This document shows positions 1-64,000 of a DNA stretch of 64,000 nt, one piece after another. Made by a program: the position numbers and the translations under genes. Location of the stretch: assembly GCA_947504045.1 (NCBI GenBank), contig CANNFY010000002.1, positions 1 through 64,000 of the forward strand, in the 5' to 3' direction. Position 1 is the first letter of the stretch, and each line of letters opens with the position of its first letter. The notes beneath the pieces were generated by a model. It did no database searches. It was not told the DNA's origin and saw only the letters and a list, made by a program, of their open reading frames with translations. The DNA is from an uncultured Maribacter sp. (GTDB taxonomy: Bacteria; Bacteroidota; Bacteroidia; Flavobacteriales; Flavobacteriaceae).

Positions 1-792
1 ATGGTTACGGTAATCGTTTCGGTAGTAGAATTACTATCGGTTACATCATAGGTAAAAGAATCCGTTCCATTAAAATCGTCATTTGGGGTATACGAGAAAG
101 TACCATCGGTAGCCATGACAACGGTTCCGTTGGTTGCATCGGTATTGACTCCATAAGAAGTTGTACCAGTATGAGTATCGTTAGTAGATACATCTTGATT
201 TAAGACGGTATCTTCATTCCCACTAAAACTATCTGCTACACCATCCGCAATGGAATTTACGGTAATGGTTACGGTAATCGTTTCGGTAGTAGAATTACTA
301 TCGGTTACATCATAGGTAAAAGAATCCGTTCCATTAAAATCAGCATTTGGGGTATAAGAAAAAGTACCATCGGTAGCCATGACTACGGTTCCATTGGTTG
401 CATCGGTATTGACTCCATAAGAAGTTGTACCAGTATGAGTATCGTTAGTAGACACATCTTGATTAAGGACGGTATCTTCATCCGTAGAAAAACTATCTGC
501 CACACCATCTGCAATGGAATTTACGGTAATGGTTACGGTAATGGTTTCGGTAGTAGAATTACTATCGGTTACATCATAGGTAAAAGAATCACTACCATTA
601 AAATCGTCATTTGGGGTATACGAGAAAGTACCATCGGTAGCCATGACAACGGTTCCGTTGGTTGCATCGGTATTGACTCCATAAGAAGTTGTTCCAGTAT
701 GAGTATCGTTAGTAGATACATCTTGATTTAAGACGGTATCTTCATTCCCACTAAAACTATCTGCCACACCATCTGCAATGGAATTTACAGTA
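1..792 (-). repeat. Three 264-bp tandem repeats (88-residue cadherin-like units)
   Basis: The same sequence recurs with an exact 264-bp period: units at about 1-264, 265-528 and 529-792. Each begins with the ggtaatggttacggtaat type segment and differs from its neighbours at only a few positions. In protein terms each unit is one 88-residue cadherin-like module. The array continues off the left edge, so the copy number is unknown. Confidence 0.93.
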
Positions 793-2177
793 ATCGTTAC
801 GGTAGCATCTGATGCATACCCTTTAGCGTCTGTAATTCTATAGGTAAAGGAATCCGTACCATTGTAGTCCGCATTTGGTGTATATACAATAAAATCATCC
901 GTAGGATTTGTTGGGGTACTGTTATTATTAATAATAGCGCTACCATTTGAAGGTGTACTGCTAATTACAATGGCAGTATTTGATGCTCCATTACCACCAA
1001 AATCGTCATTAGTGGTCACCAATATGTTTACACTAGAATCTTCATCTACTGAAGTGTTATCGTCTTCAGGTACTGGATAAAAACTTTCGGTAGGATCGTT
1101 TGTAGTATTTAGGTCTGTATCATCACCGTCATCTGAAACATCATTGACAAGTACAGTTCCAAAGATGGCGTCACCATTTACAGTAATCTGATTTCTAAGA
1201 CCCCCAGCATCTAACTCTGGCTGAGTTAGAGCATAACTTGCAGTGTAAGTAGCTATTTCATCAACTTCTAAATGTCCATTTGTAGAACCCAAAGTTGCTC
1301 CGGTATATGTAATTGTACCAATAGATAAAGTATTACCATCAATATCAGAAAAGGTATCTGTTAGTGAAATATTGTCTATAGGAACATTACCAGTATTTTC
1401 TACTTTTATGGTATAGTCAACAGTGTCTCCTATATTAACGGGCGTACTAAAATTTTCTAGGACTGTTTTTGTAACTTCAATAGATGGTTCTGCAATTACT
1501 AGATTCGATAAAACAAATTCTACTTCTTCATTTAAACTTAAAAGTCCCAATGTCACAGATACATCCATATTAATAGATTGAACTGCGTCATTCATTTGCA
1601 TAGTACCACCACCTGTTCCGTTACTAACACCATCACCACATTCTCCACCATTTCCACCAATAATTGATGCTGCATCAATATTAAATTGGGTATTGGTAGC
1701 TTCAAATATTGGTCCATTTGAAGATAAATTAGTCCAATTACCATTGGTAGATTGAAATACTCCAGTAGTTGTGGAAAATCCCAAAAGAGGAAAAGGTACT
1801 AAGGAGAAAGTTCCAACTTTATCTACATGTAATAGTGGATTTGCTATATATATTGGGTCTAAAGTTGTAGGGTCTAGAAAATGAAACTCTAAGGTTCCGG
1901 ATACCAATGGTAAAGCTGAAATTTCTAGAGATGGACTGCCAAAAACATCTGGAGTGGGGTCGCCATAGGTTGCATCAGAGGTACATCCCATTGTTTCATT
2001 TCCGATAATAGAAACACCAGAGGTAACTCTTGCCTCTACAAGAACAAATCCGTCAGAACTTAAAGAACGCCAAACAGTAGTACTTTCAGAGTTCCACATT
2101 GTTGTTTGTTGTGCTTGAAGTGAATTAATAGCTATGAAAACTAAAAAAACAAATAGTAGTTGCTTATAAATTTTCAA
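1..2177 (-). CDS. Large secreted repeat protein with DUF11-like and cadherin-like modules (3' end outside window)
   Basis: The first 725 codons are visible; the gene continues past the left edge. The start is a TTG at 2177, chosen because it opens directly onto a signal peptide (MKIYKQLLFVFLVFIAINSL, ending QAQ near residue 23) and no in-frame ATG lies nearby. Residues about 24-225 are a beta-rich region I do not recognise. Residues about 229-345 look like a DUF11/DUF7507 surface repeat (NTGNVPIDNISLTD). From about residue 370 come cadherin-like tandem modules with NEDTVLNQDV and FSYTPNDDFNGSDSFTYDV motifs, the last three nearly identical at DNA level. Such proteins are usually exported by the type IX system and act as adhesins or gliding-related surface proteins. 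The C-terminal sorting domain cannot be seen. It lies downstream of a second giant adhesin on the same strand, 413 bp away, and is probably transcribed separately. Confidence 0.85.
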   Translation of the reverse strand, partial: MKIYKQLLFVFLVFIAINSLQAQQTTMWNSESTTVWRSLSSDGFVLVEARVTSGVSIIGNETMGCTSDATYGDPTPDVFGSPSLEISALPLVSGTLEFHFLDPTTLDPIYIANPLLHVDKVGTFSLVPFPLLGFSTTTGVFQSTNGNWTNLSSNGPIFEATNTQFNIDAASIIGGNGGECGDGVSNGTGGGTMQMNDAVQSINMDVSVTLGLLSLNEEVEFVLSNLVIAEPSIEVTKTVLENFSTPVNIGDTVDYTIKVENTGNVPIDNISLTDTFSDIDGNTLSIGTITYTGATLGSTNGHLEVDEIATYTASYALTQPELDAGGLRNQITVNGDAIFGTVLVNDVSDDGDDTDLNTTNDPTESFYPVPEDDNTSVDEDSSVNILVTTNDDFGGNGASNTAIVISSTPSNGSAIINNNSTPTNPTDDFIVYTPNADYNGTDSFTYRITDAKGYASDATVTITVNSIADGVADSFSGNEDTVLNQDVSTNDTHTGTTSYGVNTDATNGTVVMATDGTFSYTPNDDFNGSDSFTYDVTDSNSTTETITVTITVNSIADGVADSFSTDEDTVLNQDVSTNDTHTGTTSYGVNTDATNGTVVMATDGTFSYTPNADFNGTDSFTYDVTDSNSTTETITVTITVNSIADGVADSFSGNEDTVLNQDVSTNDTHTGTTSYGVNTDATNGTVVMATDGTFSYTPNDDFNGTDSFTYDVTDSNSTTETITVT

Positions 2178-2590
2178 TATTTAATATTTTAATTTCCTAT
2201 TTATAGAATGAAATAGGAGAATTTTTAAATAAAGGTAGCTTTGTTTATAAGTAGTTTAAATAAAATGTTGTAAACTTTATACTTCTATTGGTCTGTACTT
2301 AAATATATGTAGGCTGTTTGTATTGGACAAGTTGTTAATGTTTGTGTAAATAAACATAAAAGAGCTCTGGAATTGAAAGCTCTTTTATATTTATTTGAAA
2401 ATCTATATTTAAAATGATTTAAAAAAAAACTTTATTAAACTGTAAACCTATTAATTGTGTGGTTTCTTTGTCATAATATTTTCTTTACCATAATTTTGTT
2501 TTCTAAACTTCAAACTTATAGGGCATCTTTTTAGCTGTATTTAAGTTTAAAGCATATTTTAAAAAGGGTAATAAATATATTTTTATCATA
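2178..2590. other. 413-bp intergenic region between two large surface-protein genes
   Basis: I see no credible gene here. It holds the 3' trailer of the 4,704-residue adhesin gene (stop at 2591), a terminator-like hairpin at 2357-2387, and the AT-rich leader of the gene starting at 2177. No clear TAnnTTTG promoter box was found; TACCTTTA on the minus strand near 2230-2240 is only a near match. Confidence 0.6.
2357..2387 (-). terminator. Probable terminator after the giant adhesin gene
   Basis: AAAAGAGCT and AGCTCTTTT form a 9-bp stem around an 11-nt loop, followed on the minus strand by a T-rich tract. It is about 200 bp beyond the adhesin stop codon and upstream of the next minus-strand gene, so it would separate the two transcripts. 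Confidence 0.5.
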
Positions 2591-5500
2591 TTAATTGTTA
2601 ATGTATAAATATCCAGATTTACTCTTTCCATTATTATTTTTAATATATTTTATGATATAAAAGTATACACCTGCAGGTAAATTTTCATTTGCTTTTATTG
2701 TAGCTCTTCCATTTGATTTACCTTTAAATACATTAGAATTATTATTGTATCCCTTAGTTTCAAAAACCTTTACTCCCCAACGATTATAGATTTCTACAGT
2801 ATTTGTTGGAAATTGTTCAATGAAACGTATTCTAAAAGCACCTTCATTAATTTCGGAACTAATTAAGTCGTTTTCAATTTCTATATCACAAGCTGTACCA
2901 GTAGGAGGGGTGCCACCAATAGAATCGCAACTATCTAAAGGGTTTGTTTTATCTGTAACTTCTTGTCCATCTAAAATTCCATCTGCATCAGAGTCTGGGT
3001 TTTCTGGATCTGTACCAAGTTCATCTTCTTCTAATGTGGTTAAACCATCAGAATCACAATCACTAGTTGCTAACGGAGCACCGCCTATAGAATCACAATC
3101 TTCTAAAGGATTAGTAGCATCTTCTACTTCTTGACCATCATTAATACCATCTTCGTCAGAATCTGGGTTGTTTGGGTCAGTGCCTAAAGCAACTTCTTCG
3201 TTATTTGTAAGTCCATCATTATCTGGGTCGTTATCCATTATAGCAATGCCATAAGGCTTCGTATTTGTAATAGTAGCGTTATTGCCTGCATTATCTGTAG
3301 TAGTTAGTGAGCCTTCAACAGTTGTGTCTGTATCTATAGCTAACTCACTACCTAGTATGCTAATACTAAAGTTTCCTGTAGCATCTAGAGCAACAGTATA
3401 CTCTATATCATTAATAGTTATAGTAACAATATCGCCAGGGCTAAACTCGCCACTAACGGTTCCAGTAACTGGAATATTGGTGCCTTCTTCTTCTGCACTT
3501 AGTATGTTATCTGCTGTAATATCATCTATAATAAGAATAGCTATAGGGTTTGTAATATCTACAGTATATAATTTAGTTTCAGAGGCTGAGCCTGTGTTGC
3601 CATTAATATTTGTAGTACTAATACTAGCATCAACAGTTACATCTGAGTCGGCAGCTAATTCAGTTCCTGGTACTGGAATACTAAATATACCAGAAGCATC
3701 AACTACTCCAGTATAATCAACTCCGTTTACTGTAAGTGTTACCATATCACCAGTATTAAAATCACCACTAACAGTTCCTGTTACATTAATAGGGTTACCA
3801 CTCTCTGCAGCATTTATAATATTATCTGCTGTGATGTCATTTATTTGTAAAACAGGAACAGGGTCAGTTAAATTAACTGTGTAAGATTTAGTTTCTGTAG
3901 CAGTAGTTTCATTTCCAGCAGTATGGGTTGTAGTTACACTACCATCCACTGTTGTATCTGGGTCTGCAGCTAATTTACTACCAGGAACAAGTATACTATA
4001 GGCACCAAGTACATCGACAGTTCCCGTATAATCGGTACCATCCACAGTTAAAGTTACAGTGTCTCCGGTATTAAAGTCACCAGATACGGTTCCAGTAACT
4101 GTTACATCGGCAGCAGCTTCCGTAGCGTTCAGGATGTTATCTGCAGTGATATCGTCTATTGCCAATACTGGGACTGGTAGTGTCGTGATATGCTGAATAT
4201 CACGAGTTGCTTGCGTTGCGGAATTCCCAGCAACATCACTTACATCTGCAGTGATAGTCTCATTGGCATCCAAAGCTTGTGCTTCAAGAGCAGTGATATC
4301 AAAAGTCCACGTATTTCCTGTAACTACAGGAGAATAAGTAGTACCATTTAATACTACAGTTGCCTCTTGATTATCTTCCACATTGGTTGTTGTACCAGAA
4401 ATAGTAACAGGACTATCATCTTCGGTAGCATTGATAATATCGTCAAGAGCAACAACATTAATAGCAATAGTTGGTGTCGTAACATCATGTTGAATATCTC
4501 TAGTTGCTTGTGTTGCGGAATTCCCAGCAACATCACTTACATCCGCAGTGATTGTTTCATTGGCATCTAAAGCTTGTGCTTCAAGAGCAGTAATATCAAA
4601 AGTCCATGTATTTCCTGTAACTACAGGAGAATAGGTTGTACCATTTAAGACCACAGTAGCTGCTTGATTATCTTCTACATTGGTAGTTGTACCAGAAATA
4701 GTCACAGGACTATCATCTTCTGTTGCATTGATAATATCATCCACCGCTACAACATTAATTGTTATAGTAGGTGTCGTAACATCATGCTGAATATCTCTAG
4801 TTGCTTGTGTTGCAGAGTTTCCAGCAACATCACTTACATCCGCAGTAATAGTTTCATTGGCATCTAAAGCTTGCGCTTCTGTAGCAGTGATATCAAAGGT
4901 CCACGTATTTCCTGTAACTACAGGAGAATAAGTAGTACCATTTAAGACCACAGTTGCTACTTGATTATCTTCCACATTCGTAGTTGTACCGGAAATAGTC
5001 ACCGGACTATCGTCTTCTGTTGCATTGATAATATCATCAAGAGCTACTACATTGATAGCAATTGTTGGTGCCGTTGCATCTACACTATACACTTGCGTAT
5101 CGGTAGCTGTTGCAGAATTCCCAGCAGTATCGGTTGTGGTTACACTACCGTCTACTGTTGTATCCGGGTCCGCAGCTAATTTACTACCAGGTACATCGAT
5201 ACTATAGTCACCGGCCGCATCGACAGTTCCGGTATAATCGGTACCGTCCACAGTTAAGGTTACGGTGTCTCCAGTATTGAAGTCACCAGATACGGTTCCA
5301 GTAACTGCTACATCTGCAGCAGCTTCCGTAGCGTTTAGGATGTTGTCCGCAGTGATGTCGTCTATATTAAGTATGATGCTTGGGGGAGTAGCATCATGCT
5401 GAATATCACGAGTTGCTTGTGTTGCAGGATTACCACCAAGGTCGCTTACATCTGCGGTGATAGTTGCATTGGCAGGAAGTGCCTGTGCATCCAGAGCAGG

Positions 5501-8500
5501 AATATCCAAGGTCCACGAATTACTTGAAACGGAAGTAGTATAAGTTTCCCCGTTCAAGATAACCGTAACGGTCTGACCATCTTCTACATTGATAGTTGTT
5601 CCATTAATCGTTACCGGACTATCATCTTCGGTGGCATTGATGATATCATCAAGAGCTACAACATTTATCGCGATAGCTGGTGCCGTTGCATCTACAGAAT
5701 AGACTTGCGAATCGGTAGTTGTTGCAGAATTGCCAGCAGTATCAGTTGTAGTTATACTACCATCTACTGTTGTATCTGGGTCTGCAGCTAATTTACTGCC
5801 AGGTACATCGATATTATAATCACCAGCTGCATCGACAGTACCTGTATAATCAGTTCCGTCTACCGTCAAGGTAACCGAATCACCTGTAATAAAATTACCT
5901 GTAACGTTACCTGTTACTGTGACATCGGCGGCAGCTTCCGCGGCGTTCAGGATATTGTCAGCTGTAATATCGTCTATATTAAGTGTGATGCTTGGGGGAG
6001 TAGCATCATGTTGAATATCTCTAGTTGCTTGTGTTGCGGAATTACCAGCAACATCACTTACATCCGCAGTAATAGTTTCATTGGTATCTAAAGCTTGTGC
6101 TTCAAGAGCAGTGATATCGAATGTCCACGTATTTCCTGTAACTACAGGAGAATAAGTAGTACCATTTAAGACCACTGTTACCTCTTGATTATCTTCCACA
6201 TTGGTAGTTGTACCAGAAATAGTCACTGGACTATCGTCTTCCGTGGCATTGATAATATCATCAAGAGCAACAACATTTATAGTAATTGTTGGTGTCGTAA
6301 CATCATGTTGAATATCTCTTGTTGCTTGTGTTGCAGAGTTTCCAGCAACATCATCTACATCCGCAGTGATTGTTTCATTAGCATCTAAAGCTTGCGCTTC
6401 AAGAGCAGTAATATCAAAAGTCCACGTATTTCCTGTAACTACAGGAGAATAAGTAGTACCATTTAAGACCACTGTTACCTCTTGATTATCTTCCACATTG
6501 GTAGTTGTACCAGAAATAGTCACTGGACTATCGTCTTCCGTGGCATTGATAATATCATCAAGAGCAACAACATTTATAGTAATTGTTGGTGTCGTAACAT
6601 CATGTTGAATATCTCTTGTTGCTTGTGTTGCAGAGTTTCCAGCAACATCATCTACATCCGCAGTGATTGTTTCATTGGCATCTAAAGCTTGCGCTTCTAG
6701 AGCAGTGATATCAAAAGTCCACGTATTTCCTGTAACTACAGGAGAATAAGTAGTACCATTTAAGACTACAGTTACCTCTTGATTATCTTCTACATTGGTA
6801 GTTGTACCAGAAATAGTCACAGGACTATTATCTTCTGTTGCATTGATGATATCATCCACCGCTACTACATTAATAGCAATAGTTGGTGAAGTAACATCAT
6901 GCTGAATATCTCTAGTTGTTTGCGTTGCAGAATTTCCAGCAACATCACTTACATCTGCAGTGATTGTTTCATTGGCATCTAAAGCTTGCGCTTCAAGAGC
7001 AGTAATATCAAAAGTCCACGTATTTCCTGTAACTACAGGAGAATAGGTTGTACCATTTAAGACCACTGTTACCTCTTGATTATCTTCCACATTGGTAGTT
7101 GTTCCAGAAATAGTCACAGGACTATCATCTTCTGTAGCATTGATAATATCATCAAGAGCTACAACATTGATAGCAATTGTTGGTGCCGTTGCATCTACAG
7201 AATACACTTGTGTATCGGTAGCTGTTCCAGAATTTCCAGCAGTATCGGTTGTAGTTATACTACCATCTACTGTGGTATCTGGGTCTGCAGCTAATTTACT
7301 GCCAGGTACATCGATACTATAGGCACCGAGTGCATCCACTGTTCCGGTATAATCGGTTCCGTCAACCGTCAAGGTAACCGTATCACCTGTATTGAAATCA
7401 CCCGTAACGTTACCCGTTACCGCAACATCGGCGGCAGCTTCCGTGGCGTTCAGGATGTTGTCCGCAGTGATATCGTCTATGTTCAAGGTTATCGCAGGTG
7501 CAACAGTATCCACACTATACACTTGTATATCGGTAGCTGTTGCAGAGTTTCCAGCAGTATCGATTGTAGTTACACTACCATCAATTGTTGTATCTGGGTC
7601 TGCAGCTAATTTACTGCCAGGTACATCAATACTATAAGCACCGAGTGCATCTACGGTTCCCGTGTAATCGGTTCCGTCAACGGTTAAGGTTATCGTATCA
7701 CCTGTATTGAAATCACCAGATACGGTTCCAGTAACCGTTACATCTGCAGCAGCTTCCGTAGCGTTCAGGATGTTATCTGCAGTGATATCGTCTATGTTCA
7801 AGGTTATTGCAGGTGCAACAGTATCCACAGTATACACTTGCGTATCGGTAGCGGTTGCTGAATTACCTGCAGTGTCCGTTGTAGTTACACTACCGTCCAC
7901 TGTTGTATTTGGGTCCGCAGCTAATTTACTGCCAGGTACATCGATACTATAATCACCGAGTGCATCCACTGTTCCTGTATAATCGGTACCGTCTACAGTT
8001 AAAGTAACGGTGTCTCCAGTATTGAAATCACCTGTAACGTTACCAGTTACTGCTACATCTGCAGCAGCTTCCGTGGCGTTCAAGATATTGTCTGCTGTGA
8101 TATCGTCTATATTAAGTGTGATGCTTGGGGGAGTAGCATCATGTTGAATATCACGTGTTGCCTGTACGGCCGAAGTACCTAAACTATTATTAACATCTGC
8201 AGTAATAGTTTCTGTAGCATCTAAAGCCTGTGCATCTATAGCGGGAATATCCAAAGTCCATGTATTACCGGAAACCGTAGTGGTATATGTTTGTCCGTTT
8301 AAAGTAACCGTTACTGTTTGTCCATTTTCTACATTGGTTGTTGTACCAAAAATAGTCACTGGACTATCGTCTTCCGTGGCATTGATGATATCATCCACCG
8401 CTACAACATTAATAGTAATTGTTGGTGTTGGTACTACCGTTACGTTTACTGTAGCCGTATCCGAATCATTGTTGGCATCTGTAATTGTATAGGTAAAGGA

Positions 8501-11500
8501 ATCTGCTTCACTATAGCCAGCTGCCGGTGTATACAAAACCGTATCATCTGTTGGGTCTAATGGCGTACTATTATCATTTATAGAAACTGTTCCTCCATTT
8601 GTTGTTGAAGTACTTGGAAGTGTAATTGCACCAGTATTTGGGCCATCACCACCAAAATCATCAGGGCCATTTCCATTATTAGCCAGTACATCTATTGCGT
8701 TATTGCTAGAATCTTGTGCAATTGAAATAGCATCATCTTGTGCTGTTGGCAAACTATTTACACCAACGTTTACGGTTACCGTAGCAATGTCACAGTTTGT
8801 AGAGTTAGCGGCATCACAAATTTGATAGTTAACCGTGTATGAACCAGAACCAGTGTTACTAGCTACATCTACAGAACCATCACCATTTACCGTTAATGGT
8901 CCGTTTGAAGTCGGAGTTATAGTAACACTTGAAGGATTAAGTATAGCTCCATTGAATTCATCATTGTCAAATACATTTAAGACATCGTCTATTCCAGTAA
9001 ATCCTTCAACAGCAGTTATACCAGCTGAATCATCTATAGCATCCACATTATTTATAACCGTTAACGTTGCTTGTGCTTCTTCTGGACAAGAATTGTTTGC
9101 ACTACTGACTAAAACTTTATAGATATTCCCATCCATGATGAGGGTAACATCTGAAATGGTTAAACTAGAACCGGTGGCTCCTGAAATATCAGAAAAAGTA
9201 GATCCAGAATTGGTGCTTACCTGCCATTGGTACGTTGGGCTAGCATTTACATCGTAAGTTGGTGTTCCTGATGAATAAGCCGAAGCATCTAAAGCAGAAG
9301 CTGCTACTGTAAATGTAGCATCGTCACCAACTCGTTCTTCTTGGTCTGTTGGTGCTGTATCAATAGTTGTTTCTGATGCCGTTGTTACTCCGTTGGATGT
9401 ACCTGTATATGCCGTAGATGCACCAGTTACCTGACCATTTGCATCATATCCTGTACCATCTACTTCACCGTCATTATCATCATCTAAATGACCTGCTTCA
9501 ACTGTATCATAACAACCGTCGTTATCGCTATCGATATCTAAACTATCTATAACTCCATCATTGTCTGTATCGCAAATAAATGGGAGTAAAGAAAGATGAA
9601 TTGCATTTATCGCAGTACTTGTTGTGAAAAATCGTATATCTCTTGCAGGACCATCTGAAAGCCACCTCATTGCTGTAGCACCATTTCCTCCCGTATTGGT
9701 TACACTATATTCGTTTCCATTTTCATTTAACACATAAGGATCAGCTATAGTATATTGAAAGTCATAACCTACATTATCCAAGGCAACCATACCATCAGTT
9801 GTTCCGCCAACCATGCTATTGCCATGATGCGCATAAATAAATGTGGAATGGGTTCCTGTTACATGGAAGTCTGTATTCTCCTGGGTACCACTCATTACCA
9901 TAAATAGGTCTTGAGTAGGATGGGTAAGTCCATTTTTTACTTCTACAATGACACTTCCTGTTGGTAAAGAAAAATAAGAACTTACATCACCAATAGTATT
10001 TACTCCTGAAGTGTTTATAGGTACTCCTAGCATACTAGGAAGTATTCTAGTGTAATGACCATAAGTAGTAGATTGCGTAGGGATTGGGCATTCTACACTG
10101 TCTAAAATACCATCATTATCATCATCTTCATCACAGAAATCACCTATTAAATCACCATCACTATCTACGTAGGATGGGTGAGAAGGGTGACATTGGCTGC
10201 AAGTATCTGCTTGTTGAGTCTCATCAAGTGAAGTACCTCTATTTTGCGAGGATCCTCCTGGTATTCCAGTTGAGTTTATACTTGCCGTTAATCTTGATTC
10301 GGAATCAATATCAGAATATGTATAACTACCGTCACCTTCTAATGTATCTGGACAACCATCACCATCACTATCTGTATCTAAGTGATTTGGAATTCCGTCT
10401 TCATCAGTATCTAAGACTTCTAATAATAAATCTGAATTAGAAGGGGTTGTATATAAATCGTACGTACATGGGTCAAAATTCATGGAGAACAATCTATTTA
10501 CTCCCGAAGTAGGGTCTGCACCAATTTTTATTTTAAACGCACTTCTTAAAGCATATTTTGCAGTAAACATAACATTGGTTGCCGAAATATCTATACCAGG
10601 TTGTGTTTGTAAAGGACCATAAAATATCATTCCTAAACTACTTGGATAAATAGAAAGGTCACTTGGTGTTTCTACCGTTTGTGCAGAAGAGTTGGTAATG
10701 TCCAGTTCAACAAACTCTCTACCTTGTACACTATCGCCATCAACATCAATAGCTGTCATGTAAAATTGTGGTATTTGCGTTACTGTTGTTGTACCAGTCT
10801 CTACAAATTCAAAATCGAATTGAACGTCAGAGGCACTAGTTGCTAGAATAGGTTGAAAATTATCAATATTAGAAGCATCATCATCTATACTTGTAATTGC
10901 TGGATTTGGTGTAGATGAAACAATGGTAACTAATGCATCTACGCCTGTGGTAACGGTAGAAAACCTGTACACTGCACCAGAACTTAAGGCGGTACCAGAT
11001 TCTAAGGTTGCACCACTAAAGGATAATCCAGGGTAGTAGCTACACGTTTGTACTTGCATTTCGTCAGTATCTAAAATACCATCGTTGTCATCATCTAAGT
11101 CACAAAAATCACCAATAGTATCGCCATCTGTATCTGCAAATAATGGGTGTTCTGAATTACACTCACTACATTCATCTGCTTGTTGGTTATTGTTTTTAGC
11201 TGTTCCAATGCCTTGTGAAGTTCCTGAAGGAATTCCAAATGAATCAACTGTAGTAGTTAATTGAAGATTGTCATTTATATCTGAATAATCATAAGTGGCA
11301 TCACCTTCTAAAGCATCTGGACAACCATCATTATCACTGTCTGTATCTAAGTGGTCGGCAACAGAATCCAAATCTGTATCTGTAGCAGGACAAAGTCTAA
11401 AAATTACTACACTAGCATTATCTGTAGTAAAGAATTCTACGAAAGATGCATAACCTTCCGATTCCCAAGTCTCGGTACCTGCATTGTTATCTGCAGAGGA

Positions 11501-14500
11501 AGCATCACGTTCTACATAATATTCTGTGCCTTGGTTATAATGTGTAAATCCTGTATTAAGTGTACCTGTAAAGTTGAATTTTTCTCCATTAGAACGTATA
11601 CCTTCTCTACTGCCAATGGATGTTAAACCAGAACCATGGTCTATTCTAACTCTTGTTGGTATGGTACCAGAAATAGCTATGGAAGAAGCTGGATTAGAAC
11701 CAGATGTATTCCAAGAGGATGCTGTACTGTTTACATATGCATCTTTAAGTGTTAGAATTACAGAACCGTTACTTAAATTAAATAAGCTACTTACATCATG
11801 TACTGCACTAGAAATTACTTCATTTCCTGAATACCCTAAATCACTAGGTCTAACTACTGTATAACCCGAACATGTATCTTCATCGGTATCTAAAATACCA
11901 TCATTATCATCATCTAAATCACAGAAATCTCCAATGTTATCTCCATCACTATCTACGTAGGACGGGTGTGATGAATCACATGGGTCACAAGCCACTGCTT
12001 GAACAGCATCATCTGTAGAGGAACCTGCACCTTGAGAAGTACCTCCTGGAACACCAACTGCATCAACAGTTGCAACTAATCTTGATTCGGAATCAATATC
12101 AGAATATGTATAACTACCATCACCTTCTAAGGCATCTGGACAACCATCATTATCACTATCTATATCAAGACAATCGGCGATACCATCACCATCTGTATCT
12201 GTAGTTGTTACTCTAGGAAATTCTCCAATTTCCATTCTATACTGTTGTGTACTTGGGGTAATGTTATCATCCCAATCAAAACGGTAGGAGGTAGTACCAT
12301 AACTTTCTGCTAATATAGCACTAGAACCTCCAGAAGCCGTAGCCTCAATTTGAGCGGTACCAGAACCATCATCGGTTGTTGCCACGGCATTGGCTGGTGT
12401 GCCAGATGTTACGTAATGCATTTGACTGTCGGAGACATAAGTTTCAATTTCTCCAGAACTAAACGCAACGCCAGCGGTGGCTTCTCTTCTAATATCTACA
12501 GGTTTTGAGAACTCTAGTAAGAATCCTGCATGTCCGCCCAATACACTACCTGAAGCAGCACCCATATAGAGTCTGGCATCATCAGGTTCATCTGAAAATG
12601 ATGTTATAGTTACCGTTATGCCTGCTAAATTAGGACTTAGGGCAGCTAAATCGTACGTGCCAATTAATCCCCATTCATTATCTCCGCTACTTCTACCAGA
12701 CCAATAAGCTGAGCCAATTAAAGTGTTGAAGGTGAAATCTATCCAACTTACAGAAGTGTCCTGTACATTAATGGCAGGAGTTGGTATTGCTGGGCATTCA
12801 TCTACATCTAAAATACCATCATTATCATCATCTTCGTCACAATCATCAAAAACCCCATCATTATCAGAATCTACTGTACCACACGACACTGTAGAACCAT
12901 CGTCTCTATAATCAACTTCGGGCGTAGTACTGTTCTGTATATTTGGTAAGGTTGTAGGATCGTCAATAGTTCCGTTTGGATCTGAGTATCCTGTTGTAGC
13001 GTCGGTACTATCGTCTAAACCGTCATTATCTGTATCAGCATTGGCTAATGTCAATCCTGCTTCTACGGTATCATCTTCACTCTCATTATCACTATCTACA
13101 TCTATATAATCTGGAGTATCTGTACCATCGGTGTTTTCTGGGGTTATGCCACCTAAATAGGCGCTATTTACCCCTTTGTTAGTTTCGTAGGTTGCTGCGT
13201 CATCTGCATTTTGAGGCACATAACCAGCTGTAGTCTGTGCTTCAATATTATCTGGGATACCATCACCATCACTATCTAAATCTAGATAATCTGAAATACC
13301 GTCTGGGGTGGTTTCAGAATCTAAAATGGTATAGTTTACGGTTCCTGCATCTTCATTACCGCCACCTTGTACAGCGTCTGGAACACCATCAAGACCTACA
13401 TCTCCTGTAACTTCGCCGTTAGAGTGTGCTGCATTATGGCCAGCTTCAACGGCATCATAAATACCATCGTTATCGGAGTCTAGATCAAAATAATTTGGTA
13501 CTCCGTCCTCATCGGTATCACATGCTAATGCATGAGAAAAGGAAACATCATCGAACCTTGTAAAACTTGTGCCATTCTGGTTATTATAGATATAGAATCT
13601 GAAGTAATATGTTGTTCCTGCCGATAAGAAATCATTGGAACTTATATTATAAGACAGATAATTACCTGCCAGCATGTTATCAATATGAAAATCTTGAGCT
13701 TTTACGGTAGGATTACTAAAGCTTGCATTAGTATCCATTTCTATGGCCATATCAAAATTACCATAATCGACCTCAGGACCGCTAGGGCTGGTGTAAAAGC
13801 CAATATTGATACTTGTAGCCCATAAACCTACTGCGGGTGTGTAGGAAACTTGCACATAATGACCTGCTGATTTTGCTGTAGCAAAAGTACTTTGGTCTGC
13901 ATTATCATACACATACGTATATAGGTTGCCAATTTCATTTAAAGAACCAAAAGAAATATTAGGTGCCGCAGTAAAATTAGGACTGCTGATTAAAGTTCTA
14001 TTATCGAAAGTAGCATAATCCGATTCTCCTGGATCGGTTGTTCCTACAGTACTGGCATTTGGCGTTTCGCTATCATTATGAAACCATTCTACTTGTGTTT
14101 GTGCACATAAGGAAAGTTCTTCGGCATCTAAAATACCATCATTATCATCATCTAAATCATCTACATCAAGTACTAAATCACCATCATTATCTGGACCAGC
14201 CGGACCACCACAAGCGCTAGAGTTAGAAGCATCTGTTACTGCTGAATTTGTACCAGTGTACCCATCACTACCTTCTACTACACCATAAGAAGAATAGCCT
14301 GTGCCATCTACTTCACCGTCTTCTGTAGCATCAGTAAAACCTGCCTCTTTAGCATCTGTACAGCCATCTCCATCAGAATCTTGATTTAAGAAATCTGGTG
14401 TTCCTGGAGTTGTTTCAATAGGGTTTAAAGCAGTACCAGAACAGTCCGTAGTTGTTGTAGCATCTACTTCTATACCAAAAATTTGTACGTCTGCCCAATA

Positions 14501-16705
14501 GGTAGTTACCCTAAAATACTGTGTGTCTGTATTGGTTGTGGCATTATAGGCTGTAACTGTACTTCCGTTAACATTATAATTTAATATTTCTCCCCCTATT
14601 GCATTACCCGAAGCGTCTGATTGATGTATTTGTCCACCTTGACTACCACCAGTAGCATGTGCCATGTAAACTGTAATTACAGAACCAGATGGAATTACTG
14701 TTCCCATGTTTAATAGTAACTGTGCTCCATTACTTGAAACCGCGGCATCCGTATCTGATAAGCCTGTAGCTCCTATTGCTCCTGAGGTATTAGAGAAATT
14801 TCCTGAGTTTATAGTTGCATTAGTTGCATTTACCGTTCCTCCACCAGTACTAACACAACTACTATCATAAATATCGGCCAAACCATCATTATCTAAATCC
14901 TCTACATTGTCTACTAATCCATCGTTATTAGCATCTGTACCACCCGCTTCTACAATATCATAAATACCATCGTTATCAGAATCTAAATCTTCAGAATTTG
15001 GTATTCCGTCACCATCAAAATCGCAAGGGATACCACCGCCAGATAATAGGGTAGGTATTAACGAAATATCATCTAGAGCAATATCATTACCACAACCACC
15101 TGTGTTATTATTTATAAGGGCAACTTCTACATTTGTAGAGGAGCCTGTGTTAAATTCAAAATTGTAATTTTGCCAATCGCCAGTTCTTGGAATATCGCCA
15201 GTATCAAAAGAAGCGATTAATTGACCAGAATTATCTATGTCTCTAATTTCATATCTTACATTAGGTAGTATATACCCATCTGGTTCTGATTCACAAAAAG
15301 TTTGATTTGCTTGACTATTAACATTTACTAACCAAGCGGAGAATTTATAGGTTGTATTTGGGTCTAAAGTAACTGTTCTATTATAAAAATCGCCAATTGC
15401 ATAACTTGCATTTACCACCATCATATAGCCAGAACCATTGGTATGATCACCAAGATTTGCTTGCCAACTACCTTCGGGCTCATTAGCAAGAGTTGCTATT
15501 GTATAGTCGCCATCATTTAAAGCATTAGGAAAATTTGCATAAGGAGCAATATTTCCTCTATAATTGTAAGTAGTATAACCTGCAGGAAGTTCTGCTCCTG
15601 GGTAAGATCCTGTATCAAAGTCTTCATAAAAAACAGAGCAATCTTTATTTTCTACATCATCTGGTATACCATCATTATCATCATCAACATCAACCTCATT
15701 TGTTAAATTATCTCCATCTATATTACCAGAGCTAGAAGCCATTGTCCAGGGTGAAAATTGACTTACATTTGAAACCGTTACCGAATTATTACTATAACTA
15801 GAACTATTTACTCCTTTGTTTTCCCATTGGTTTGTTCCGGTATTATACCTGTATGTAGATAGGTTACTTTCGCCAGTGGTTGGTATATCATTGTTAGTGT
15901 ATGAAAATTTAATATTAGCAGCACCTGTTCCAGTTTTATCTAATTGCCAAAACCTGTTTAAAGCACTGGATGCAATGCTTTGGTTAGACTCGTCTAACAT
16001 ATTTGTAACATTTTCTGGCTGCGTTGGGTATGGCAATAAATCTAATCCGGTTGGATAGGTAGATACTGTTATTTGTCCTAAGTCGCCACTTGCCCTTTCT
16101 ATAGTTAGTGGAATTTTATCTCCAGTAGTTGTTCCGAATGGTATTGTATAAGCACCTCCTGTTGGGGAAGTTTCCCATAAAACCTTACTTTGGTTTAAAA
16201 CATCTTCGCTTATAATATAGCCTTCATTAGTAATAAGAGAGCCAATTAAAGAGTTGGTTATTTGTAAGGTGTTGGAATTTAGATTTAAGGCAACATCATT
16301 TAAATTTAGGATACCTAAATTAGTGCCTGAAACAGAACCGCCAACAATAGTATTTACTTCTAATGTAGCTTCATTAATATCTAAAACTAAATTATAAAAT
16401 AGGGTGGTGGTGGTACCTCCAATAGTTGTTATGTCGGTTGATTTTGTTAGTGTTACCACTCCTTCAGAATCTGTTGTAAAAATGGTACTTGTAGTGTTAT
16501 TGTTTATCCAATTACCATCTACACTAATAGCAGCTTCATTTTTTATTTCGGCATCTCCTGTTATTTGTAAATTACCTTGGTCTACACGAATAGTAGCTCC
16601 GGGTGTTACAGAAAGATTTGCTCCAAAAACATTTAAACCATCTTGTGCATAAATGCCAAGAATGTTTATAATAAATAGTAAGCCAAATATTATTTTGGAT
16701 TTCAT
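2591..16705 (-). CDS. Giant multidomain adhesin with TSP3 repeats, Ig-like array and type-B sorting domain (4,704 aa)
   Basis: Predicted cell-surface or secreted adhesin exported by the type IX secretion system. Signal peptide at 1-20 (MKSKIIFGLLFIINILGIYA). Residues about 21-330 form a beta-helix-like head. From about 335 to 2,450, Asp-rich TSP3-type calcium repeats (DSDNDGIPD, DDDNDGILD style) alternate with seven beta-rich inserts of 130-200 residues, each entered through a Cys after a TSP3 run. After an Ig/PKD-like stretch and two cadherin-like modules come 17 Ig-like repeats (about 2,758-4,485) of two kinds. One is about 99 residues with the DDIINATEDDSPVTI motif, the other about 105 residues with DDITADNILNATEAAADV. 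More TSP3 repeats follow, then a C-terminal gliding-type sorting domain (about 4,615-4,704: VEIYNRWGVKVFE, LPAGVYFYIIKY). The ORF is intact despite highly similar internal DNA repeats. The ligand is unknown. Confidence 0.95.
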   Translation of the reverse strand: MKSKIIFGLLFIINILGIYAQDGLNVFGANLSVTPGATIRVDQGNLQITGDAEIKNEAAISVDGNWINNNTTSTIFTTDSEGVVTLTKSTDITTIGGTTTTLFYNLVLDINEATLEVNTIVGGSVSGTNLGILNLNDVALNLNSNTLQITNSLIGSLITNEGYIISEDVLNQSKVLWETSPTGGAYTIPFGTTTGDKIPLTIERASGDLGQITVSTYPTGLDLLPYPTQPENVTNMLDESNQSIASSALNRFWQLDKTGTGAANIKFSYTNNDIPTTGESNLSTYRYNTGTNQWENKGVNSSSYSNNSVTVSNVSQFSPWTMASSSGNIDGDNLTNEVDVDDDNDGIPDDVENKDCSVFYEDFDTGSYPGAELPAGYTTYNYRGNIAPYANFPNALNDGDYTIATLANEPEGSWQANLGDHTNGSGYMMVVNASYAIGDFYNRTVTLDPNTTYKFSAWLVNVNSQANQTFCESEPDGYILPNVRYEIRDIDNSGQLIASFDTGDIPRTGDWQNYNFEFNTGSSTNVEVALINNNTGGCGNDIALDDISLIPTLLSGGGIPCDFDGDGIPNSEDLDSDNDGIYDIVEAGGTDANNDGLVDNVEDLDNDGLADIYDSSCVSTGGGTVNATNATINSGNFSNTSGAIGATGLSDTDAAVSSNGAQLLLNMGTVIPSGSVITVYMAHATGGSQGGQIHQSDASGNAIGGEILNYNVNGSTVTAYNATTNTDTQYFRVTTYWADVQIFGIEVDATTTTDCSGTALNPIETTPGTPDFLNQDSDGDGCTDAKEAGFTDATEDGEVDGTGYSSYGVVEGSDGYTGTNSAVTDASNSSACGGPAGPDNDGDLVLDVDDLDDDNDGILDAEELSLCAQTQVEWFHNDSETPNASTVGTTDPGESDYATFDNRTLISSPNFTAAPNISFGSLNEIGNLYTYVYDNADQSTFATAKSAGHYVQVSYTPAVGLWATSINIGFYTSPSGPEVDYGNFDMAIEMDTNASFSNPTVKAQDFHIDNMLAGNYLSYNISSNDFLSAGTTYYFRFYIYNNQNGTSFTRFDDVSFSHALACDTDEDGVPNYFDLDSDNDGIYDAVEAGHNAAHSNGEVTGDVGLDGVPDAVQGGGNEDAGTVNYTILDSETTPDGISDYLDLDSDGDGIPDNIEAQTTAGYVPQNADDAATYETNKGVNSAYLGGITPENTDGTDTPDYIDVDSDNESEDDTVEAGLTLANADTDNDGLDDSTDATTGYSDPNGTIDDPTTLPNIQNSTTPEVDYRDDGSTVSCGTVDSDNDGVFDDCDEDDDNDGILDVDECPAIPTPAINVQDTSVSWIDFTFNTLIGSAYWSGRSSGDNEWGLIGTYDLAALSPNLAGITVTITSFSDEPDDARLYMGAASGSVLGGHAGFLLEFSKPVDIRREATAGVAFSSGEIETYVSDSQMHYVTSGTPANAVATTDDGSGTAQIEATASGGSSAILAESYGTTSYRFDWDDNITPSTQQYRMEIGEFPRVTTTDTDGDGIADCLDIDSDNDGCPDALEGDGSYTYSDIDSESRLVATVDAVGVPGGTSQGAGSSTDDAVQAVACDPCDSSHPSYVDSDGDNIGDFCDLDDDNDGILDTDEDTCSGYTVVRPSDLGYSGNEVISSAVHDVSSLFNLSNGSVILTLKDAYVNSTASSWNTSGSNPASSIAISGTIPTRVRIDHGSGLTSIGSREGIRSNGEKFNFTGTLNTGFTHYNQGTEYYVERDASSADNNAGTETWESEGYASFVEFFTTDNASVVIFRLCPATDTDLDSVADHLDTDSDNDGCPDALEGDATYDYSDINDNLQLTTTVDSFGIPSGTSQGIGTAKNNNQQADECSECNSEHPLFADTDGDTIGDFCDLDDDNDGILDTDEMQVQTCSYYPGLSFSGATLESGTALSSGAVYRFSTVTTGVDALVTIVSSTPNPAITSIDDDASNIDNFQPILATSASDVQFDFEFVETGTTTVTQIPQFYMTAIDVDGDSVQGREFVELDITNSSAQTVETPSDLSIYPSSLGMIFYGPLQTQPGIDISATNVMFTAKYALRSAFKIKIGADPTSGVNRLFSMNFDPCTYDLYTTPSNSDLLLEVLDTDEDGIPNHLDTDSDGDGCPDTLEGDGSYTYSDIDSESRLTASINSTGIPGGSSQNRGTSLDETQQADTCSQCHPSHPSYVDSDGDLIGDFCDEDDDNDGILDSVECPIPTQSTTYGHYTRILPSMLGVPINTSGVNTIGDVSSYFSLPTGSVIVEVKNGLTHPTQDLFMVMSGTQENTDFHVTGTHSTFIYAHHGNSMVGGTTDGMVALDNVGYDFQYTIADPYVLNENGNEYSVTNTGGNGATAMRWLSDGPARDIRFFTTSTAINAIHLSLLPFICDTDNDGVIDSLDIDSDNDGCYDTVEAGHLDDDNDGEVDGTGYDANGQVTGASTAYTGTSNGVTTASETTIDTAPTDQEERVGDDATFTVAASALDASAYSSGTPTYDVNASPTYQWQVSTNSGSTFSDISGATGSSLTISDVTLIMDGNIYKVLVSSANNSCPEEAQATLTVINNVDAIDDSAGITAVEGFTGIDDVLNVFDNDEFNGAILNPSSVTITPTSNGPLTVNGDGSVDVASNTGSGSYTVNYQICDAANSTNCDIATVTVNVGVNSLPTAQDDAISIAQDSSNNAIDVLANNGNGPDDFGGDGPNTGAITLPSTSTTNGGTVSINDNSTPLDPTDDTVLYTPAAGYSEADSFTYTITDANNDSDTATVNVTVVPTPTITINVVAVDDIINATEDDSPVTIFGTTTNVENGQTVTVTLNGQTYTTTVSGNTWTLDIPAIDAQALDATETITADVNNSLGTSAVQATRDIQHDATPPSITLNIDDITADNILNATEAAADVAVTGNVTGDFNTGDTVTLTVDGTDYTGTVDALGDYSIDVPGSKLAADPNTTVDGSVTTTDTAGNSATATDTQVYTVDTVAPAITLNIDDITADNILNATEAAADVTVTGTVSGDFNTGDTITLTVDGTDYTGTVDALGAYSIDVPGSKLAADPDTTIDGSVTTIDTAGNSATATDIQVYSVDTVAPAITLNIDDITADNILNATEAAADVAVTGNVTGDFNTGDTVTLTVDGTDYTGTVDALGAYSIDVPGSKLAADPDTTVDGSITTTDTAGNSGTATDTQVYSVDATAPTIAINVVALDDIINATEDDSPVTISGTTTNVEDNQEVTVVLNGTTYSPVVTGNTWTFDITALEAQALDANETITADVSDVAGNSATQTTRDIQHDVTSPTIAINVVAVDDIINATEDNSPVTISGTTTNVEDNQEVTVVLNGTTYSPVVTGNTWTFDITALEAQALDANETITADVDDVAGNSATQATRDIQHDVTTPTITINVVALDDIINATEDDSPVTISGTTTNVEDNQEVTVVLNGTTYSPVVTGNTWTFDITALEAQALDANETITADVDDVAGNSATQATRDIQHDVTTPTITINVVALDDIINATEDDSPVTISGTTTNVEDNQEVTVVLNGTTYSPVVTGNTWTFDITALEAQALDTNETITADVSDVAGNSATQATRDIQHDATPPSITLNIDDITADNILNAAEAAADVTVTGNVTGNFITGDSVTLTVDGTDYTGTVDAAGDYNIDVPGSKLAADPDTTVDGSITTTDTAGNSATTTDSQVYSVDATAPAIAINVVALDDIINATEDDSPVTINGTTINVEDGQTVTVILNGETYTTSVSSNSWTLDIPALDAQALPANATITADVSDLGGNPATQATRDIQHDATPPSIILNIDDITADNILNATEAAADVAVTGTVSGDFNTGDTVTLTVDGTDYTGTVDAAGDYSIDVPGSKLAADPDTTVDGSVTTTDTAGNSATATDTQVYSVDATAPTIAINVVALDDIINATEDDSPVTISGTTTNVEDNQVATVVLNGTTYSPVVTGNTWTFDITATEAQALDANETITADVSDVAGNSATQATRDIQHDVTTPTITINVVAVDDIINATEDDSPVTISGTTTNVEDNQAATVVLNGTTYSPVVTGNTWTFDITALEAQALDANETITADVSDVAGNSATQATRDIQHDVTTPTIAINVVALDDIINATEDDSPVTISGTTTNVEDNQEATVVLNGTTYSPVVTGNTWTFDITALEAQALDANETITADVSDVAGNSATQATRDIQHITTLPVPVLAIDDITADNILNATEAAADVTVTGTVSGDFNTGDTVTLTVDGTDYTGTVDVLGAYSILVPGSKLAADPDTTVDGSVTTTHTAGNETTATETKSYTVNLTDPVPVLQINDITADNIINAAESGNPINVTGTVSGDFNTGDMVTLTVNGVDYTGVVDASGIFSIPVPGTELAADSDVTVDASISTTNINGNTGSASETKLYTVDITNPIAILIIDDITADNILSAEEEGTNIPVTGTVSGEFSPGDIVTITINDIEYTVALDATGNFSISILGSELAIDTDTTVEGSLTTTDNAGNNATITNTKPYGIAIMDNDPDNDGLTNNEEVALGTDPNNPDSDEDGINDGQEVEDATNPLEDCDSIGGAPLATSDCDSDGLTTLEEDELGTDPENPDSDADGILDGQEVTDKTNPLDSCDSIGGTPPTGTACDIEIENDLISSEINEGAFRIRFIEQFPTNTVEIYNRWGVKVFETKGYNNNSNVFKGKSNGRATIKANENLPAGVYFYIIKYIKNNNGKSKSGYLYINN
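4187..5075 (-). repeat. Three consecutive near-identical 297-bp type A units
   Basis: The block containing the wording attatcttccacattggt recurs at about 4367, 4664 and 4961, exactly 297 bp apart. Differences between copies are mostly synonymous or affect one variable residue pair (DNQVA, DNQAA, DNQEA). Confidence 0.9.
6001..7188 (-). repeat. Four consecutive near-identical 297-bp type A units
   Basis: Period 297 bp across about 6001-7188. The two central copies (around 6185-6480 and 6482-6780) are virtually identical over their whole length, suggesting recent duplication or gene conversion. Confidence 0.9.
7190..8135 (-). repeat. Three consecutive near-identical 315-bp type B units
   Basis: Period 315 bp (for example the start of the same segment at about 7392 and 7707). 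Each encodes one 105-residue module with TGDTVTLTVDGTDYTGTVDA. Confidence 0.88.
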
Positions 16706-16766
16706 AGTTGTGTTGTTAGTTATATTAGAAGAATGCTAAATAGAAAGGAATGATAGACTGTTGTTT

Positions 16767-17489
16767 TTATCTAATCTCTATCATTACAAGGCCTAGACCT
16801 ACTTGTGTAATTATTCCTCCTGTTGCTTGACCAACTAAACGGAGTTGCACGTCTTGTTTCGCCGAATTATGAATTTCGGTCCATGGAGTTACAATCAAAC
16901 CATCGACTGAAATTGACAATGTAGGTCCAAAACTATTACTGCCAACGTAGGTCCATGAAACACCACCATCGGTTGAGTATTCCAATGCAATTGAAAGTTC
17001 TCCTCCTAATCCCAAAGTGAGGCCTGAAACATTGGCTACAATACGAATTTCTTTAGCATCTGTAAGGTCCATTTGTATTCTATGAATATCTAACCCTAAT
17101 AATTCAGTTGCTTCAACATTATCGATATTCAACCAAAAGGTTGGCGCTATACCACTTAATACTGTAATAACAGTACCTGCTGTTTGATTATATAATTTAT
17201 AAGGAGCTCCTTGAACAAACATGACGCTATTGTTTACATCTGTATTATAAACCATAAGACCATCAGCAGGGTCTACTAAAGCATCTATTTCTGCAGTAGT
17301 CATTCTTGGCATAAGTAAACCACCAGTTGTAGATTGTATATCTAATGCTGCAGAAGGATCTGGTGTTAATGTGTTTATTCCAACAGATTGTGCATTGGAA
17401 TAACAGGTTATTAAAAACAGTATAAAAAATATGTTCTTTTGTTTATTTAACACTTTAATTTTAGAGGTAAATACTTTTAATAATTTCAT
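16767..17489 (-). CDS. Secreted hypothetical protein (240 aa)
   Basis: Begins with a long basic N-region and a hydrophobic segment ending CYSNAQ near residue 34, a plausible signal peptide. Residues 36-75 carry SVGINTLTPDPSAALDIQS and GGLLMPRMTTAEIDAL, a motif common at the N-terminus of many secreted Bacteroidetes proteins of unknown role. The remainder (about 110-240) is predicted beta-rich, including SIALEYSTDGGVSWTYVG, which resembles a beta-sandwich surface domain. No sorting domain of the type A or B kind is obvious. It sits 61 bp upstream of the giant adhesin on the same strand and may be co-transcribed with it. A promoter would have to lie in the repeat-rich 17490-17851 region. No enzymatic motif is visible. 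Confidence 0.75.
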   Translation of the reverse strand: MKLLKVFTSKIKVLNKQKNIFFILFLITCYSNAQSVGINTLTPDPSAALDIQSTTGGLLMPRMTTAEIDALVDPADGLMVYNTDVNNSVMFVQGAPYKLYNQTAGTVITVLSGIAPTFWLNIDNVEATELLGLDIHRIQMDLTDAKEIRIVANVSGLTLGLGGELSIALEYSTDGGVSWTYVGSNSFGPTLSISVDGLIVTPWTEIHNSAKQDVQLRLVGQATGGIITQVGLGLVMIEIR

Positions 17490-17593
17490 GAGGTTGTTAT
17501 TTATTGTTTTTGATTGTAATTGTATGTGGAATTATTATTAATAAAGAAAATTCCTACAAAGTAAATTTATGTTTATTTAACACCTTTACGTAG

Positions 17594-17630
17594 AATATGT
17601 TGTGTAATCAGATGAAATATGTTGTGTAAT
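17594..17630. promoter_or_regulatory. Direct repeats spaced 22 bp, candidate regulator-binding site
   Basis: AATATGTTGTGTAAT occurs at 17594-17608 and again, preceded by a similar GAA, ending at 17630. The period is 22 bp, about two helical turns, which is the geometry of LytTR-type operators. The core GTT fits the LytTR half-site but flanking bases match only partly. A LytTR regulator is encoded at 21830-22555. Confidence 0.45.
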
Positions 17631-17685
17631 TACTGTTATTGTAGTGTTTTATAGGTGTTTTGTGTGTAAAACTAACATATGGTAT

Positions 17686-17835
17686 ATAGTAGTTTACTAT
17701 TATGTAGTAGATACTGCATGTATTGTAATATAATAGTATCTTACATTTGCAAATTACTATAATCAAAGATTTTTCTTACAAAATAAACAATATATAGAAT
17801 TGTAAAAAGTTATATAGTAAATTACTAATTACTAT
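17686..17835. repeat. Recurrent ATAGTA / TTACTAT heptamers
   Basis: ATAGTA-gtt-TACTAT is a perfect palindrome at 17686-17700. AATTACTAT recurs at 17752-17760 and 17827-17835, and ATAGTAA (17814-17820) pairs with TTACTAT (17829-17835). They bracket the candidate promoter and the start of the operon. Confidence 0.4.
17723..17749 (+). promoter_or_regulatory. Candidate promoter of the sensor operon
   Basis: TACATTTG at 17742-17749 fits the Bacteroidetes -7 element TAnnTTTG. A TTG at 17723-17725 lies 16 bp upstream as a possible -33 element, slightly closer than usual. It would give a leader of roughly 95 nt before the ATG at 17852. Confidence 0.45.
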
Positions 17836-17851
17836 TTAAAATGCTTAAAAA

Positions 17852-18601
17852 ATGCAATTATCTTATTTGAAAAAAAGTAGTAGAGTTTTTGTGCTGCTTT
17901 TTTTTAGTCTAGTATTTTTAGTTAAAATCTATGCTCAAGAAAAACAAGAATTTAAAAATTCAAAAGTATCTGGTTACATAGATTTTAATGGGTATTATGA
18001 CACAAGAGAATTTAGCGTTTTTACCTATAATATTTTGGCAAATTTGCCTAAACGGTTTCAGTATTTTTCTTTAACAAACTATGAGAGTTCTAATAGCTCT
18101 TCGGGTTTGTCTAAAAATTATGCGGAGCACAACTTACGTTGGGGTATAGGAGAAGCTATACCTTTAGATCTAACATTACAATATGTATTGCGTAATGGCG
18201 AAAATAATAACGATGTTCGATTGGGTTTTAGGTGGAAGGTTAACCAAACAAAAGGAATACAGAAAATGTTTAATAAATTAAATATGTCTTATTCTTTAAA
18301 TCCAATGTTATTACAATTTAGATTACATAATAAGACTACATATATGACACAAATAGAACACGTTTATTCTATTTTATTGTTGCCTAAAATATGTAATAAA
18401 AGACTTTATTTAGGAGGTTTTGCAGACCAAAATTTTATTTATAATAATGGAGGAGTTTCTTTTAAATGGGTATCTGAACACCAATTAGGGTATAGAATAT
18501 TAAATAGATTATATGTTGTTTTAGAATATAGAATTAATGATTATTACCAAAACGATACGTATGGATTAGGTTACGGTTTGGAATATAAAATTTCATTTTA
18601 A
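17852..18601 (+). CDS. Predicted outer-membrane beta-barrel protein (249 aa)
   Basis: A signal peptide (residues 1-28, ending KIYAQ) is followed by alternating aromatic/polar strands such as YFSLTNYESS, LGFRWKVNQ and LYVVLEYRIND. The last residue is Phe (GLEYKISF), as in many outer-membrane barrels. I do not recognise a named family, so the barrel call is inferred from composition and the C-terminus. It starts the operon and lies 11 bp before a periplasmic-binding lipoprotein gene. An outer-membrane channel beside a ligand-binding lipoprotein and a kinase suggests a role in letting a ligand in or in sensing, but this is inference. Confidence 0.65.
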   Translation: MQLSYLKKSSRVFVLLFFSLVFLVKIYAQEKQEFKNSKVSGYIDFNGYYDTREFSVFTYNILANLPKRFQYFSLTNYESSNSSSGLSKNYAEHNLRWGIGEAIPLDLTLQYVLRNGENNNDVRLGFRWKVNQTKGIQKMFNKLNMSYSLNPMLLQFRLHNKTTYMTQIEHVYSILLLPKICNKRLYLGGFADQNFIYNNGGVSFKWVSEHQLGYRILNRLYVVLEYRINDYYQNDTYGLGYGLEYKISF

Positions 18602-18612
18602 TAAAAAGGGTA

Positions 18613-19779
18613 ATGTTTATACAAAATAAAAAAAATAGTGTAGTGCTAAAAATTATAGAAAGATGCTTTTTGCTTTTTATATGTGTTTTATTATGTACTT
18701 CTTGCAGTTCAGATGTTAATGAAGTTAATATTGGGTATATAGGTCCATTATCTAAAAGAGCAACAGATTTAGGCGTTGCTCCTGCAAATGCATTAAAATT
18801 AGCAATAGAGCAATATAATTCCAACAGAAAAAAAGGAGAGCCAAAAGTTAATTTATTTATAGAAGATGACCAATGGGAAAAAGATAATGCCATGCCTGCG
18901 TATGAAAAACTACGAAAGGAACATGATATAAAAATTGTGTTTATAAGTAATAGTGACGGTACAATAGCAATAAGTGATAAAGTATTAGAAGACGAAGTAA
19001 TTTTAGTTAACCCTCTTAATAATGATGCGTTACTATCCTCTTTAAATAAAAATACATTTAAAATAGCAAAATCTACAGAAGATGCAAACTCTCTTATTGC
19101 AATTAGAATAATAGAGTTAGGTTTTAAAAAAGTTGTTATTATGAACTACCCTAATGATTTTATGACAATAGCTAGTAACAGTTGCAAAAAATTATTAGAT
19201 GAAAGTGGTATTGAAAACAAAATTGTTACTATAAATAAAAATACTGTAGACTTTAGTGAAGAGCTAAAATCTTATAAAGAAGAAGGTTACGATGCGTATG
19301 TTTTTTTTGGATATAAAAATTTTGGTTTTGCAATGAAACAAGCTAGAGATTTAGGTATAACGGCTCCTTTTTATGGATCTACAGTTTTATTAGTGCCAGA
19401 ATATTATGAAAATTCTGAAGGAACTATTAAAGGAACCGAATGTACTTTTTTTACCCCTTCAGACGGTAATTGGGTATTGGCAAATGAATTTTTAGATACT
19501 TATGCTAAAACTTATAAAGAAAAACCATTTTCTGTTTGGCCGCCTTTACAAGCGTATGATGCTATAAATTTGGTGTTAAATGAACTTAAAACAATAAATA
19601 CTACAAAAACCAGTCAAGAAAAATTTGATGCTTGGTTGCGCAATAGGTTGTTAAATGTAGATTTTTTTCAAGGTACTTGCGGAAATATTTCAATAGGAGA
19701 AAATGGAGCCTCTAAAGGAATTTATTTTTCTTTATATACCTATAAAAGTAAAGGAGAATTAATAAAAGTTAAGAGATAA
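18613..19779 (+). CDS. Type I periplasmic-binding lipoprotein (LIV-binding-like, 388 aa)
   Basis: Lipoprotein signal with lipidation Cys at residue 31 (LLCTSC). Residues about 37-370 match the Leu/Ile/Val-binding type I solute-binding fold (Peripla_BP_6): VNIGYIGPLS at the start, NALKLAIEQYN in the first helix, EDDQWEKDNAM, and a hinge region around FKIAKSTEDAN. In the family these proteins deliver amino acids or similar ligands to an ABC permease or act as receptor modules. No permease or ATPase gene is nearby; instead a histidine kinase begins 11 bp downstream. The parsimonious inference is a ligand-sensing role with that kinase. The ligand cannot be told from the sequence. Confidence 0.85.
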   Translation: MFIQNKKNSVVLKIIERCFLLFICVLLCTSCSSDVNEVNIGYIGPLSKRATDLGVAPANALKLAIEQYNSNRKKGEPKVNLFIEDDQWEKDNAMPAYEKLRKEHDIKIVFISNSDGTIAISDKVLEDEVILVNPLNNDALLSSLNKNTFKIAKSTEDANSLIAIRIIELGFKKVVIMNYPNDFMTIASNSCKKLLDESGIENKIVTINKNTVDFSEELKSYKEEGYDAYVFFGYKNFGFAMKQARDLGITAPFYGSTVLLVPEYYENSEGTIKGTECTFFTPSDGNWVLANEFLDTYAKTYKEKPFSVWPPLQAYDAINLVLNELKTINTTKTSQEKFDAWLRNRLLNVDFFQGTCGNISIGENGASKGIYFSLYTYKSKGELIKVKR

Positions 19780-19790
19780 AACAGATCTAA

Positions 19791-21299
19791 ATGACCAAGA
19801 TAGGAACTAAATTATTGGTAGGTTTTGGAATATTTATTTGCATTTTATTACTACACACAATAGTTGGGCAGTTAGCAACAAAACAAGCTGTACAAAGCCA
19901 TGATACGCTTACCAAAAAAACAGGGCCGGCAGTAAGGCTGCTTAGTGCTATTAGAATGGAAAATAAAGAGCTTTTTTTACTTGTAGAAAATAGAATTTTA
20001 GATGGTAAAAATAGAGAAACTTTAAATAGGGTTAAGCAAATTGTAGAAGTAGATTTTCCGTATTACATTTCTAATTTAGTTAGTCTAAAAAAATCTTTAC
20101 AGGCATCAGACTCAAGAGCTGAAAATATAGATAGTATAGCTATGTATGCTTCAAAATCTATTGCTTTAATTAAACAAGTAAACTCTTCATTATTAACCTC
20201 AAAAGATTATGAAGATAAAGTAAAAATGGAAATGATTTTAGATATACAAAAAAATGAACTTTCTGTATTTTCTAAAGAAATAGACAATAGATTATCTTTT
20301 TTACAAATACAGTATAATAAAGAGTTAGTTACTAATATATCTAATTTATCAAATACTCTAGATAGTAATTCTCGCTTTTTCTTATGGGCGAGTATATTCT
20401 TTATTTTCTTTGGTCTTTTAATTACCTATAAAAATATTATATCTATAGTTAGGCCAATTAAAGAGTTGTTACATAACGTAAATAGTATTAAAACAGGAAA
20501 TTACCAAAATAGAATAGAGGTTAAAGGAAAAGATGAACTTTCTATGTTAGGAAGAGAGTTTAACAAAATGTCAGATTCATTACACGAAAGTTTTGAAAAA
20601 ATAAAACTTAAAAATAAAGAGTTAGAACAATTTGTGTATATAGCCTCACATGATCTACAAGAGCCTTTAAGAACCGTTAATAGTTTTACCGATTTGTTAA
20701 CTAAAGAATATAAAGACACCTTTGATGATAAAGCACTAACCTGTATAAATTTTATATCGCAAGCATCAACAAGAATGAGTTTACTTATTAGAGGCTTGCT
20801 GGACCATAGCTGTATAGGAGGAAACAAAGAACTCTCTAAAGTTAATTGTAATGATATGGTGAAGAGCTTAGAAGTAGATCTTTCAACTTTAATTTCTGAA
20901 AATAAAGCTCAATTGGATATAGGTACTCTGCCAGAAGTTGAAGTATACCAAACAGAGTTTAGGTTACTTTTTCAAAACCTAATTAATAATGCTATAAAAT
21001 TTAGAAAACCTAACCTTGCTCCAGTAGTAAAAATTAAAGCAAAAGAGTATAGTAATTTTTGGAAATTTATTATTTCAGATAATGGTATTGGTATACCTAA
21101 GAATAAAAAAGATAAAATTTTTGGAATGTTTTGCAGGCTTAATTCTGATAAAGATTTTGAGGGTACTGGTATTGGACTTGCGCATTGTTTAAAAATTATT
21201 GAATTGCATAATGGATCTATTAAAGTAGATTCTGAAATAAATAAAGGAAGTACTTTTTCAATAAAAATATCTAAAAATTTACATAAACAGATAGCTTAG
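19791..21299 (+). CDS. Membrane sensor histidine kinase (502 aa)
   Basis: Transmembrane segments at about 8-28 and 196-215 enclose a helical periplasmic domain of about 165 residues (four-helix-bundle/CHASE3-like). A HAMP domain follows (about 217-272), then HisKA with phospho-accepting His287 in YIASHDLQEPLR, and HATPase_c with N box NLINNAIKF, G1 DNGIGIP and G2 GTGIGLA. There is no receiver domain. It is the last gene of the operon with the barrel and the binding lipoprotein. The phosphoryl group should pass to a receiver. The nearest LytTR regulator lacks the acceptor Asp, while a stand-alone receiver at 23497 has it. The class is certain; the partners are inferred. Confidence 0.93.
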   Translation: MTKIGTKLLVGFGIFICILLLHTIVGQLATKQAVQSHDTLTKKTGPAVRLLSAIRMENKELFLLVENRILDGKNRETLNRVKQIVEVDFPYYISNLVSLKKSLQASDSRAENIDSIAMYASKSIALIKQVNSSLLTSKDYEDKVKMEMILDIQKNELSVFSKEIDNRLSFLQIQYNKELVTNISNLSNTLDSNSRFFLWASIFFIFFGLLITYKNIISIVRPIKELLHNVNSIKTGNYQNRIEVKGKDELSMLGREFNKMSDSLHESFEKIKLKNKELEQFVYIASHDLQEPLRTVNSFTDLLTKEYKDTFDDKALTCINFISQASTRMSLLIRGLLDHSCIGGNKELSKVNCNDMVKSLEVDLSTLISENKAQLDIGTLPEVEVYQTEFRLLFQNLINNAIKFRKPNLAPVVKIKAKEYSNFWKFIISDNGIGIPKNKKDKIFGMFCRLNSDKDFEGTGIGLAHCLKIIELHNGSIKVDSEINKGSTFSIKISKNLHKQIA

Positions 21300-21321
21300 T
21301 TATTTAGATTATTACTGCTAT

Positions 21322-21350
21322 TTACAACGTTTTTGGTATTATTCACAACA
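21322..21350. promoter_or_regulatory. Direct repeats spaced 21 bp upstream of the Hpt-LytTR pair
   Basis: On the minus strand ATGTTGTGAAT and ACGTTGTAAAT are 21 bp apart (plus strand TTTACAAC and TTCACAAC). The GTTGTrAAT core resembles the repeats at 17594-17630, and the spacing fits two helical turns. It lies in the 150-bp gap after the kinase gene. Chance occurrence in such AT-rich DNA is possible. Confidence 0.4.
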
Positions 21351-21506
21351 TAAAATTTATAAAATACAATAGATAATAAATTGACAAGTTGTAGTATTAT
21401 ATATAATTTTTATAAGAATTTTATTACAAAAATTATTTAATACTTAAAAATGAGTAAACGTAAATATATAGGTTATAACAACCTTTATTTACACAAATTT
21501 TATAAG

Positions 21507-21827
21507 ATGATAGATACTCCCAACCTTAGTTACATAAACCAACTTTCCAACGGAAATAAAACTTTTAAAGAGCATCTTTTAAATATTATAAAAAAAGAAC
21601 TACCGCAAGAAATAGAAACGTACCATTCTTGCCTTAAAGTAGATAATTATACAGAAACAGCAGAATGTGTACATAAAATAAACCATAAGTTTAAAATTTT
21701 AGGTTTAGAAAAAGGTCATAAAGTAGCAGAGGATTATAGATTAAATTTACTAAATAAGAGTAAAATTTTAAAGGTAGATTTTGAAAATATATTAAATGTA
21801 TTATTGTTATTTATAAAAACAGCTTAA
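21507..21827 (+). CDS. Hpt (histidine phosphotransfer) domain protein
   Basis: Small helical protein whose core ECVHKINHKFKILGLEKG matches the Hpt signature, with the candidate phospho-His in VHKINHK. The usual Lys-Gly after the His is replaced by Asn-His. I place the start at the ATG at 21507 (MIDTPNLSYINQLSNG), where flavobacterial relatives begin; an in-frame ATG at 21450 would add 19 residues. The stop is 2 bp before the LytTR regulator gene, so the two are co-transcribed. Hpt proteins shuttle phosphoryl groups between receiver domains, which makes it a link between the kinase at 19791 and receivers encoded nearby. Confidence 0.8.
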   Translation: MIDTPNLSYINQLSNGNKTFKEHLLNIIKKELPQEIETYHSCLKVDNYTETAECVHKINHKFKILGLEKGHKVAEDYRLNLLNKSKILKVDFENILNVLLLFIKTA

Positions 21828-21829
21828 AA

Positions 21830-22555
21830 ATGAACTGTATTATAATTGATGATGAAGAAACGTCTAGAGAAATAATTTTATACCTAGCAAAAAACAATCC
21901 TAATATTAATGTATTAGAAACATTTAGTAATGCAACTTCAGGTATTAAATATTTAAATGATTCTCCAGTAGATCTTATTTTTTTAAATGTAAGTATGCCA
22001 ATGTTTAATGGTTTTGATTTTATAAAAACAATTAAAAATCCGCCAAATATAATATTAAGTTCTTTAGATAAAAGTTTTGCAATTGATGCCTTTGAGTACA
22101 AATGTGTTGTAGATTATTTAGCAAAACCAATTACCCAAGAACGTTTTAATAAAGGAGTAGAAAAAGCATTATCCATACACAAAGAAGTTATACCACCAAC
22201 TTTAGAAAATAAAAAAAAAGAAGAGTCTTTTTCTGAAGATTCTAAAGATGATCTTTATGTAAGTATAGATCGTAGACTTGTTAAAATTGATATTCCAAGT
22301 ATAAATATAATAGAAGCAAAAGGAGATTATATTTTTTTAAAAACTTCCAGTAAAAATTTTATGGTTCACTCTACCTTAAAAAAAATTAAAGATAAATTAC
22401 CACAAGACTATTTTTTTAAAGTGCATAGATCTTATGTAATAAATACAAAAAAAATTATTGATATAGAAGATAGTAGTGTGCTTATAGAAAGAGATGTAAT
22501 TCCGGTCAGCCGTTCTCATAGAAAAGAATTATTACGTAGATTAAATCTATTATAA
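21830..22555 (+). CDS. LytTR response regulator with Asn at the phospho-acceptor site (241 aa)
   Basis: Receiver domain at about 1-118, linker to about 135, LytTR DNA-binding domain at about 138-240 (SINIIEAKGDYIFLKT, FKVHRSYVINTKKI). The acidic pocket Asp7-Asp8 and the Lys of LAKPIT are present, but the acceptor site reads FLNVSMPMFNG, so residue 53 is Asn (codon AAT) where the family has Asp. Phosphorylation at the normal site is therefore not expected. The protein may be constitutively in one state or be controlled by binding. LytTR proteins bind paired direct repeats 21-22 bp apart, and such repeats occur at 17594 and 21322. A terminator follows. Confidence 0.92.
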   Translation: MNCIIIDDEETSREIILYLAKNNPNINVLETFSNATSGIKYLNDSPVDLIFLNVSMPMFNGFDFIKTIKNPPNIILSSLDKSFAIDAFEYKCVVDYLAKPITQERFNKGVEKALSIHKEVIPPTLENKKKEESFSEDSKDDLYVSIDRRLVKIDIPSINIIEAKGDYIFLKTSSKNFMVHSTLKKIKDKLPQDYFFKVHRSYVINTKKIIDIEDSSVLIERDVIPVSRSHRKELLRRLNLL

Positions 22556-22587
22556 TTTTATGTAATAATGTATTTAAATATATAGTA

Positions 22588-22613
22588 AAACCGAGTGCTA
22601 ACTCGGTTTTTTT
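22588..22613 (+). terminator. Terminator after the LytTR regulator gene
   Basis: AAACCGAGT and ACTCGGTTT form a strong stem with a 4-nt loop followed by a run of T. It is 33 bp past the regulator stop codon and separates the Hpt-LytTR pair from the small-protein cluster. Confidence 0.85.
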
Positions 22614-22687
22614 ATACATCAAAGTTAGATGTTGTAAATTATATATGTAGGTAAATTCCCACTAATCTACATTAACTTACCATTCAC

Positions 22688-22709
22688 CGAAAAAGAATGT
22701 CTTTTGACG
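22688..22709. promoter_or_regulatory. Imperfect inverted repeat upstream of the small-protein cluster
   Basis: CGAAAAAGA (22688-22696) and TCTTTTGACG (22700-22709) are imperfect inverted copies separated by a few bases, 49 bp before the first tiny ORF. It could be an operator; no known regulator consensus is recognised. A GTTGTAAAT half-site lies nearby at 22631-22639. Confidence 0.35.
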
Positions 22710-22757
22710 AGTGTTCCTCTTAAATTTACAGTATAAATAACCCCAAACCTTTTAGTT

Positions 22758-22838
22758 ATGAAAAATTTAAAAATAATTAATTCAGTAACCACATTATTAA
22801 CAACTTTATGTTTAACTGCTTTATCATTTATGATTTAA
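22758..22838 (+). CDS. Tiny hydrophobic peptide (26 aa)
   Basis: ATG to TAA encodes MKNLKIINSVTTLLTTLCLT followed by ALSFMI. A short basic start followed by one hydrophobic stretch is what a single-pass membrane peptide or a cleavable leader looks like. It is the first of four tiny ORFs between the LytTR regulator and a stand-alone receiver, 31 bp before the next. No family recognised; coding status rests on position and composition only. Confidence 0.45.
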   Translation: MKNLKIINSVTTLLTTLCLTALSFMI

Positions 22839-22869
22839 ATTAAAAAATAACCTTTAAAAAACCCTACTT

Positions 22870-23043
22870 ATGAATAATCGAATAACATTAGTAAAAGAGA
22901 TATATAATGATGGCTTTAAGAACTTAGGCAATCATTTTGTTAAAAGCTATTTTAAAGCATTTGCTTGGTTCGGATTCTCTATGTATGCAATAGTTGTATT
23001 TGCATTTATTTTCAGAATATCTACAGGCTTTCAATTTTCATAA
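22870..23043 (+). CDS. Small single-pass membrane protein, KAFAWFGFSMYA family (57 aa)
   Basis: The N-terminal half is polar and amphipathic (MNNRITLVKEIYNDGFKNLG). The C-terminal half is a transmembrane-like segment, KAFAWFGFSMYAIVVFAFIF, followed by a conserved tail RISTGFQFS. The gene is 28 bp before a clear paralogue with which it shares most of residues 26-57. Nucleotide changes between the copies are concentrated at third positions and conservative codons, which supports real coding. No characterised family is recognised. The neighbourhood (Hpt, LytTR regulator, receiver) suggests the peptides are regulated by, or feed into, the signalling locus. Confidence 0.75.
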   Translation: MNNRITLVKEIYNDGFKNLGNHFVKSYFKAFAWFGFSMYAIVVFAFIFRISTGFQFS

Positions 23044-23071
23044 AAAATAATTTAATAATACTTACATATAA

Positions 23072-23242
23072 ATGAAGAGATTAAAATTAGTTAAAAAAAC
23101 CTATAAAAAGTGCTTTAAAATTTTAGGAGACCTTTTTGTTGAAAAATATTTTAAAGCATTTGCTTGGTTTGGCTTCTCTATGTATGCAGTAGTAGTATTT
23201 GTATTTGTGTTTAGAGTTTCTGCCGGTTTTCAATTTTCTTAA
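23072..23242 (+). CDS. Small single-pass membrane protein, paralogue of the preceding gene (56 aa)
   Basis: Starts MKRLKLVKKTYKKCFKILGD and continues into the membrane segment KAFAWFGFSMYAVVVFVFVF and tail RVSAGFQFS. Compared with the preceding gene, the block YFKAFAWFGFSMYA is identical and the rest of the membrane helix and tail is conservatively substituted, while the N-terminal part is diverged and more basic. This points to tandem duplication followed by selection on the membrane helix and C-terminus. The tail's position relative to the membrane cannot be read with confidence. Function unknown. Confidence 0.75.
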   Translation: MKRLKLVKKTYKKCFKILGDLFVEKYFKAFAWFGFSMYAVVVFVFVFRVSAGFQFS

Positions 23243-23313
23243 AAATTAAATAAAAAGTAGTATTCAAGTAAAAAATACCTGTATAAAAATATATAACCCT
23301 AAAATGTGAAATT

Positions 23314-23430
23314 ATGATAACTTCAAAAAAAAGTAAATATCTAAAAATGTTTAATAGCCTAAATAAAATAAACGCAAAAGGTTACGTAAAAGCTTTTGTA
23401 TGGTTAGGTTTATCTGCATTATTATATTAG
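23314..23430 (+). CDS. Truncated or minimal relative of the small membrane proteins (38 aa)
   Basis: Encodes a basic N-terminus (MITSKKSKYLKMFNSLNK) followed by GYVKAFVWLGLSALLY, which aligns with the YFKAFAWFGFSMY block of the two upstream proteins but stops inside the would-be membrane helix. It may be a shortened paralogue or a decaying copy. It lies 66 bp before the receiver gene. No independent evidence of translation. Confidence 0.5.
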   Translation: MITSKKSKYLKMFNSLNKINAKGYVKAFVWLGLSALLY

Positions 23431-23496
23431 AATAAAATGTTTTATTTTTAATATATAAAAAGGATAATTTAACAATAATTAATAATATATAATTTT

Positions 23497-23922
23497 ATGA
23501 AAGAAAAATTTAGTTGTGTATTACTGGTAGATGATGACGACGCAACAAATTATATACACCAACATGTTATTGACGAAGCAAATTTTACAGAGCATGTTGT
23601 TGTAACCAAAAATGGAAAAGAGGCATTAGATTTTTTAAAATCAGACACAAAAGACGATTTTAAAAAACCGGATATAATTTTTCTAGATATAAACATGCCA
23701 GTTATGAACGGGTGGGAATTTCTAGAAGAGTATAAAGAATTAGAAACAGAACTAAAAAACCAAATAATAATAGTTATGTTATCTACATCTTATAATCCTG
23801 CCGATAAAATAAATTCAGAAGCTACAGGCCTTGTAGAGCGTTATATAACTAAACCTTTAACTTTAGAGGCGCTTAACGAGTTGAAAATTGCATACTTGGC
23901 ACCTAAAGTAAAATTAAGATGA
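23497..23922 (+). CDS. Stand-alone receiver domain protein (CheY-like, 141 aa)
   Basis: A single REC domain with acidic residues VDDDDATN at 11-18, acceptor Asp64 in IIFLDINMPVMNGWEF, a Ser/Thr at the switch position (MLSTSYN) and the conserved Lys in ITKPLT. There is no output domain. This is the common flavobacterial single-domain receiver type that pairs with kinases lacking their own receiver. Given the receiverless kinase at 19791, the Hpt at 21507 and the acceptor-less LytTR regulator, it is the best local candidate for the phospho-acceptor that completes a relay. That pairing is inferred from neighbourhood only. Confidence 0.9.
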   Translation: MKEKFSCVLLVDDDDATNYIHQHVIDEANFTEHVVVTKNGKEALDFLKSDTKDDFKKPDIIFLDINMPVMNGWEFLEEYKELETELKNQIIIVMLSTSYNPADKINSEATGLVERYITKPLTLEALNELKIAYLAPKVKLR

Positions 23923-24068
23923 TTTACATGGCTTTTAGCTAATGAATAACTTTGAGTTAAATAGAAAAGTATATAAATAAAAGATTTTATAAAATTTAGA
24001 AATATTTTAAACTTATTAAGCCTTTCTTAAACTACTAAATTGTAAATACAAATTATTTAGTATTTTAG

Positions 24069-25487
24069 TTACTTTCCAATACAGAAATTAGCAAAAATAT
24101 TACCCAAAAGCTCGTCATTTGTAACTTGCCCTGTTATTTCTCCTAAATGGTAAAGCGCATCTTTAACATCTATTGCCATAAGATCACTAGATAGTTCTTC
24201 GTCTATACCAAACTGCACTTTTTGTATAGCTTCTAGTGCTTTGAGTAAAGAATCGTAATGTCTGGTGTTAGTAACAATGGTTTCGTTATTGCGTAATGCA
24301 CCAGTATTTACAAAATCGAGTAATTTATTTTTTAATTCTTCTACACCAGAACCTGTTTTAGCAGAAATAAATAATGTTGCGGATTGTGGGTTATTAGAAG
24401 TTATTTGAGTAGTAAAATCTTTAAGTGTAGTATTATTTAAAAGGTCAGATTTATTTACCAGAATAATTAAAGGCTTTAAAGGGTGTTGGTTTTTAATTTT
24501 TTCAAGTTCAACTTTTAGTTTTTCTATAGAGTTTTCTTTAGAAAGCATAGAGCCGTCTACTAAGAATAAAACAACCTGAGCGTGCTCTATTTTTTCAAAA
24601 GTTTTTTTTATTCCAATACCTTCTACAACATCTTTGGTTTCTCTAATACCTGCAGTATCAATAAAACGAAAACCTATACCGCCAATAGAAATTTCATCCT
24701 CGATGGTATCTCTAGTGGTGCCTGCAATATCGCTAACTATTGCTCTTTCTTCATTTAGTAAGGCATTTAATAAGGTAGATTTACCTACATTAGGCTCGCC
24801 AACTATAGCAACAGGAATTCCATTTTTTATTACATTTCCAACTGCAAAAGAATCTATAAGTCCTTTTAATACGATACTAATTTTATTTACAAGAGAAACA
24901 AAAGCAGAACGGTCTGCAAATTCAACATCTTCTTCTGCAAAGTCTAATTCTAGTTCTATTAAAGATGCAAAATTTAGCAACTGATCACGTAAACTTTTAA
25001 TTTCGTTACTAAAACCACCACGCATTTGTTGCATAGCTATTTGGTGCGATGCTTCGTTTTCTGATGAAATTAAATCGGCAACGGCTTCAGCTTGACTAAG
25101 ATCCATCTTACCATTTAAAAATGCTCTTAACGTAAATTCACCAGCAGATGCCATTCGGCAACCTTTTCTTAAAAAGAGTTGAATTATTTCTTGTTGTATA
25201 TAAGGAGAACCATGACAAGAAATTTCTACTACATTTTCTCCAGTATACGAATTTGGGTTTTTAAATACCGAAACTAATACTTGATCTAAAGTTCTATCGC
25301 CATCAATAATATTTCCTAATAAAATAGTGTGACTTTTTTGCTTTTTTAGTTTCTTATTATATGTAGATATAAAATGATTTGAAGTTATTAAAATAGCATC
25401 TGGCCCAGAAAGTCGTATTACAGCAATAGCTCCTGCACCAGAAGGTGTAGCTAAAGCAATTATAGTATCGTTTGTTGTTGCATGCAT
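24069..25487 (-). CDS. mnmE: tRNA uridine-5-carboxymethylaminomethyl modification GTPase MnmE
   Basis: With MnmG this GTPase installs the cmnm5 modification on wobble uridines of certain tRNAs. The N-terminal tetrahydrofolate-binding domain starts NDTIIALATPSGAGAIAVIR. The G domain carries GEPNVGKSTLLN (G1), DTAG (G3) and NKSD (G4). The protein ends with the family-typical CIGK, which supplies the essential Cys. I start at the ATG at 25487; a TTG at 25496 would add three residues. Length (472 aa) is normal. It is a single-gene unit converging on the receiver gene. Function is secure. Confidence 0.97.
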   Translation of the reverse strand: MHATTNDTIIALATPSGAGAIAVIRLSGPDAILITSNHFISTYNKKLKKQKSHTILLGNIIDGDRTLDQVLVSVFKNPNSYTGENVVEISCHGSPYIQQEIIQLFLRKGCRMASAGEFTLRAFLNGKMDLSQAEAVADLISSENEASHQIAMQQMRGGFSNEIKSLRDQLLNFASLIELELDFAEEDVEFADRSAFVSLVNKISIVLKGLIDSFAVGNVIKNGIPVAIVGEPNVGKSTLLNALLNEERAIVSDIAGTTRDTIEDEISIGGIGFRFIDTAGIRETKDVVEGIGIKKTFEKIEHAQVVLFLVDGSMLSKENSIEKLKVELEKIKNQHPLKPLIILVNKSDLLNNTTLKDFTTQITSNNPQSATLFISAKTGSGVEELKNKLLDFVNTGALRNNETIVTNTRHYDSLLKALEAIQKVQFGIDEELSSDLMAIDVKDALYHLGEITGQVTNDELLGNIFANFCIGK

Positions 25488-25627
25488 CTTTGGCAAAAAT
25501 AAGTAAAATGAAGATAGAAATAGGTATATCTATTTTTTAGAAATGTTATTTATTAATTTGATTTTTATTTTAAAAATTCGATTAAATTCGTGTCTATAAT
25601 TTTACCATTAACAATTAAAAAAAAACA

Positions 25628-26239
25628 ATGAAAAATTTAGTAAAAGGATTATTATTTACCACTCTATTAGCGGCTAGTTATACACAAGCACAAGAAACAA
25701 TTATAGAGGAAACTACAGTAACTGAAGAGGCTACAGAAATTATTAATGCTGCTGATTCTGAAGAAATTATAGATACTGCAAAAGATGCTGTTCAAGAAAC
25801 GGAAATAGCTAAAGAGATAGAATCTTTAAATGAAGATGCTAATGAGGTAATGGAAGAGGCTGAAGTTGTAAAAAAGAAAGCAAAAGAAATTGAAAAGGAA
25901 GATGTAGAAACTGAGGCAGAGATTAAAGAACGTAAAGAGGCTGAAAAAAGAATAGAACAAGCAGAGAAAAAAGCAAAAAAAGCCGAAAAAGAAGTTAAAA
26001 AATTAGAAAAAGAGGCGAAAAAGAAAGAAAAGTTAGAAAAATCTATCTCTGGAAAAAAGAAAGATATTGCTAAGAGCGAAAAACAAATAAGCAAATTAGA
26101 ATCTAAATTAGCAAAAGGAAAAGCTAAAGGAACTTTATCGCCTGTAGACATTGAAAAAATTAACCAAAAAATAGCTAAGGAAAAAAGTTCTATAGTTAAA
26201 GACAAGTCTAAATTAAGTAAATTAGTTAATAAGCAATAA
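25628..26239 (+). CDS. Lys/Glu-rich secreted coiled-coil protein (203 aa)
   Basis: Signal peptide MKNLVKGLLFTTLLAASYTQ, ending AQ at about residue 22. An acidic region (23-60, IIEETTVTEEATEIIN) is followed by about 140 residues made almost wholly of Lys, Glu and Ala in heptad-like order (AEKKAKKAEKEVKKLEK), a predicted long alpha-helical coiled coil. The C-terminal 45 residues resemble a repeat of the same pattern with Ser. No known domain is recognised. It could be a periplasmic structural or scaffolding protein, or simply low-complexity. It stands alone between mnmE (divergent) and a DUF4870 gene 82 bp downstream. Confidence 0.8.
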   Translation: MKNLVKGLLFTTLLAASYTQAQETIIEETTVTEEATEIINAADSEEIIDTAKDAVQETEIAKEIESLNEDANEVMEEAEVVKKKAKEIEKEDVETEAEIKERKEAEKRIEQAEKKAKKAEKEVKKLEKEAKKKEKLEKSISGKKKDIAKSEKQISKLESKLAKGKAKGTLSPVDIEKINQKIAKEKSSIVKDKSKLSKLVNKQ

Positions 26240-26321
26240 CTAGTAATTTGCTATTTGTAACAAAATTTCTATTTCCTCGTCTTATTAGTAGTTACGCATC
26301 AATTAAAACTAATTAAAACAT

Positions 26322-26687
26322 ATGGAAGTACTAAATACACAAATAGCAAAAAGAGAAGATAAACAATTATTAGTAATAACACATTTATCACAATATTTAG
26401 ATTATGTAACCGGATTTGGAGGACTTATAGTTCCTTTAGTATTATGGTTAACTTGTAAAGATAAAGTGCATAATATGGATGCGCATGGTAAAGCTGTTGT
26501 TAATTTTCAACTTAGTTTAATAGCGTATATATGCATAGGAATACCTTGTATATTACTATTGGGGTTAGGTTTTTTAATAATAGGTTTTGCAGTAGTATTA
26601 GGTTTAATAATGCCTGGTATAAATGCTATAAAAGCTAGTAACGGAGAGGATCCAAGTTACTTTGGTTCTTTTAAGTTTATTTCTTAA
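26322..26687 (+). CDS. DUF4870 membrane protein (121 aa)
   Basis: A small multi-pass protein. Its first hydrophobic stretch, around the GFGGLIVPLVLWLTCKDK motif (about residues 31-48), is typical of DUF4870. Then comes the conserved HGKAVVNFQLS, then two closely spaced membrane segments (about 67-105), ending GINAIKASNGEDPSYFG. The family is widespread and of unknown function. A bidirectional terminator follows, facing dnaN. Confidence 0.9.
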   Translation: MEVLNTQIAKREDKQLLVITHLSQYLDYVTGFGGLIVPLVLWLTCKDKVHNMDAHGKAVVNFQLSLIAYICIGIPCILLLGLGFLIIGFAVVLGLIMPGINAIKASNGEDPSYFGSFKFIS

Positions 26688-26703
26688 TAATATTTATAAT
26701 ACA

Positions 26704-26738
26704 TAAAAAAAGTCCTCCATATTTTGGAGGACTTTTTT
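26704..26738. terminator. Bidirectional terminator between DUF4870 and dnaN genes
   Basis: AAGTCCTCCA and TGGAGGACTT form a 10-bp stem flanked by A-run and T-run, so it can end both convergent transcripts. Confidence 0.9.
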
Positions 26739-26759
26739 AATTTATAAAACTTGTAGTAT

Positions 26760-27878
26760 TTAGCTGTTTAGCATTACTGGCATTACAAGCATGGTAACAG
26801 TTTCTCCTTCGTCTAAACCATCAGCAGGTGTAAGTATACCAGCTCTATTTGGTAAACTCATTTCTAAAGCAACGTCGTCTGAAGTAAGGTTGTTAAGCAT
26901 TTCTGTTAAGAAACGAGAGTTAAAACCTATTTGCATATCGTCTCCTTGGTAAGAACATGTAAGTCTTTCTTCCGCTTTATTACTGTAATCTATATCTTCA
27001 GCAGAAATGTTTAATTCTGCACCAGCAATTTTTAATCTTATTTGGTGTGTAGTTTTATTTGAGAAAATAGAAACCCTACGTACAGAACTTAATAATTGTG
27101 TTCTTGCAATAGTAAGTTTGTTTGGGTTTTCTTTTGGTATTACCGCTTCGTAATTAGGGTATTTACCATCTATTAATCTACAAATTAGCTCTGTGTTTTC
27201 AAAACTAAATTTTGCGTTACTATCATTATACTCTATAGTTACGTCAGCCTCGCTACCTGCTAATATTCCTTTTAATAAATTTAAAGGCTTTTTAGGCATA
27301 ATAAATTCTGCTACTTGCGATGCCGTAATATCTGTACGTTGGTATTTTACAAGTTTATGCGCATCGGTTGCAACAAAAGTTAAATTTTCTGGAGAAAATT
27401 GAAAAAACACACCACTCATAACAGGTCTTAAATCATCATTTCCGGCAGCAAAAATAGTTTTGTTTAGAGCAGTTGCTAAAACATCACCTAAAATTGTGGT
27501 AGAGCTAGGGTCTGCTAATTCTACAGCTTTCGGAAATTCTGCTCCATCTGCATAGGCTAATGCATATTTACCATGGTTAGAGCTTATTTCTACAGTATTA
27601 TTATTTTCTACAACAAACGTTAATGGTTGTTCTGGAAAAGTTTTTAAAGTTTCTAAAAGTAATTTTGCAGGAACAGCAATAGTACCTTCTGCATCAGAAT
27701 CTACTTCTAAAATAGAACTCATAGTTGTTTCTAAGTCAGATGCAGATACGGTTAATGTATTCTGCTTAAGATCAAAAAGAAAATTATCTAAAATAGGTAA
27801 GGTGTTACTATTGTTAATTACGCCTCCTAAAATTTGAAGTTGTTTTAATAAGTACGTACTAGATACTATAAATTTCAT
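26760..27878 (-). CDS. dnaN: DNA polymerase III subunit beta (sliding clamp)
   Basis: The beta clamp encircles DNA and tethers polymerase III and other proteins. All three clamp domains are present in 372 residues: MKFIVSSTYLLKQLQILGGV at the start, FAAGNDDLRPVMSGVFF at the second domain, and the C-terminal end VTMLVMPVMLNS matching the family's protein-binding pocket end (usually MPMRL). The ATG at 27878 is well placed. As in other Bacteroidetes it is not next to dnaA. TATCTTTG on the minus strand at 27970-27963 is a candidate -7 element. Confidence 0.97.
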   Translation of the reverse strand: MKFIVSSTYLLKQLQILGGVINNSNTLPILDNFLFDLKQNTLTVSASDLETTMSSILEVDSDAEGTIAVPAKLLLETLKTFPEQPLTFVVENNNTVEISSNHGKYALAYADGAEFPKAVELADPSSTTILGDVLATALNKTIFAAGNDDLRPVMSGVFFQFSPENLTFVATDAHKLVKYQRTDITASQVAEFIMPKKPLNLLKGILAGSEADVTIEYNDSNAKFSFENTELICRLIDGKYPNYEAVIPKENPNKLTIARTQLLSSVRRVSIFSNKTTHQIRLKIAGAELNISAEDIDYSNKAEERLTCSYQGDDMQIGFNSRFLTEMLNNLTSDDVALEMSLPNRAGILTPADGLDEGETVTMLVMPVMLNS

Positions 27879-28192
27879 TCGTTAGTTTTTTGTTGAAAAT
27901 ATCTTTTTGTAAACAGTAATTAATGGGAAAAAATAAGAGTAAATCTATTTTGTCTTCTCAAACAAAGATATTTTAAATGGTCTTTTTATGGAAACAAACT
28001 TATTAACAGAATTTATTTGGTAAAAAGTGTGTAATATCTATTTAGTTTGTTGACTGTGAGTGTTTAATGTTTTTTTTGCAGAAGTTATTTATTAACAAAT
28101 TTTAGGGTTGCAAAAATATAGCGAGAATATAAAAGGCGTTTACGTGTAATATGGTATTTAGAAAATTAGATAAAATAGAAAGTATTTAATAA
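27879..28192. other. 314-bp intergenic region upstream of dnaN
   Basis: No gene is seen. It contains a candidate minus-strand -7 box (TATCTTTG, 27970-27963) for dnaN and two TTATTAACA-like sequences. The downstream part is the trailer of the monooxygenase gene ending at 28193. Confidence 0.6.
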
Positions 28193-28489
28193 TTACTTTA
28201 GAACTTCTTTTTTGTGTACACTCCAAGCTTGTGGTTTTTCGGCAAAAAGAATTTTTATTTTTGGCCACAATGTTTTGAAAAAATCAGATTCTTTATAAGA
28301 AATTAAAAAAGATTCATCTTCCCAATAGCTATAGGTAAAAAACACAGTGGGTGTATTTATATCTTGGTATAGTTCTAAAAAAGTACAACCTTTACTAGTT
28401 CTAATTGTATGTTTAGTTTCTTTAAAAAGTTCTTTAAAAGTAGTAATGTTTTCTTCTTTAAAAGTTAGTTTTACAATTCGCACTATCAT
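28193..28489 (-). CDS. Antibiotic biosynthesis monooxygenase (ABM) family protein (98 aa)
   Basis: Small ferredoxin-like fold protein. It begins MIVRIVKLTFKEENITTFKE, has the CTFLELYQDI strand and FFTYSYWEDESFLISYKES, and ends with W-P-K-I in TLWPKIKILFAEKP, all typical of the ABM/YgiN group that includes quinol monooxygenases and heme-degrading proteins. The true substrate cannot be told. Its ATG directly abuts the TAA of the upstream DUF62 gene, so the two are translated from one message. Confidence 0.85.
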   Translation of the reverse strand: MIVRIVKLTFKEENITTFKELFKETKHTIRTSKGCTFLELYQDINTPTVFFTYSYWEDESFLISYKESDFFKTLWPKIKILFAEKPQAWSVHKKEVLK

Positions 28490-29320
28490 TTAAAGAAAGT
28501 TTATAGTTATCGTATCTCTATAATCTAATCCTAATAGGGTAGAAGCTCCACCAACAGTGTCTAAATTACTTTTATATATAGCAAGTTCTATGTATTCAGA
28601 AGAATTAAATAAGGCTAATAATTCTCCAGGACCTTTACGGCTGTTTTTATCTAAATTAAAATCTACTATACCACTATATTTATGGTGTATTTTTTTTAAG
28701 ATATTATTTCTAGCATGCAATTCAAAATCTCTTCCATTCCTATAAGATTCAAATAAATGCTTAGGAATATTAGTTACAACATTTCCATAGTTATCTATAT
28801 AAATAACATTTCCTATAATTTTATTCCCTGTATCAGAAACCATTGCTTTAAACTCTTTAATTTCTTTAAGAGCAGTAAATGGTTTTCCTATTACTTCTAA
28901 AGTACCACCTCTGGCTATATGGCAGGCAACTTTTGCAAAAATATCTTTTACAGGAAAAGGCCCTTTTATAGGGTTTGGTATGGCTATCTGAAAAACTTTT
29001 GTTGGTTTTTTTTCTAATGTTAATAAGCCAATAACTCCAGTGTTAGCGGTAACAAAATAATGGCCATCTATTAATACTACAATATGTTCTTTCTCTAAGG
29101 TAGATTCGGAGTCTATACCAACAATGTGTATAGTACCTTTTGGAAAATCTTTATAAGAGTTTTCTAAAACATATGCACATTGTTGTACATTAAAAGGTTC
29201 TATATGATGTGATATGTCGACAATCTTAATATCTAGTAATTCTTTATATATAGAACCTTTTAAAGCCCCAACATAAAAATCTTTAAGTCCAAAATCTGTA
29301 GTTAGTGTAATTATTGCCAT
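28490..29320 (-). CDS. SAM hydroxide adenosyltransferase (DUF62) family protein
   Basis: The N-terminal domain starts ITLTTDFGLKDFYVGALKG and continues IVDISHHIEPFNV, diagnostic of the fluorinase/chlorinase/SAM hydroxide adenosyltransferase family. A C-terminal barrel-like domain carries YIDNYGNVVTNI. In characterised homologues SAM is hydrolysed to adenosine and methionine using an Asp-Arg-His triad. Here Asp70 is kept, but the Arg position reads Lys77 and the His site (FHGRD in archaeal relatives) reads FPVKD (Pro123). The catalytic role is therefore uncertain, and this subfamily may do something else. It is co-transcribed with the ABM gene and divergent from phoH. Confidence 0.85.
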   Translation of the reverse strand: MAIITLTTDFGLKDFYVGALKGSIYKELLDIKIVDISHHIEPFNVQQCAYVLENSYKDFPKGTIHIVGIDSESTLEKEHIVVLIDGHYFVTANTGVIGLLTLEKKPTKVFQIAIPNPIKGPFPVKDIFAKVACHIARGGTLEVIGKPFTALKEIKEFKAMVSDTGNKIIGNVIYIDNYGNVVTNIPKHLFESYRNGRDFELHARNNILKKIHHKYSGIVDFNLDKNSRKGPGELLALFNSSEYIELAIYKSNLDTVGGASTLLGLDYRDTITINFL

Positions 29321-29368
29321 ACAGCAATGTTGATATGTTTTTGGTTATGCAAACTGAAAAATTACTTA

Positions 29369-29399
29369 AGTTTGTTAAACAAAATTAAACAAAATTAAC
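29369..29399. promoter_or_regulatory. TTTGTTAAACAAA palindrome with tandem AAACAAAATT copies
   Basis: TTTGTTAAACAAA (29371-29383) is a near-perfect palindrome and is followed by AAACAAAATT repeated with a 10-bp period up to 29399. It lies between the divergent DUF62 and phoH genes. The same core occurs upstream of the photolyase operon at 51062-51078. Confidence 0.4.
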
Positions 29400-29447
29400 G
29401 GAGCATTTTAATATTTTTATACTATAACTTAAAAACCATATTTTTTT

Positions 29448-30401
29448 TTGAACGAACTTATTTTAGAGATAACGGAGATTAGTCCTAGAGAGTTTTTTGG
29501 ACAAGGAAACGAGAATATTAACCTTATTAAAAAATATTTTCCAAAGCTTAAAATAGTAGCTAGAGGAAGTAAAATTAAGGTTTATGGTGATGAAGAACTT
29601 TTAGAAGAGTTTGAAAAGCGTTTTGATATGCTTACAGCTCATTTTGCAAAGTATAATAAATTAGACGAAAATTCTATAGAAAGAGTTTTAACCAGTAATG
29701 AAGAGGCAGACTACACTTCTTCTGCAAACAGTGGCGAAACCCTTGTACATGGTGTTAGCGGAAGGCTAATAAAAGCACAAACGGCAAACCAACGAAAATT
29801 GGTAGATGCAGCAAGAAAAAACGATATGGTATTTGCAATAGGTCCTGCAGGAACAGGAAAAACCTATACAGGTGTTGCAATTGCTGTAAAAGCACTTAAA
29901 GAAAAGCAAGTAAAGCGTATAATATTAACAAGGCCAGCAGTAGAAGCAGGAGAAAATTTAGGTTTTTTACCTGGAGATTTAAAAGAAAAACTAGATCCTT
30001 ATATGCAGCCTTTATATGATGCCTTAAGAGATATGATTCCTGCTGAAAAATTAGTGCATTATATAGAAAATGGAACTATACAAATTGCACCAATGGCATT
30101 TATGCGCGGTAGAACCTTAGACAACGCTTTTGTTATTTTAGATGAAGCTCAGAATACAACCCATGCCCAAATGAAAATGTTTTTAACACGTATGGGTAAA
30201 AACGCAAAATTTTTATTAACAGGTGATCCGGGTCAAATAGATTTGCCTAGAAGAACTATATCTGGTTTAAAAGAAGCTATTCTTGTTCTAAAAGATGTAG
30301 AAGGAATAGAAATTATTCATTTAGATGATAAAGATGTAATAAGACATAAATTAGTTAAAAAAGTAATAGCAGCTTATAAAAGTATAGAACACCAGAATTA
30401 A
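29448..30401 (+). CDS. PhoH family protein (ATPase, 317 aa)
   Basis: An N-terminal KH-like segment (about 1-90) is followed by the PhoH P-loop ATPase domain: Walker [12 protein letters not shown] near residue 137, [17 protein letters not shown], Walker [11 protein letters not shown] and sensor [10 protein letters not shown]. The start is a TTG at 29448 preceded by a T-run; the product begins [11 protein letters not shown], the usual family start. Cytosolic ATP-binding protein, possibly involved in RNA metabolism in the wider family; its exact role is unknown. It precedes purC by 7 bp, a pairing common in Flavobacteriaceae. Confidence 0.93.
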
Positions 30402-30408
30402 AAATAAT

Positions 30409-31359
30409 ATGAGTAATACAATTATAGATACCAATTTTAATTTTCCAAGTCAAGAAAGTGTTTATAAAGGAAAAGTAAGAGAAGTATATAAGTTAAAAAA
30501 TAATGTATTAGTAATGGTAGCTACAGATCGTCTTTCAGCTTTTGATGTGGTAATGCCAAAGGGAATACCATACAAAGGGCAAATACTAAATCAAATTGCT
30601 ACTAAAATGATGGCCGATACGGCTGATATAGTACCAAATTGGTTAACTGCTACTCCTGACCCAAATGTAGCTGTTGGAGAGGCTTGTGAGCCTTTTAAAG
30701 TAGAAATGGTAATAAGAGGATACATGTCTGGTCACGCAGCTAGAGAGTATAAATTAGGAAAAAGAGTTTTATGTGGTGTTTCTATGCCAGAAGGTATGCA
30801 AGAGAACGACAAATTTCCTGCTCCAATAATAACTCCTGCTACTAAAGCAGAAATGGGTGATCATGATGAAGATATTTCTAGAGAAGATATTTTAAAAAGA
30901 GGCATTGTTTCTGAGGAGGATTATATAGTGTTAGAAAATTATACTAAAGCACTTTTTCAAAGAGGTACAGAAATAGCAGCAAAAAGAGGTTTAATATTAG
31001 TAGATACTAAATATGAATTTGGAAAAACTTCTGAAGGTAAAATTGTATTGATTGACGAAATTCATACACCAGACTCTTCAAGGTATTTTTATGCAGACGG
31101 TTATAAAGAAAGACAAGAAAAAGGAGAACCTCAAAAGCAGCTTTCTAAAGAGTTTGTAAGACAATGGTTAATTAGTAATAATTTTCAAGGTCTAGAAGGG
31201 CAAACAGTTCCAGAAATGACTGACGAATATATTTCTTCAGTATCAGAAAGGTATATAGAACTTTATGAGAATATTACAGGAGAAACTTTTATAAAAGCAG
31301 ATATTTCTGATATTCAAGAGCGTATAAATAGTAATGTTTTAGAGTACCTTAAGGCTTAG
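30409..31359 (+). CDS. purC: Phosphoribosylaminoimidazole-succinocarboxamide synthase
   Basis: Catalyses the ATP-dependent joining of CAIR and aspartate to give SAICAR in de novo purine synthesis. Motifs: GKVREVYKL near residue 21, [44 protein letters not shown]. At 316 residues it is the longer form seen in Bacteroidetes. It follows phoH with a 7-bp gap, so the two form an operon. Confidence 0.97.
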
Positions 31360-31549
31360 TATGTTTTTAAAATATTTTAATACTATTTATAATTATATAA
31401 AATGCATTATTAAATAAGAAGAATAAGGCCTTTCTTGTTGCTAATACTAGCATATATAAGGGGTCTTATTCCAAATTGTGTAAAAATTAGAGGTAAGTAG
31501 ATTACAAGTTCTAAATTGTCGTTATATTAGGATATAAAGATAAACATAG

Positions 31550-34500
31550 ATGGCTCTAAAAGTTTCAATATCCCACAAAACAACATACAAATATGATAGA
31601 AGTATTAATTTATCTCCTCATATTTTTAGGTTACGACCAGCACCGCATAGTAGAACTCCTATAGAAGCTTATTCTATTAAAATAAAACCAGAAAATCATT
31701 TTTTTAACTGGCAACAAGATCCATTTGGTAATTATTTAGCACGTATTGTTTTTCCAGAAAAAACAACAGAACTTTCTGTTGATGTTGAAATTATTGCGGA
31801 TTTAAAAACAATTAATCCGTTCGATTTTTTTGTAGAAGAAGATGTAGAAACATTTCCATTTACGTATTCCGAAGAGCTAAAAAAAGAATTGCTACCTTAT
31901 TTAGAAAAGGTAGAGAGTGGTCCGCTTTTAAAAAAATGGCTTTCAAAAATTGATTTATCACCTAAGCGAAGTATAGATTTTTTAATAGAACTTAATAGTA
32001 ATTTAAATAAGCATTTAAATTATACATTACGTTTAGAGCCAGGTGTACAAACTTGTGAAGAAACTTTAGAGAGCAAATTAGGCTCTTGTAGAGATTTTGC
32101 ATGGTTACTTGTGCAAACCTTACGTCATGTAGGTTTAGCTGCACGTTTTGTTTCAGGATATTTAGTGCAATTAAAATCGGACGAAAAATCATTAGACGGA
32201 CCTTCTGGTCCAGAAGAAGATTTTACAGATTTACATGCTTGGGCAGAAGTGTATTTACCAGGCGCAGGTTGGATAGGTTTAGATGCTACTTCTGGTTTAT
32301 TAGCTGGGGAAGGCCATATACCACTAGCTTGTACACCTTCATACGAAAGCGCTGCACCAGTAAGTGGTTTAGCTGATTTTGCAGAAACTACATTCGAATT
32401 TGAAAATTCTGTTACAAGAATTTTTGAATCTCCAAGAGTTACAAAACCATATACAGATGAGCAATGGAATGCTATTTATAACCTTGGGTTTAAAGTAGAA
32501 GAAGAACTACAAGAGAATGATGTTCGTTTAACTATGGGCGGAGAACCTACATTTGTTTCTGTAGATGATATGGAGTCTGATGAGTGGAATGTAGCAGCTG
32601 ATGGCCAGCATAAAAGAGAACTTGCAAGTAAGTTATCTACAAGGTTATTAGAAGTATTTGGCAAAGGAGGACTTTTGCATCATGCGCAAGGAAAATGGTA
32701 TCCTGGAGAACCATTACCACGTTGGTTAATTGGTTTACATTGGAGAAAAGATGGAAAACCTATTTGGAAAGACCCTAGTTTACTAGCTTCTTTTGCGGAG
32801 GAATATAAACTGCCAAAAAAAATAACCAAAAAGTTTTTAAAAACTCTTGGGTGGTATTTAGGTTGTGAAACTAATAGTGTAATGCCAGCCTATGAAGATG
32901 CCTTTTATTTTTTATGGGAAGAAGGAAAATTACCAATAGATGTAAAACCTAAAAAATATACTAAAGATGATACGCATTTACGTAGAAAATTAGGAGACAT
33001 CTTAGAGCAAGGTATTGGTAAAGTTGTGGGGCATGTTTATCCATTAACAAAAAAAAATAATCAATGGTTAACTAACAAATGGAAGTTTAGAAGTAAGCGT
33101 TTATTCTTAACACCTGGTAATTCAGCAATAGGATTACGACTGCCATTAAATTCGTTACTACAGGATCCACCTATACCATCAGAACCTACAGCAGAACCAG
33201 AGCTTTTTGAAACTAGCCCTAATTTGCCATCGTCAGATGCGGCATTAAAAAAAAGGTTAAAACTAATAGAAACAAAATCTGTAAAAAATCACCCGTACGT
33301 ACGTACTGCAATATGTGCTGAAGTTCGAGAAAATAAATTATTTATTTACTTACCACCTTTAGATAGTGCGGAAGACTTTTTAGATTTAGTTGCTAGTATA
33401 GAGGCTACAGCTAAAGAATTAAAAGTGCCGGTTATACTAGAAGGGTATGAGCCACCACGTGATAATAGGTTAGAAGTACTAAAAGTAACCCCTGATCCAG
33501 GAGTTATAGAGGTAAATGTTCATCCAGCAAAAAACTGGAAAGAACTAACAGATAATACTCTTACACTGTATGATGAGGCTAAAAAAGCACGCTTAAGTGC
33601 CGAAAAGTTTATGTTAGATGGTAAACATACAGGTACTGGTGGAGGTAATCATGTAACACTAGGAGGAATAACACCTGCTGATAGTCCATTATTACGTAAC
33701 CCACAATTATTACGAAGTTTGCTAACATTTTGGCAACACCACCCTGGATTGTCTTATTTATTTTCCGGTGCATTTATTGGACCTACGAGTCAAGCACCAA
33801 GGGTAGATGAAGCAAGATTGGAAAATTTATATGAATTAGAAATTGCTTTTTCGCAAATACCAGAAGATAAAGAAGTCCCTTTTTGGTTGACAGATAGACT
33901 TTTTAGGCATTTATTAACGGATATTACAGGAAATACCCATAGAGCAGAATTTTGCATTGATAAATTATACTCACCAGATTCATCTTCAGGTAGATTAGGA
34001 ATATTAGAACTTAGAGCTTTTGATATGCCTCCTCATGCGCAAATGAGTTTAATGCAAATGTTATTAGTGCGCACCTTGGTTTCATGGTTTTGGAAAAAGC
34101 CTTATAAACATAAACTAGTGCGTTGGGGAACAGAACTGCATGATAAATTTTTGCTGGAGCATTATGTAAAAGAAGATATAAAAGATATTGTAGAGCAATT
34201 AAACGAGGCAGGTTACCCATTTAAGCTAGATTGGTTCGACCCATTTTTTGAGTTCCGTTTTCCTTTATATGGTATGGTAGAAGTAAATACCATTCAATTA
34301 GAACTTAGAATGGCTATAGAACCATGGAATGTATTAGGAGAAGAAATGACAGGAGGAGGTACCTCTCGTTATGTAGATTCTTCATTAGAACGTGTACAAG
34401 TAAAAGTAAATAACTTTAATAGTAAACGATATTCACTTACATGTAACGGTGTAAAAGTAGAACTTAGTCCTACAGGTACAAAAGGGGAATACGTAGCTGG

Positions 34501-34876
34501 TGTTCGTTTTAAAGCATGGCAACCTTGGTCTGCATTGCACCCAACTATTGGTGTAGATACGCCATTAGTTTTTGATATTGTTGATGATTGGAATAAAAAA
34601 TCTATAGGCGGATGTACATATTTTGTAGCGCATCCAGGAGGGCTTTCTTATGATACCTATCCAATTAATAGTCTAGAGGCAGAGTCTAGAAGAATAAATA
34701 GATTCTGGGATATAGGACTAACACAAGATGATGCTTTGCCAAAAGAAATGGTTGCATCAACAAATTTTGTTAGTAGAATGGTAGAACCTAAAGATGCTTC
34801 TAGTACATTTGCTTATTCAGAGATTCCAATAAATCCAGAATACCCACATGTTTTGGATTTACGAAAAAAGAAATAA
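31550..34876 (+). CDS. Transglutaminase-like protein fused to DUF2126 (1,108 aa)
   Basis: The N-terminal part (1-290) is a bacterial transglutaminase/cysteine protease domain preceded by a beta-sandwich: catalytic Cys180 in GSCRDFAWLL, His229 in LHAWAEVYLP, Asp245 in IGLDATSG. The rest (about 310-1,105) is the DUF2126 region, including LTMGGEPTFVS, FMLDGKHTGTGGGNHV and LELRAFDMPPHAQMS, a glutamine-synthetase-like or carboxylate-amine-ligase-like architecture in published predictions. It starts the three-gene operon with a permuted ATP-grasp/alpha-E protein and a second transglutaminase. The cluster is predicted in the literature to make or trim a peptide-like tag or metabolite; no substrate is known. 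Confidence 0.93.
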   Translation: MALKVSISHKTTYKYDRSINLSPHIFRLRPAPHSRTPIEAYSIKIKPENHFFNWQQDPFGNYLARIVFPEKTTELSVDVEIIADLKTINPFDFFVEEDVETFPFTYSEELKKELLPYLEKVESGPLLKKWLSKIDLSPKRSIDFLIELNSNLNKHLNYTLRLEPGVQTCEETLESKLGSCRDFAWLLVQTLRHVGLAARFVSGYLVQLKSDEKSLDGPSGPEEDFTDLHAWAEVYLPGAGWIGLDATSGLLAGEGHIPLACTPSYESAAPVSGLADFAETTFEFENSVTRIFESPRVTKPYTDEQWNAIYNLGFKVEEELQENDVRLTMGGEPTFVSVDDMESDEWNVAADGQHKRELASKLSTRLLEVFGKGGLLHHAQGKWYPGEPLPRWLIGLHWRKDGKPIWKDPSLLASFAEEYKLPKKITKKFLKTLGWYLGCETNSVMPAYEDAFYFLWEEGKLPIDVKPKKYTKDDTHLRRKLGDILEQGIGKVVGHVYPLTKKNNQWLTNKWKFRSKRLFLTPGNSAIGLRLPLNSLLQDPPIPSEPTAEPELFETSPNLPSSDAALKKRLKLIETKSVKNHPYVRTAICAEVRENKLFIYLPPLDSAEDFLDLVASIEATAKELKVPVILEGYEPPRDNRLEVLKVTPDPGVIEVNVHPAKNWKELTDNTLTLYDEAKKARLSAEKFMLDGKHTGTGGGNHVTLGGITPADSPLLRNPQLLRSLLTFWQHHPGLSYLFSGAFIGPTSQAPRVDEARLENLYELEIAFSQIPEDKEVPFWLTDRLFRHLLTDITGNTHRAEFCIDKLYSPDSSSGRLGILELRAFDMPPHAQMSLMQMLLVRTLVSWFWKKPYKHKLVRWGTELHDKFLLEHYVKEDIKDIVEQLNEAGYPFKLDWFDPFFEFRFPLYGMVEVNTIQLELRMAIEPWNVLGEEMTGGGTSRYVDSSLERVQVKVNNFNSKRYSLTCNGVKVELSPTGTKGEYVAGVRFKAWQPWSALHPTIGVDTPLVFDIVDDWNKKSIGGCTYFVAHPGGLSYDTYPINSLEAESRRINRFWDIGLTQDDALPKEMVASTNFVSRMVEPKDASSTFAYSEIPINPEYPHVLDLRKKK

Positions 34877-34888
34877 AGTAAATTTTAA

Positions 34889-37450
34889 ATGCCAGTGATA
34901 AGTACAGCTTGGTTAAATAACTATTTTACAGACTATAAGTACGATGAAATGTTTACTCCAGAAATGGAGGTAAAACCGCATTGGAACCAACTTTTTAACG
35001 GCCTAAAGGATTTAGGCGAAGAAGGTTTAAAAACCCGACAAAAAGATATTGATTGGCTTTTGTCAGAAAATGGGGTAACCTATAATGTGTATAATGATCC
35101 TAAAGGGTTACATAGACCTTGGAATTTAAATGTAGTTCCATGTTTATTACATGAGAGTGAATGGAAAACTGTTTCCGAGGGTTTAAAACAAAGAGCGGAG
35201 TTACTAAACTTAGTGCTTAAAGATATTTATGGGGACCGAAAATTAATTAAAGAAGGTATTGTGCCTAGTGAAATTATTTATGGGCACCGTGGCTTTCTTA
35301 GGCAATGCGCAGGTATAAATTATTCTACAGATAAACTATTATCTATGTATGCTGCAGATATTTCTCGTGGTACAGATGGTAGATTGTGGGTAGTAAATGA
35401 TAGAGCTGAAGCGCCATCTGGTATGGGGTATGCATTAGAAAATAGATCTACAACAAGTAGAATATTGCCAGAAATGTTTTCTAAAATGAATGTAAAAAGG
35501 CTTTCTGGTTTTTTTCAAGAATTTAATCAAATGTTGTTAGATGCTTCTCCTGAAAATAAGGAGAATACCAATATTGTAATACTAACACCAGGCTCTCATA
35601 ACGAAACTTATTTTGAACACGCATATTTAGCATCATTTTTAGGGTATCCACTTGTACAGGGTAATGATCTTGTTGTTAGAGATGGATTTTTATGGATGAA
35701 ATCTTTAAAAGGACTAAAACAGGTAGATGTTGTTCTAAGAAGAGTTGATGATGTTTTTATTGATCCGTTGGAGCTAAGAGAGGATTCTCATTTAGGAGTA
35801 GCTGGTTTATTAGATGTTGTCCGAAGAAATAATGTTGCAATTATAAATCCTGTTGGTAGTGGTGTAATTGAAAACCCAGGGCTAATACCTTTTATGCCTG
35901 CAATAGCAGAGTATTTTCTTAAAGAAGAGCTTTTGTTACCGCAAATAGCATCTTGGTGGTGTGGTCAAGAGAAAGAAAGAAATTTTGTTTTAAATAATAT
36001 TTCGAACCTAGTAATAAAAAGAATTGATCGTACTAATAGAGAAAGTATACATTTTGGAGAGTTTTTAAGCTCAGAAGAAAAAGAGAAACTAAAATTAGAA
36101 ATTAATAAAAGACCCTATAGGTTTGTAGCGCAAGAAAAAATTAGCTTTTCAACCACTCCAAATTTAGCAAATGGTAAGTTTGAGCCAAGAAATATGGTAG
36201 CAAGGGCTTTTTCTATTGCTACTAAAGATGGCTATTCTGTAATGCCAGGAGGTTTAGTGCGTGTAGCTCGAGACAGAAATACCTTTAGAGTATCTAATCA
36301 AAGAGGAGGTACTAGTAAAGATTTTTGGATTTTAGAAGATACACCAAGTGTAGAAACTAAAGCACAATATTTAAACTTAAACACTTCTATTTCTGTATCT
36401 GGCTTAAATGATTTGCCTAGTCTTACTGCCGAAAATTTATATTGGGCAGGCCGTTATGTAGGACGAACGTTAGTAAATGCTCGTTTTTTAAGAATGGTAT
36501 TAAAACAAATGGTTCTTGTACAAGATAATAACGAGAAACCAGATAGTTTAAAGTTACAGCTATTATATAAAGCGGTTACTCAACTATCGGGAACATATCC
36601 TGGCTTTTGCAAAAAAAATAAGAAAGGCGAATATGCTATGGATAACCCTTACGAAGAAATATTATCTGTTATTTTAGATAAAGATAGGGCAGGGAGCTTG
36701 GCACATACCATTAGTATGTTTAGTAATTCGTATTATTCTATTAGGAACCTTTGGTCATCTGATATGTGGAGGGTTTTTGAAAACATTCAAAAAATATGGA
36801 AAAACTTTGAAGAAGATTCCGATAGGTCAATTAATAAAATGATCAAAGTGCTTAACCAACTAATAACTCGTCTTATAGCCTTTATGGGGCTTATAGAAGA
36901 AAGTATTATGGTACAACAAGGACTTTTGCTTTATTTTATAGGTTTACAATTAGAGCAAAGTATTTTAACTATAACTAAATGTAGATCATTACTAACTATT
37001 AAATATGATGAGCAAGTAGAATACGAATTATTAGAATATTTATTAGTAAGTCACGAAAGTTTAAATATTTATAGATACAGTTATCGTTCATACATTAAAA
37101 TAGAGCATGTAATAGATTTATTACTATTTGATTTGGAATACCCAAGATCACTTACATTTATGTTTAGTAGAATTAAAAAAGATATAGCTAAACTTCCACA
37201 TTCTAATACTATAAATCATTTAATAGATTATCAGAAATATATTTTTGAAGGTTTTTCTAAATTAAGATTAGCATGCGCAGAAGATCTTGTGAAAACTAAA
37301 TCTGAACAAGATCTATTACGTAAAGATTTGGATGATTTATTTGAACATTTATCAACATTACTATTTAAAACATCGCAGTCTATTTCTAAAACTTATTTTG
37401 ATCATACCAATACACAAAACCAATTAGTTAGACAGTCTTTTCCAATTTAA
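34889..37450 (+). CDS. Circularly permuted ATP-grasp fused to alpha-E domain (853 aa)
   Basis: Residues about 70-480 form the permuted ATP-grasp (COG2308): VYNDPKGLHRPWNLN, YAADISRGTDGRLWVVNDR, LTPGSHNETYFEH, and VRRNNVAIINPVGSGV. Residues about 515-840 are the alpha-E helical domain (COG2307, LSRTAENLYW-like, here LTAENLYWAGRYVGRT). In many bacteria these are two genes; here they are one. ATP-grasp enzymes ligate carboxylates to amines through acyl phosphates, so a peptide ligase is expected. It is 12 bp downstream of the DUF2126 gene and 2 bp upstream of a second transglutaminase. Confidence 0.93.
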   Translation: MPVISTAWLNNYFTDYKYDEMFTPEMEVKPHWNQLFNGLKDLGEEGLKTRQKDIDWLLSENGVTYNVYNDPKGLHRPWNLNVVPCLLHESEWKTVSEGLKQRAELLNLVLKDIYGDRKLIKEGIVPSEIIYGHRGFLRQCAGINYSTDKLLSMYAADISRGTDGRLWVVNDRAEAPSGMGYALENRSTTSRILPEMFSKMNVKRLSGFFQEFNQMLLDASPENKENTNIVILTPGSHNETYFEHAYLASFLGYPLVQGNDLVVRDGFLWMKSLKGLKQVDVVLRRVDDVFIDPLELREDSHLGVAGLLDVVRRNNVAIINPVGSGVIENPGLIPFMPAIAEYFLKEELLLPQIASWWCGQEKERNFVLNNISNLVIKRIDRTNRESIHFGEFLSSEEKEKLKLEINKRPYRFVAQEKISFSTTPNLANGKFEPRNMVARAFSIATKDGYSVMPGGLVRVARDRNTFRVSNQRGGTSKDFWILEDTPSVETKAQYLNLNTSISVSGLNDLPSLTAENLYWAGRYVGRTLVNARFLRMVLKQMVLVQDNNEKPDSLKLQLLYKAVTQLSGTYPGFCKKNKKGEYAMDNPYEEILSVILDKDRAGSLAHTISMFSNSYYSIRNLWSSDMWRVFENIQKIWKNFEEDSDRSINKMIKVLNQLITRLIAFMGLIEESIMVQQGLLLYFIGLQLEQSILTITKCRSLLTIKYDEQVEYELLEYLLVSHESLNIYRYSYRSYIKIEHVIDLLLFDLEYPRSLTFMFSRIKKDIAKLPHSNTINHLIDYQKYIFEGFSKLRLACAEDLVKTKSEQDLLRKDLDDLFEHLSTLLFKTSQSISKTYFDHTNTQNQLVRQSFPI

Positions 37451-37452
37451 AT

Positions 37453-38349
37453 ATGATATTTAATATAGCTCATACCACGGAATATGAATATAGTTCTCCT
37501 GTTAGTTATTGTCATAACATAGCTACTTTAAGACCCAGAGAATCTAAGGGGCAAGAGTTGTTGTCTTATGAAATAAATATTTATCCGGAACCTGCTGAGG
37601 TTACAGAACGAATAGATTTTTTTGGAAATTATTTAACGCGTTTTTCATTACAAAGTCAGCATAGTGTAATGAAGGTTGTTACCAAAAGCAAAATAATTAG
37701 AGATTATAAGGCGTATCGAGAATCTTTTTTTACGGACGCTTGTAAAGGTGTTACTTTAAATAGTGCACTTGCAGCTTTACAAAGTAACAGCCCAGAAATA
37801 ATAGAAGCAAAACAATACATTTTAGAATCTATATTTATAAGAAGAACAGATAAAGCTATAAGAGATTACGCAGAATTATCATTTAAAGGAGAAAGATCCG
37901 TATTTGAAGCTGCTTATGAACTTATGCAACGTATATATACAGATTTTGATTTTGTTTCCGGATTTACAAGTATTTCTACACCAATTGCTGAGGTTATGAA
38001 AGAAAAAAAAGGGGTCTGTCAAGATTTTGCGCAAATAGCTATAGCATGTATTAGATCAATAGGTTTACCAGCACGTTATATAAGTGGTTATATAGAAACA
38101 TTGCCACCAGAAGGACAAAAAAAATTAATAGGTTCAGATGCGTCTCATGCATGGTTCTCTATTTTTATCCCAAATTTTGGTTGGATAGATTTTGATCCTA
38201 CTAATAATCAAATTCCTTTTGATCAACATATTGTTGTAGGATGGGGTAGAGATTATTATGATGTTCCACCTTTAAAAGGAGTGGTATTTGGCGGAGGTAA
38301 AAGTGAGCTTAAAGTAGCTGTAGATATTACTGCCGAAAACAATATGTAA
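37453..38349 (+). CDS. Transglutaminase family protein with BTLCP N-terminus (298 aa)
   Basis: The N-terminal beta-sandwich (IAHTTEYEYSSPVSYCHNIA) is followed by the transglutaminase core: Cys189 in KGVCQDFAQIA, His232 in SHAWFSIF, Asp248 in GWIDFDPTN. All three catalytic residues are present. No signal peptide is seen, so it is cytosolic like its neighbours. In such proteins the reaction is usually amide hydrolysis or transamidation. As the last gene of the operon (2 bp after the ATP-grasp gene) it would oppose or process what the ligase makes; this is inference. Confidence 0.93.
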   Translation: MIFNIAHTTEYEYSSPVSYCHNIATLRPRESKGQELLSYEINIYPEPAEVTERIDFFGNYLTRFSLQSQHSVMKVVTKSKIIRDYKAYRESFFTDACKGVTLNSALAALQSNSPEIIEAKQYILESIFIRRTDKAIRDYAELSFKGERSVFEAAYELMQRIYTDFDFVSGFTSISTPIAEVMKEKKGVCQDFAQIAIACIRSIGLPARYISGYIETLPPEGQKKLIGSDASHAWFSIFIPNFGWIDFDPTNNQIPFDQHIVVGWGRDYYDVPPLKGVVFGGGKSELKVAVDITAENNM

Positions 38350-38487
38350 GTAATTCAGGTATAAAAACACCAATTTAATATGGAAATATGTATTTATTGG
38401 TGAGTTAGCAATAACATTTGTGTAGAACCTAAACTACTTGTATAAATAAGTGTTAGATGTGTTAATTATTAAAAATAAACAATAAAA

Positions 38488-38518
38488 AAAGCGGTTTAGA
38501 ATTTTCTAAACCGCTTAT
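38488..38518 (-). terminator. Terminator of the tRNA-Met gene
   Basis: AAGCGGTTTAG and CTAAACCGCTT form a strong stem with a short loop; on the minus strand it is followed by a T-run. It lies 19 bp beyond the tRNA 3' end. Confidence 0.85.
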
Positions 38519-38536
38519 TATCTTTGTTTTAAATAG

Positions 38537-38610
38537 TAGCGAGAACGAGAGTTGAACTCGTGACCTCCGGGTTATGAATCCGACGCTCTAACCAACTGAG
38601 CTACCTCGCC
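38537..38610 (-). tRNA. tRNA-Met (CAU anticodon)
   Basis: 74-nt cloverleaf read on the minus strand. The acceptor pairs with two G-U pairs at its ends, the D-loop is GCTCAGTTGGTTAGAGC, the anticodon loop is TTCATAA (CAT), the T-arm is ACGAG-TTCAACT-CTCGT, and A73 is the discriminator. CCA is not encoded. The features match the elongator Met tRNA rather than initiator or the Ile-CAU type, but the modification state cannot be seen. Confidence 0.93.
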
Positions 38611-38745
38611 AGGTTTTTTTAACGGGTGCAAATATATAGTTTAATTTTAATTACTTCAACAATAGTTGCTAAAAAAAATAATATTACTGTTTTATTTTTT
38701 TATCTTATTTAAATATATATATTGGGGATTATTAAATTGTATAGA

Positions 38746-39129
38746 ATGAGTGATAAAATAAAATATGAAATAGAATTTGTAATTCAATCTTCACCACAAC
38801 TATTATATCAATATTTGTCGACGCCTTCTGGTTTGTCGGAGTGGTTTGCAGATAATGTAAACTCTAGAGGAGAATTGTTTGCTTTTATTTGGGATGGTGC
38901 AGAAGAAGAAGCAAAACTATTAAAAAAGAAAAGTGATGAATTTGTAAGATTTGCTTGGGTAGATAATGAGGATGATAGCTTTTTTGAGCTTAAAATAATT
39001 GTAGATGAAATTACAAAAGATGTTTCTTTATTTATTACAGATTTTGCAGAAGAAGATGAGATAGATGAAGCAAAAATGTTGTGGGAAAATCAAGTGTCCG
39101 ATTTAAAGAGTATTTTGGGTTCAAAATAA
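38746..39129 (+). CDS. START/SRPBCC-like domain protein (127 aa)
   Basis: Starts MSDKIKYEIEFVIQSS at the ATG at 38746; an in-frame TTG at 38722 would add eight residues but does not fit the family start. The sequence QLLYQYLSTPSGLSEWFADNVN and later FAWVDNEDDSFFELKI match the START-like/AHA1-type SRPBCC fold that binds hydrophobic ligands or acts as a co-chaperone. The gene opens a block (aminotransferase, YqgE, HU, fmt) seen in this order in Flavobacteriaceae. The precise role is unknown. Confidence 0.88.
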   Translation: MSDKIKYEIEFVIQSSPQLLYQYLSTPSGLSEWFADNVNSRGELFAFIWDGAEEEAKLLKKKSDEFVRFAWVDNEDDSFFELKIIVDEITKDVSLFITDFAEEDEIDEAKMLWENQVSDLKSILGSK

Positions 39130-39149
39130 TAGCATTCTAATAATAATAG

Positions 39150-39157
39150 TATCTTTG
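39150..39157 (+). promoter_or_regulatory. Candidate -7 box of the aminotransferase gene
   Basis: TATCTTTG fits TAnnTTTG. It ends at the first base of the hairpin that precedes the start codon, so transcription would begin inside that hairpin. Confidence 0.5.
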
Positions 39158-39181
39158 CCTTAATTTATTAAGGCTTTTTTT
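39157..39181 (+). terminator. Intrinsic terminator abutting the next start codon
   Basis: GCCTTAA-ttta-TTAAGGC is a perfect 7-bp stem with a 4-nt loop, followed by seven T and directly by the ATG of the aminotransferase at 39182. It most likely ends the START-domain transcript. Confidence 0.75.
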
Positions 39182-40039
39182 ATGGTTAATTTTAATGGTG
39201 ATATAATTGGAGAGGATGTACTTTTTCTTAATCAAGAAAATAGAGGGCTTAGGTATGGAGATGCTCTTTTTGAAACCATTCGCTTAGTAAATAATGAAGT
39301 TCTTTTATGGGAAGAACACTATTTAAGATTAATGGCTTCTATGCGTATTCTTCGTATGGAAATACCAATGAAATTTACTTTAGAGTATTTAGAAGAACAA
39401 ATAAAAAAAACGGCTCAAGAGAATAGTTTTAGTAACCAAGCCAGAATACGTTTAACAATTTATAGAAATTCTGGAGGGTTGTATTTGCCAAATACCAATA
39501 CTGTATCTTTTGTAATAGAGGCTACTGCTTTAGATTCTCCTTACTACATTTTTAATGCAGATGCTTACGAAGTAGAATTATATAAAGACTTTTATATTAA
39601 TGCAGACATGCTGTCTAATTTAAAAACGAACAACAGAGTTTTAAACGTAGTAGGAAGTATTTTTGCAAAAGAGAACGATTATGATAGTTGTTTGCTATTA
39701 AATGGCTCTAAAAACGTTGTAGAGGGGTTACATAGTAATATATTTTTAGTAAAAGGAAAAACAATTAAAACACCGCCATTGCAAGATGGTTGTATAAATG
39801 GTATTATAAGAACCCAATTAATTAATATTATTAATAAATTAGAAGATTATACCCTTGTAGAGGAATCTATTTCTTCTTTTGAGCTTCAAAAAGCAGACGA
39901 ATTATTTTTTACAAATACCATTAAAGGAATAAAACCAATAACTAAATACAGAAAAAAACAATTTTCTTCAGTTGTTGCACAAGAGTTAACAGGAAAATTA
40001 AATGCTGTTATACGTTTGCAAAAAAGAGATTTAGTTTAA
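39182..40039 (+). CDS. Class IV aminotransferase (PLP-dependent, 285 aa)
   Basis: Fold-type IV aminotransferase of the branched-chain/D-alanine/aminodeoxychorismate lyase group. Signs: ENRGLRYGDALFETIRL near residue 20, the PLP-binding Lys in NLKTNNRVLN (about residue 145), and phosphate-binding VVEGLHSNIFLV. The exact substrate cannot be assigned between amino-acid transamination and pabC-like activity. It starts immediately after a terminator hairpin and has its own candidate promoter. Its 3' end overlaps the convergent YqgE gene by 9 bp. Confidence 0.92.
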   Translation: MVNFNGDIIGEDVLFLNQENRGLRYGDALFETIRLVNNEVLLWEEHYLRLMASMRILRMEIPMKFTLEYLEEQIKKTAQENSFSNQARIRLTIYRNSGGLYLPNTNTVSFVIEATALDSPYYIFNADAYEVELYKDFYINADMLSNLKTNNRVLNVVGSIFAKENDYDSCLLLNGSKNVVEGLHSNIFLVKGKTIKTPPLQDGCINGIIRTQLINIINKLEDYTLVEESISSFELQKADELFFTNTIKGIKPITKYRKKQFSSVVAQELTGKLNAVIRLQKRDLV

Positions 40040-40591
40040 GCTAGGGTTTTCTGGAGCATTAGACCATAAAAGATATTTACCACCTAATTCTTCCATTTTT
40101 TCTTTCCAAAATGCGCTGGATGATTTTTGTATTATAGCACTTTGGTATTTATTTTTTACAACAATCCAAGATTTAGAAGTAAGTTCTTGGTTTAACTGTA
40201 AGGATGACCAGCCAGAATATCCTAAGAAAAAACGAATTTCATTTTCTGAAATTAACTTTTTATTTATTAGATCTACAGCAATATCAAAATCTCCACCCCA
40301 GAAAATTCCATCAGATATTTCTATACTGTTACTAATAAGTTCTGGTACTTTATGAATAAAATATAAATTATCCTGTTCTACAGGACCGCCATTGTATACT
40401 TGAAATGGAAATTGAATTTCCGTTACAATATCATTTATAAAATATTCTAATGGCTTATTAAGTATAAAGCCTACAGAACCTTCGTTACTATGTTCGGCTA
40501 ATAAAACTACAGATCTATTAAAAGAAACATCACCTGTTAGCGCAGGTTCAGCAATTAGTAGGTTGCCTTTATTTGGTTTTAAATCTATCAT
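40031..40591 (-). CDS. YqgE/AlgH family protein (186 aa)
   Basis: Typical single-domain YqgE protein: GNLLIAEPALTGDVSFNRSV at the start, GSVGFILNKPL and VYNGGPVEQDNLYFIHK in the middle, and RFFLGYSGWSSLQLNQEL at the end. Despite wide conservation its biochemical role is undefined. It is placed convergent to the aminotransferase gene with a 9-bp overlap of the coding ends, and lies downstream of HU, separated by a terminator. Confidence 0.95.
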   Translation of the reverse strand: MIDLKPNKGNLLIAEPALTGDVSFNRSVVLLAEHSNEGSVGFILNKPLEYFINDIVTEIQFPFQVYNGGPVEQDNLYFIHKVPELISNSIEISDGIFWGGDFDIAVDLINKKLISENEIRFFLGYSGWSSLQLNQELTSKSWIVVKNKYQSAIIQKSSSAFWKEKMEELGGKYLLWSNAPENPSLN

Positions 40592-40652
40592 TTTAGTTCC
40601 TTGTGCTATCTAAAAATAAGGTATTTCTAATAAAAACCAAAAACCTTTAGAA

Positions 40653-40687
40653 TAAAAAAAGCGTTTCTATTACTAGAAACGCCTTTT
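40653..40687 (-). terminator. Terminator of the HU gene
   Basis: GGCGTTTCTA and TAGAAACGC form a stem on the minus strand followed by a run of seven T, 20 bp after the HU stop codon. Confidence 0.88.
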
Positions 40688-40708
40688 ATATACTGTATTT
40701 TATACAGA

Positions 40709-40981
40709 CTAGTTTACTGCTTTACCTAAATCAGCTCCAGCTTTAAACTTAACTACATTTTTTGCTGCAATTTGGATAGTTTTTCCAGTAGAAGGGTTTC
40801 TTCCTTCTCTAGCGTTTCTTTTAGATACAGACCAAGATCCGAAACCTACAAGAGAAACACGTCCTCCATTTTTAAGAGAACCTTCAACATTTCCTAAGAA
40901 AGATTCTAAAGCTTTTTTTGCTGCTGCCTTTGTAATTCCAGAGTCAGCTGCCATTGCATCAATTAATTCTGTTTTGTTCAT
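40709..40981 (-). CDS. HU family DNA-binding protein (90 aa)
   Basis: Complete HU: dimerisation helices MNKTELIDAMAADSGITKAA, then the beta-arm region with GRNPSTGKTIQI carrying the Pro that intercalates between bases, ending KFKAGADLGKAVN. Abundant nucleoid protein that bends and packages DNA. Starts at the ATG at 40981 and ends before a strong terminator. Its upstream 175 bp is unusually structured (inverted repeat at 41068-41121). Confidence 0.97.
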   Translation of the reverse strand: MNKTELIDAMAADSGITKAAAKKALESFLGNVEGSLKNGGRVSLVGFGSWSVSKRNAREGRNPSTGKTIQIAAKNVVKFKAGADLGKAVN

Positions 40982-41067
40982 AATATAATTTAATTAAGTG
41001 TTAAAATAATTTTCAAACCTGTAACAAATTTATATGGATTTCCGACGAACGCAAGTAAAATCAAGGG

Positions 41068-41121
41068 AAATACCCTATTTTGTTGATAACTCAGGCGGTT
41101 TGTTAATAAAGTAGGGTATTT
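41068..41121. repeat. Inverted repeat upstream of the HU gene
   Basis: AAATACCCTATTTT and, about 26 nt later, AAAGTAGGGTATTT are inverted copies with a single mismatch. The loop contains TTATCAACA on the minus strand. It lies between fmt and HU; a long-loop cruciform, an operator, or a weak fmt terminator are possible. Confidence 0.5.
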
Positions 41122-41156
41122 TTTACGATTCTCGGCAGCCCAATGGTGGTGGGACT

Positions 41157-42104
41157 TTAGACAAGATGAGCATTTTTTTCTAAATTTAACCCGTTGAGTA
41201 CATCTTTAGTTTGCATTTTTCGTTTCCCTGGTAATTGAATTTCCAATAAATTAATGAATCCGTTTTTTACAGCAACTTTTATTTCTTTTTTAGTAAAAAT
41301 AAGCGCTCCAAATTTATAATTATGCATTTCTTCTATTTTGGAAACAGCGTATATTTTTAGGAACACTTCTTCATCACCATTATATAGGGTTGTCCAAGCT
41401 GCAGGATAAGGGCAAAGACCACGAATATGGTTGTAAACACTATCTAATGGTAACTGCCAATTTACTTTACAGGTTTCTTTATGAATTTTATATGCAGATT
41501 TTAATGGTACAGTATCTTCTTGTTTTTGGAGTGTTACCATAGTATTAGCTATGGCTTTTATAGTTTTTAATACTAGGTCAGCTCCAATTACCATTAATTT
41601 ATCATGTAATGTGCCTGCTGTTTCTTCTGGACCTATAGCTGTTTCTTCTTGTAATATAATTTCTCCAGTATCAATTTTATCATCAATAAAGAAAGTGGTA
41701 ACCCCTGTTTTTGTTTCGCCATTAATAATTGCCCAATTTATTGGAGCAGCTCCTCTGTAATGTGGAAGTAATGATGCGTGTAAATTAAAAGTGCCATACT
41801 CTGGCATTTGCCAAACTACTTTTGGAAGCATTCTAAACGCCACAACAATTTGTAAAGTAGCGTTTAATTGTTTTAATTCTTCTAAAAACGATTTGTCTTT
41901 TAGGTTGGTTGGTTGTAAAATTGGAATGCTTTTTTCTAGAGCATATTTTTTTACTGCAGAAGTATTTAATTTTCTACCCCTACCAGCAGGACGATCAGGA
42001 GCAGTAATAACACCAACAACATTATGTTTTGCCTCTACTATTGCAGAAAGCGTTGCTACAGCAAAGTCTGGTGTGCCCATAAAAAGTATTCGTATATCTT
42101 TCAT
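41157..42104 (-). CDS. fmt: Methionyl-tRNA formyltransferase
   Basis: Formylates Met on the initiator tRNA using 10-formyl-THF. Motifs: IRILFMGTPDFAVATLSAIV at the start, HASLLPHYRGAAPINWAIINGE with the catalytic Asn-His-Asp region, then VTTFFIDDKIDTGEIIL, and a C-terminal tRNA-binding barrel ending QTKDVLNG. 315 aa is normal. It lies 3 bp downstream of the recQ stop, so they are co-transcribed. Confidence 0.97.
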   Translation of the reverse strand: MKDIRILFMGTPDFAVATLSAIVEAKHNVVGVITAPDRPAGRGRKLNTSAVKKYALEKSIPILQPTNLKDKSFLEELKQLNATLQIVVAFRMLPKVVWQMPEYGTFNLHASLLPHYRGAAPINWAIINGETKTGVTTFFIDDKIDTGEIILQEETAIGPEETAGTLHDKLMVIGADLVLKTIKAIANTMVTLQKQEDTVPLKSAYKIHKETCKVNWQLPLDSVYNHIRGLCPYPAAWTTLYNGDEEVFLKIYAVSKIEEMHNYKFGALIFTKKEIKVAVKNGFINLLEIQLPGKRKMQTKDVLNGLNLEKNAHLV

Positions 42105-42107
42105 TTT

Positions 42108-44009
42108 TTAGATTATTTCGTATTCGTTTTTAGAATTTATTTTTAAATATCCATTTTCTAATAATATTTGTAACGTATATATAATGTTAGATTCTGAATA
42201 AGGTGTTAGTTGTATTATCTCTCTTGATGACAATTTATTAGATTGTAAAAGTTGAATAATATCTTTTGAAATTTTTTTATAATTAGGTGAAGAGTTAGTT
42301 AAATTGTTATTTATGCAAACATCACATGTACCACAATCTTCTTTTTTATCCTCTCCAAAATAGTTTAATAATAGCTTACTTCTACAAGTACTTTTGTTGT
42401 TTATAAAAGATAATATTTCTTTTATTTGGTTCTTTTTAAAGTTGTTTCTTTCTACTACTTTTTTTGCAAATCTATTTATTGTAAGGTCGTCTTCTCTAGG
42501 TATTAAATAAGTTATTTCTAAGTCGCTATGTTTTCCTTGATAGGTAATTATTTCTGCTTTTTCTAATTGCTTTAAAACAGAAACAATTAGTTCTTCTTTT
42601 TGGCCAGTTTTTTTTGCTAATAAATAGAGGTCAATTATGGTTTCAAATTCAAAAACTCCTCCGTAGGTTCGTAATATTACTTGGGTGATTAATGCAATAG
42701 ATTCATTTTTTTCTAAATAGCTTAATAATTGTTCTTTAGTGCAAATAAATTGTATGGTTGTTTTTATGTGATGAGATTCTGATAGTGCAATAACAGAATT
42801 TTGGTCTAAAATTTTTAAAGCATTGTAGGTAAGTAATGGATTTAAAGTGTATCTAGAACAAAATTCATTAAAATTTAATTGCTGTTTTATTGTATGTCCT
42901 TCTCCATAAGAAATTTGAAAATAGTTACTTAAGTTTCTATAAATTACTTTTAATGTTTTTACATCTGGCAAAACATTAAGAAACTGTTTTTTTAAATGTT
43001 CTTCATCTGTTTTGTTGGTAATTAATACTATTTCTGAAGGTTTGTTGTCTCTGCCAGCTCTACCAGCCTCTTGAAAATAATTTTCTATGCAATCTGGTAT
43101 TTGGTAATGAACCACTAAGCGAACATCTGGTTTGTCTATGCCCATTCCAAAAGCATTGGTGGCAACCATAATATTTGTTTCGTTATTTAACCACGATGCT
43201 AATTTGTTTTCTTTCTCCTTTTTGGTTAATCCGCCATGAAAAAAAGTGGCGTTTAAATTATTATAGTTTAGGTATTTGGCTATTTCAATAGTATATTTTC
43301 TATTTCTAACATACACAATACCACTTTTTTCTTCTCCATTAAAAAGTTCTAGTAATCGCTTTTTTTTATTTTCGTCCCATAGTACTTTATAAGCAAGATT
43401 TTTTCGATAAAAAGAATCTTTAATAAAAAGAAAATTGTTGTAATTTAAGCTTGTTTCAATATCTTTTACAACATGTTTTGTGGCCGTAGCAGTTAAGGCT
43501 ACCATTGGTACATTAGGAGCAAGTTCTCTAAGTTTAGAACATTCTAGGTATGCAGGTCTAAAATCGTGCCCCCATTGTGATATACAGTGAGCTTCATCTA
43601 CCACTAAAAGGTTTACGTTCATTTGCTGTATTCTTGTGGCTACAATTTCTTGTTTTAGCCTTTCTGGAGATAAATACAAGAATTTATAATTTCCATAAAG
43701 ACAATTGTCTAATAGGTTATTAACTTCATTATAAGAAATGCCACCTGTAAGAGCAATTGCTTTAATACCTTTTTTGTTAAGGTTATTTACTTGGTTTGTA
43801 ATAAGTGCTACTAAAGGAGAAACTACAATGCAAATACCATCTAAAGCTAGTGCGGGTAGTTGAAAACAGAGCGATTTTCCTCCACCTGTTGGTAATAAAG
43901 CAAGAACATCCTTACCGTTTATTATAGCAGTAATTATTTTTTCTTGGGATCCTCTAAAAGTAGCAAATCCCCAATGTTTTTGTAGAAGTTCTTTAGGGTT
44001 TATTAGCAC
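42108..44009 (-). CDS. recQ: RecQ family ATP-dependent DNA helicase (633 aa)
   Basis: Superfamily 2 3'-5' DNA helicase. Residues about 15-345 hold the helicase motifs: LLPTGGGKSLCFQLPAL (Walker A), VVDEAHCISQWGHDFRP (DEAH), ALTATAT, and motif VI QEAGRAGRD. The zinc-binding RecQ-C region near 530-555 has Cys residues (STCRSKLLL, CGTCDVC). No HRDC domain is visible at the end. The start is GTG at 44009, 2 bp after the preceding gene's stop; no nearby in-frame ATG fits. Several RecQ copies are usual in this phylum. Confidence 0.93.
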   Translation of the reverse strand: MLINPKELLQKHWGFATFRGSQEKIITAIINGKDVLALLPTGGGKSLCFQLPALALDGICIVVSPLVALITNQVNNLNKKGIKAIALTGGISYNEVNNLLDNCLYGNYKFLYLSPERLKQEIVATRIQQMNVNLLVVDEAHCISQWGHDFRPAYLECSKLRELAPNVPMVALTATATKHVVKDIETSLNYNNFLFIKDSFYRKNLAYKVLWDENKKKRLLELFNGEEKSGIVYVRNRKYTIEIAKYLNYNNLNATFFHGGLTKKEKENKLASWLNNETNIMVATNAFGMGIDKPDVRLVVHYQIPDCIENYFQEAGRAGRDNKPSEIVLITNKTDEEHLKKQFLNVLPDVKTLKVIYRNLSNYFQISYGEGHTIKQQLNFNEFCSRYTLNPLLTYNALKILDQNSVIALSESHHIKTTIQFICTKEQLLSYLEKNESIALITQVILRTYGGVFEFETIIDLYLLAKKTGQKEELIVSVLKQLEKAEIITYQGKHSDLEITYLIPREDDLTINRFAKKVVERNNFKKNQIKEILSFINNKSTCRSKLLLNYFGEDKKEDCGTCDVCINNNLTNSSPNYKKISKDIIQLLQSNKLSSREIIQLTPYSESNIIYTLQILLENGYLKINSKNEYEII

Positions 44010-44010
44010 T

Positions 44011-44571
44011 TTACATTTTTGTTTTTTCTTTTATAAAAGCAACTCTTTCTGCTACGGTTCCGGTAGGTACTGTTATTATGTTATACCCAAAACTAGTATA
44101 TGATTTTTCTAGATGATTATGAATTTCAACCGCTTCTTCAAAACTTTCTAACCGTTCATTATCTGAAACATAAATTTCTTTCCAAGGCGGTAAAATAAAA
44201 ATTTGAGAATATTTTTTGTTGTGGCAAGTATCTATAAAAGTAGAAGAATATTCTTGCTTAAAATAATCCATATAAGCTAACACATCAGGAATACCTCTAT
44301 CAAAAAAAACAATATTTTCTTTACGAGTATCTGCATTTATAAATTGCTCTAACCTACCATTAAAAAGCATGTTGTTAAAAGCATTTGGATCTTTAACAAA
44401 TGCTAATGGGTTAGAAACTAAAGAACTTTCTTTAGTTTCTTTTTTAGCTTCTAAAGTCATGGTTCTTATTATTTCATGAAAACAATAAAAGCCTTCTTTT
44501 TCTAAAGCCTTTATTACCGAAGTTTTACCTGTTCCAGGACCACCAGTAATTACAATTTTTTTTGAATTCAA
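44011..44571 (-). CDS. AAA-type ATPase / P-loop kinase-like protein (186 aa)
   Basis: Begins NSKKIVITGGPGTGKTSVI, with Walker A GGPGTGKTS at about 9-17, then FDRGIPDVLAYMDYF, a Walker-B-like motif common in the AAA_28 (NadR/Ttd14-like) group, and GYNIITVPTGTVAERVAFI at the end. Expected to bind ATP and phosphorylate or sense a small molecule; substrate unknown. The TTG start at 44571 is inferred because the encoded sequence opens on the expected motif. It lies just upstream of recQ (1-bp gap) as one operon. Confidence 0.85.
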   Translation of the reverse strand: MNSKKIVITGGPGTGKTSVIKALEKEGFYCFHEIIRTMTLEAKKETKESSLVSNPLAFVKDPNAFNNMLFNGRLEQFINADTRKENIVFFDRGIPDVLAYMDYFKQEYSSTFIDTCHNKKYSQIFILPPWKEIYVSDNERLESFEEAVEIHNHLEKSYTSFGYNIITVPTGTVAERVAFIKEKTKM

Positions 44572-44636
44572 ATTTAAAAATTTAGTTAAACAAATGTAAG
44601 GAAACCAAAAGGATTATAAAATTAGGAACTAACTAC

Positions 44637-44644
44637 TATCTTTG
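44637..44644 (+). promoter_or_regulatory. Candidate -7 box of the DUF493 gene
   Basis: TATCTTTG lies 17 bp before the ATG at 44662. If it is the -7 element, transcription starts downstream of the GTG at 44644, which argues for the ATG as the true start. Confidence 0.5.
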
Positions 44645-44661
44645 TGAAAAAAGAAAAGAAA

Positions 44662-44949
44662 ATGGATGTAGAAAAATCCGAAGAATTTTATAAAAAATTA
44701 GTGGAGCAATTATATGACACCTCTTCATGGCCATCTACTTATTTGTATAAATTTATTGTACTAAGTGAAAAAGAAAAAATAGAAGAAATTAATTCTATTT
44801 TTGATAATACTGGAGCTGTTATAGAATCTAAAAAGTCTAAAAACGGAAAATATACTAGTTTATCTATTACGGTAAGAATGCAAAATCCTGAAGCAGTGGT
44901 GGCTAAATATAAAGAAGTAACAAAAATAGAAGGTGTAATATCTTTATAA
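44662..44949 (+). CDS. DUF493 (YbeD-like) family protein (95 aa)
   Basis: Small ferredoxin-like fold protein. EEFYKKLVEQL, WPSTYLYKFIVLSEKEKI, and GKYTSLSITVRMQNPEAVVAKY are characteristic of the DUF493/YbeD family, which resembles ACT-like regulatory domains; function unknown. I use the ATG at 44662; a GTG at 44644 would overlap the candidate promoter. Divergent from the AAA ATPase gene. Confidence 0.88.
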   Translation: MDVEKSEEFYKKLVEQLYDTSSWPSTYLYKFIVLSEKEKIEEINSIFDNTGAVIESKKSKNGKYTSLSITVRMQNPEAVVAKYKEVTKIEGVISL

Positions 44950-45037
44950 AATAATATTATATAGTATAATTTTCTTATTTTGCAGTCGTTATAAAAATAC
45001 TTCACTTTTATACTTATAAAAGCATAAAACTTTTAAT

Positions 45038-45694
45038 TTGAATTTAATAGAAAACTTAGAATACAATACAGAACGTCCTCATTTAATAATACCAGAATAT
45101 GGTCGTCATTTTCAAAAAATGGTGGATCATGCGGTAGCTATAGAAGATAGAGAGGAAAGAAATAAAATTGCAAAATCTATTATAGATGTAATGGGTAATT
45201 TGCAACCACATTTACGAGATGTTCCAGATTTTCAGCATAAACTTTGGGATCAATTATTTATTATGTCTGATTTTAAATTAGATGTAGATTCCCCTTTTCC
45301 AATTACTTCTAAAGAAGTTTTAAGACAAAGACCTGAAGTATTAGAGTACCCTCAAAACTTTCCTAAATATCGTTTTTATGGTAATAACATTAAGCGTATG
45401 ATTGATGTTGCTGTAGAGTGGGATAAAGGAGATATGAGAGATGGTTTAGAATTTGCTATAGCTAACCATATGAAAAAGTGTTACTTAAATTGGAATAAAG
45501 ATACTGTTGATGATAAAGCTATTTTTAACCATTTGTATGAGTTAAGTGACGGTAAAATTGATTTAAAAGAAGAAGAGATAACTCTTACCGATAGTGGTCA
45601 GTTTTTAAAGAATAGAGTAGCAAAAAATCCAAGAAACAATAATTCTGGAAAAAAATATTCAAAAAATAATAATCGCGGAAAAAAGCGCTATTAA
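45038..45694 (+). CDS. DUF4290 family protein (218 aa)
   Basis: Family start NLIENLEYNTERPHLIIPEYG from a TTG codon at 45038. The middle has LRDVPDFQHKLWDQLFIMSDF and CYLNWNKDTV. The C-terminal 35 residues are Asn/Lys/Arg-rich (NNNSGKKYSKNNNRGKKRY), resembling a nucleic-acid-binding basic tail. No known function; found throughout Bacteroidetes. It precedes murA by 18 bp. Confidence 0.9.
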   Translation: MNLIENLEYNTERPHLIIPEYGRHFQKMVDHAVAIEDREERNKIAKSIIDVMGNLQPHLRDVPDFQHKLWDQLFIMSDFKLDVDSPFPITSKEVLRQRPEVLEYPQNFPKYRFYGNNIKRMIDVAVEWDKGDMRDGLEFAIANHMKKCYLNWNKDTVDDKAIFNHLYELSDGKIDLKEEEITLTDSGQFLKNRVAKNPRNNNSGKKYSKNNNRGKKRY

Positions 45695-45712
45695 TCTACT
45701 TTATACAACTAC

Positions 45713-47020
45713 ATGGGAACATTTAAAATTGAAGGTGGACACCCTTTAGCGGGAGAAATAACACCTCAAGGAGCAAAAAATGAAGCTTTACAAATACTTT
45801 GTGCTGTATTGCTAACACCAGAAAAAGTAACAATAAATAACATTCCAGATATTGTGGATGTTAATAAGCTAATTGCTTTATTAGAAGATTTAGGCGTAAA
45901 AATTCAGAAAAGAGGAAAAGGAACCTATACTTTTAAAGCAGATGATGTTAATTTAGAATACTTACAGTCTGACCAGTTTAAGCAAGATGGTAGAGGACTA
46001 AGAGGATCCATAATGTTAGTAGGCCCATTATTGGCGCGTTTTGGTCAAGGATATATTCCAAAACCAGGAGGCGATAAAATTGGGCGTAGAAGGCTAGATA
46101 CTCATTTTGAAGGGTTTATTAACCTTGGAGCAAAATTTAGATATAATAAAGAAGAGCATTTTTACGGTGTAGAGGCAAAAAAACTGAAAGGAACATATAT
46201 GTTGCTAGATGAAGCTTCTGTTACCGGTACAGCAAATATTGTTATGGCTGCTGTTTTAGCAGAAGGAGAAACAACTATATATAATGCAGCTTGCGAACCT
46301 TACTTACAACAACTTTGTAAAATGTTAGTACGTATGGGTGCTAAAATTTCTGGTATTGGTTCTAATATGCTTATTATACAGGGTGTAGATTCTTTAGTAG
46401 GTACAGAACATACCATGCTGCCAGATATGATTGAAATTGGTAGCTGGATAGGCCTTGCTGCTATGACAAAAAGTGAACTAACAATAAAAAATGTTAGTTG
46501 GAAAGATCTAGGGCAAATTCCTACTACGTTTAGAAAATTAGGTATTACTGTAGAAAAAAGGGGAGATGATATTTATATTCCTAGCCATAAAGATGGTTAT
46601 GAAATTCAAAATTATATAGATGGTTCTATTTTAACAATTGCCGATGCTCCTTGGCCAGGCCTTACACCTGATATATTAAGTATTATTTTAGTAGTAGCAT
46701 CACAGGCAAGAGGGGAGGTTCTTATACATCAAAAAATGTTTGAGAGTAGATTGTTTTTTGTGGATAAACTGTTAGATATGGGGGCAAAGGTTATACTTTG
46801 CGATCCACATAGAGCAACTGTTATTGGACATGATTTTAAATCTACATTAAAAGCAACAACAATGACCTCACCAGATATTAGAGCGGGAGTATCTTTACTT
46901 ATAGCTGCATTATCTGCAAAAGGAGAATCTACTATACATAATATTGAGCAAATAGATAGAGGTTATGAAAATATAGATGAACGTTTACGTGCTATTGGAG
47001 CAAAAATTGTACGCGTTTAA
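45713..47020 (+). CDS. murA: UDP-N-acetylglucosamine 1-carboxyvinyltransferase, Cys-to-Asp variant
   Basis: Catalyses transfer of enolpyruvate from PEP to UDP-GlcNAc, the first committed peptidoglycan step. The family scaffold is clear: GAKNEALQILCAVLL at about 20-33, GSIMLVGPLLARFG, and the C-terminal ADIRAG-like MTSPDIRAGVSLLIAA. The active-site loop reads KPGGDKIGRRRLDTH, so residue 121 is Asp where E. coli has Cys115. Asp variants stay active and are insensitive to fosfomycin in characterised cases (Mycobacterium, Chlamydia). 435 aa, normal length. Transcribed with DUF4290. Confidence 0.96.
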   Translation: MGTFKIEGGHPLAGEITPQGAKNEALQILCAVLLTPEKVTINNIPDIVDVNKLIALLEDLGVKIQKRGKGTYTFKADDVNLEYLQSDQFKQDGRGLRGSIMLVGPLLARFGQGYIPKPGGDKIGRRRLDTHFEGFINLGAKFRYNKEEHFYGVEAKKLKGTYMLLDEASVTGTANIVMAAVLAEGETTIYNAACEPYLQQLCKMLVRMGAKISGIGSNMLIIQGVDSLVGTEHTMLPDMIEIGSWIGLAAMTKSELTIKNVSWKDLGQIPTTFRKLGITVEKRGDDIYIPSHKDGYEIQNYIDGSILTIADAPWPGLTPDILSIILVVASQARGEVLIHQKMFESRLFFVDKLLDMGAKVILCDPHRATVIGHDFKSTLKATTMTSPDIRAGVSLLIAALSAKGESTIHNIEQIDRGYENIDERLRAIGAKIVRV

Positions 47021-47040
47021 AATAAAAATACTATTTACTA

Positions 47041-47073
47041 AAAAAGCCATTCTTACTAAGAATGGCTTTTTTT
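47041..47073. terminator. Bidirectional terminator between murA and pirin genes
   Basis: AAAAGCCATTCTTA and TAAGAATGGCTTTT are inverted copies around a single base, flanked by A- and T-runs, and overlap the pirin stop codon. It can end both converging transcripts. Confidence 0.9.
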
Positions 47074-48070
47074 ATTTTTCTATAATACTTCCATCAGGAA
47101 ATTTTGCAAAACGTCCTTTTTCTTTTGGATGAACATTGTCAGCATATTGCCAAGGCCATCCACCAAATTGTGTTAAACCATATTCTTTCATAGTATCTCT
47201 TATTTCAGATTCGGTATTCATTACAAAAGGACCATGCTGTACAACAGGTTCGTTAATTGGTTTTCCTTGTAGTAAAAGTAAGTGTGCTTTTTTGTCTCCG
47301 GTAGTTATTCTAGTTTCTTTATTAGAAAGTATATCTATACCGTAATTAGATTGTATTTTATTTTTATCTATTTCTATAGTATTACCACTATAAAAATAAA
47401 GTGTTCTATTTATGTCTGTTTTAGAGGCAGGTAACGTAAAAGTTGTGTTAGGTTCTATATGTAGAGTCCAAATAGCTACTTCATTTTCAGGATTTGCTGC
47501 CCATGAGTTAGGAGCAGGTTGGCAGGCGTTAACATTATTATAAGTGCCAGCAATTATTTTAATAGTAGCTGTTTTGCTTTTTATAACAGGAATATCTTCT
47601 TTCCAGAGCATTGCAAAATGTGGTGCTACAAATTTATCTTTTTTAGCAAGATTTAACCAAATTTGAAAAAACTCTAAAGGGTTTTCTTTTTCTGTATTTA
47701 AAAGAGGAAACATTTCAGAATGCTGTACGCCAGCCCCTGCGGTCATCCATTGTACATCTCCATTTCCAAATCTTCCTGCAGCTCCTAAAGAGTCAGAATG
47801 GTCACAAAAACCTTTATTGGCAATAGAGATAGTTTCAAAACCTCTATGCGGGTGCGATGGAAAACCAGGAATAGTTTTGCCATGGTACATTCGCCAACCA
47901 TCTTTGCCAGTAAAATCATTCCCTAAATTTCTGCCACTTAAAGGTTCTGCTGGCCCCATTTCGGCATTTCCTTTTGGGTACAAATCATAATGGTAAGCGC
48001 AAAAAAGAAAAGGGTCTTGGGTTTGCCACGGAAAACCTAGAGAAAATATAGTTTTAATAGTTGATGCCAT
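47072..48070 (-). CDS. Pirin family protein (332 aa)
   Basis: Cupin-fold protein with the metal ligands of pirins: HPHRGFETIS near residue 75 and GVQHSEMFP further on. Some pirins are quercetin dioxygenases; others have redox-sensor roles, and the substrate here cannot be told. It is longer than the core family (about 230-290) with an insertion of unclear function in the C-terminal cupin region. It is separated from the next gene by 20 bp and could be the last gene of the GNAT/photolyase operon. Confidence 0.9.
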   Translation of the reverse strand: MASTIKTIFSLGFPWQTQDPFLFCAYHYDLYPKGNAEMGPAEPLSGRNLGNDFTGKDGWRMYHGKTIPGFPSHPHRGFETISIANKGFCDHSDSLGAAGRFGNGDVQWMTAGAGVQHSEMFPLLNTEKENPLEFFQIWLNLAKKDKFVAPHFAMLWKEDIPVIKSKTATIKIIAGTYNNVNACQPAPNSWAANPENEVAIWTLHIEPNTTFTLPASKTDINRTLYFYSGNTIEIDKNKIQSNYGIDILSNKETRITTGDKKAHLLLLQGKPINEPVVQHGPFVMNTESEIRDTMKEYGLTQFGGWPWQYADNVHPKEKGRFAKFPDGSIIEK

Positions 48071-48090
48071 AAAAATGTAATAGTATTAAT

Positions 48091-48504
48091 TTAAAGAGAA
48101 CCTTCCATAATAACAAACTTAATATCAGATTCTACATATGTTTTGTTTGTTTCTTTTAGCCCAAATTTATGATAAAATGCTGCTTTGTTAACTCGGGCGT
48201 TACACCAAATTTTGGTGCAGTTTTTTTCTTTAGAATAGTTAAAAATATGATTTAACATTTTAGAACCTATTCCTTTATTTTGATGTTTTTCTAAGGTAGC
48301 AAGTTTTCTAAATTGAGCAATATTAGTATTAATAAATAAAGAAACAACGCAAACTAACTCCTCTTCTATATAGCCACCAAAGTGTTTTCCTTCAAAATCT
48401 TTTTCTAGAACAACGTATTCCAAAGAATATTCTGGATACATAACAGATTGCCTTAATGGCCAAGTTAAAGAAGCAGTAATTTCTTTAATTTCTAGTTTTA
48501 ACAT
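48091..48504 (-). CDS. GNAT family N-acetyltransferase (137 aa)
   Basis: Acetyl-CoA-dependent transferase with the pyrophosphate-binding motif FRKLATLEKHQNKGIGSKML, and KNCTKIWCNARVNKAAFYHKFG downstream. Substrate unknown. The ATG at 48504 gives the usual family start MLKLEIKEI; a GTG at 48519 would overlap the photolyase stop codon (TAGTG), leaving translational coupling possible either way. It is the last gene of the photolyase-SDR-SRPBCC operon. Confidence 0.85.
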   Translation of the reverse strand: MLKLEIKEITASLTWPLRQSVMYPEYSLEYVVLEKDFEGKHFGGYIEEELVCVVSLFINTNIAQFRKLATLEKHQNKGIGSKMLNHIFNYSKEKNCTKIWCNARVNKAAFYHKFGLKETNKTYVESDIKFVIMEGSL

Positions 48505-48518
48505 ACGTAAAAATAACA

Positions 48519-49832
48519 CTAAAAATTTAGTGCTTCTTTATAAACTTTTAAACAACGCTCTCTGGCAAAAGAGTGCTCTACAATTTTAGAAGGATAATTT
48601 AATTCTTGAAGATCAGGAACCCATTTATGTATATATTCTTGTTTATTGTCAAATTTTTTTATTTGCGTAGTAGGGTTAAATATTCTAAAATATGGAGCAG
48701 CATCTACACCACAACCAGCTACCCATTGCCAATTACCGATATTAGAACTTAATTCGTAATCTAAAAGTTTTTCTGCAAAATAGGTTTCTCCCCAACGCCA
48801 ATCTATTAATAAATGTTTGCAAAGGAAGCTAGCTGTTAGCATACGAACCCTATTATGCATATAACCAGTTGCATTTAACTCTCGCATACCAGCATCTACT
48901 AGCGGATATCCGGTTTGCCCGTTTTTCCATGCTTCAAATTCTTTTTCGTTATTTCTCCAAATTATTCTATCATATTTTGGTTTAAAAGAATTGTTTACTG
49001 TTTTTGGAAAATGCCAAAGAATTTGCATAAAAAACTCCCTCCAAATTAATTCATTCCAGAAAATTTCATTTTCTTCATGTATCGCTTTTTTTACCATTTG
49101 ACGAATAGATACGGTTCCAAATCGTAAATGTGGCCCTAGCTTAGAAGTACCATTTTTTATTGCAGGAAAATTTCTTGTCTCTTCATAATGTTGAATTAAA
49201 AATGGAGTAGTAGTAGGTTTTTCTACTTTTATAGGTGAAGAAGTAAATCCAATTTGTTCTAATGTTTTACTTTCTATAGTTTTATTTTTAATGCAATTAT
49301 TTAATAGAGTTTCACTAGGAAACTGTTTTAAATGTACGCTTGCATTAAAGAGTGTTTTCCACTTATTTTTATAAGGTGTGTATACTACATAAGGTGTGTT
49401 GTCTGCTTTTAAAACCTCTCGTTTTTCAAAAACTACTTGGTCTTTAAAAGTTTTAAATTTTATACTATTATTATTTAATAATTTTTTAATTTGAGAGTCT
49501 CTTCTTATTCCGTAAGGTTCATAATCATGATTTGTAAAAACAGTATCTATTTGATATGTGTTAGAGAGGCGGGTAAATATTTCTTTTGGAGTATCATAAA
49601 AAATATCCAAAGTGCTATTACATTTTTTGGATAAAGTTTCTTGCATTTCTTTAAGCGTATCATATATAAAATGGACTCTAGCATCATTTTCTGGGAGTTT
49701 ATCTAGAATGTTTTTATCAAAAATAAAAATAGGCAGAATAGGATTATCACTTTGTAATGCATTATAAAAACCTACATTGTCATGTAACCTTAAATCTCTT
49801 CTAAACCAAAAAATAGAAATTTTTGTTTTCAT
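48519..49832 (-). CDS. phrB: Deoxyribodipyrimidine photolyase / cryptochrome family (437 aa)
   Basis: Blue-light flavoprotein. The N-terminal antenna domain starts ISIFWFRRDLRLHDNVG; the C-terminal FAD domain has GTSKLGPHLRFGTVS, WRWGETYFAEKLLDYELS and NIGNWQWVAGCG with the trinucleotide-stacking Trp residues. The class (CPD photolyase) is the simplest call, as it is next to genes often found with it, but a cryptochrome-like sensory role is possible. Upstream SDR and SRPBCC genes are 5 bp and 1 bp apart respectively, so the operon is transcribed from the region at 51027-51078. Confidence 0.93.
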   Translation of the reverse strand: MKTKISIFWFRRDLRLHDNVGFYNALQSDNPILPIFIFDKNILDKLPENDARVHFIYDTLKEMQETLSKKCNSTLDIFYDTPKEIFTRLSNTYQIDTVFTNHDYEPYGIRRDSQIKKLLNNNSIKFKTFKDQVVFEKREVLKADNTPYVVYTPYKNKWKTLFNASVHLKQFPSETLLNNCIKNKTIESKTLEQIGFTSSPIKVEKPTTTPFLIQHYEETRNFPAIKNGTSKLGPHLRFGTVSIRQMVKKAIHEENEIFWNELIWREFFMQILWHFPKTVNNSFKPKYDRIIWRNNEKEFEAWKNGQTGYPLVDAGMRELNATGYMHNRVRMLTASFLCKHLLIDWRWGETYFAEKLLDYELSSNIGNWQWVAGCGVDAAPYFRIFNPTTQIKKFDNKQEYIHKWVPDLQELNYPSKIVEHSFARERCLKVYKEALNF

Positions 49833-49837
49833 TTTTA

Positions 49838-50527
49838 TTACTTACTTATTTGAGACAAACCGCCATCAATTCCAATTATTTGTCCTGTAATCCAACTACT
49901 TTTATTGCTTATTAAAAACTCGGACATGCTCGCAATATCTTCGGTATTTCCAATTCTTTTTAACGGGTGTCTTTCAGCCATTAATTCTCTTTTTTTATCA
50001 TTGTTTAATAAACGTTTAGCTAAAGGAGTGTCTACTAAAGAAGGAGCAATTACATTTACTCTAATATTTGGTGCATATTCTGCAGCCAACGATTTTGCAA
50101 AACCTTCTATGGCGCCTTTAGCACCAGCAATACTTGTATGAAAAGGCATGCCTATACCAACTGCAACAGTACTAAACAATACAATACTTGCACCTTCGGT
50201 CATTTTAGGAATAACAGTACTAACAACATTAACAAGACTAAAAAAGTTAATTTCCATATCGGCTCTAAAAGAAGCAGATTTTAGCATTTTAAATGGTTTA
50301 AGATTAATACTACCCGGGCAATATATTAATCCATGAATAACATTTGGTAGTGCAGATGTATCTATAGTATCGTTAATAGCATCAAATTTAATAAAAGAGA
50401 TATTTTCTTTATCTGTAGTATCAAAAGTTCTATTTGCAATAAATAAATTGTAGTCTTTATGTATGTTTTTTACTATAGTTTCTCCAATACCACTAGAGCC
50501 ACCAACTATTAGAATATTCTTTTTCAT
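49838..50527 (-). CDS. SDR family protein with altered catalytic motif (229 aa)
   Basis: Rossmann fold with the NAD(P)-binding GGSSGIGE at about 9-16, and a C-terminal WITGQIIGIDGGLSQ typical of classical short-chain dehydrogenases. The catalytic YxxxK is not intact: the site reads SIAGAKGAIEG, with Ile at residue 133 where Tyr is expected and Lys137 retained. Ser119 is present. Either another residue substitutes, or the protein is not a standard oxidoreductase. It lies between the SRPBCC and photolyase genes; similar variant SDRs sit in the same place in related genomes as far as I recall. Confidence 0.88.
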   Translation of the reverse strand: MKKNILIVGGSSGIGETIVKNIHKDYNLFIANRTFDTTDKENISFIKFDAINDTIDTSALPNVIHGLIYCPGSINLKPFKMLKSASFRADMEINFFSLVNVVSTVIPKMTEGASIVLFSTVAVGIGMPFHTSIAGAKGAIEGFAKSLAAEYAPNIRVNVIAPSLVDTPLAKRLLNNDKKRELMAERHPLKRIGNTEDIASMSEFLISNKSSWITGQIIGIDGGLSQISK

Positions 50528-50528
50528 A

Positions 50529-51026
50529 TTAAAAAGATTTAAAAATTAGTTCTGGGTTTGTGTTTTCTACCTTACCATAAATTTCTTCTAGTTTTATATA
50601 CCTGTACGTAAAAATTTCTTTTAATTTTTTCTTTACAATTAAAGTGTTTGCTAATTGGCCTAATATTCCCATAGGCACTTTATAGTCTATTATATCTTCC
50701 ATAATAACGCCATTGTTTGTAGATTTAATAAAGTGTTTATGATGCCATAATGCATAAGGCCCAAATCTTTGTTCGTCTACAAAATATTCCCCTTCTTTAA
50801 TATGCGTTATTTCTGTAACCCAAGTTGTTTTTATACCTAATATAGGAGTTACTTTATAATGTATTATTTGTCCAGAATACATTTTTACATCTTTATTAGA
50901 TAAAATATGAAACCCCATATAGTCTGGTGTAATTGTTTTTAAGTTTGCCGGATTGGATAAAAAATTCCAAGCCTCTTTTTGAGAAATAGGAAGTGCTTGT
51001 TTAGCTTTTAATTGATATAATTTCAT
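50529..51026 (-). CDS. SRPBCC ligand-binding fold protein (165 aa)
   Basis: Polyketide cyclase/START-like SRPBCC protein. QALPISQKEAWNFLSNPANL and ITPDYMGFHIL at the start, TTWVTEITHIKEGEYFVDEQ in the middle, and WHHKHFIKS carry the family pattern. Possible hydrophobic ligand carrier. First gene of the operon with SDR (1-bp gap) and photolyase. The co-occurrence with photolyase in Bacteroidetes suggests a light- or stress-induced pigment/membrane role, inferred only. Confidence 0.85.
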   Translation of the reverse strand: MKLYQLKAKQALPISQKEAWNFLSNPANLKTITPDYMGFHILSNKDVKMYSGQIIHYKVTPILGIKTTWVTEITHIKEGEYFVDEQRFGPYALWHHKHFIKSTNNGVIMEDIIDYKVPMGILGQLANTLIVKKKLKEIFTYRYIKLEEIYGKVENTNPELIFKSF

Positions 51027-51040
51027 ATATCAAATATACA

Positions 51041-51078
51041 ATTTTGTTTAATTATTTAATAATTTTGTTAAACAAAAT
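51041..51078. promoter_or_regulatory. Palindromic operator-like site upstream of the photolyase operon
   Basis: ATTTTGTTAAACAAAAT (51062-51078) is a perfect 17-bp palindrome with one central base. A half-site ATTTTGTTTA at 51041-51050 is exactly 21 bp upstream of the second ATTTTGTT. The site lies between the SRPBCC operon (minus) and the DUF2911 gene (plus), and the core recurs at 29371-29399. A MerR/CarH-type light regulator is one candidate; none is encoded in the window. Confidence 0.5.
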
Positions 51079-51142
51079 AATAAAGGCTATTTCCTACATT
51101 TATTTTAAGTATTTCTTAACAAATCTACCTTTTCTTAATGTG

Positions 51143-51150
51143 TAGTTTTG
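51143..51150 (+). promoter_or_regulatory. Candidate -7 box of the DUF2911 gene
   Basis: TAGTTTTG fits TAnnTTTG, 19 bp before the ATG at 51170. No clear -33 TTTG is seen. Confidence 0.4.
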
Positions 51151-51169
51151 TACGAACAATAAAATTAAG

Positions 51170-52024
51170 ATGAAAATGAAAAAATTAGTATTATTAACTT
51201 TTGTAGCTGTAGCCTCTTTATCTTTAAACGCTCAGATTACAACTCCTGACGCTAGCCCTGCTTCTAAAATAGAGCAAAAAGTAGGTTTAACGGACGTTAC
51301 TGTAGAATACTCTAGACCATCTAAAAAGGGAAGAGAAATTTTTGGAAACTTAGTTCCTTTTGATGTTTTGTGGAGAACAGGAGCTAATAAGAATACAACA
51401 ATTTCTTTTAGTGATGCAGTTACTATTAACGGAAGTACTTTAAAAGCTGGTACATATGCTGTTTTTGCCAAGCCAGGAAAAGAAAATTGGGAAGTATTTT
51501 TTTACTCTAACACAGAAAACTGGGGAACTCCAAAAACTTGGGATGAGAGTTTAGTTGTGGCAAAAGCAACAGTTGCTGCATATACTTTACCAATGGCTGT
51601 AGAAAGTTTTACTATTACTATAGATGATTTAACTAATAATGGAGCGTCTTTAGGAATATTATGGGATAAAACAATGGTGAATGTGCCATTTACTGTTCCT
51701 ACAGATTCTAAAGCTATTAAAAGTATAGAAGCCGTTATGAATGGTCCTTCTGCAAATGATTATTATGCAGCAGCTTCTTATTACTATGAGTCTGGTAAAG
51801 ATTTAAAACAAGCGCAAGAGTGGATTGCTAAAGCTGTTTCTATGAACGATAAGGCTTTTTGGATGTCTAGAAAACAGTCTCTTATTTATGCAAAACAAGG
51901 AGATAATAAAAATGCTATTGCAGCAGCTAAAAGATCTTTAGCGGCAGCAAAAGCTGCTAATAATGCTGGTTACATAAAAATGAATACAGAATCCTTAGCA
52001 GAATGGGGTGTTGTAGTTGAGTAG
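51170..52024 (+). CDS. DUF2911 family secreted protein (284 aa)
   Basis: Signal peptide (MKKLVLLTFVAVASLSLNAQ, from ATG 51176; ATG 51170 adds two residues). Then the DUF2911 domain: GLTDVTVEYSRPSKKGREIF, LVPFDVLWRTGANK, and GTYAVFAKPGKENWEVFF. The C-terminal about 90 residues look like tetratricopeptide-type helices (AKAVSMNDKAFWMSRKQSL). Role unknown; widespread in Bacteroidetes. A strong terminator follows. Confidence 0.9.
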   Translation: MKMKKLVLLTFVAVASLSLNAQITTPDASPASKIEQKVGLTDVTVEYSRPSKKGREIFGNLVPFDVLWRTGANKNTTISFSDAVTINGSTLKAGTYAVFAKPGKENWEVFFYSNTENWGTPKTWDESLVVAKATVAAYTLPMAVESFTITIDDLTNNGASLGILWDKTMVNVPFTVPTDSKAIKSIEAVMNGPSANDYYAAASYYYESGKDLKQAQEWIAKAVSMNDKAFWMSRKQSLIYAKQGDNKNAIAAAKRSLAAAKAANNAGYIKMNTESLAEWGVVVE

Positions 52025-52041
52025 AGTAAAATATTATAAAT

Positions 52042-52075
52042 AAAAAAGCCATAACCTGCTAGTTATGGCTTTTTT
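52042..52075. terminator. Bidirectional terminator between DUF2911 and galK genes
   Basis: AAAAAAGCCATAAC and GTTATGGCTTTTTT form a long stem with a 6-nt loop, flanked by A- and T-runs. Confidence 0.9.
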
Positions 52076-52094
52076 ATTTACTAGTGTTTTTTAT

Positions 52095-53258
52095 TTAAAT
52101 TTTATTTAAAACATGTACACTATTGTCTATTTGTAAATTGTAATATTCTGCCTTAATTCCTGTTTCGTTTTTATATGCAGAAACTATATTTTCTATTGCA
52201 GATACTATATGCTCGTCTTTAATTAAATTTATGGTGCAGCCACCAAAACCACCACCCATCATTCTAGAACCTAAAACACCTTCTTGTTTTTCGCTTATAC
52301 TTACAAGAAAATCTATTTCTGTAGTGCTAACTTCAAAATCAGATGACATAGATTTATGCCCATCTAATAATATGTTTCCCACTTTTTTTGCGTCTCCATT
52401 TTCTAAAGCGCTTATCATTTTAAGAACTCTCTTGTTTTCATTTATTATGTAAAAAGCCCTTTTAAAATCAATAGGAGAAACCAATTCTTTAATTTTTAAA
52501 ATAGATTCTAGTGTTACATCTCTTAAAGAGGTGACAGAGGGGTTGGTTTCTTTTACTTTATTTACAATATTTTCGCAAGACTTTCTTCTGTCATTATATT
52601 CATTACCTACAGCAAGTTCATGTTTAATATTAGAATTTATAAGAACCCAGCTATAGCCTACTAAGTTTATTGGAACATAGTTATAACTTAAATCTTTACA
52701 ATCTAAAAAGAGTGCATTTTCTTTTTTGCCAAATAGTACAGCGTATTGGTCCATTAAACCGCAATTTAGACCTATTTTATGTTCTGCTTCTTGTGCTATT
52801 TTAGCAATTTGTTGCCGTGTAATTTTTAAGTCTAGTACTTCTGATATAGCAAAAGTAAATCCGCAACAAAGTGCTGCGGAAGAAGATAAGCCAGCTCCAA
52901 TAGGAATATCTCCTGCAAATACACAATTAACACCCTCTAAGGGGTAATTTTTTTCTTTTAATATTTCAAGAATTGCTTTAAAGTATTTGCCCCAAAAACA
53001 TTGGAAGTTTGGGCTTTTACCTGTTAAATGTATATTTATTTTTTCGGGTTGTAATAAGAAAGTTTCAATAGTAACTATTTCCGAGTTATTTTTTTGAATT
53101 GCAAAATATATTCCTTTTTCTATAGAAGCAGGTAGTACATATCCTAAATTATAATCGGTATGTTCTCCAATTATATTTACTCTTCCAGGTGATTTTATTA
53201 GAATTGGGTTAGATGCGTAATTTTCATTAAAAAATTTCTCTACTTTGTCTTTAACCAT
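52095..53258 (-). CDS. galK: Galactokinase
   Basis: GHMP-family kinase that phosphorylates galactose in the Leloir pathway. The galactose-binding motif GRVNIIGEHTDYNLGYVLP lies at about 25-43, the ATP motif PIGAGLSSSAALC follows, and the C-terminal GGGFGGCTINLI matches GHMP motif 3. 387 aa is typical. It lies 42 bp downstream of a sodium:solute symporter gene that is probably the sugar importer. No other Leloir gene is in the window. Confidence 0.96.
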   Translation of the reverse strand: MVKDKVEKFFNENYASNPILIKSPGRVNIIGEHTDYNLGYVLPASIEKGIYFAIQKNNSEIVTIETFLLQPEKINIHLTGKSPNFQCFWGKYFKAILEILKEKNYPLEGVNCVFAGDIPIGAGLSSSAALCCGFTFAISEVLDLKITRQQIAKIAQEAEHKIGLNCGLMDQYAVLFGKKENALFLDCKDLSYNYVPINLVGYSWVLINSNIKHELAVGNEYNDRRKSCENIVNKVKETNPSVTSLRDVTLESILKIKELVSPIDFKRAFYIINENKRVLKMISALENGDAKKVGNILLDGHKSMSSDFEVSTTEIDFLVSISEKQEGVLGSRMMGGGFGGCTINLIKDEHIVSAIENIVSAYKNETGIKAEYYNLQIDNSVHVLNKI

Positions 53259-53299
53259 GCTTAAAAAGAAATAATATGTTGCTTATAATGTAATACTTC

Positions 53300-55036
53300 T
53301 TATTGGGTTTTACTAGTTGTATTATTTAAATTTCTATGTATTACTTCAAAAAGAAAGGAAATAGAAATTACCAGAGCAGCTCCAATAAAATTTAGCCATA
53401 AATACCCTAATTTTTCTTGACCAGCTGGGTATATATGAATTAGGTAATAATAAATAACACAAACTATAATTTGTGTTAGTATAGCACCAAAAAATACAGC
53501 ATTACCTCTTATCCACTTAAAAAAGAAGGCTAGTAAAAATATACCTAGAACATTACCGTAAAAAATACTTCCAATAATATTTACTAGTTGTATTAAATTA
53601 TCAAATAAATTGGCAACACATGCAATTAGTATAGCAATAACTCCCCATAATAGTGTAAACCATTTAGACGCATTTACATAGTGGCTGTCATTAGCTTTGT
53701 TTTTTTTGTTTCTTTTATAAAGGTCTAATGCTGTTATTGTTCCAAGTGCATTTAACTCTGATGCAGTAGATGACATTGCTGCAGATAATATTACCGCTAA
53801 TAATAAACCTAATAAACCCTTTGGTAGGTTGTTAAGTATAAAATGGATAAAAACATAATCTTTATCATTTGTTTCAGAACTGCTATCTGCTTTTTTAATA
53901 ATTTGTTTGGCAAGTTTTCTGTTATTAGCATCTTTTTGATTGATTCTAATAATTTGCTTTTTGGCTTCTTTAATTGCAGCATATTCTTTTAAATCTATTG
54001 CTACAGAAAATTTGTTTTGAGCTATATGTTTTTCTGCTTCTAGTTTAATTTGCTCTTTTTGTAAGGACTTATATTCGTTACTATACTTAGAGTTAAGTAC
54101 CATTTCTGTAGCAGAAGGATTAAAATTTAGAGGCGCTGGGTTGTATTGGTAAAAAACAAAAACCATAACACCTACTAACAAAATAAAAAATTGCATTGGA
54201 ATTTTAAATATTCCATTAAACACTAATCCTAACTGACTTTCTCTAACCGATTTTCCTGACAAATACCGTTGCACTTGGCTTTGGTCTGTACCAAAATAAG
54301 ATAGTGCTAAAAAAAGTCCACCTGTTATTCCACTCCAAAACGTATATCTACTTTTTGTGTTAAAGCTAAAGTCTAAAATATCTAACTTATTATTTGCTCC
54401 AGCTATTTTTAAAGCTTTACTAAAAGATATGTCTGAAGGAAAATAGTCCAAAATAAAAAAGAAAGCCAAAAACATTCCAGACATTATAATAAACATTTGC
54501 TGTTTTTGCGTAACGCTAACTGCTTTTGTACCACCAGAAACGGTATAAATTATTACTAAGCTTCCAATTATTATATTTAAGGTTCTTAAATGCCAACCCA
54601 AAACAGCAGATAAAATTATAGAAGGTGCAAATATGGTGATACCAGCAGCTAAACCACGTTGAATTAAAAATAATATAGCAGCTAGAGTTCTTGTTTTTAA
54701 GTCGAACCTATTTTCTAGAAACTCGTATGCCGTATATACCTTCATCTTATGATAAAGAGGTATAAAAACTAAGCAAATAATAATCATGGCAAGTGGTAAT
54801 CCAAAATAGAATTGCACAAAGCCCATACCATCATGAAAAGCCTGTCCGGGAGTAGATAAAAAGGTAATGGCGCTAGCTTGCGTAGCCATTACAGAAAGCC
54901 CTATTGTCCACCATTTAGCTTCGTTTCCACCACGTATGTAATCATTTACATTAGTGCTTCCTTTTGTTTTCCAAACTCCATAAAAAACAATAAAGAGTAA
55001 TGTTCCGCTAAGTATTATCCAGTCTAAGGTTCCCAT
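53300..55036 (-). CDS. Sodium:solute symporter (SSS family, 578 aa)
   Basis: Multi-pass importer of the SGLT/PutP type: about 13 membrane helices, GNEAKWWTIGLSVMATQASAIT at TM2, and a TM5-like SGGTKAVSVTQKQQMFI. The start is ATG 55036, which overlaps the stop of the 36-residue peptide gene (TAATG). A highly charged hydrophilic insert (about residues 315-390, EYKSLQKEQIKLEAEKHIAQ style) interrupts the middle and is predicted helical/coiled. Substrate is unknown; galactose or a related sugar is suggested by galK next door. It is the third gene of the PIG-L operon. Confidence 0.9.
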   Translation of the reverse strand: MGTLDWIILSGTLLFIVFYGVWKTKGSTNVNDYIRGGNEAKWWTIGLSVMATQASAITFLSTPGQAFHDGMGFVQFYFGLPLAMIIICLVFIPLYHKMKVYTAYEFLENRFDLKTRTLAAILFLIQRGLAAGITIFAPSIILSAVLGWHLRTLNIIIGSLVIIYTVSGGTKAVSVTQKQQMFIIMSGMFLAFFFILDYFPSDISFSKALKIAGANNKLDILDFSFNTKSRYTFWSGITGGLFLALSYFGTDQSQVQRYLSGKSVRESQLGLVFNGIFKIPMQFFILLVGVMVFVFYQYNPAPLNFNPSATEMVLNSKYSNEYKSLQKEQIKLEAEKHIAQNKFSVAIDLKEYAAIKEAKKQIIRINQKDANNRKLAKQIIKKADSSSETNDKDYVFIHFILNNLPKGLLGLLLAVILSAAMSSTASELNALGTITALDLYKRNKKNKANDSHYVNASKWFTLLWGVIAILIACVANLFDNLIQLVNIIGSIFYGNVLGIFLLAFFFKWIRGNAVFFGAILTQIIVCVIYYYLIHIYPAGQEKLGYLWLNFIGAALVISISFLFEVIHRNLNNTTSKTQ

Positions 55037-55146
55037 TAGCAAAAAGATGTCATTATATAGTAAAAAATTAAAATATAGATTATGTTAAGTATTAGAACCA
55101 AAGTATATTCTTTTTTCCAAAAGGTTTCTTTTACTTTATTTTTCAT
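55036..55146 (-). CDS. 36-residue membrane peptide coupled to the symporter
   Basis: ATG at 55146 overlaps the PIG-L stop (ATGA) and its TAA overlaps the symporter ATG (TAATG). It encodes KNKVKETFWKKEYTLVLILN followed by a hydrophobic stretch (IIYILIFYYIMTSF), a basic N-terminus and one membrane helix. Such small proteins beside Bacteroidetes SSS symporters are recalled from related genomes, but I cannot verify this. Tight coupling on both sides supports a functional partner of the symporter. Confidence 0.75.
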   Translation of the reverse strand: MKNKVKETFWKKEYTLVLILNIIYILIFYYIMTSFC

Positions 55147-57674
55147 CCTTTTACCTTTGTAGTTTTTTCTATATTGTCTTTACCTATTGATAAAAGATTA
55201 GAGAATAATTTATACGCGCCAGGAACTCCAGCAGGTAATTCTCTAAAGAAACTTAAACCTGTATATATATAATTTCCTTTACCATATGGTGCAACTAATA
55301 AACTTCCTTTTTTAGCACTTTCACCTTGGTCTTTCATTTGTAAAATAGGAGTAAATTCTGAAGACCATTTATTAGGAAAGTATAATCCTCTTTCTTGTAC
55401 CCAGCCATTAAAATCGTTAAGAGTTATTTTATTTGGAAAATTTATTACCGAATGATTTTTTGCTAGTATTTTTACTTCAGAATTTTCATTAGTTACACGG
55501 TCTCTAGAAATTTGAATAGGGTATGGGGCAATGTTTTCAAACTGGCTATCCCAACGCCCTGCTGTGTTATATTGTATTATTAAATTGCCACCTTGAGCAA
55601 CATAATCTAATAAAAATTGCTGTTTAAACTTTAATTCTGGAATAACGTTATAAGCACGTATACCAACTACAACGGCATCAAATTTTTGTAACGAACTTTT
55701 TGTAATTTCAGAAGGGTTTATGGTATGTACAATGTAACCTATTTGTTGAAGGTTTTTTGGAACTTCATCACCAGCTCCCATAATATAACCAATATTTTCA
55801 CCAGCTTTTTTAATGTTTAAACGAACTACTTTTGCTTCAGATGGTAATAGTATAGTTTGCGTTGGTATATGATCATAGGCAATAGTTACAAGCTCTTTAG
55901 TAATTTTTTGCCCATTAATTTTAATTATTGGAGATATATAGCTTTCGTTTTCGTTTTCTGGTGGTGTTAAAGTAAATTTAATTACTTGTTCATCACCTTT
56001 CTTTTCTATTTTAAAAGTTTTTGTTTCTTTATTTACAGACCATTCTTTAGAATGTGATAACTGTACGGAGCCTTCTATATTATTTTTATGTGCCTTAATA
56101 TGAATTGCAATTTCTTTAGATTTTTCATCGGCAAATAGGATAACCTTATCTTTAAAGCTAGCCGTTACTTCTGGTACAATTTCAAAAGGTTGAAAAAGTT
56201 CTCCTTTGTCTCTTTTGGCATGTTTAAATACTATTGGTTTTGTGTAGGTAATAGCAGAACCATTAAAATCTAATACATAAGTTGCATTAAAAGCTCTAGG
56301 AGTTTCGGGTTTTCCTAGTAAGTTTTTGTCTAAAACGGTATACATTCCTAATGTTCCTTTTTCATTTAACCAATAAGGAGAAGTATATGTAGTTTTTTCT
56401 GGTATTGTTAAATCTAGTTTTAATTCTGTTTTTATATTTTCTTTTAAAACTATATTTTTCTTTTTTGCGCCTTCTTCTTGTAAGTGCAGTTCTTTAAGGG
56501 TAATGGGGGAGTTGCTTCTATTAATAATTTCAATAGTAACAGGAATGGTTTCCCCTGGATTTGCATTAGAACTTGCCGCAAAAGCTTCTACATACAGACC
56601 CGCTATATTGCTAATAATCTTCTTAAGTTCTGAAGATTTTAATGTTTTCCAATGTTCGTCTTTACTTTTTTGTAGTAAGTTGTACGCTTTTACTAAGTCA
56701 GGAATGTGTGCAGAAGGGTTTTTAAAATTAAATTCTTTTTCTACTTTATTTAATATAGCACCTATTTCTTTACCGCCATCTATTCTAGACCATGTGGTGT
56801 TTATACCATCAAACAAGTCGTTTTTATTTTTTGGTAAATCTCCTTTTAATAATTCTACATATTCTTGTGTGGATCCACGTTGTGATAATCGTCCAAAACC
56901 TTGACATAAATGTTGGCTACTAGCTATTGCAGCAATTTCGTTATTTGATATTCCAAGCATTGGATAATAAACGCCTATATCTACATTTAGTAAATTAGAT
57001 TTATCTGCTTTTTCAAATTTTTCTTGACTGCCGTAAAACCACCACGAGGTGTTAAAAAATAATCGTTGTGGTTTCCAAGTATCTGTATTTTGTAATTGTA
57101 ATGGATAGGCGTTTTTATCATTAGCTAAATCAAAAGCTTCTACGCTAAGCATAGCAGAAGAAGTATGATGCCCATGGGTTGTTCCTGGGCTTCGATGATC
57201 AAACCTATTTATTATAATATCTGGTTTAAACGTTCTAATGGTTCTTACAACGTCTCCAAGAATTTCTTCTTTATCCCAAATTTGTAATGTTTCATCAGGG
57301 TGTTTTGAATAACCAAAATCATTAGCTCTACTAAAAAACTGTTCTCCACCATCTACACTACGGGCTTTTAAAAGTTCTTGTGTTCGTAAAACCCCTAATA
57401 ATTCTCTTAATTCTGAGCCTATAATATTTTGTCCACCATCTCCTCTAGTTAACGATAAATACCCAGTGCGAGCCTTTACTTTATTAGATAAGTAAGCAAT
57501 TAGCCTTGTGTTTTCATCATCTGGATGCGCGGCAATATATAATGCTGTTCCTAAAAAATTAAGCTTTTCTATAGAATGGTATATTTCTGAAGAGGTGTTT
57601 TTTTTAGGAGCTTGGGAATAACTATTTAAACAAAATAATAAAGCTAGTACTTGAGTTGCTAGTCTTTGAAGCAT
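55143..57674 (-). CDS. PIG-L/LmbE-type deacetylase with extra C-terminal domains (843 aa)
   Basis: Signal peptide (about 1-20), then a LmbE-like deacetylase domain (35-230): zinc motif AAHPDDENTRLIAYLSN, GDGGQN, and a His motif GTTHGHHTSSAM. The middle (about 240-600) is beta-rich; the C-terminal part (about 620-830) resembles a ThuA/GATase-like fold (VVGIRAYNVIPELK, GGNLIIQYNT). Zinc-dependent amide hydrolases of this family deacetylate N-acetyl sugars. First gene of the operon with the small peptide and the symporter, consistent with a sugar-scavenging role; the actual substrate is not known. Confidence 0.9.
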   Translation of the reverse strand: MLQRLATQVLALLFCLNSYSQAPKKNTSSEIYHSIEKLNFLGTALYIAAHPDDENTRLIAYLSNKVKARTGYLSLTRGDGGQNIIGSELRELLGVLRTQELLKARSVDGGEQFFSRANDFGYSKHPDETLQIWDKEEILGDVVRTIRTFKPDIIINRFDHRSPGTTHGHHTSSAMLSVEAFDLANDKNAYPLQLQNTDTWKPQRLFFNTSWWFYGSQEKFEKADKSNLLNVDIGVYYPMLGISNNEIAAIASSQHLCQGFGRLSQRGSTQEYVELLKGDLPKNKNDLFDGINTTWSRIDGGKEIGAILNKVEKEFNFKNPSAHIPDLVKAYNLLQKSKDEHWKTLKSSELKKIISNIAGLYVEAFAASSNANPGETIPVTIEIINRSNSPITLKELHLQEEGAKKKNIVLKENIKTELKLDLTIPEKTTYTSPYWLNEKGTLGMYTVLDKNLLGKPETPRAFNATYVLDFNGSAITYTKPIVFKHAKRDKGELFQPFEIVPEVTASFKDKVILFADEKSKEIAIHIKAHKNNIEGSVQLSHSKEWSVNKETKTFKIEKKGDEQVIKFTLTPPENENESYISPIIKINGQKITKELVTIAYDHIPTQTILLPSEAKVVRLNIKKAGENIGYIMGAGDEVPKNLQQIGYIVHTINPSEITKSSLQKFDAVVVGIRAYNVIPELKFKQQFLLDYVAQGGNLIIQYNTAGRWDSQFENIAPYPIQISRDRVTNENSEVKILAKNHSVINFPNKITLNDFNGWVQERGLYFPNKWSSEFTPILQMKDQGESAKKGSLLVAPYGKGNYIYTGLSFFRELPAGVPGAYKLFSNLLSIGKDNIEKTTKVKG

Positions 57675-57762
57675 GGTTTTTGGTTTTGATTGCTATCAAA
57701 GATATAAAGATTAGTTGCCAAGAAACTTTTTTTAAAACTTCTTTAACAGATAAAAATAGTAT

Positions 57763-58272
57763 TTATGCAATTAGTGCTACGGCTTTTTGCATCATTAAGC
57801 TATTTGGGTACACCAATAACTCGCCACTTTCTTTACGTAAACTTACATGAAAAGCCTTAATATCTTCTATTAAATAAGGTGTTTCACTATTAATATCATT
57901 ATCTAATATTCGTACTTTATCACCAATTTTAAAAGGATATGCAAAGAACAGAATAACTCCTGCGGATAAATTACTTAAAATAGACCATTGTGCAAATAAT
58001 GCAATACCAAGTATGGTGAATATTGAAGAGAAAATTATGCCTAGTTCTCTTAAATTTACTCCCCAAATAAAGATAAAAACACCTGCTAGAATAATGTATA
58101 AAATTATAGTTATATACCTGTTAACTAGGTTTGTTCGTATTTCTATAAATTTACTAGACTCACCAGTTTTTTTTACAAGTTTGGTTATTATTATTTTTAA
58201 AATAATAAAAACTAAAAAAGTTATTAATGTGGCAAGTAATTCTGTTTGGTTTTTAGAAAAATAATTATTCAT
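57763..58272 (-). CDS. Mechanosensitive ion channel family protein, short (169 aa)
   Basis: Three N-terminal membrane segments (about 10-30, 50-70, 75-115), the last with the MscS TM3 pattern FAQWSILSNLSAGVILFFAY. A beta domain follows (FKIGDKVRILDND, SLRKESGELLVYPNSLMMQ). It stops after this domain, lacking the usual C-terminal alpha/beta domain, so it is a minimal MscS. It could still act as a pressure valve. Positioned between PIG-L and a lipoprotein gene. Confidence 0.9.
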   Translation of the reverse strand: MNNYFSKNQTELLATLITFLVFIILKIIITKLVKKTGESSKFIEIRTNLVNRYITIILYIILAGVFIFIWGVNLRELGIIFSSIFTILGIALFAQWSILSNLSAGVILFFAYPFKIGDKVRILDNDINSETPYLIEDIKAFHVSLRKESGELLVYPNSLMMQKAVALIA

Positions 58273-58284
58273 TAATACGTTAGG

Positions 58285-59232
58285 TTATAGTTTTAAACTA
58301 TCTCTTAAATGCTTGTCTGCATTGTTATGTTTGCTCCAATACGGGGATTTAATTGTTTTTAATTTTTTGGCAGTTGAAGTTAATACTTTTTTCTTACCTC
58401 CGTATCCACTAGAATATGTTTCTACCCAACCCTCAATAGTATATGGAAAATTGGTTTTGAATTCAATAGTTAATTTTCTTTCTAATTCTGGGTAATTTAA
58501 GGAGTAAAAACTTCGATTCCCTTTTTTTTCTATGCTTGTAATTGCCTTGTAAGCTTTTAATGGTTTATGAGATAATCTTGTGTATTCTATAGAAGGGATT
58601 ATATGTAATTCTCCAATAGGAAGTGTAGAGGGATCTATTCTTATTTTATTCCATAATTCATTTTCTAATACATTTTTGTTTAGTGTTAAATTTTGATCCG
58701 CATCATTTTCAAAATAAGAATGAGACATTACTTCAAATTTTTCTCTGTTATTTATTTGCGTATATACGTGTCCGCACCATTCTTGTGCAGAAAAAGAAAC
58801 TTTTAACGCATGCATATTATTATGAACAGGATAAAAACTACTACTCATAATAGAATACGGATAAATGCCAGTTAAGAACTTTTTTGTACTATTAAGTTTA
58901 AGAACAGGAATTGCACTTTTATTTTGTTTTTCAGCTTTTACTTGTTTGTTAGGTAAAAAAGGTTCTGTAACATAAATTAATACGGCAGTACCTTCTTTTA
59001 GCTCATTATAACGAGCTTGACTAAGTTGGTACGATGTAATTTCTGCTTTACCAGCGTACCAATACTCTTTAAACTCTTCTGAAATATTTGTTTTAGCTTT
59101 TTTGACTTCTATTTTAGGTATGTTGGTTTCTATAGCTAAGTCTTTTTTTTTGTTGGATGTAGCGTTATTACAGGAGCTTAATAATAGAATTAATACTGCG
59201 GTTATACCAAAAATATTTCTGAAAGTCGTCAT
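58285..59232 (-). CDS. Uncharacterised lipoprotein (315 aa)
   Basis: A lipoprotein signal with lipidation Cys21 in LLLSSCNNA. The mature part is mostly beta-strand and includes YWYAGKAEITSYQLSQARYN and SFSAQEWCGHVYTQINN, and ends SPYWSKHNNADKHLRDSLKL. No recognised domain; relatives are sometimes labelled as Maf-like only because they lie next to maf. It is upstream of mscS by 12 bp and downstream of maf by about 60 bp, so it is probably transcribed with the maf block. Confidence 0.8.
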   Translation of the reverse strand: MTTFRNIFGITAVLILLLSSCNNATSNKKKDLAIETNIPKIEVKKAKTNISEEFKEYWYAGKAEITSYQLSQARYNELKEGTAVLIYVTEPFLPNKQVKAEKQNKSAIPVLKLNSTKKFLTGIYPYSIMSSSFYPVHNNMHALKVSFSAQEWCGHVYTQINNREKFEVMSHSYFENDADQNLTLNKNVLENELWNKIRIDPSTLPIGELHIIPSIEYTRLSHKPLKAYKAITSIEKKGNRSFYSLNYPELERKLTIEFKTNFPYTIEGWVETYSSGYGGKKKVLTSTAKKLKTIKSPYWSKHNNADKHLRDSLKL

Positions 59233-59292
59233 AAAAGTTGCGTTTAATTAAAATTACTAAAAAATAAAATACTAGTTATATAAGCTTTAGTC

Positions 59293-59892
59293 TTAATAAT
59301 TGTAATTACTTATCATATGTAACAAAGTTTTATAAACTAGTTCTGTAGGTAAGCCTACCACATTAGTATAGGAGCCTTGTATTTCTTCTATGGCTATAAG
59401 ACCAATCCATTCTTGAATACCATATGCGCCTGCTTTATCAAAAGGTTTATAGTTTTTAATATAATACCATATTTCAGAATCTGTAAGGTCTTTAAATTTT
59501 ACTTTGGTAGTATGGTTTACAATTTTTTGATTTGTTGAAGTAGTAAAACATACAGATGTAATTACTTTATGCCAATTTCCAGATAATTTCCGTAACATTT
59601 CGTACGCTTCCTCCGCATTGGCTGCTTTTGCTAAAGATTCATTATTATGCCAAACAACAGTGTCTGAGGTAATTAAAATTTCTTTTTCTTGTAAACTATT
59701 TTTTTGCGGAGAAGCTTTTAGTTTTGCTAAATAATCGGATATTTCTTCGGCAGTCAAGTGTTCCGGATAAATTTCTTCAACATCTTTTAGGCGTACTTCA
59801 AATGGAATATGTAAATCTTTAAAAAATTGTTGCCTTCGTGGGGATCCAGATGCAAGTATTAATTTGTAATGTTCTAATTTTTCTAAAAGCAT
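59293..59892 (-). CDS. maf: Maf family nucleotide pyrophosphatase
   Basis: House-cleaning nucleoside triphosphate pyrophosphatase family. YKLILASGSPRRQQFFKDL with the conserved Ser-x-x-Arg-Arg, ITSDTVVWHN, and FDKAGAYGIQEW match the family. The ATG at 59892 is one base after the kdsC stop (TAATATG) and gives the usual start LLEKLEHYKLIL; a GTG at 59910 would overlap kdsC. 199 residues. Confidence 0.93.
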   Translation of the reverse strand: MLLEKLEHYKLILASGSPRRQQFFKDLHIPFEVRLKDVEEIYPEHLTAEEISDYLAKLKASPQKNSLQEKEILITSDTVVWHNNESLAKAANAEEAYEMLRKLSGNWHKVITSVCFTTSTNQKIVNHTTKVKFKDLTDSEIWYYIKNYKPFDKAGAYGIQEWIGLIAIEEIQGSYTNVVGLPTELVYKTLLHMISNYNY

Positions 59893-59893
59893 A

Positions 59894-60421
59894 TTAATCG
59901 TTTGCAGCACTAAAATTGTTAAACCAATCTCCTCTAGATTTAAGTACTTGTTCTATAACATCTCTAACACATGCATTACCACCATTTTTATGTGAAATGT
60001 ATTTAGAAATTGCTTTTACTTCTGGTATAGCATCTTGCGGGCAAGTAGGTAATCCTACATTTTGCATAGGAGGAATGTCTGGCATATCATCTCCCATATA
60101 TAAAACATTTTTAGGATCTATATTTTTAGTTTTTAAATATGTATTTATAGGGTCTATTTTATGGTGTGCACCCATAAAAATATCTGTTACACCAAGCCCT
60201 TGTAATCTTATTTTTACACCTTCATTAGTACCTCCTGTAATAATACAAACATTGTATCCTTTTTGTATGGCAGTTTTTAAGGCATAACCATCTTTAACAT
60301 TCATTACTCGCAGTAACTCTCCAGTAGAATCTACAATTACTTTTCCGTCTGTAAATACCCCATCTACATCAAATACAAAAGTGGTAATATTTACTAATAA
60401 TTCTTTATAACTTTTTTCCAT
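59894..60421 (-). CDS. kdsC: KDO-8-phosphate phosphatase family (HAD hydrolase)
   Basis: C0-type HAD phosphatase: VFDVDGVFTDGKVIVDSTGE with both catalytic Asp, ICIITGGTNEGVKIRLQGLG, YMGDDMPDIPPMQNVG, and NGGNACVRDVIEQVL. Dephosphorylates KDO-8-P in the synthesis of KDO for lipopolysaccharide. 175 aa, typical. It overlaps the DUF2520 gene by 17 bp and is followed by maf with a 1-bp gap, a compact conserved operon. Confidence 0.92.
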   Translation of the reverse strand: MEKSYKELLVNITTFVFDVDGVFTDGKVIVDSTGELLRVMNVKDGYALKTAIQKGYNVCIITGGTNEGVKIRLQGLGVTDIFMGAHHKIDPINTYLKTKNIDPKNVLYMGDDMPDIPPMQNVGLPTCPQDAIPEVKAISKYISHKNGGNACVRDVIEQVLKSRGDWFNNFSAAND

Positions 60422-61166
60422 ATTTATTTTCTATAGCTTTACTTAAAAGAGCGTATATTTCTTTGTTTTTTGGCTCTTTAATTAATTGTAAATGTGCTTC
60501 TATTGTAGTTTTATCTTTACGTTTTGCAGGCCCAGTTTGCGCTTCTTCTGGAGATAGTAACATGGCTTTGTTAGCGGTTTCTAAAATTAGCGGCCTAAGT
60601 AAATCAAAAGGCAAATCTTCTTCTTTACAAATATCGTTACCAATACTATACATATAATTTGTAAAATTGTTTACAAAAACAGCGGCTAAATGTAAGTCTT
60701 TTCTTTTTTTAGAAGTTACATCATATACCGCATTAGAAATAAGATTGGCAAGCTTATTTAGTACGTTTTTACTACTTTCCTTTTCTGCTTCAATACAAAT
60801 AGGTACTGTTTTAAAATTAACTTTAGCACCTTTTGTAAAGGTTTGTAATGGGTAAAAAACACCTCTATTTTTTGTATTACATAAATCTAACATAGAAACA
60901 CTGCCAGAGGTATGTGTAATAATCCCTTTTTTGTTTTTAAGGTGTTGAGATACAGTTGCAATAGCATCATCATTAACAGCAATAATATATACATCTGCAG
61001 TGGCAATATCTAAAAAATTTGTAGTGGTTTTTGTACTGCTAAAGTATAAGAGCGCTTTACTATTTCTTCCTACTACTTGTAAAACATTAACAGATGAGTT
61101 CTTGTTAAATGCAGTAAACAAATGTTGAGCAATATTACCTGTTCCTAAAATAACTACTTGTAGCAT
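60405..61166 (-). CDS. Rossmann-like and DUF2520 domain protein (253 aa)
   Basis: Starts LQVVILGTGNIAQHLFTAF, a nucleotide-binding GxGxxA-type motif, followed by DVYIIAVNDDAIATVSQHLK and HTSGSVSMLDL, and the C-terminal DUF2520 helical half with DLHLAAVFVNNFTNYMYSIG. Likely a 6-phosphogluconate-dehydrogenase-like oxidoreductase with unknown substrate. It leads the kdsC-maf operon and is divergent from the cytochrome c maturation gene. Confidence 0.92.
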   Translation of the reverse strand: MLQVVILGTGNIAQHLFTAFNKNSSVNVLQVVGRNSKALLYFSSTKTTTNFLDIATADVYIIAVNDDAIATVSQHLKNKKGIITHTSGSVSMLDLCNTKNRGVFYPLQTFTKGAKVNFKTVPICIEAEKESSKNVLNKLANLISNAVYDVTSKKRKDLHLAAVFVNNFTNYMYSIGNDICKEEDLPFDLLRPLILETANKAMLLSPEEAQTGPAKRKDKTTIEAHLQLIKEPKNKEIYALLSKAIENKYGKKL

Positions 61167-61353
61167 AGTGCTAAATTAAGGATATATTTACTTTTATACT
61201 TTAAAATATGCGTATTAATAATTAAAAGAAACCCTCCTAAATAGCTATATTTTTAAATAGTTAAATGTTGTAATTTATTTAACACAAGTATTATAAATAA
61301 TACTCGCAAAAAGGCTGTATTTTTATAGGCTGAAAAACTAACTCTTTTTTGTA

Positions 61354-64000
61354 ATGACCAACATATTTAAAAATATATTTTTTTCTACTCGATTAATGGC
61401 GATTCTTTTTATTGCATTTGCAACTGCAATGGCCTTTGGTACTTTTATAGAAAGTTGGTATAGTACAGAAACAGCAAGAATTTGGATCTATAACACCACA
61501 TGGTTTGAGGCTATAATGGTCTTTTTTGTGATTAATTTTGTAGGTAATATATATAGATATAAACTTCTTAGATTAGAAAAATGGCCAGTATTAATTCTAC
61601 ACCTTTCTTGGATACTTATAATTTTAGGAGCATTTGTAACTAGATATATTAGTTTTGAAGGTATGATGCCTATAAGAGAAGGCAATTCCGAAAAAGTTTT
61701 TTATTCCGACAAAACTTATTTAACAGCATTTGTAGATGGCGAAATTAATGGAGAACCTAAAAGAAAAATTTTAGAAGACGATTTAATTGTAACCCCCGAA
61801 GCTTTAAAATCTAATTTACCATGGAAAGCAGATTTTAATAAACAAGACTTTAAAATATCGTATGTAGATTTTATAAAAGGAGCCAAACAAGGATTAGTGC
61901 CAAATTCTACAGGAAATTATTTTTTAAAGGTAGTAGAAGCAGGTAACGGACAGCGCCATGATCATTATTTAGAGAGTGGTAAAGTAGTTAGTATACACAA
62001 CGTTTTATTTGCATTAAATAAAAATACCAAAGGAGCAATTAATATTTTTGTAAAAGATGGGGCATATACTATAAATTCTCCTTTTGAAGGAAGTTTTATG
62101 CGTATGGCAGACCAAAAACAAGGTGTTGTTGTAAAAGATAGTTTGCAAGACCTACAATTAAGGTCTTTATATAATACTGCAGGAATGCAATTTGTTTTTC
62201 CAGACCCTATAATTCAAGGAGATTATGGTATTGTGCCTCTACCAGAAGAGGAAAAAACCAAAGCTAGCCAAGATGCATTGGTACTTAAAATAGAAAGTAA
62301 TGGAGAAGTTGTAGAAAAGAAAATTCTTGGAGGAAAAGGAACTTCAAACTTTTCGGATAAAATAAAAGTTGGCGGATTAGATTTTGCTTTTGCTTTTGGG
62401 TCTAAAATTTATGAGCTTCCTTTTAGTATTAAATTAAACGATTTTATAGCAGAAAAATACCCAGGTACAGAAAAAGGATATGCTTCTTTTATGAGTAAAG
62501 TTACCATTGAAGATGAACGCCCTTTTGATTATAAAATTTTTATGAATAATGTATTAGATCACCAAGGGTATCGTTTTTTTCAAGCTAGTTTTGATCCAGA
62601 TGAAAAAGGAACAATTCTTTCTGTAAATCATGATTTTTGGGGAACTTGGATTACCTACATAGGTTATACTCTTTTATATATAGGTTTATTAGGAACTATG
62701 TTTTTTGGAAAAACTAGATTTAGAGATTTGGTTCAGAAATTAAATAAATTAAAAGCAAAAAAGGTGGCATTAAGTTTAGTATTGTTATTAAGTACTACTA
62801 TATCTACTTTAGGCCAAGAGCATAGTGTCAACGATGGTCATAACCATGGCGTAAAACCAACCACGGCTCAGATAGACTCTGTTATAATGGCAACAAAGGT
62901 TTCTGAAGAACACGCAGAAAAGTTTGGAAAACTAGTAATACAAGATGAAAGTGGTAGAATGAAACCCATAAATACGTTTTCGTCAGAATTACTCAGAAAA
63001 CTTAGTCTTAAAGATAGCTACAAAGAGTTAAATGCGGATCAAGTATTTTTATCTATGATGATGAATCCGGCAGTATGGTATAATACCGAGTTTATTGCTG
63101 TAGATAAGAAGAAAAAAAACGATAGTATTAGAAAAACTATAGGAGTAGAAAAAGGAAGAGAATTTGTAAAAGCAACAGATTTTTTTGATGCAAATGGAAA
63201 TTATAAATTAGAACCTTTTTTAAATGAAGCAACGGGTACTACAAATCCAAATAAATTTCAACAAGATATTAAAGATGCTAATATTAGACTTAGTATTTTA
63301 AATCAAGCTTTAAGTGGGCAAATTATAAAGATTTTTCCTTTATTAAATAATGAAAATAATAAGTGGATATCTGCTGTAGAGTATAGGGGAGGGCAGTATC
63401 AAATAGCAGACTCTTTATACGGTAATTTTGTTAAAAACGCAGTGCCTTACTATTTAATGACCTTGTCTAAAGCCATTAAAACTGGAAATTATGCTGATGC
63501 AGATAAATTATTAGAGGCATTTAAGCAAAATCAAAAAAACCACGGAGAAGAAGTTTTACCAAGTGATCAAAAAGTTAATACTGAAGTAATATATAATAAG
63601 TTAAATATATTTAATAGACTATATAAATACTATGCATTAATAGGTGTGTTAATGTTTTTTACATTAATTTTTCAAATATTTAAAGACCGCGAAATATGGA
63701 AAATAGGTATTTATGCTTTTAAAGGAATTATTATTATTTTCTTTTTATGGCACACAGCTGGCTTAATATTACGTTGGTATATATCTGGTCATGCACCTTG
63801 GAGTGATGCTTACGAGAGTATACTTTATGTATCTTGGGCAACCATGGCAATGGGCTTATTGTTAGGTAGAAAAAATGATATGACAATTGCCGCTTCCGCC
63901 TTTGTAACCTCTATGTTATTATGGATTGCTCACCAAAGTTGGGTAGATCCTTCTATAGCAAATTTACAACCAGTTTTAGATAGTTATTGGCTAATGATAC
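61354..64000 (+). CDS. Fused ResB/CcsA cytochrome c biogenesis protein (3' end outside window)
   Basis: First 882 codons visible from ATG 61354. The N-terminal part has ResB-like membrane segments (MAILFIAFATAMAFGTFIES, VLILHLSWILIILGAFVT). It then has a large periplasmic region (about 110-430), another membrane helix near 430-455, a second signal-like helix (VALSLVLLLSTTIS), a His-rich stretch, and from about 755 the CcsA-type membrane domain. The heme-handling WWD motif expected for CcsA is not yet reached. System II cytochrome c maturation: ResB/CcsA deliver heme to apocytochromes on the periplasmic side. Upstream, the 187 bp to the DUF2520 gene may hold divergent promoters. Confidence 0.93.
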   Translation, partial: MTNIFKNIFFSTRLMAILFIAFATAMAFGTFIESWYSTETARIWIYNTTWFEAIMVFFVINFVGNIYRYKLLRLEKWPVLILHLSWILIILGAFVTRYISFEGMMPIREGNSEKVFYSDKTYLTAFVDGEINGEPKRKILEDDLIVTPEALKSNLPWKADFNKQDFKISYVDFIKGAKQGLVPNSTGNYFLKVVEAGNGQRHDHYLESGKVVSIHNVLFALNKNTKGAINIFVKDGAYTINSPFEGSFMRMADQKQGVVVKDSLQDLQLRSLYNTAGMQFVFPDPIIQGDYGIVPLPEEEKTKASQDALVLKIESNGEVVEKKILGGKGTSNFSDKIKVGGLDFAFAFGSKIYELPFSIKLNDFIAEKYPGTEKGYASFMSKVTIEDERPFDYKIFMNNVLDHQGYRFFQASFDPDEKGTILSVNHDFWGTWITYIGYTLLYIGLLGTMFFGKTRFRDLVQKLNKLKAKKVALSLVLLLSTTISTLGQEHSVNDGHNHGVKPTTAQIDSVIMATKVSEEHAEKFGKLVIQDESGRMKPINTFSSELLRKLSLKDSYKELNADQVFLSMMMNPAVWYNTEFIAVDKKKKNDSIRKTIGVEKGREFVKATDFFDANGNYKLEPFLNEATGTTNPNKFQQDIKDANIRLSILNQALSGQIIKIFPLLNNENNKWISAVEYRGGQYQIADSLYGNFVKNAVPYYLMTLSKAIKTGNYADADKLLEAFKQNQKNHGEEVLPSDQKVNTEVIYNKLNIFNRLYKYYALIGVLMFFTLIFQIFKDREIWKIGIYAFKGIIIIFFLWHTAGLILRWYISGHAPWSDAYESILYVSWATMAMGLLLGRKNDMTIAASAFVTSMLLWIAHQSWVDPSIANLQPVLDSYWLMI

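What the first reader, a model, noticed from the sequence alone, without database searches (positions are those of the whole stretch)
17852..23922. A compact signalling locus: barrel, binding lipoprotein, receiverless kinase, Hpt, acceptor-less LytTR regulator, tiny membrane proteins, stand-alone receiver
Nine ORFs in a row make up what looks like a self-contained sensor system: possible ligand entry (barrel), ligand binding (lipoprotein without permease), kinase, Hpt, transcription factor and a cluster of small membrane proteins as likely outputs. LytTR regulators that control small membrane or secreted peptides are known in Gram-positive quorum systems, but I know of no described Bacteroidetes system with this full composition.
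Basis: partly seen in the sequence, partly recalled or inferred. Interest (0 to 1): 0.85.

Follow-up and report, generated by a model that had tools for sequence, protein, structure and literature searches.

The report
Binding-protein sensor relay with small-membrane-protein operon
A marine bacterium carries a sensor system that seems to switch on a tiny operon of unknown small membrane proteins through a DNA switch shared with related bacteria, although its gene regulator has lost the amino acid normally needed to receive the signal.

Summary
In detail: the nine ORFs are present, plus an overlooked 26-aa ORF. Comparison splits the locus into two modules: a sensor core (barrel, binding lipoprotein, kinase, usually a receiver; 16 distinct loci found, 12 without the rest) and an output module (Hpt, LytTR, micro-ORF, DUF6747 genes, receiver). 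They adjoin in the window, Maribacter vaceletii, Arenibacter and Kriegella; a fifth contig has the output module behind the kinase and is cut there. Yet a 110-bp promoter element is conserved without gaps ahead of the small genes in all five genomes. Its strongest internal repeat, CCATTCATC-N12-CCATCCATC, has the spacing published for LytTR sites, and in held-out relatives the element clusters around the orthologous Hpt-LytTR locus, there behind H-NOX or FIST/NosP kinases. Best reading: a captured Hpt-LytTR pair with its operator drives the small-protein operon for the binding-protein kinase. In three of the five genomes the LytTR acceptor Asp is Asn and the kinase-adjacent receiver is gone, while the receiver domain stays under purifying selection. 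No binding or expression was tested.

The parts
17852..18601 (+). Outer-membrane 12-stranded beta-barrel, first gene of the sensor module
   Evidence: AF2 model and PDB fold matches KdgM/NanC/Tsx/PcoB; intact barrel upstream of PBP in 11 of 15 loci where it could be seen
18613..19779 (+). Peripla_BP_6 lipoprotein, probable ligand-binding co-receptor
   Evidence: Pfam 84 bits; four orthologues 57-78% identical; lipobox-like LLCTSC read from the sequence
19791..21299 (+). Membrane histidine kinase (HAMP-HisKA-HATPase), no receiver
   Evidence: Pfam; follows PBP in 15 of 15 assessable PBP loci
21507..21827 (+). Hpt phosphotransfer protein, His kept (ORF open from 21450, start judged 21507)
   Evidence: 47% identical to a relative's Hpt; alignment; sub-threshold PF01627 hit of that relative
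21830..22555 (+). REC-LytTR regulator with acceptor Asp replaced by Asn
   Evidence: Pfam, alignment, tree and acceptor table, dN/dS
22587..22613 (+). Hairpin plus T run: probable transcription terminator after LytTR
   Evidence: Sequence; the scan lists the hairpin on the - strand only, 2 terminator-like sites found against 1.5 expected, so weak alone; different hairpins with T runs at the same place in M. vaceletii and Arenibacter, read from the sequences
22643..22752 (+). Conserved 110-bp promoter/operator element with two 9-bp direct repeats 21 bp apart
   Evidence: Ungapped alignment of 7 copies; searches; repeat geometry
22758..22838 (+). 26-aa hydrophobic micro-ORF, first ORF after the element
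   Evidence: Six counterparts of 24-39 aa in the other four genomes; the two Kriegella copies differ at codon positions 1/2/3 by 7/3/16
22870..23043 (+). DUF6747 small membrane protein, copy 1
   Evidence: PF20532 85.9 bits; dN .05, dS .98 against M. vaceletii
23072..23242 (+). DUF6747 small membrane protein, copy 2
   Evidence: PF20532 61.5 bits
23314..23430 (+). 38-aa ORF, perhaps a short DUF6747-like piece
   Evidence: No Pfam match; its 39-aa counterpart in M. vaceletii is similar to DUF6747 by BLAST; DNA alignment
23497..23922 (+). Stand-alone receiver (REC2), acceptor Asp present
   Evidence: Pfam; groups with Arenibacter REC2, 100/98

Best explanation
A binding-protein-coupled sensor kinase has been joined to an Hpt-LytTR output pair related to the Flavobacteriaceae Hpt-LytTR pair that elsewhere sits behind H-NOX and FIST/NosP kinases. 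Proposed path: a small ligand crosses the barrel, is bound by the lipoprotein, and the complex contacts the kinase sensor region; the kinase phosphorylates a receiver, which exchanges phosphate with Hpt; LytTR binds the direct repeats in 22643-22752 and turns on the micro-ORF-DUF6747-DUF6747-38aa-REC2 operon, whose last gene feeds back on the relay. Shown by sequence: the modules, the residues, the element and its repeats, and the element's association with this LytTR group. Inferred: ligand entry, PBP-kinase contact, the phosphotransfer order, LytTR binding, direction of regulation, feedback. In the window lineage the final Asp is Asn and the kinase-adjacent receiver is gone, so the last step is inferred to depend on contact with Hpt or REC2, or on LytTR abundance, not on its phosphorylation.
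For: PBP is followed by the kinase in 15 of 15 assessable loci, 11 of these then by a receiver. The five Hpt-LytTR copies of this arrangement form one clade, 100/99; 5 of 5 have DUF6747 and the element. Element: matches above 70 bits only at this locus in each of 5 genomes, including a third Kriegella copy that was not in the model. Best internal repeat of 3570 compared pairs has offset 21, that is 9-12-9; LytTR sites of 9 bp separated by 12 bp are reported in PMC6193735 (passages seen). Four held-out genomes: 11 of 18 element matches lie within 20 kb of the orthologous LytTR (against the places). Three genomes picked beforehand as lacking the orthologue, G118, G011, G100: 0, 0 and 1 weak match. 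Purifying selection on both LytTR domains (dN/dS about .15 and .12 against M. vaceletii, dS near 1).
Against: No experiment. The LytTR acceptor is missing, so a phosphorelay to the regulator cannot run in the usual way. DUF6747 is mostly not linked to LytTR, and the three other DUF6747 genes of this genome lack the element. The element was found in loci already chosen, and the association test counts related genomes. G044, whose best LytTR match is far below the orthologue level (E 6.2e-39), still has a weak element match (E 4.1e-5). This genome's own H-NOX/FIST locus has only weak matches (L056:12273-12368, E .025; C1:286690, E .0022). With only the 7 first copies the 21-bp offset was not the best one. 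In one search only 150 of the first-look candidates were scored per genome. Hpt is called by homology to a sub-threshold Pfam match and its fold model was poor.
Confidence: 0.55

Rival explanations
1. The relay and the regulator have come apart: the kinase signals through REC2 and Hpt to other partners, and the Asn-bearing LytTR is a constitutive activator or repressor of the small-protein operon that no longer follows the ligand.
For: Among the five genomes, Asp to Asn in window, M. vaceletii and G154 coincides with absence of the kinase-adjacent receiver; Arenibacter and Kriegella keep both.
Against: The receiver domain of LytTR and the Hpt are still under purifying selection and remain adjacent. 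The three Asn copies may share one ancestor (81/71), so the coincidence may be one event.
Confidence: 0.25
2. LRS-like control: the DUF6747 or micro-ORF membrane proteins hold or release LytTR at the membrane, so that the operon is a feedback antagonist of its own activator, as membrane proteins do for LytTR regulators in Streptococcus mutans (antagonism partly recalled).
For: Regulator without acceptor next to small membrane proteins under a LytTR-type promoter; LytTR regulator and membrane protein pairs are described in PMC6193735 (passages).
Against: Most DUF6747 loci have no LytTR nearby (87 of 91); Arenibacter and Kriegella have the same genes with an intact acceptor; no strong element match stands before the LytTR operon itself.
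Confidence: 0.12
3. Accidental neighbourhood: independent genes that happen to adjoin.
For: Core without module 2 in 12 of 16 PBP loci; DUF6747 mostly elsewhere.
Against: Modules adjoin in 4 genomes in two orientations (divergent in Kriegella) and module 2 is intact behind the kinase in a fifth; shared element.
Confidence: 0.05

Closest known systems
PBP-dependent kinases TorT/TorS and LuxP/LuxQ (recalled; papers only listed, not read)
   Same: Periplasmic binding protein paired with a membrane kinase; phosphorelay with Hpt
   Different: Here the PBP is a Peripla_BP_6 lipoprotein with a barrel; kinase is not hybrid; Hpt and receivers are separate genes; output is LytTR
H-NOX and FIST/NosP kinase phosphorelays
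   Same: Related Hpt-LytTR pair and related operator in Flavobacteriaceae
   Different: No H-NOX or FIST gene at this locus; sensor is PBP-kinase; LytTR acceptor lost
LytTR response regulators (AgrA, ComE, AlgR, BtsR type; recalled)
   Same: REC-LytTR domain order; 9-12-9 direct repeats upstream of the target gene
   Different: Acceptor Asn; targets are DUF6747 and a micro-ORF
LytTR Regulatory Systems HdrRM/BrsRM (PMC6193735, passages)
   Same: LytTR regulator beside membrane proteins; no phosphorylation of the regulator expected in the window lineage
   Different: Has a receiver domain, Hpt and kinase; repeats precede the small-protein operon, not the regulator operon
DUF6747 (PF20532)
   Same: Two genes are members over cut-off
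   Different: In this genome only the copies at this locus carry the element; other copies sit beside other genes

Membership tests
LytTR-type response regulator | Receiver plus LytTR DNA-binding domain | tested here: met
LytTR-type response regulator | Phosphoacceptor Asp | tested here: not met
   Asn in window, M. vaceletii, G154; Asp in the other 18 of 21 rows
LytTR-type response regulator | Binds 9-bp direct repeats separated by 11-13 bp | tested here: inconclusive
   Element with this geometry present and associated with the LytTR group; binding not tested
LytTR Regulatory System (LRS) | LytTR direct repeats before the regulator's own operon | tested here: not met
   The only strong match in this genome is before the small-protein operon
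LytTR Regulatory System (LRS) | Membrane protein antagonises the regulator | not testable with these tools
   Needs interaction or deletion data
PBP-coupled histidine kinase | PBP gene conserved next to the kinase, no permease | tested here: met
   Kinase follows in 15 of 15 assessable loci; no permease seen on reading the window ORFs
PBP-coupled histidine kinase | Physical PBP-kinase contact | not tested
   No complex was modelled
H-NOX/NosP phosphorelay | H-NOX or FIST gene with the kinase | tested here: not met
   None among the locus proteins; H-NOX at 13 and FIST at 10 of 16 related loci read
Hpt protein (PF01627) | Pfam match over cut-off and four-helix fold | tested here: inconclusive
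   No match for the window protein, sub-threshold for the relative, all-helical low-confidence model, His conserved
DUF6747 | PF20532 over cut-off | tested here: met
   two ORFs
ABC importer binding protein | Adjacent permease and ATPase | tested here: not met
   None seen on reading ORFs of 14-28 kb; not every ORF was scanned

The most novel reading that the evidence does not exclude
A full His-Asp phosphorelay lost its last phosphotransfer step but kept the regulator: the Asn receiver of LytTR is read out by binding Hpt or REC2, or LytTR is held by the DUF6747/micro-ORF membrane proteins that it induces, making a hybrid between a two-component relay and an LRS.
Probability: 0.25. Interest if true: 0.85.

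Novelty: new variant of a known kind. Interest (0 to 1): 0.62.

Why it matters
It gives a predicted operator, regulator and target operon for DUF6747, a family for which no paper was found here, and a natural before/after series (Asp in Arenibacter and Kriegella, Asn in the Maribacter-type loci) for how a phosphorelay regulator survives loss of its acceptor. It also gives a testable operator for the Hpt-LytTR relay that stands behind H-NOX and FIST/NosP kinases in Flavobacteriaceae.

Tried and rejected
A common LytTR site ahead of all DUF6747 copies: an EM motif search on 52 non-redundant upstream regions found motifs scoring above one shuffled set (for example 175 against 87 at width 24) but none of LytTR-box form shared by all; the longest looked like the conserved promoter of one subtype. 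A by-eye motif ACCRTTYRTCC, up to 1 mismatch, matched 8 of 64 (Markov mean 1.0) but was chosen from the same data, so it was dropped.

Recent in-genome duplication of this genome's own Hpt-LytTR pair: rejected, the window LytTR is 51% identical to it but 60-65% to copies of other genera, and the tree puts it apart.

Rfam: no match at the gathering threshold in 16.5-25 kb. PDB sequence search with the Hpt profile: none at E 1. Hpt fold: too poor to use. The first alignment of the element had misplaced coordinates, replaced. The first repeat analysis on 7 copies ranked offset 31 highest and 21 lower; 21 became best with 23 copies. My notebook speaks of five genera sharing the element; what the calls bear out is five genomes in at least three genera (Maribacter, Arenibacter, Kriegella, and unnamed G154).

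Full report
OBSERVATION. Pfam names the lipoprotein (Peripla_BP_6), the kinase (HAMP, HisKA, HATPase_c), the REC-LytTR regulator, two DUF6747 proteins and the final receiver. The barrel has no family, but eight orthologues gave an AlphaFold2 model with 12 strands (pLDDT 78) whose matches among solved folds are outer-membrane channels and barrels such as PcoB, KdgM and NanC. The Hpt is called by homology only. A 26-aa ORF at 22758-22838 was missed.

TWO MODULES. The binding protein is rare: 5 of 198 and 10 of 397 (overlapping set) whole genomes, both counting this one; a pattern-based scan of genome contigs gave 12 loci, one cut off within the gene (L106). Matching contig lengths identify G004 with Maribacter vaceletii, G136 with Kriegella aquimaris, G118 with Gillisia lutea, G100 with Bizionia paragorgiae, G089 with L098 and G307 with Kriegella sp. 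EG-1. Together these are 16 distinct loci. In 15 of 15 where the next gene is visible it is the kinase; in 11 of these a single receiver follows. The four exceptions are the window and M. vaceletii (Hpt follows) and G307 and G479 (no receiver seen). An intact barrel precedes in 11 of 15 loci where it could be seen; G332 has a remnant-like piece and three have none. Hpt-LytTR-DUF6747 adjoins the core in 4 of 16 loci: window, M. vaceletii, Arenibacter hampyeongensis, and K. aquimaris, where it is divergent. A fifth, G154, has HK-Hpt-LytTR-DUF6747-REC on a contig that begins 283 bp before HK, so its binding protein is not seen. Other core loci have different Hpt and receiver genes beside them (L098, L103, L114).

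DUF6747. 36 of 296 genomes have it, this one included, often several copies. I read 91 loci, which hold all the above-cut-off places listed; some are cut by contig ends. By home-made profiles (E 1e-6) 7 have HK, REC or LytTR within 5 kb and 4 have LytTR. Three of this genome's five copies lie elsewhere: two behind PorP/SprF and OmpA genes, one behind an M48 protease gene.

ORIGIN OF HPT-LYTTR. At 16 related Hpt-LytTR loci that I read, H-NOX is found at 13 and FIST (NosP-type) at 10 of those 13; three (L065, L067, L069) show neither in the stretch held (Pfam on examples: HNOB 5.5e-39, FIST 5e-41). In a 21-row tree the five copies of the present arrangement are one clade (100/99), next to G107's copy (87/86), apart from this genome's own H-NOX/FIST-locus copy. 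The acceptor is Asn in window, M. vaceletii and G154 and Asp in the other 18. The window receiver groups with Arenibacter's second receiver (100/98); G154's receiver is unplaced and Kriegella's second receiver is a long branch, perhaps unrelated (bootstrap not settled). Among the five genomes the kinase-adjacent receiver is missing in exactly the three Asn ones. Because those three may share one ancestor (81/71), this may be one event. The LytTR receiver half shows dN .155 against dS 1.04 with M. vaceletii, the DNA-binding half .128 against 1.10.

THE ELEMENT. Upstream of the small genes the five genomes share an ungapped 110-bp block (7 copies). As a sequence-only profile it matches above 70 bits only at this locus: G000 1, G004 2, G136 3, G154 1, Arenibacter 1; the third Kriegella copy is new. 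G154 has a further weaker match (28 bits, C16). Each of the three Kriegella DUF6747 genes has its own copy. In 296 relatives it gave 14 weaker matches outside these loci, in 12 genomes (E 1e-7 to 8e-5). 8 of the 14 lie within 20 kb of the related LytTR (places); 10 of the 14 stand directly before an ORF of 60 aa or more on the same strand. A profile of 23 copies has its best internal repeat at offset 21 (CCATTCATC-N12-CCATCCATC; score 4.46, mean -8.0, sd 3.8, 3570 pairs). The published LytTR repeats are 9 bp with a 12-bp, less often 11- or 13-bp, spacer (PMC6193735, passages seen). In four genomes with no copy in the profile, 11 of 18 matches are within 20 kb of LytTR (G075 5 of 6, G098 4 of 5, G107 1 of 5, G001 1 of 2). 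Of 17 match loci read, 14 have a same-strand ORF at or just after the match. The same kinds recur across genomes: a group 1 glycosyltransferase, a polysaccharide exporter, STAS proteins and the H-NOX operon, and in G107 the glycosyltransferase and exporter lie far from LytTR, so position alone does not explain the matches. G118 and G011 had none and G100 one weak match (E .0048); their best LytTR E-values were 2.8e-38, none, and 6.5e-39, where the related copies score 3e-61 or better. Against this, G044 (best 6.2e-39) does have a weak match.

MECHANISM. Shown: composition, residues, conservation, element geometry and association. Inferred: ligand entry, co-receptor contact, phosphotransfer, LytTR binding and sign of control. 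In Arenibacter and Kriegella the receiver, Hpt and LytTR residues for HK to REC to Hpt to LytTR are present as far as aligned; in the window the last is not, so regulator control must be non-covalent, concentration-based, or lost.

LITERATURE. DUF6747: no paper in the held library. LytTR with H-NOX: 2 papers listed, neither read. LytTR with Hpt in Bacteroidetes or Flavobacteria: listings only. Absence from print is claimed only for these searches.

VERDICT. A real, conserved, rewired sensor-regulator-target unit; new variant of known kinds.

Noticed in passing
G075, G098, G107, G051, G083, G001, G039, G154 (loci L191, L205, L212-L215, L225-L246): The same operator profile precedes a group 1 glycosyltransferase, a polysaccharide exporter, STAS-domain genes and the H-NOX operon (Pfam on examples): a candidate regulon of the H-NOX/NosP-kinase-Hpt-LytTR relay in Flavobacteriaceae.
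   Followed up: partly
L052:2835-4337: M. vaceletii has a second copy of the kinase upstream of the barrel (62.6% identical to the window kinase).
   Followed up: no
2591-16705: 4704-aa protein with CHU_C type IX secretion signal and repeated Ig-like and TSP3 segments.
   Followed up: no
L006:7398-8053; L007:6231-6398: DUF6747 genes recur at the same positions in several relatives: behind PorP/SprF-OmpA genes near pgk, and between an M48 protease gene and a phosphoglycerate mutase-like gene (pgk and mutase named by reading).
   Followed up: partly
L106: Contig labelled Bifidobacterium breve MAG carries the barrel and part of the binding protein: probably a misbinned Bacteroidota contig.
   Followed up: no
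L053:6187-6912, L114:6464-7199, L103:6092-7205: Other core loci carry different Hpt and receiver genes beside them (Hpt-REC fusion or separate genes), as if the core repeatedly recruits relay partners.
   Followed up: partly
G000:C3:174387-174457 (L241): Weak operator match 32 bp before a 227-aa ORF without Pfam match; a similar gene follows matches in G001, G006 and G044, although G044 lacks a close LytTR relative.
   Followed up: no
L209: Three near-identical tandem copies of the operator-like sequence downstream of a transposase-like ORF in G078.
   Followed up: no
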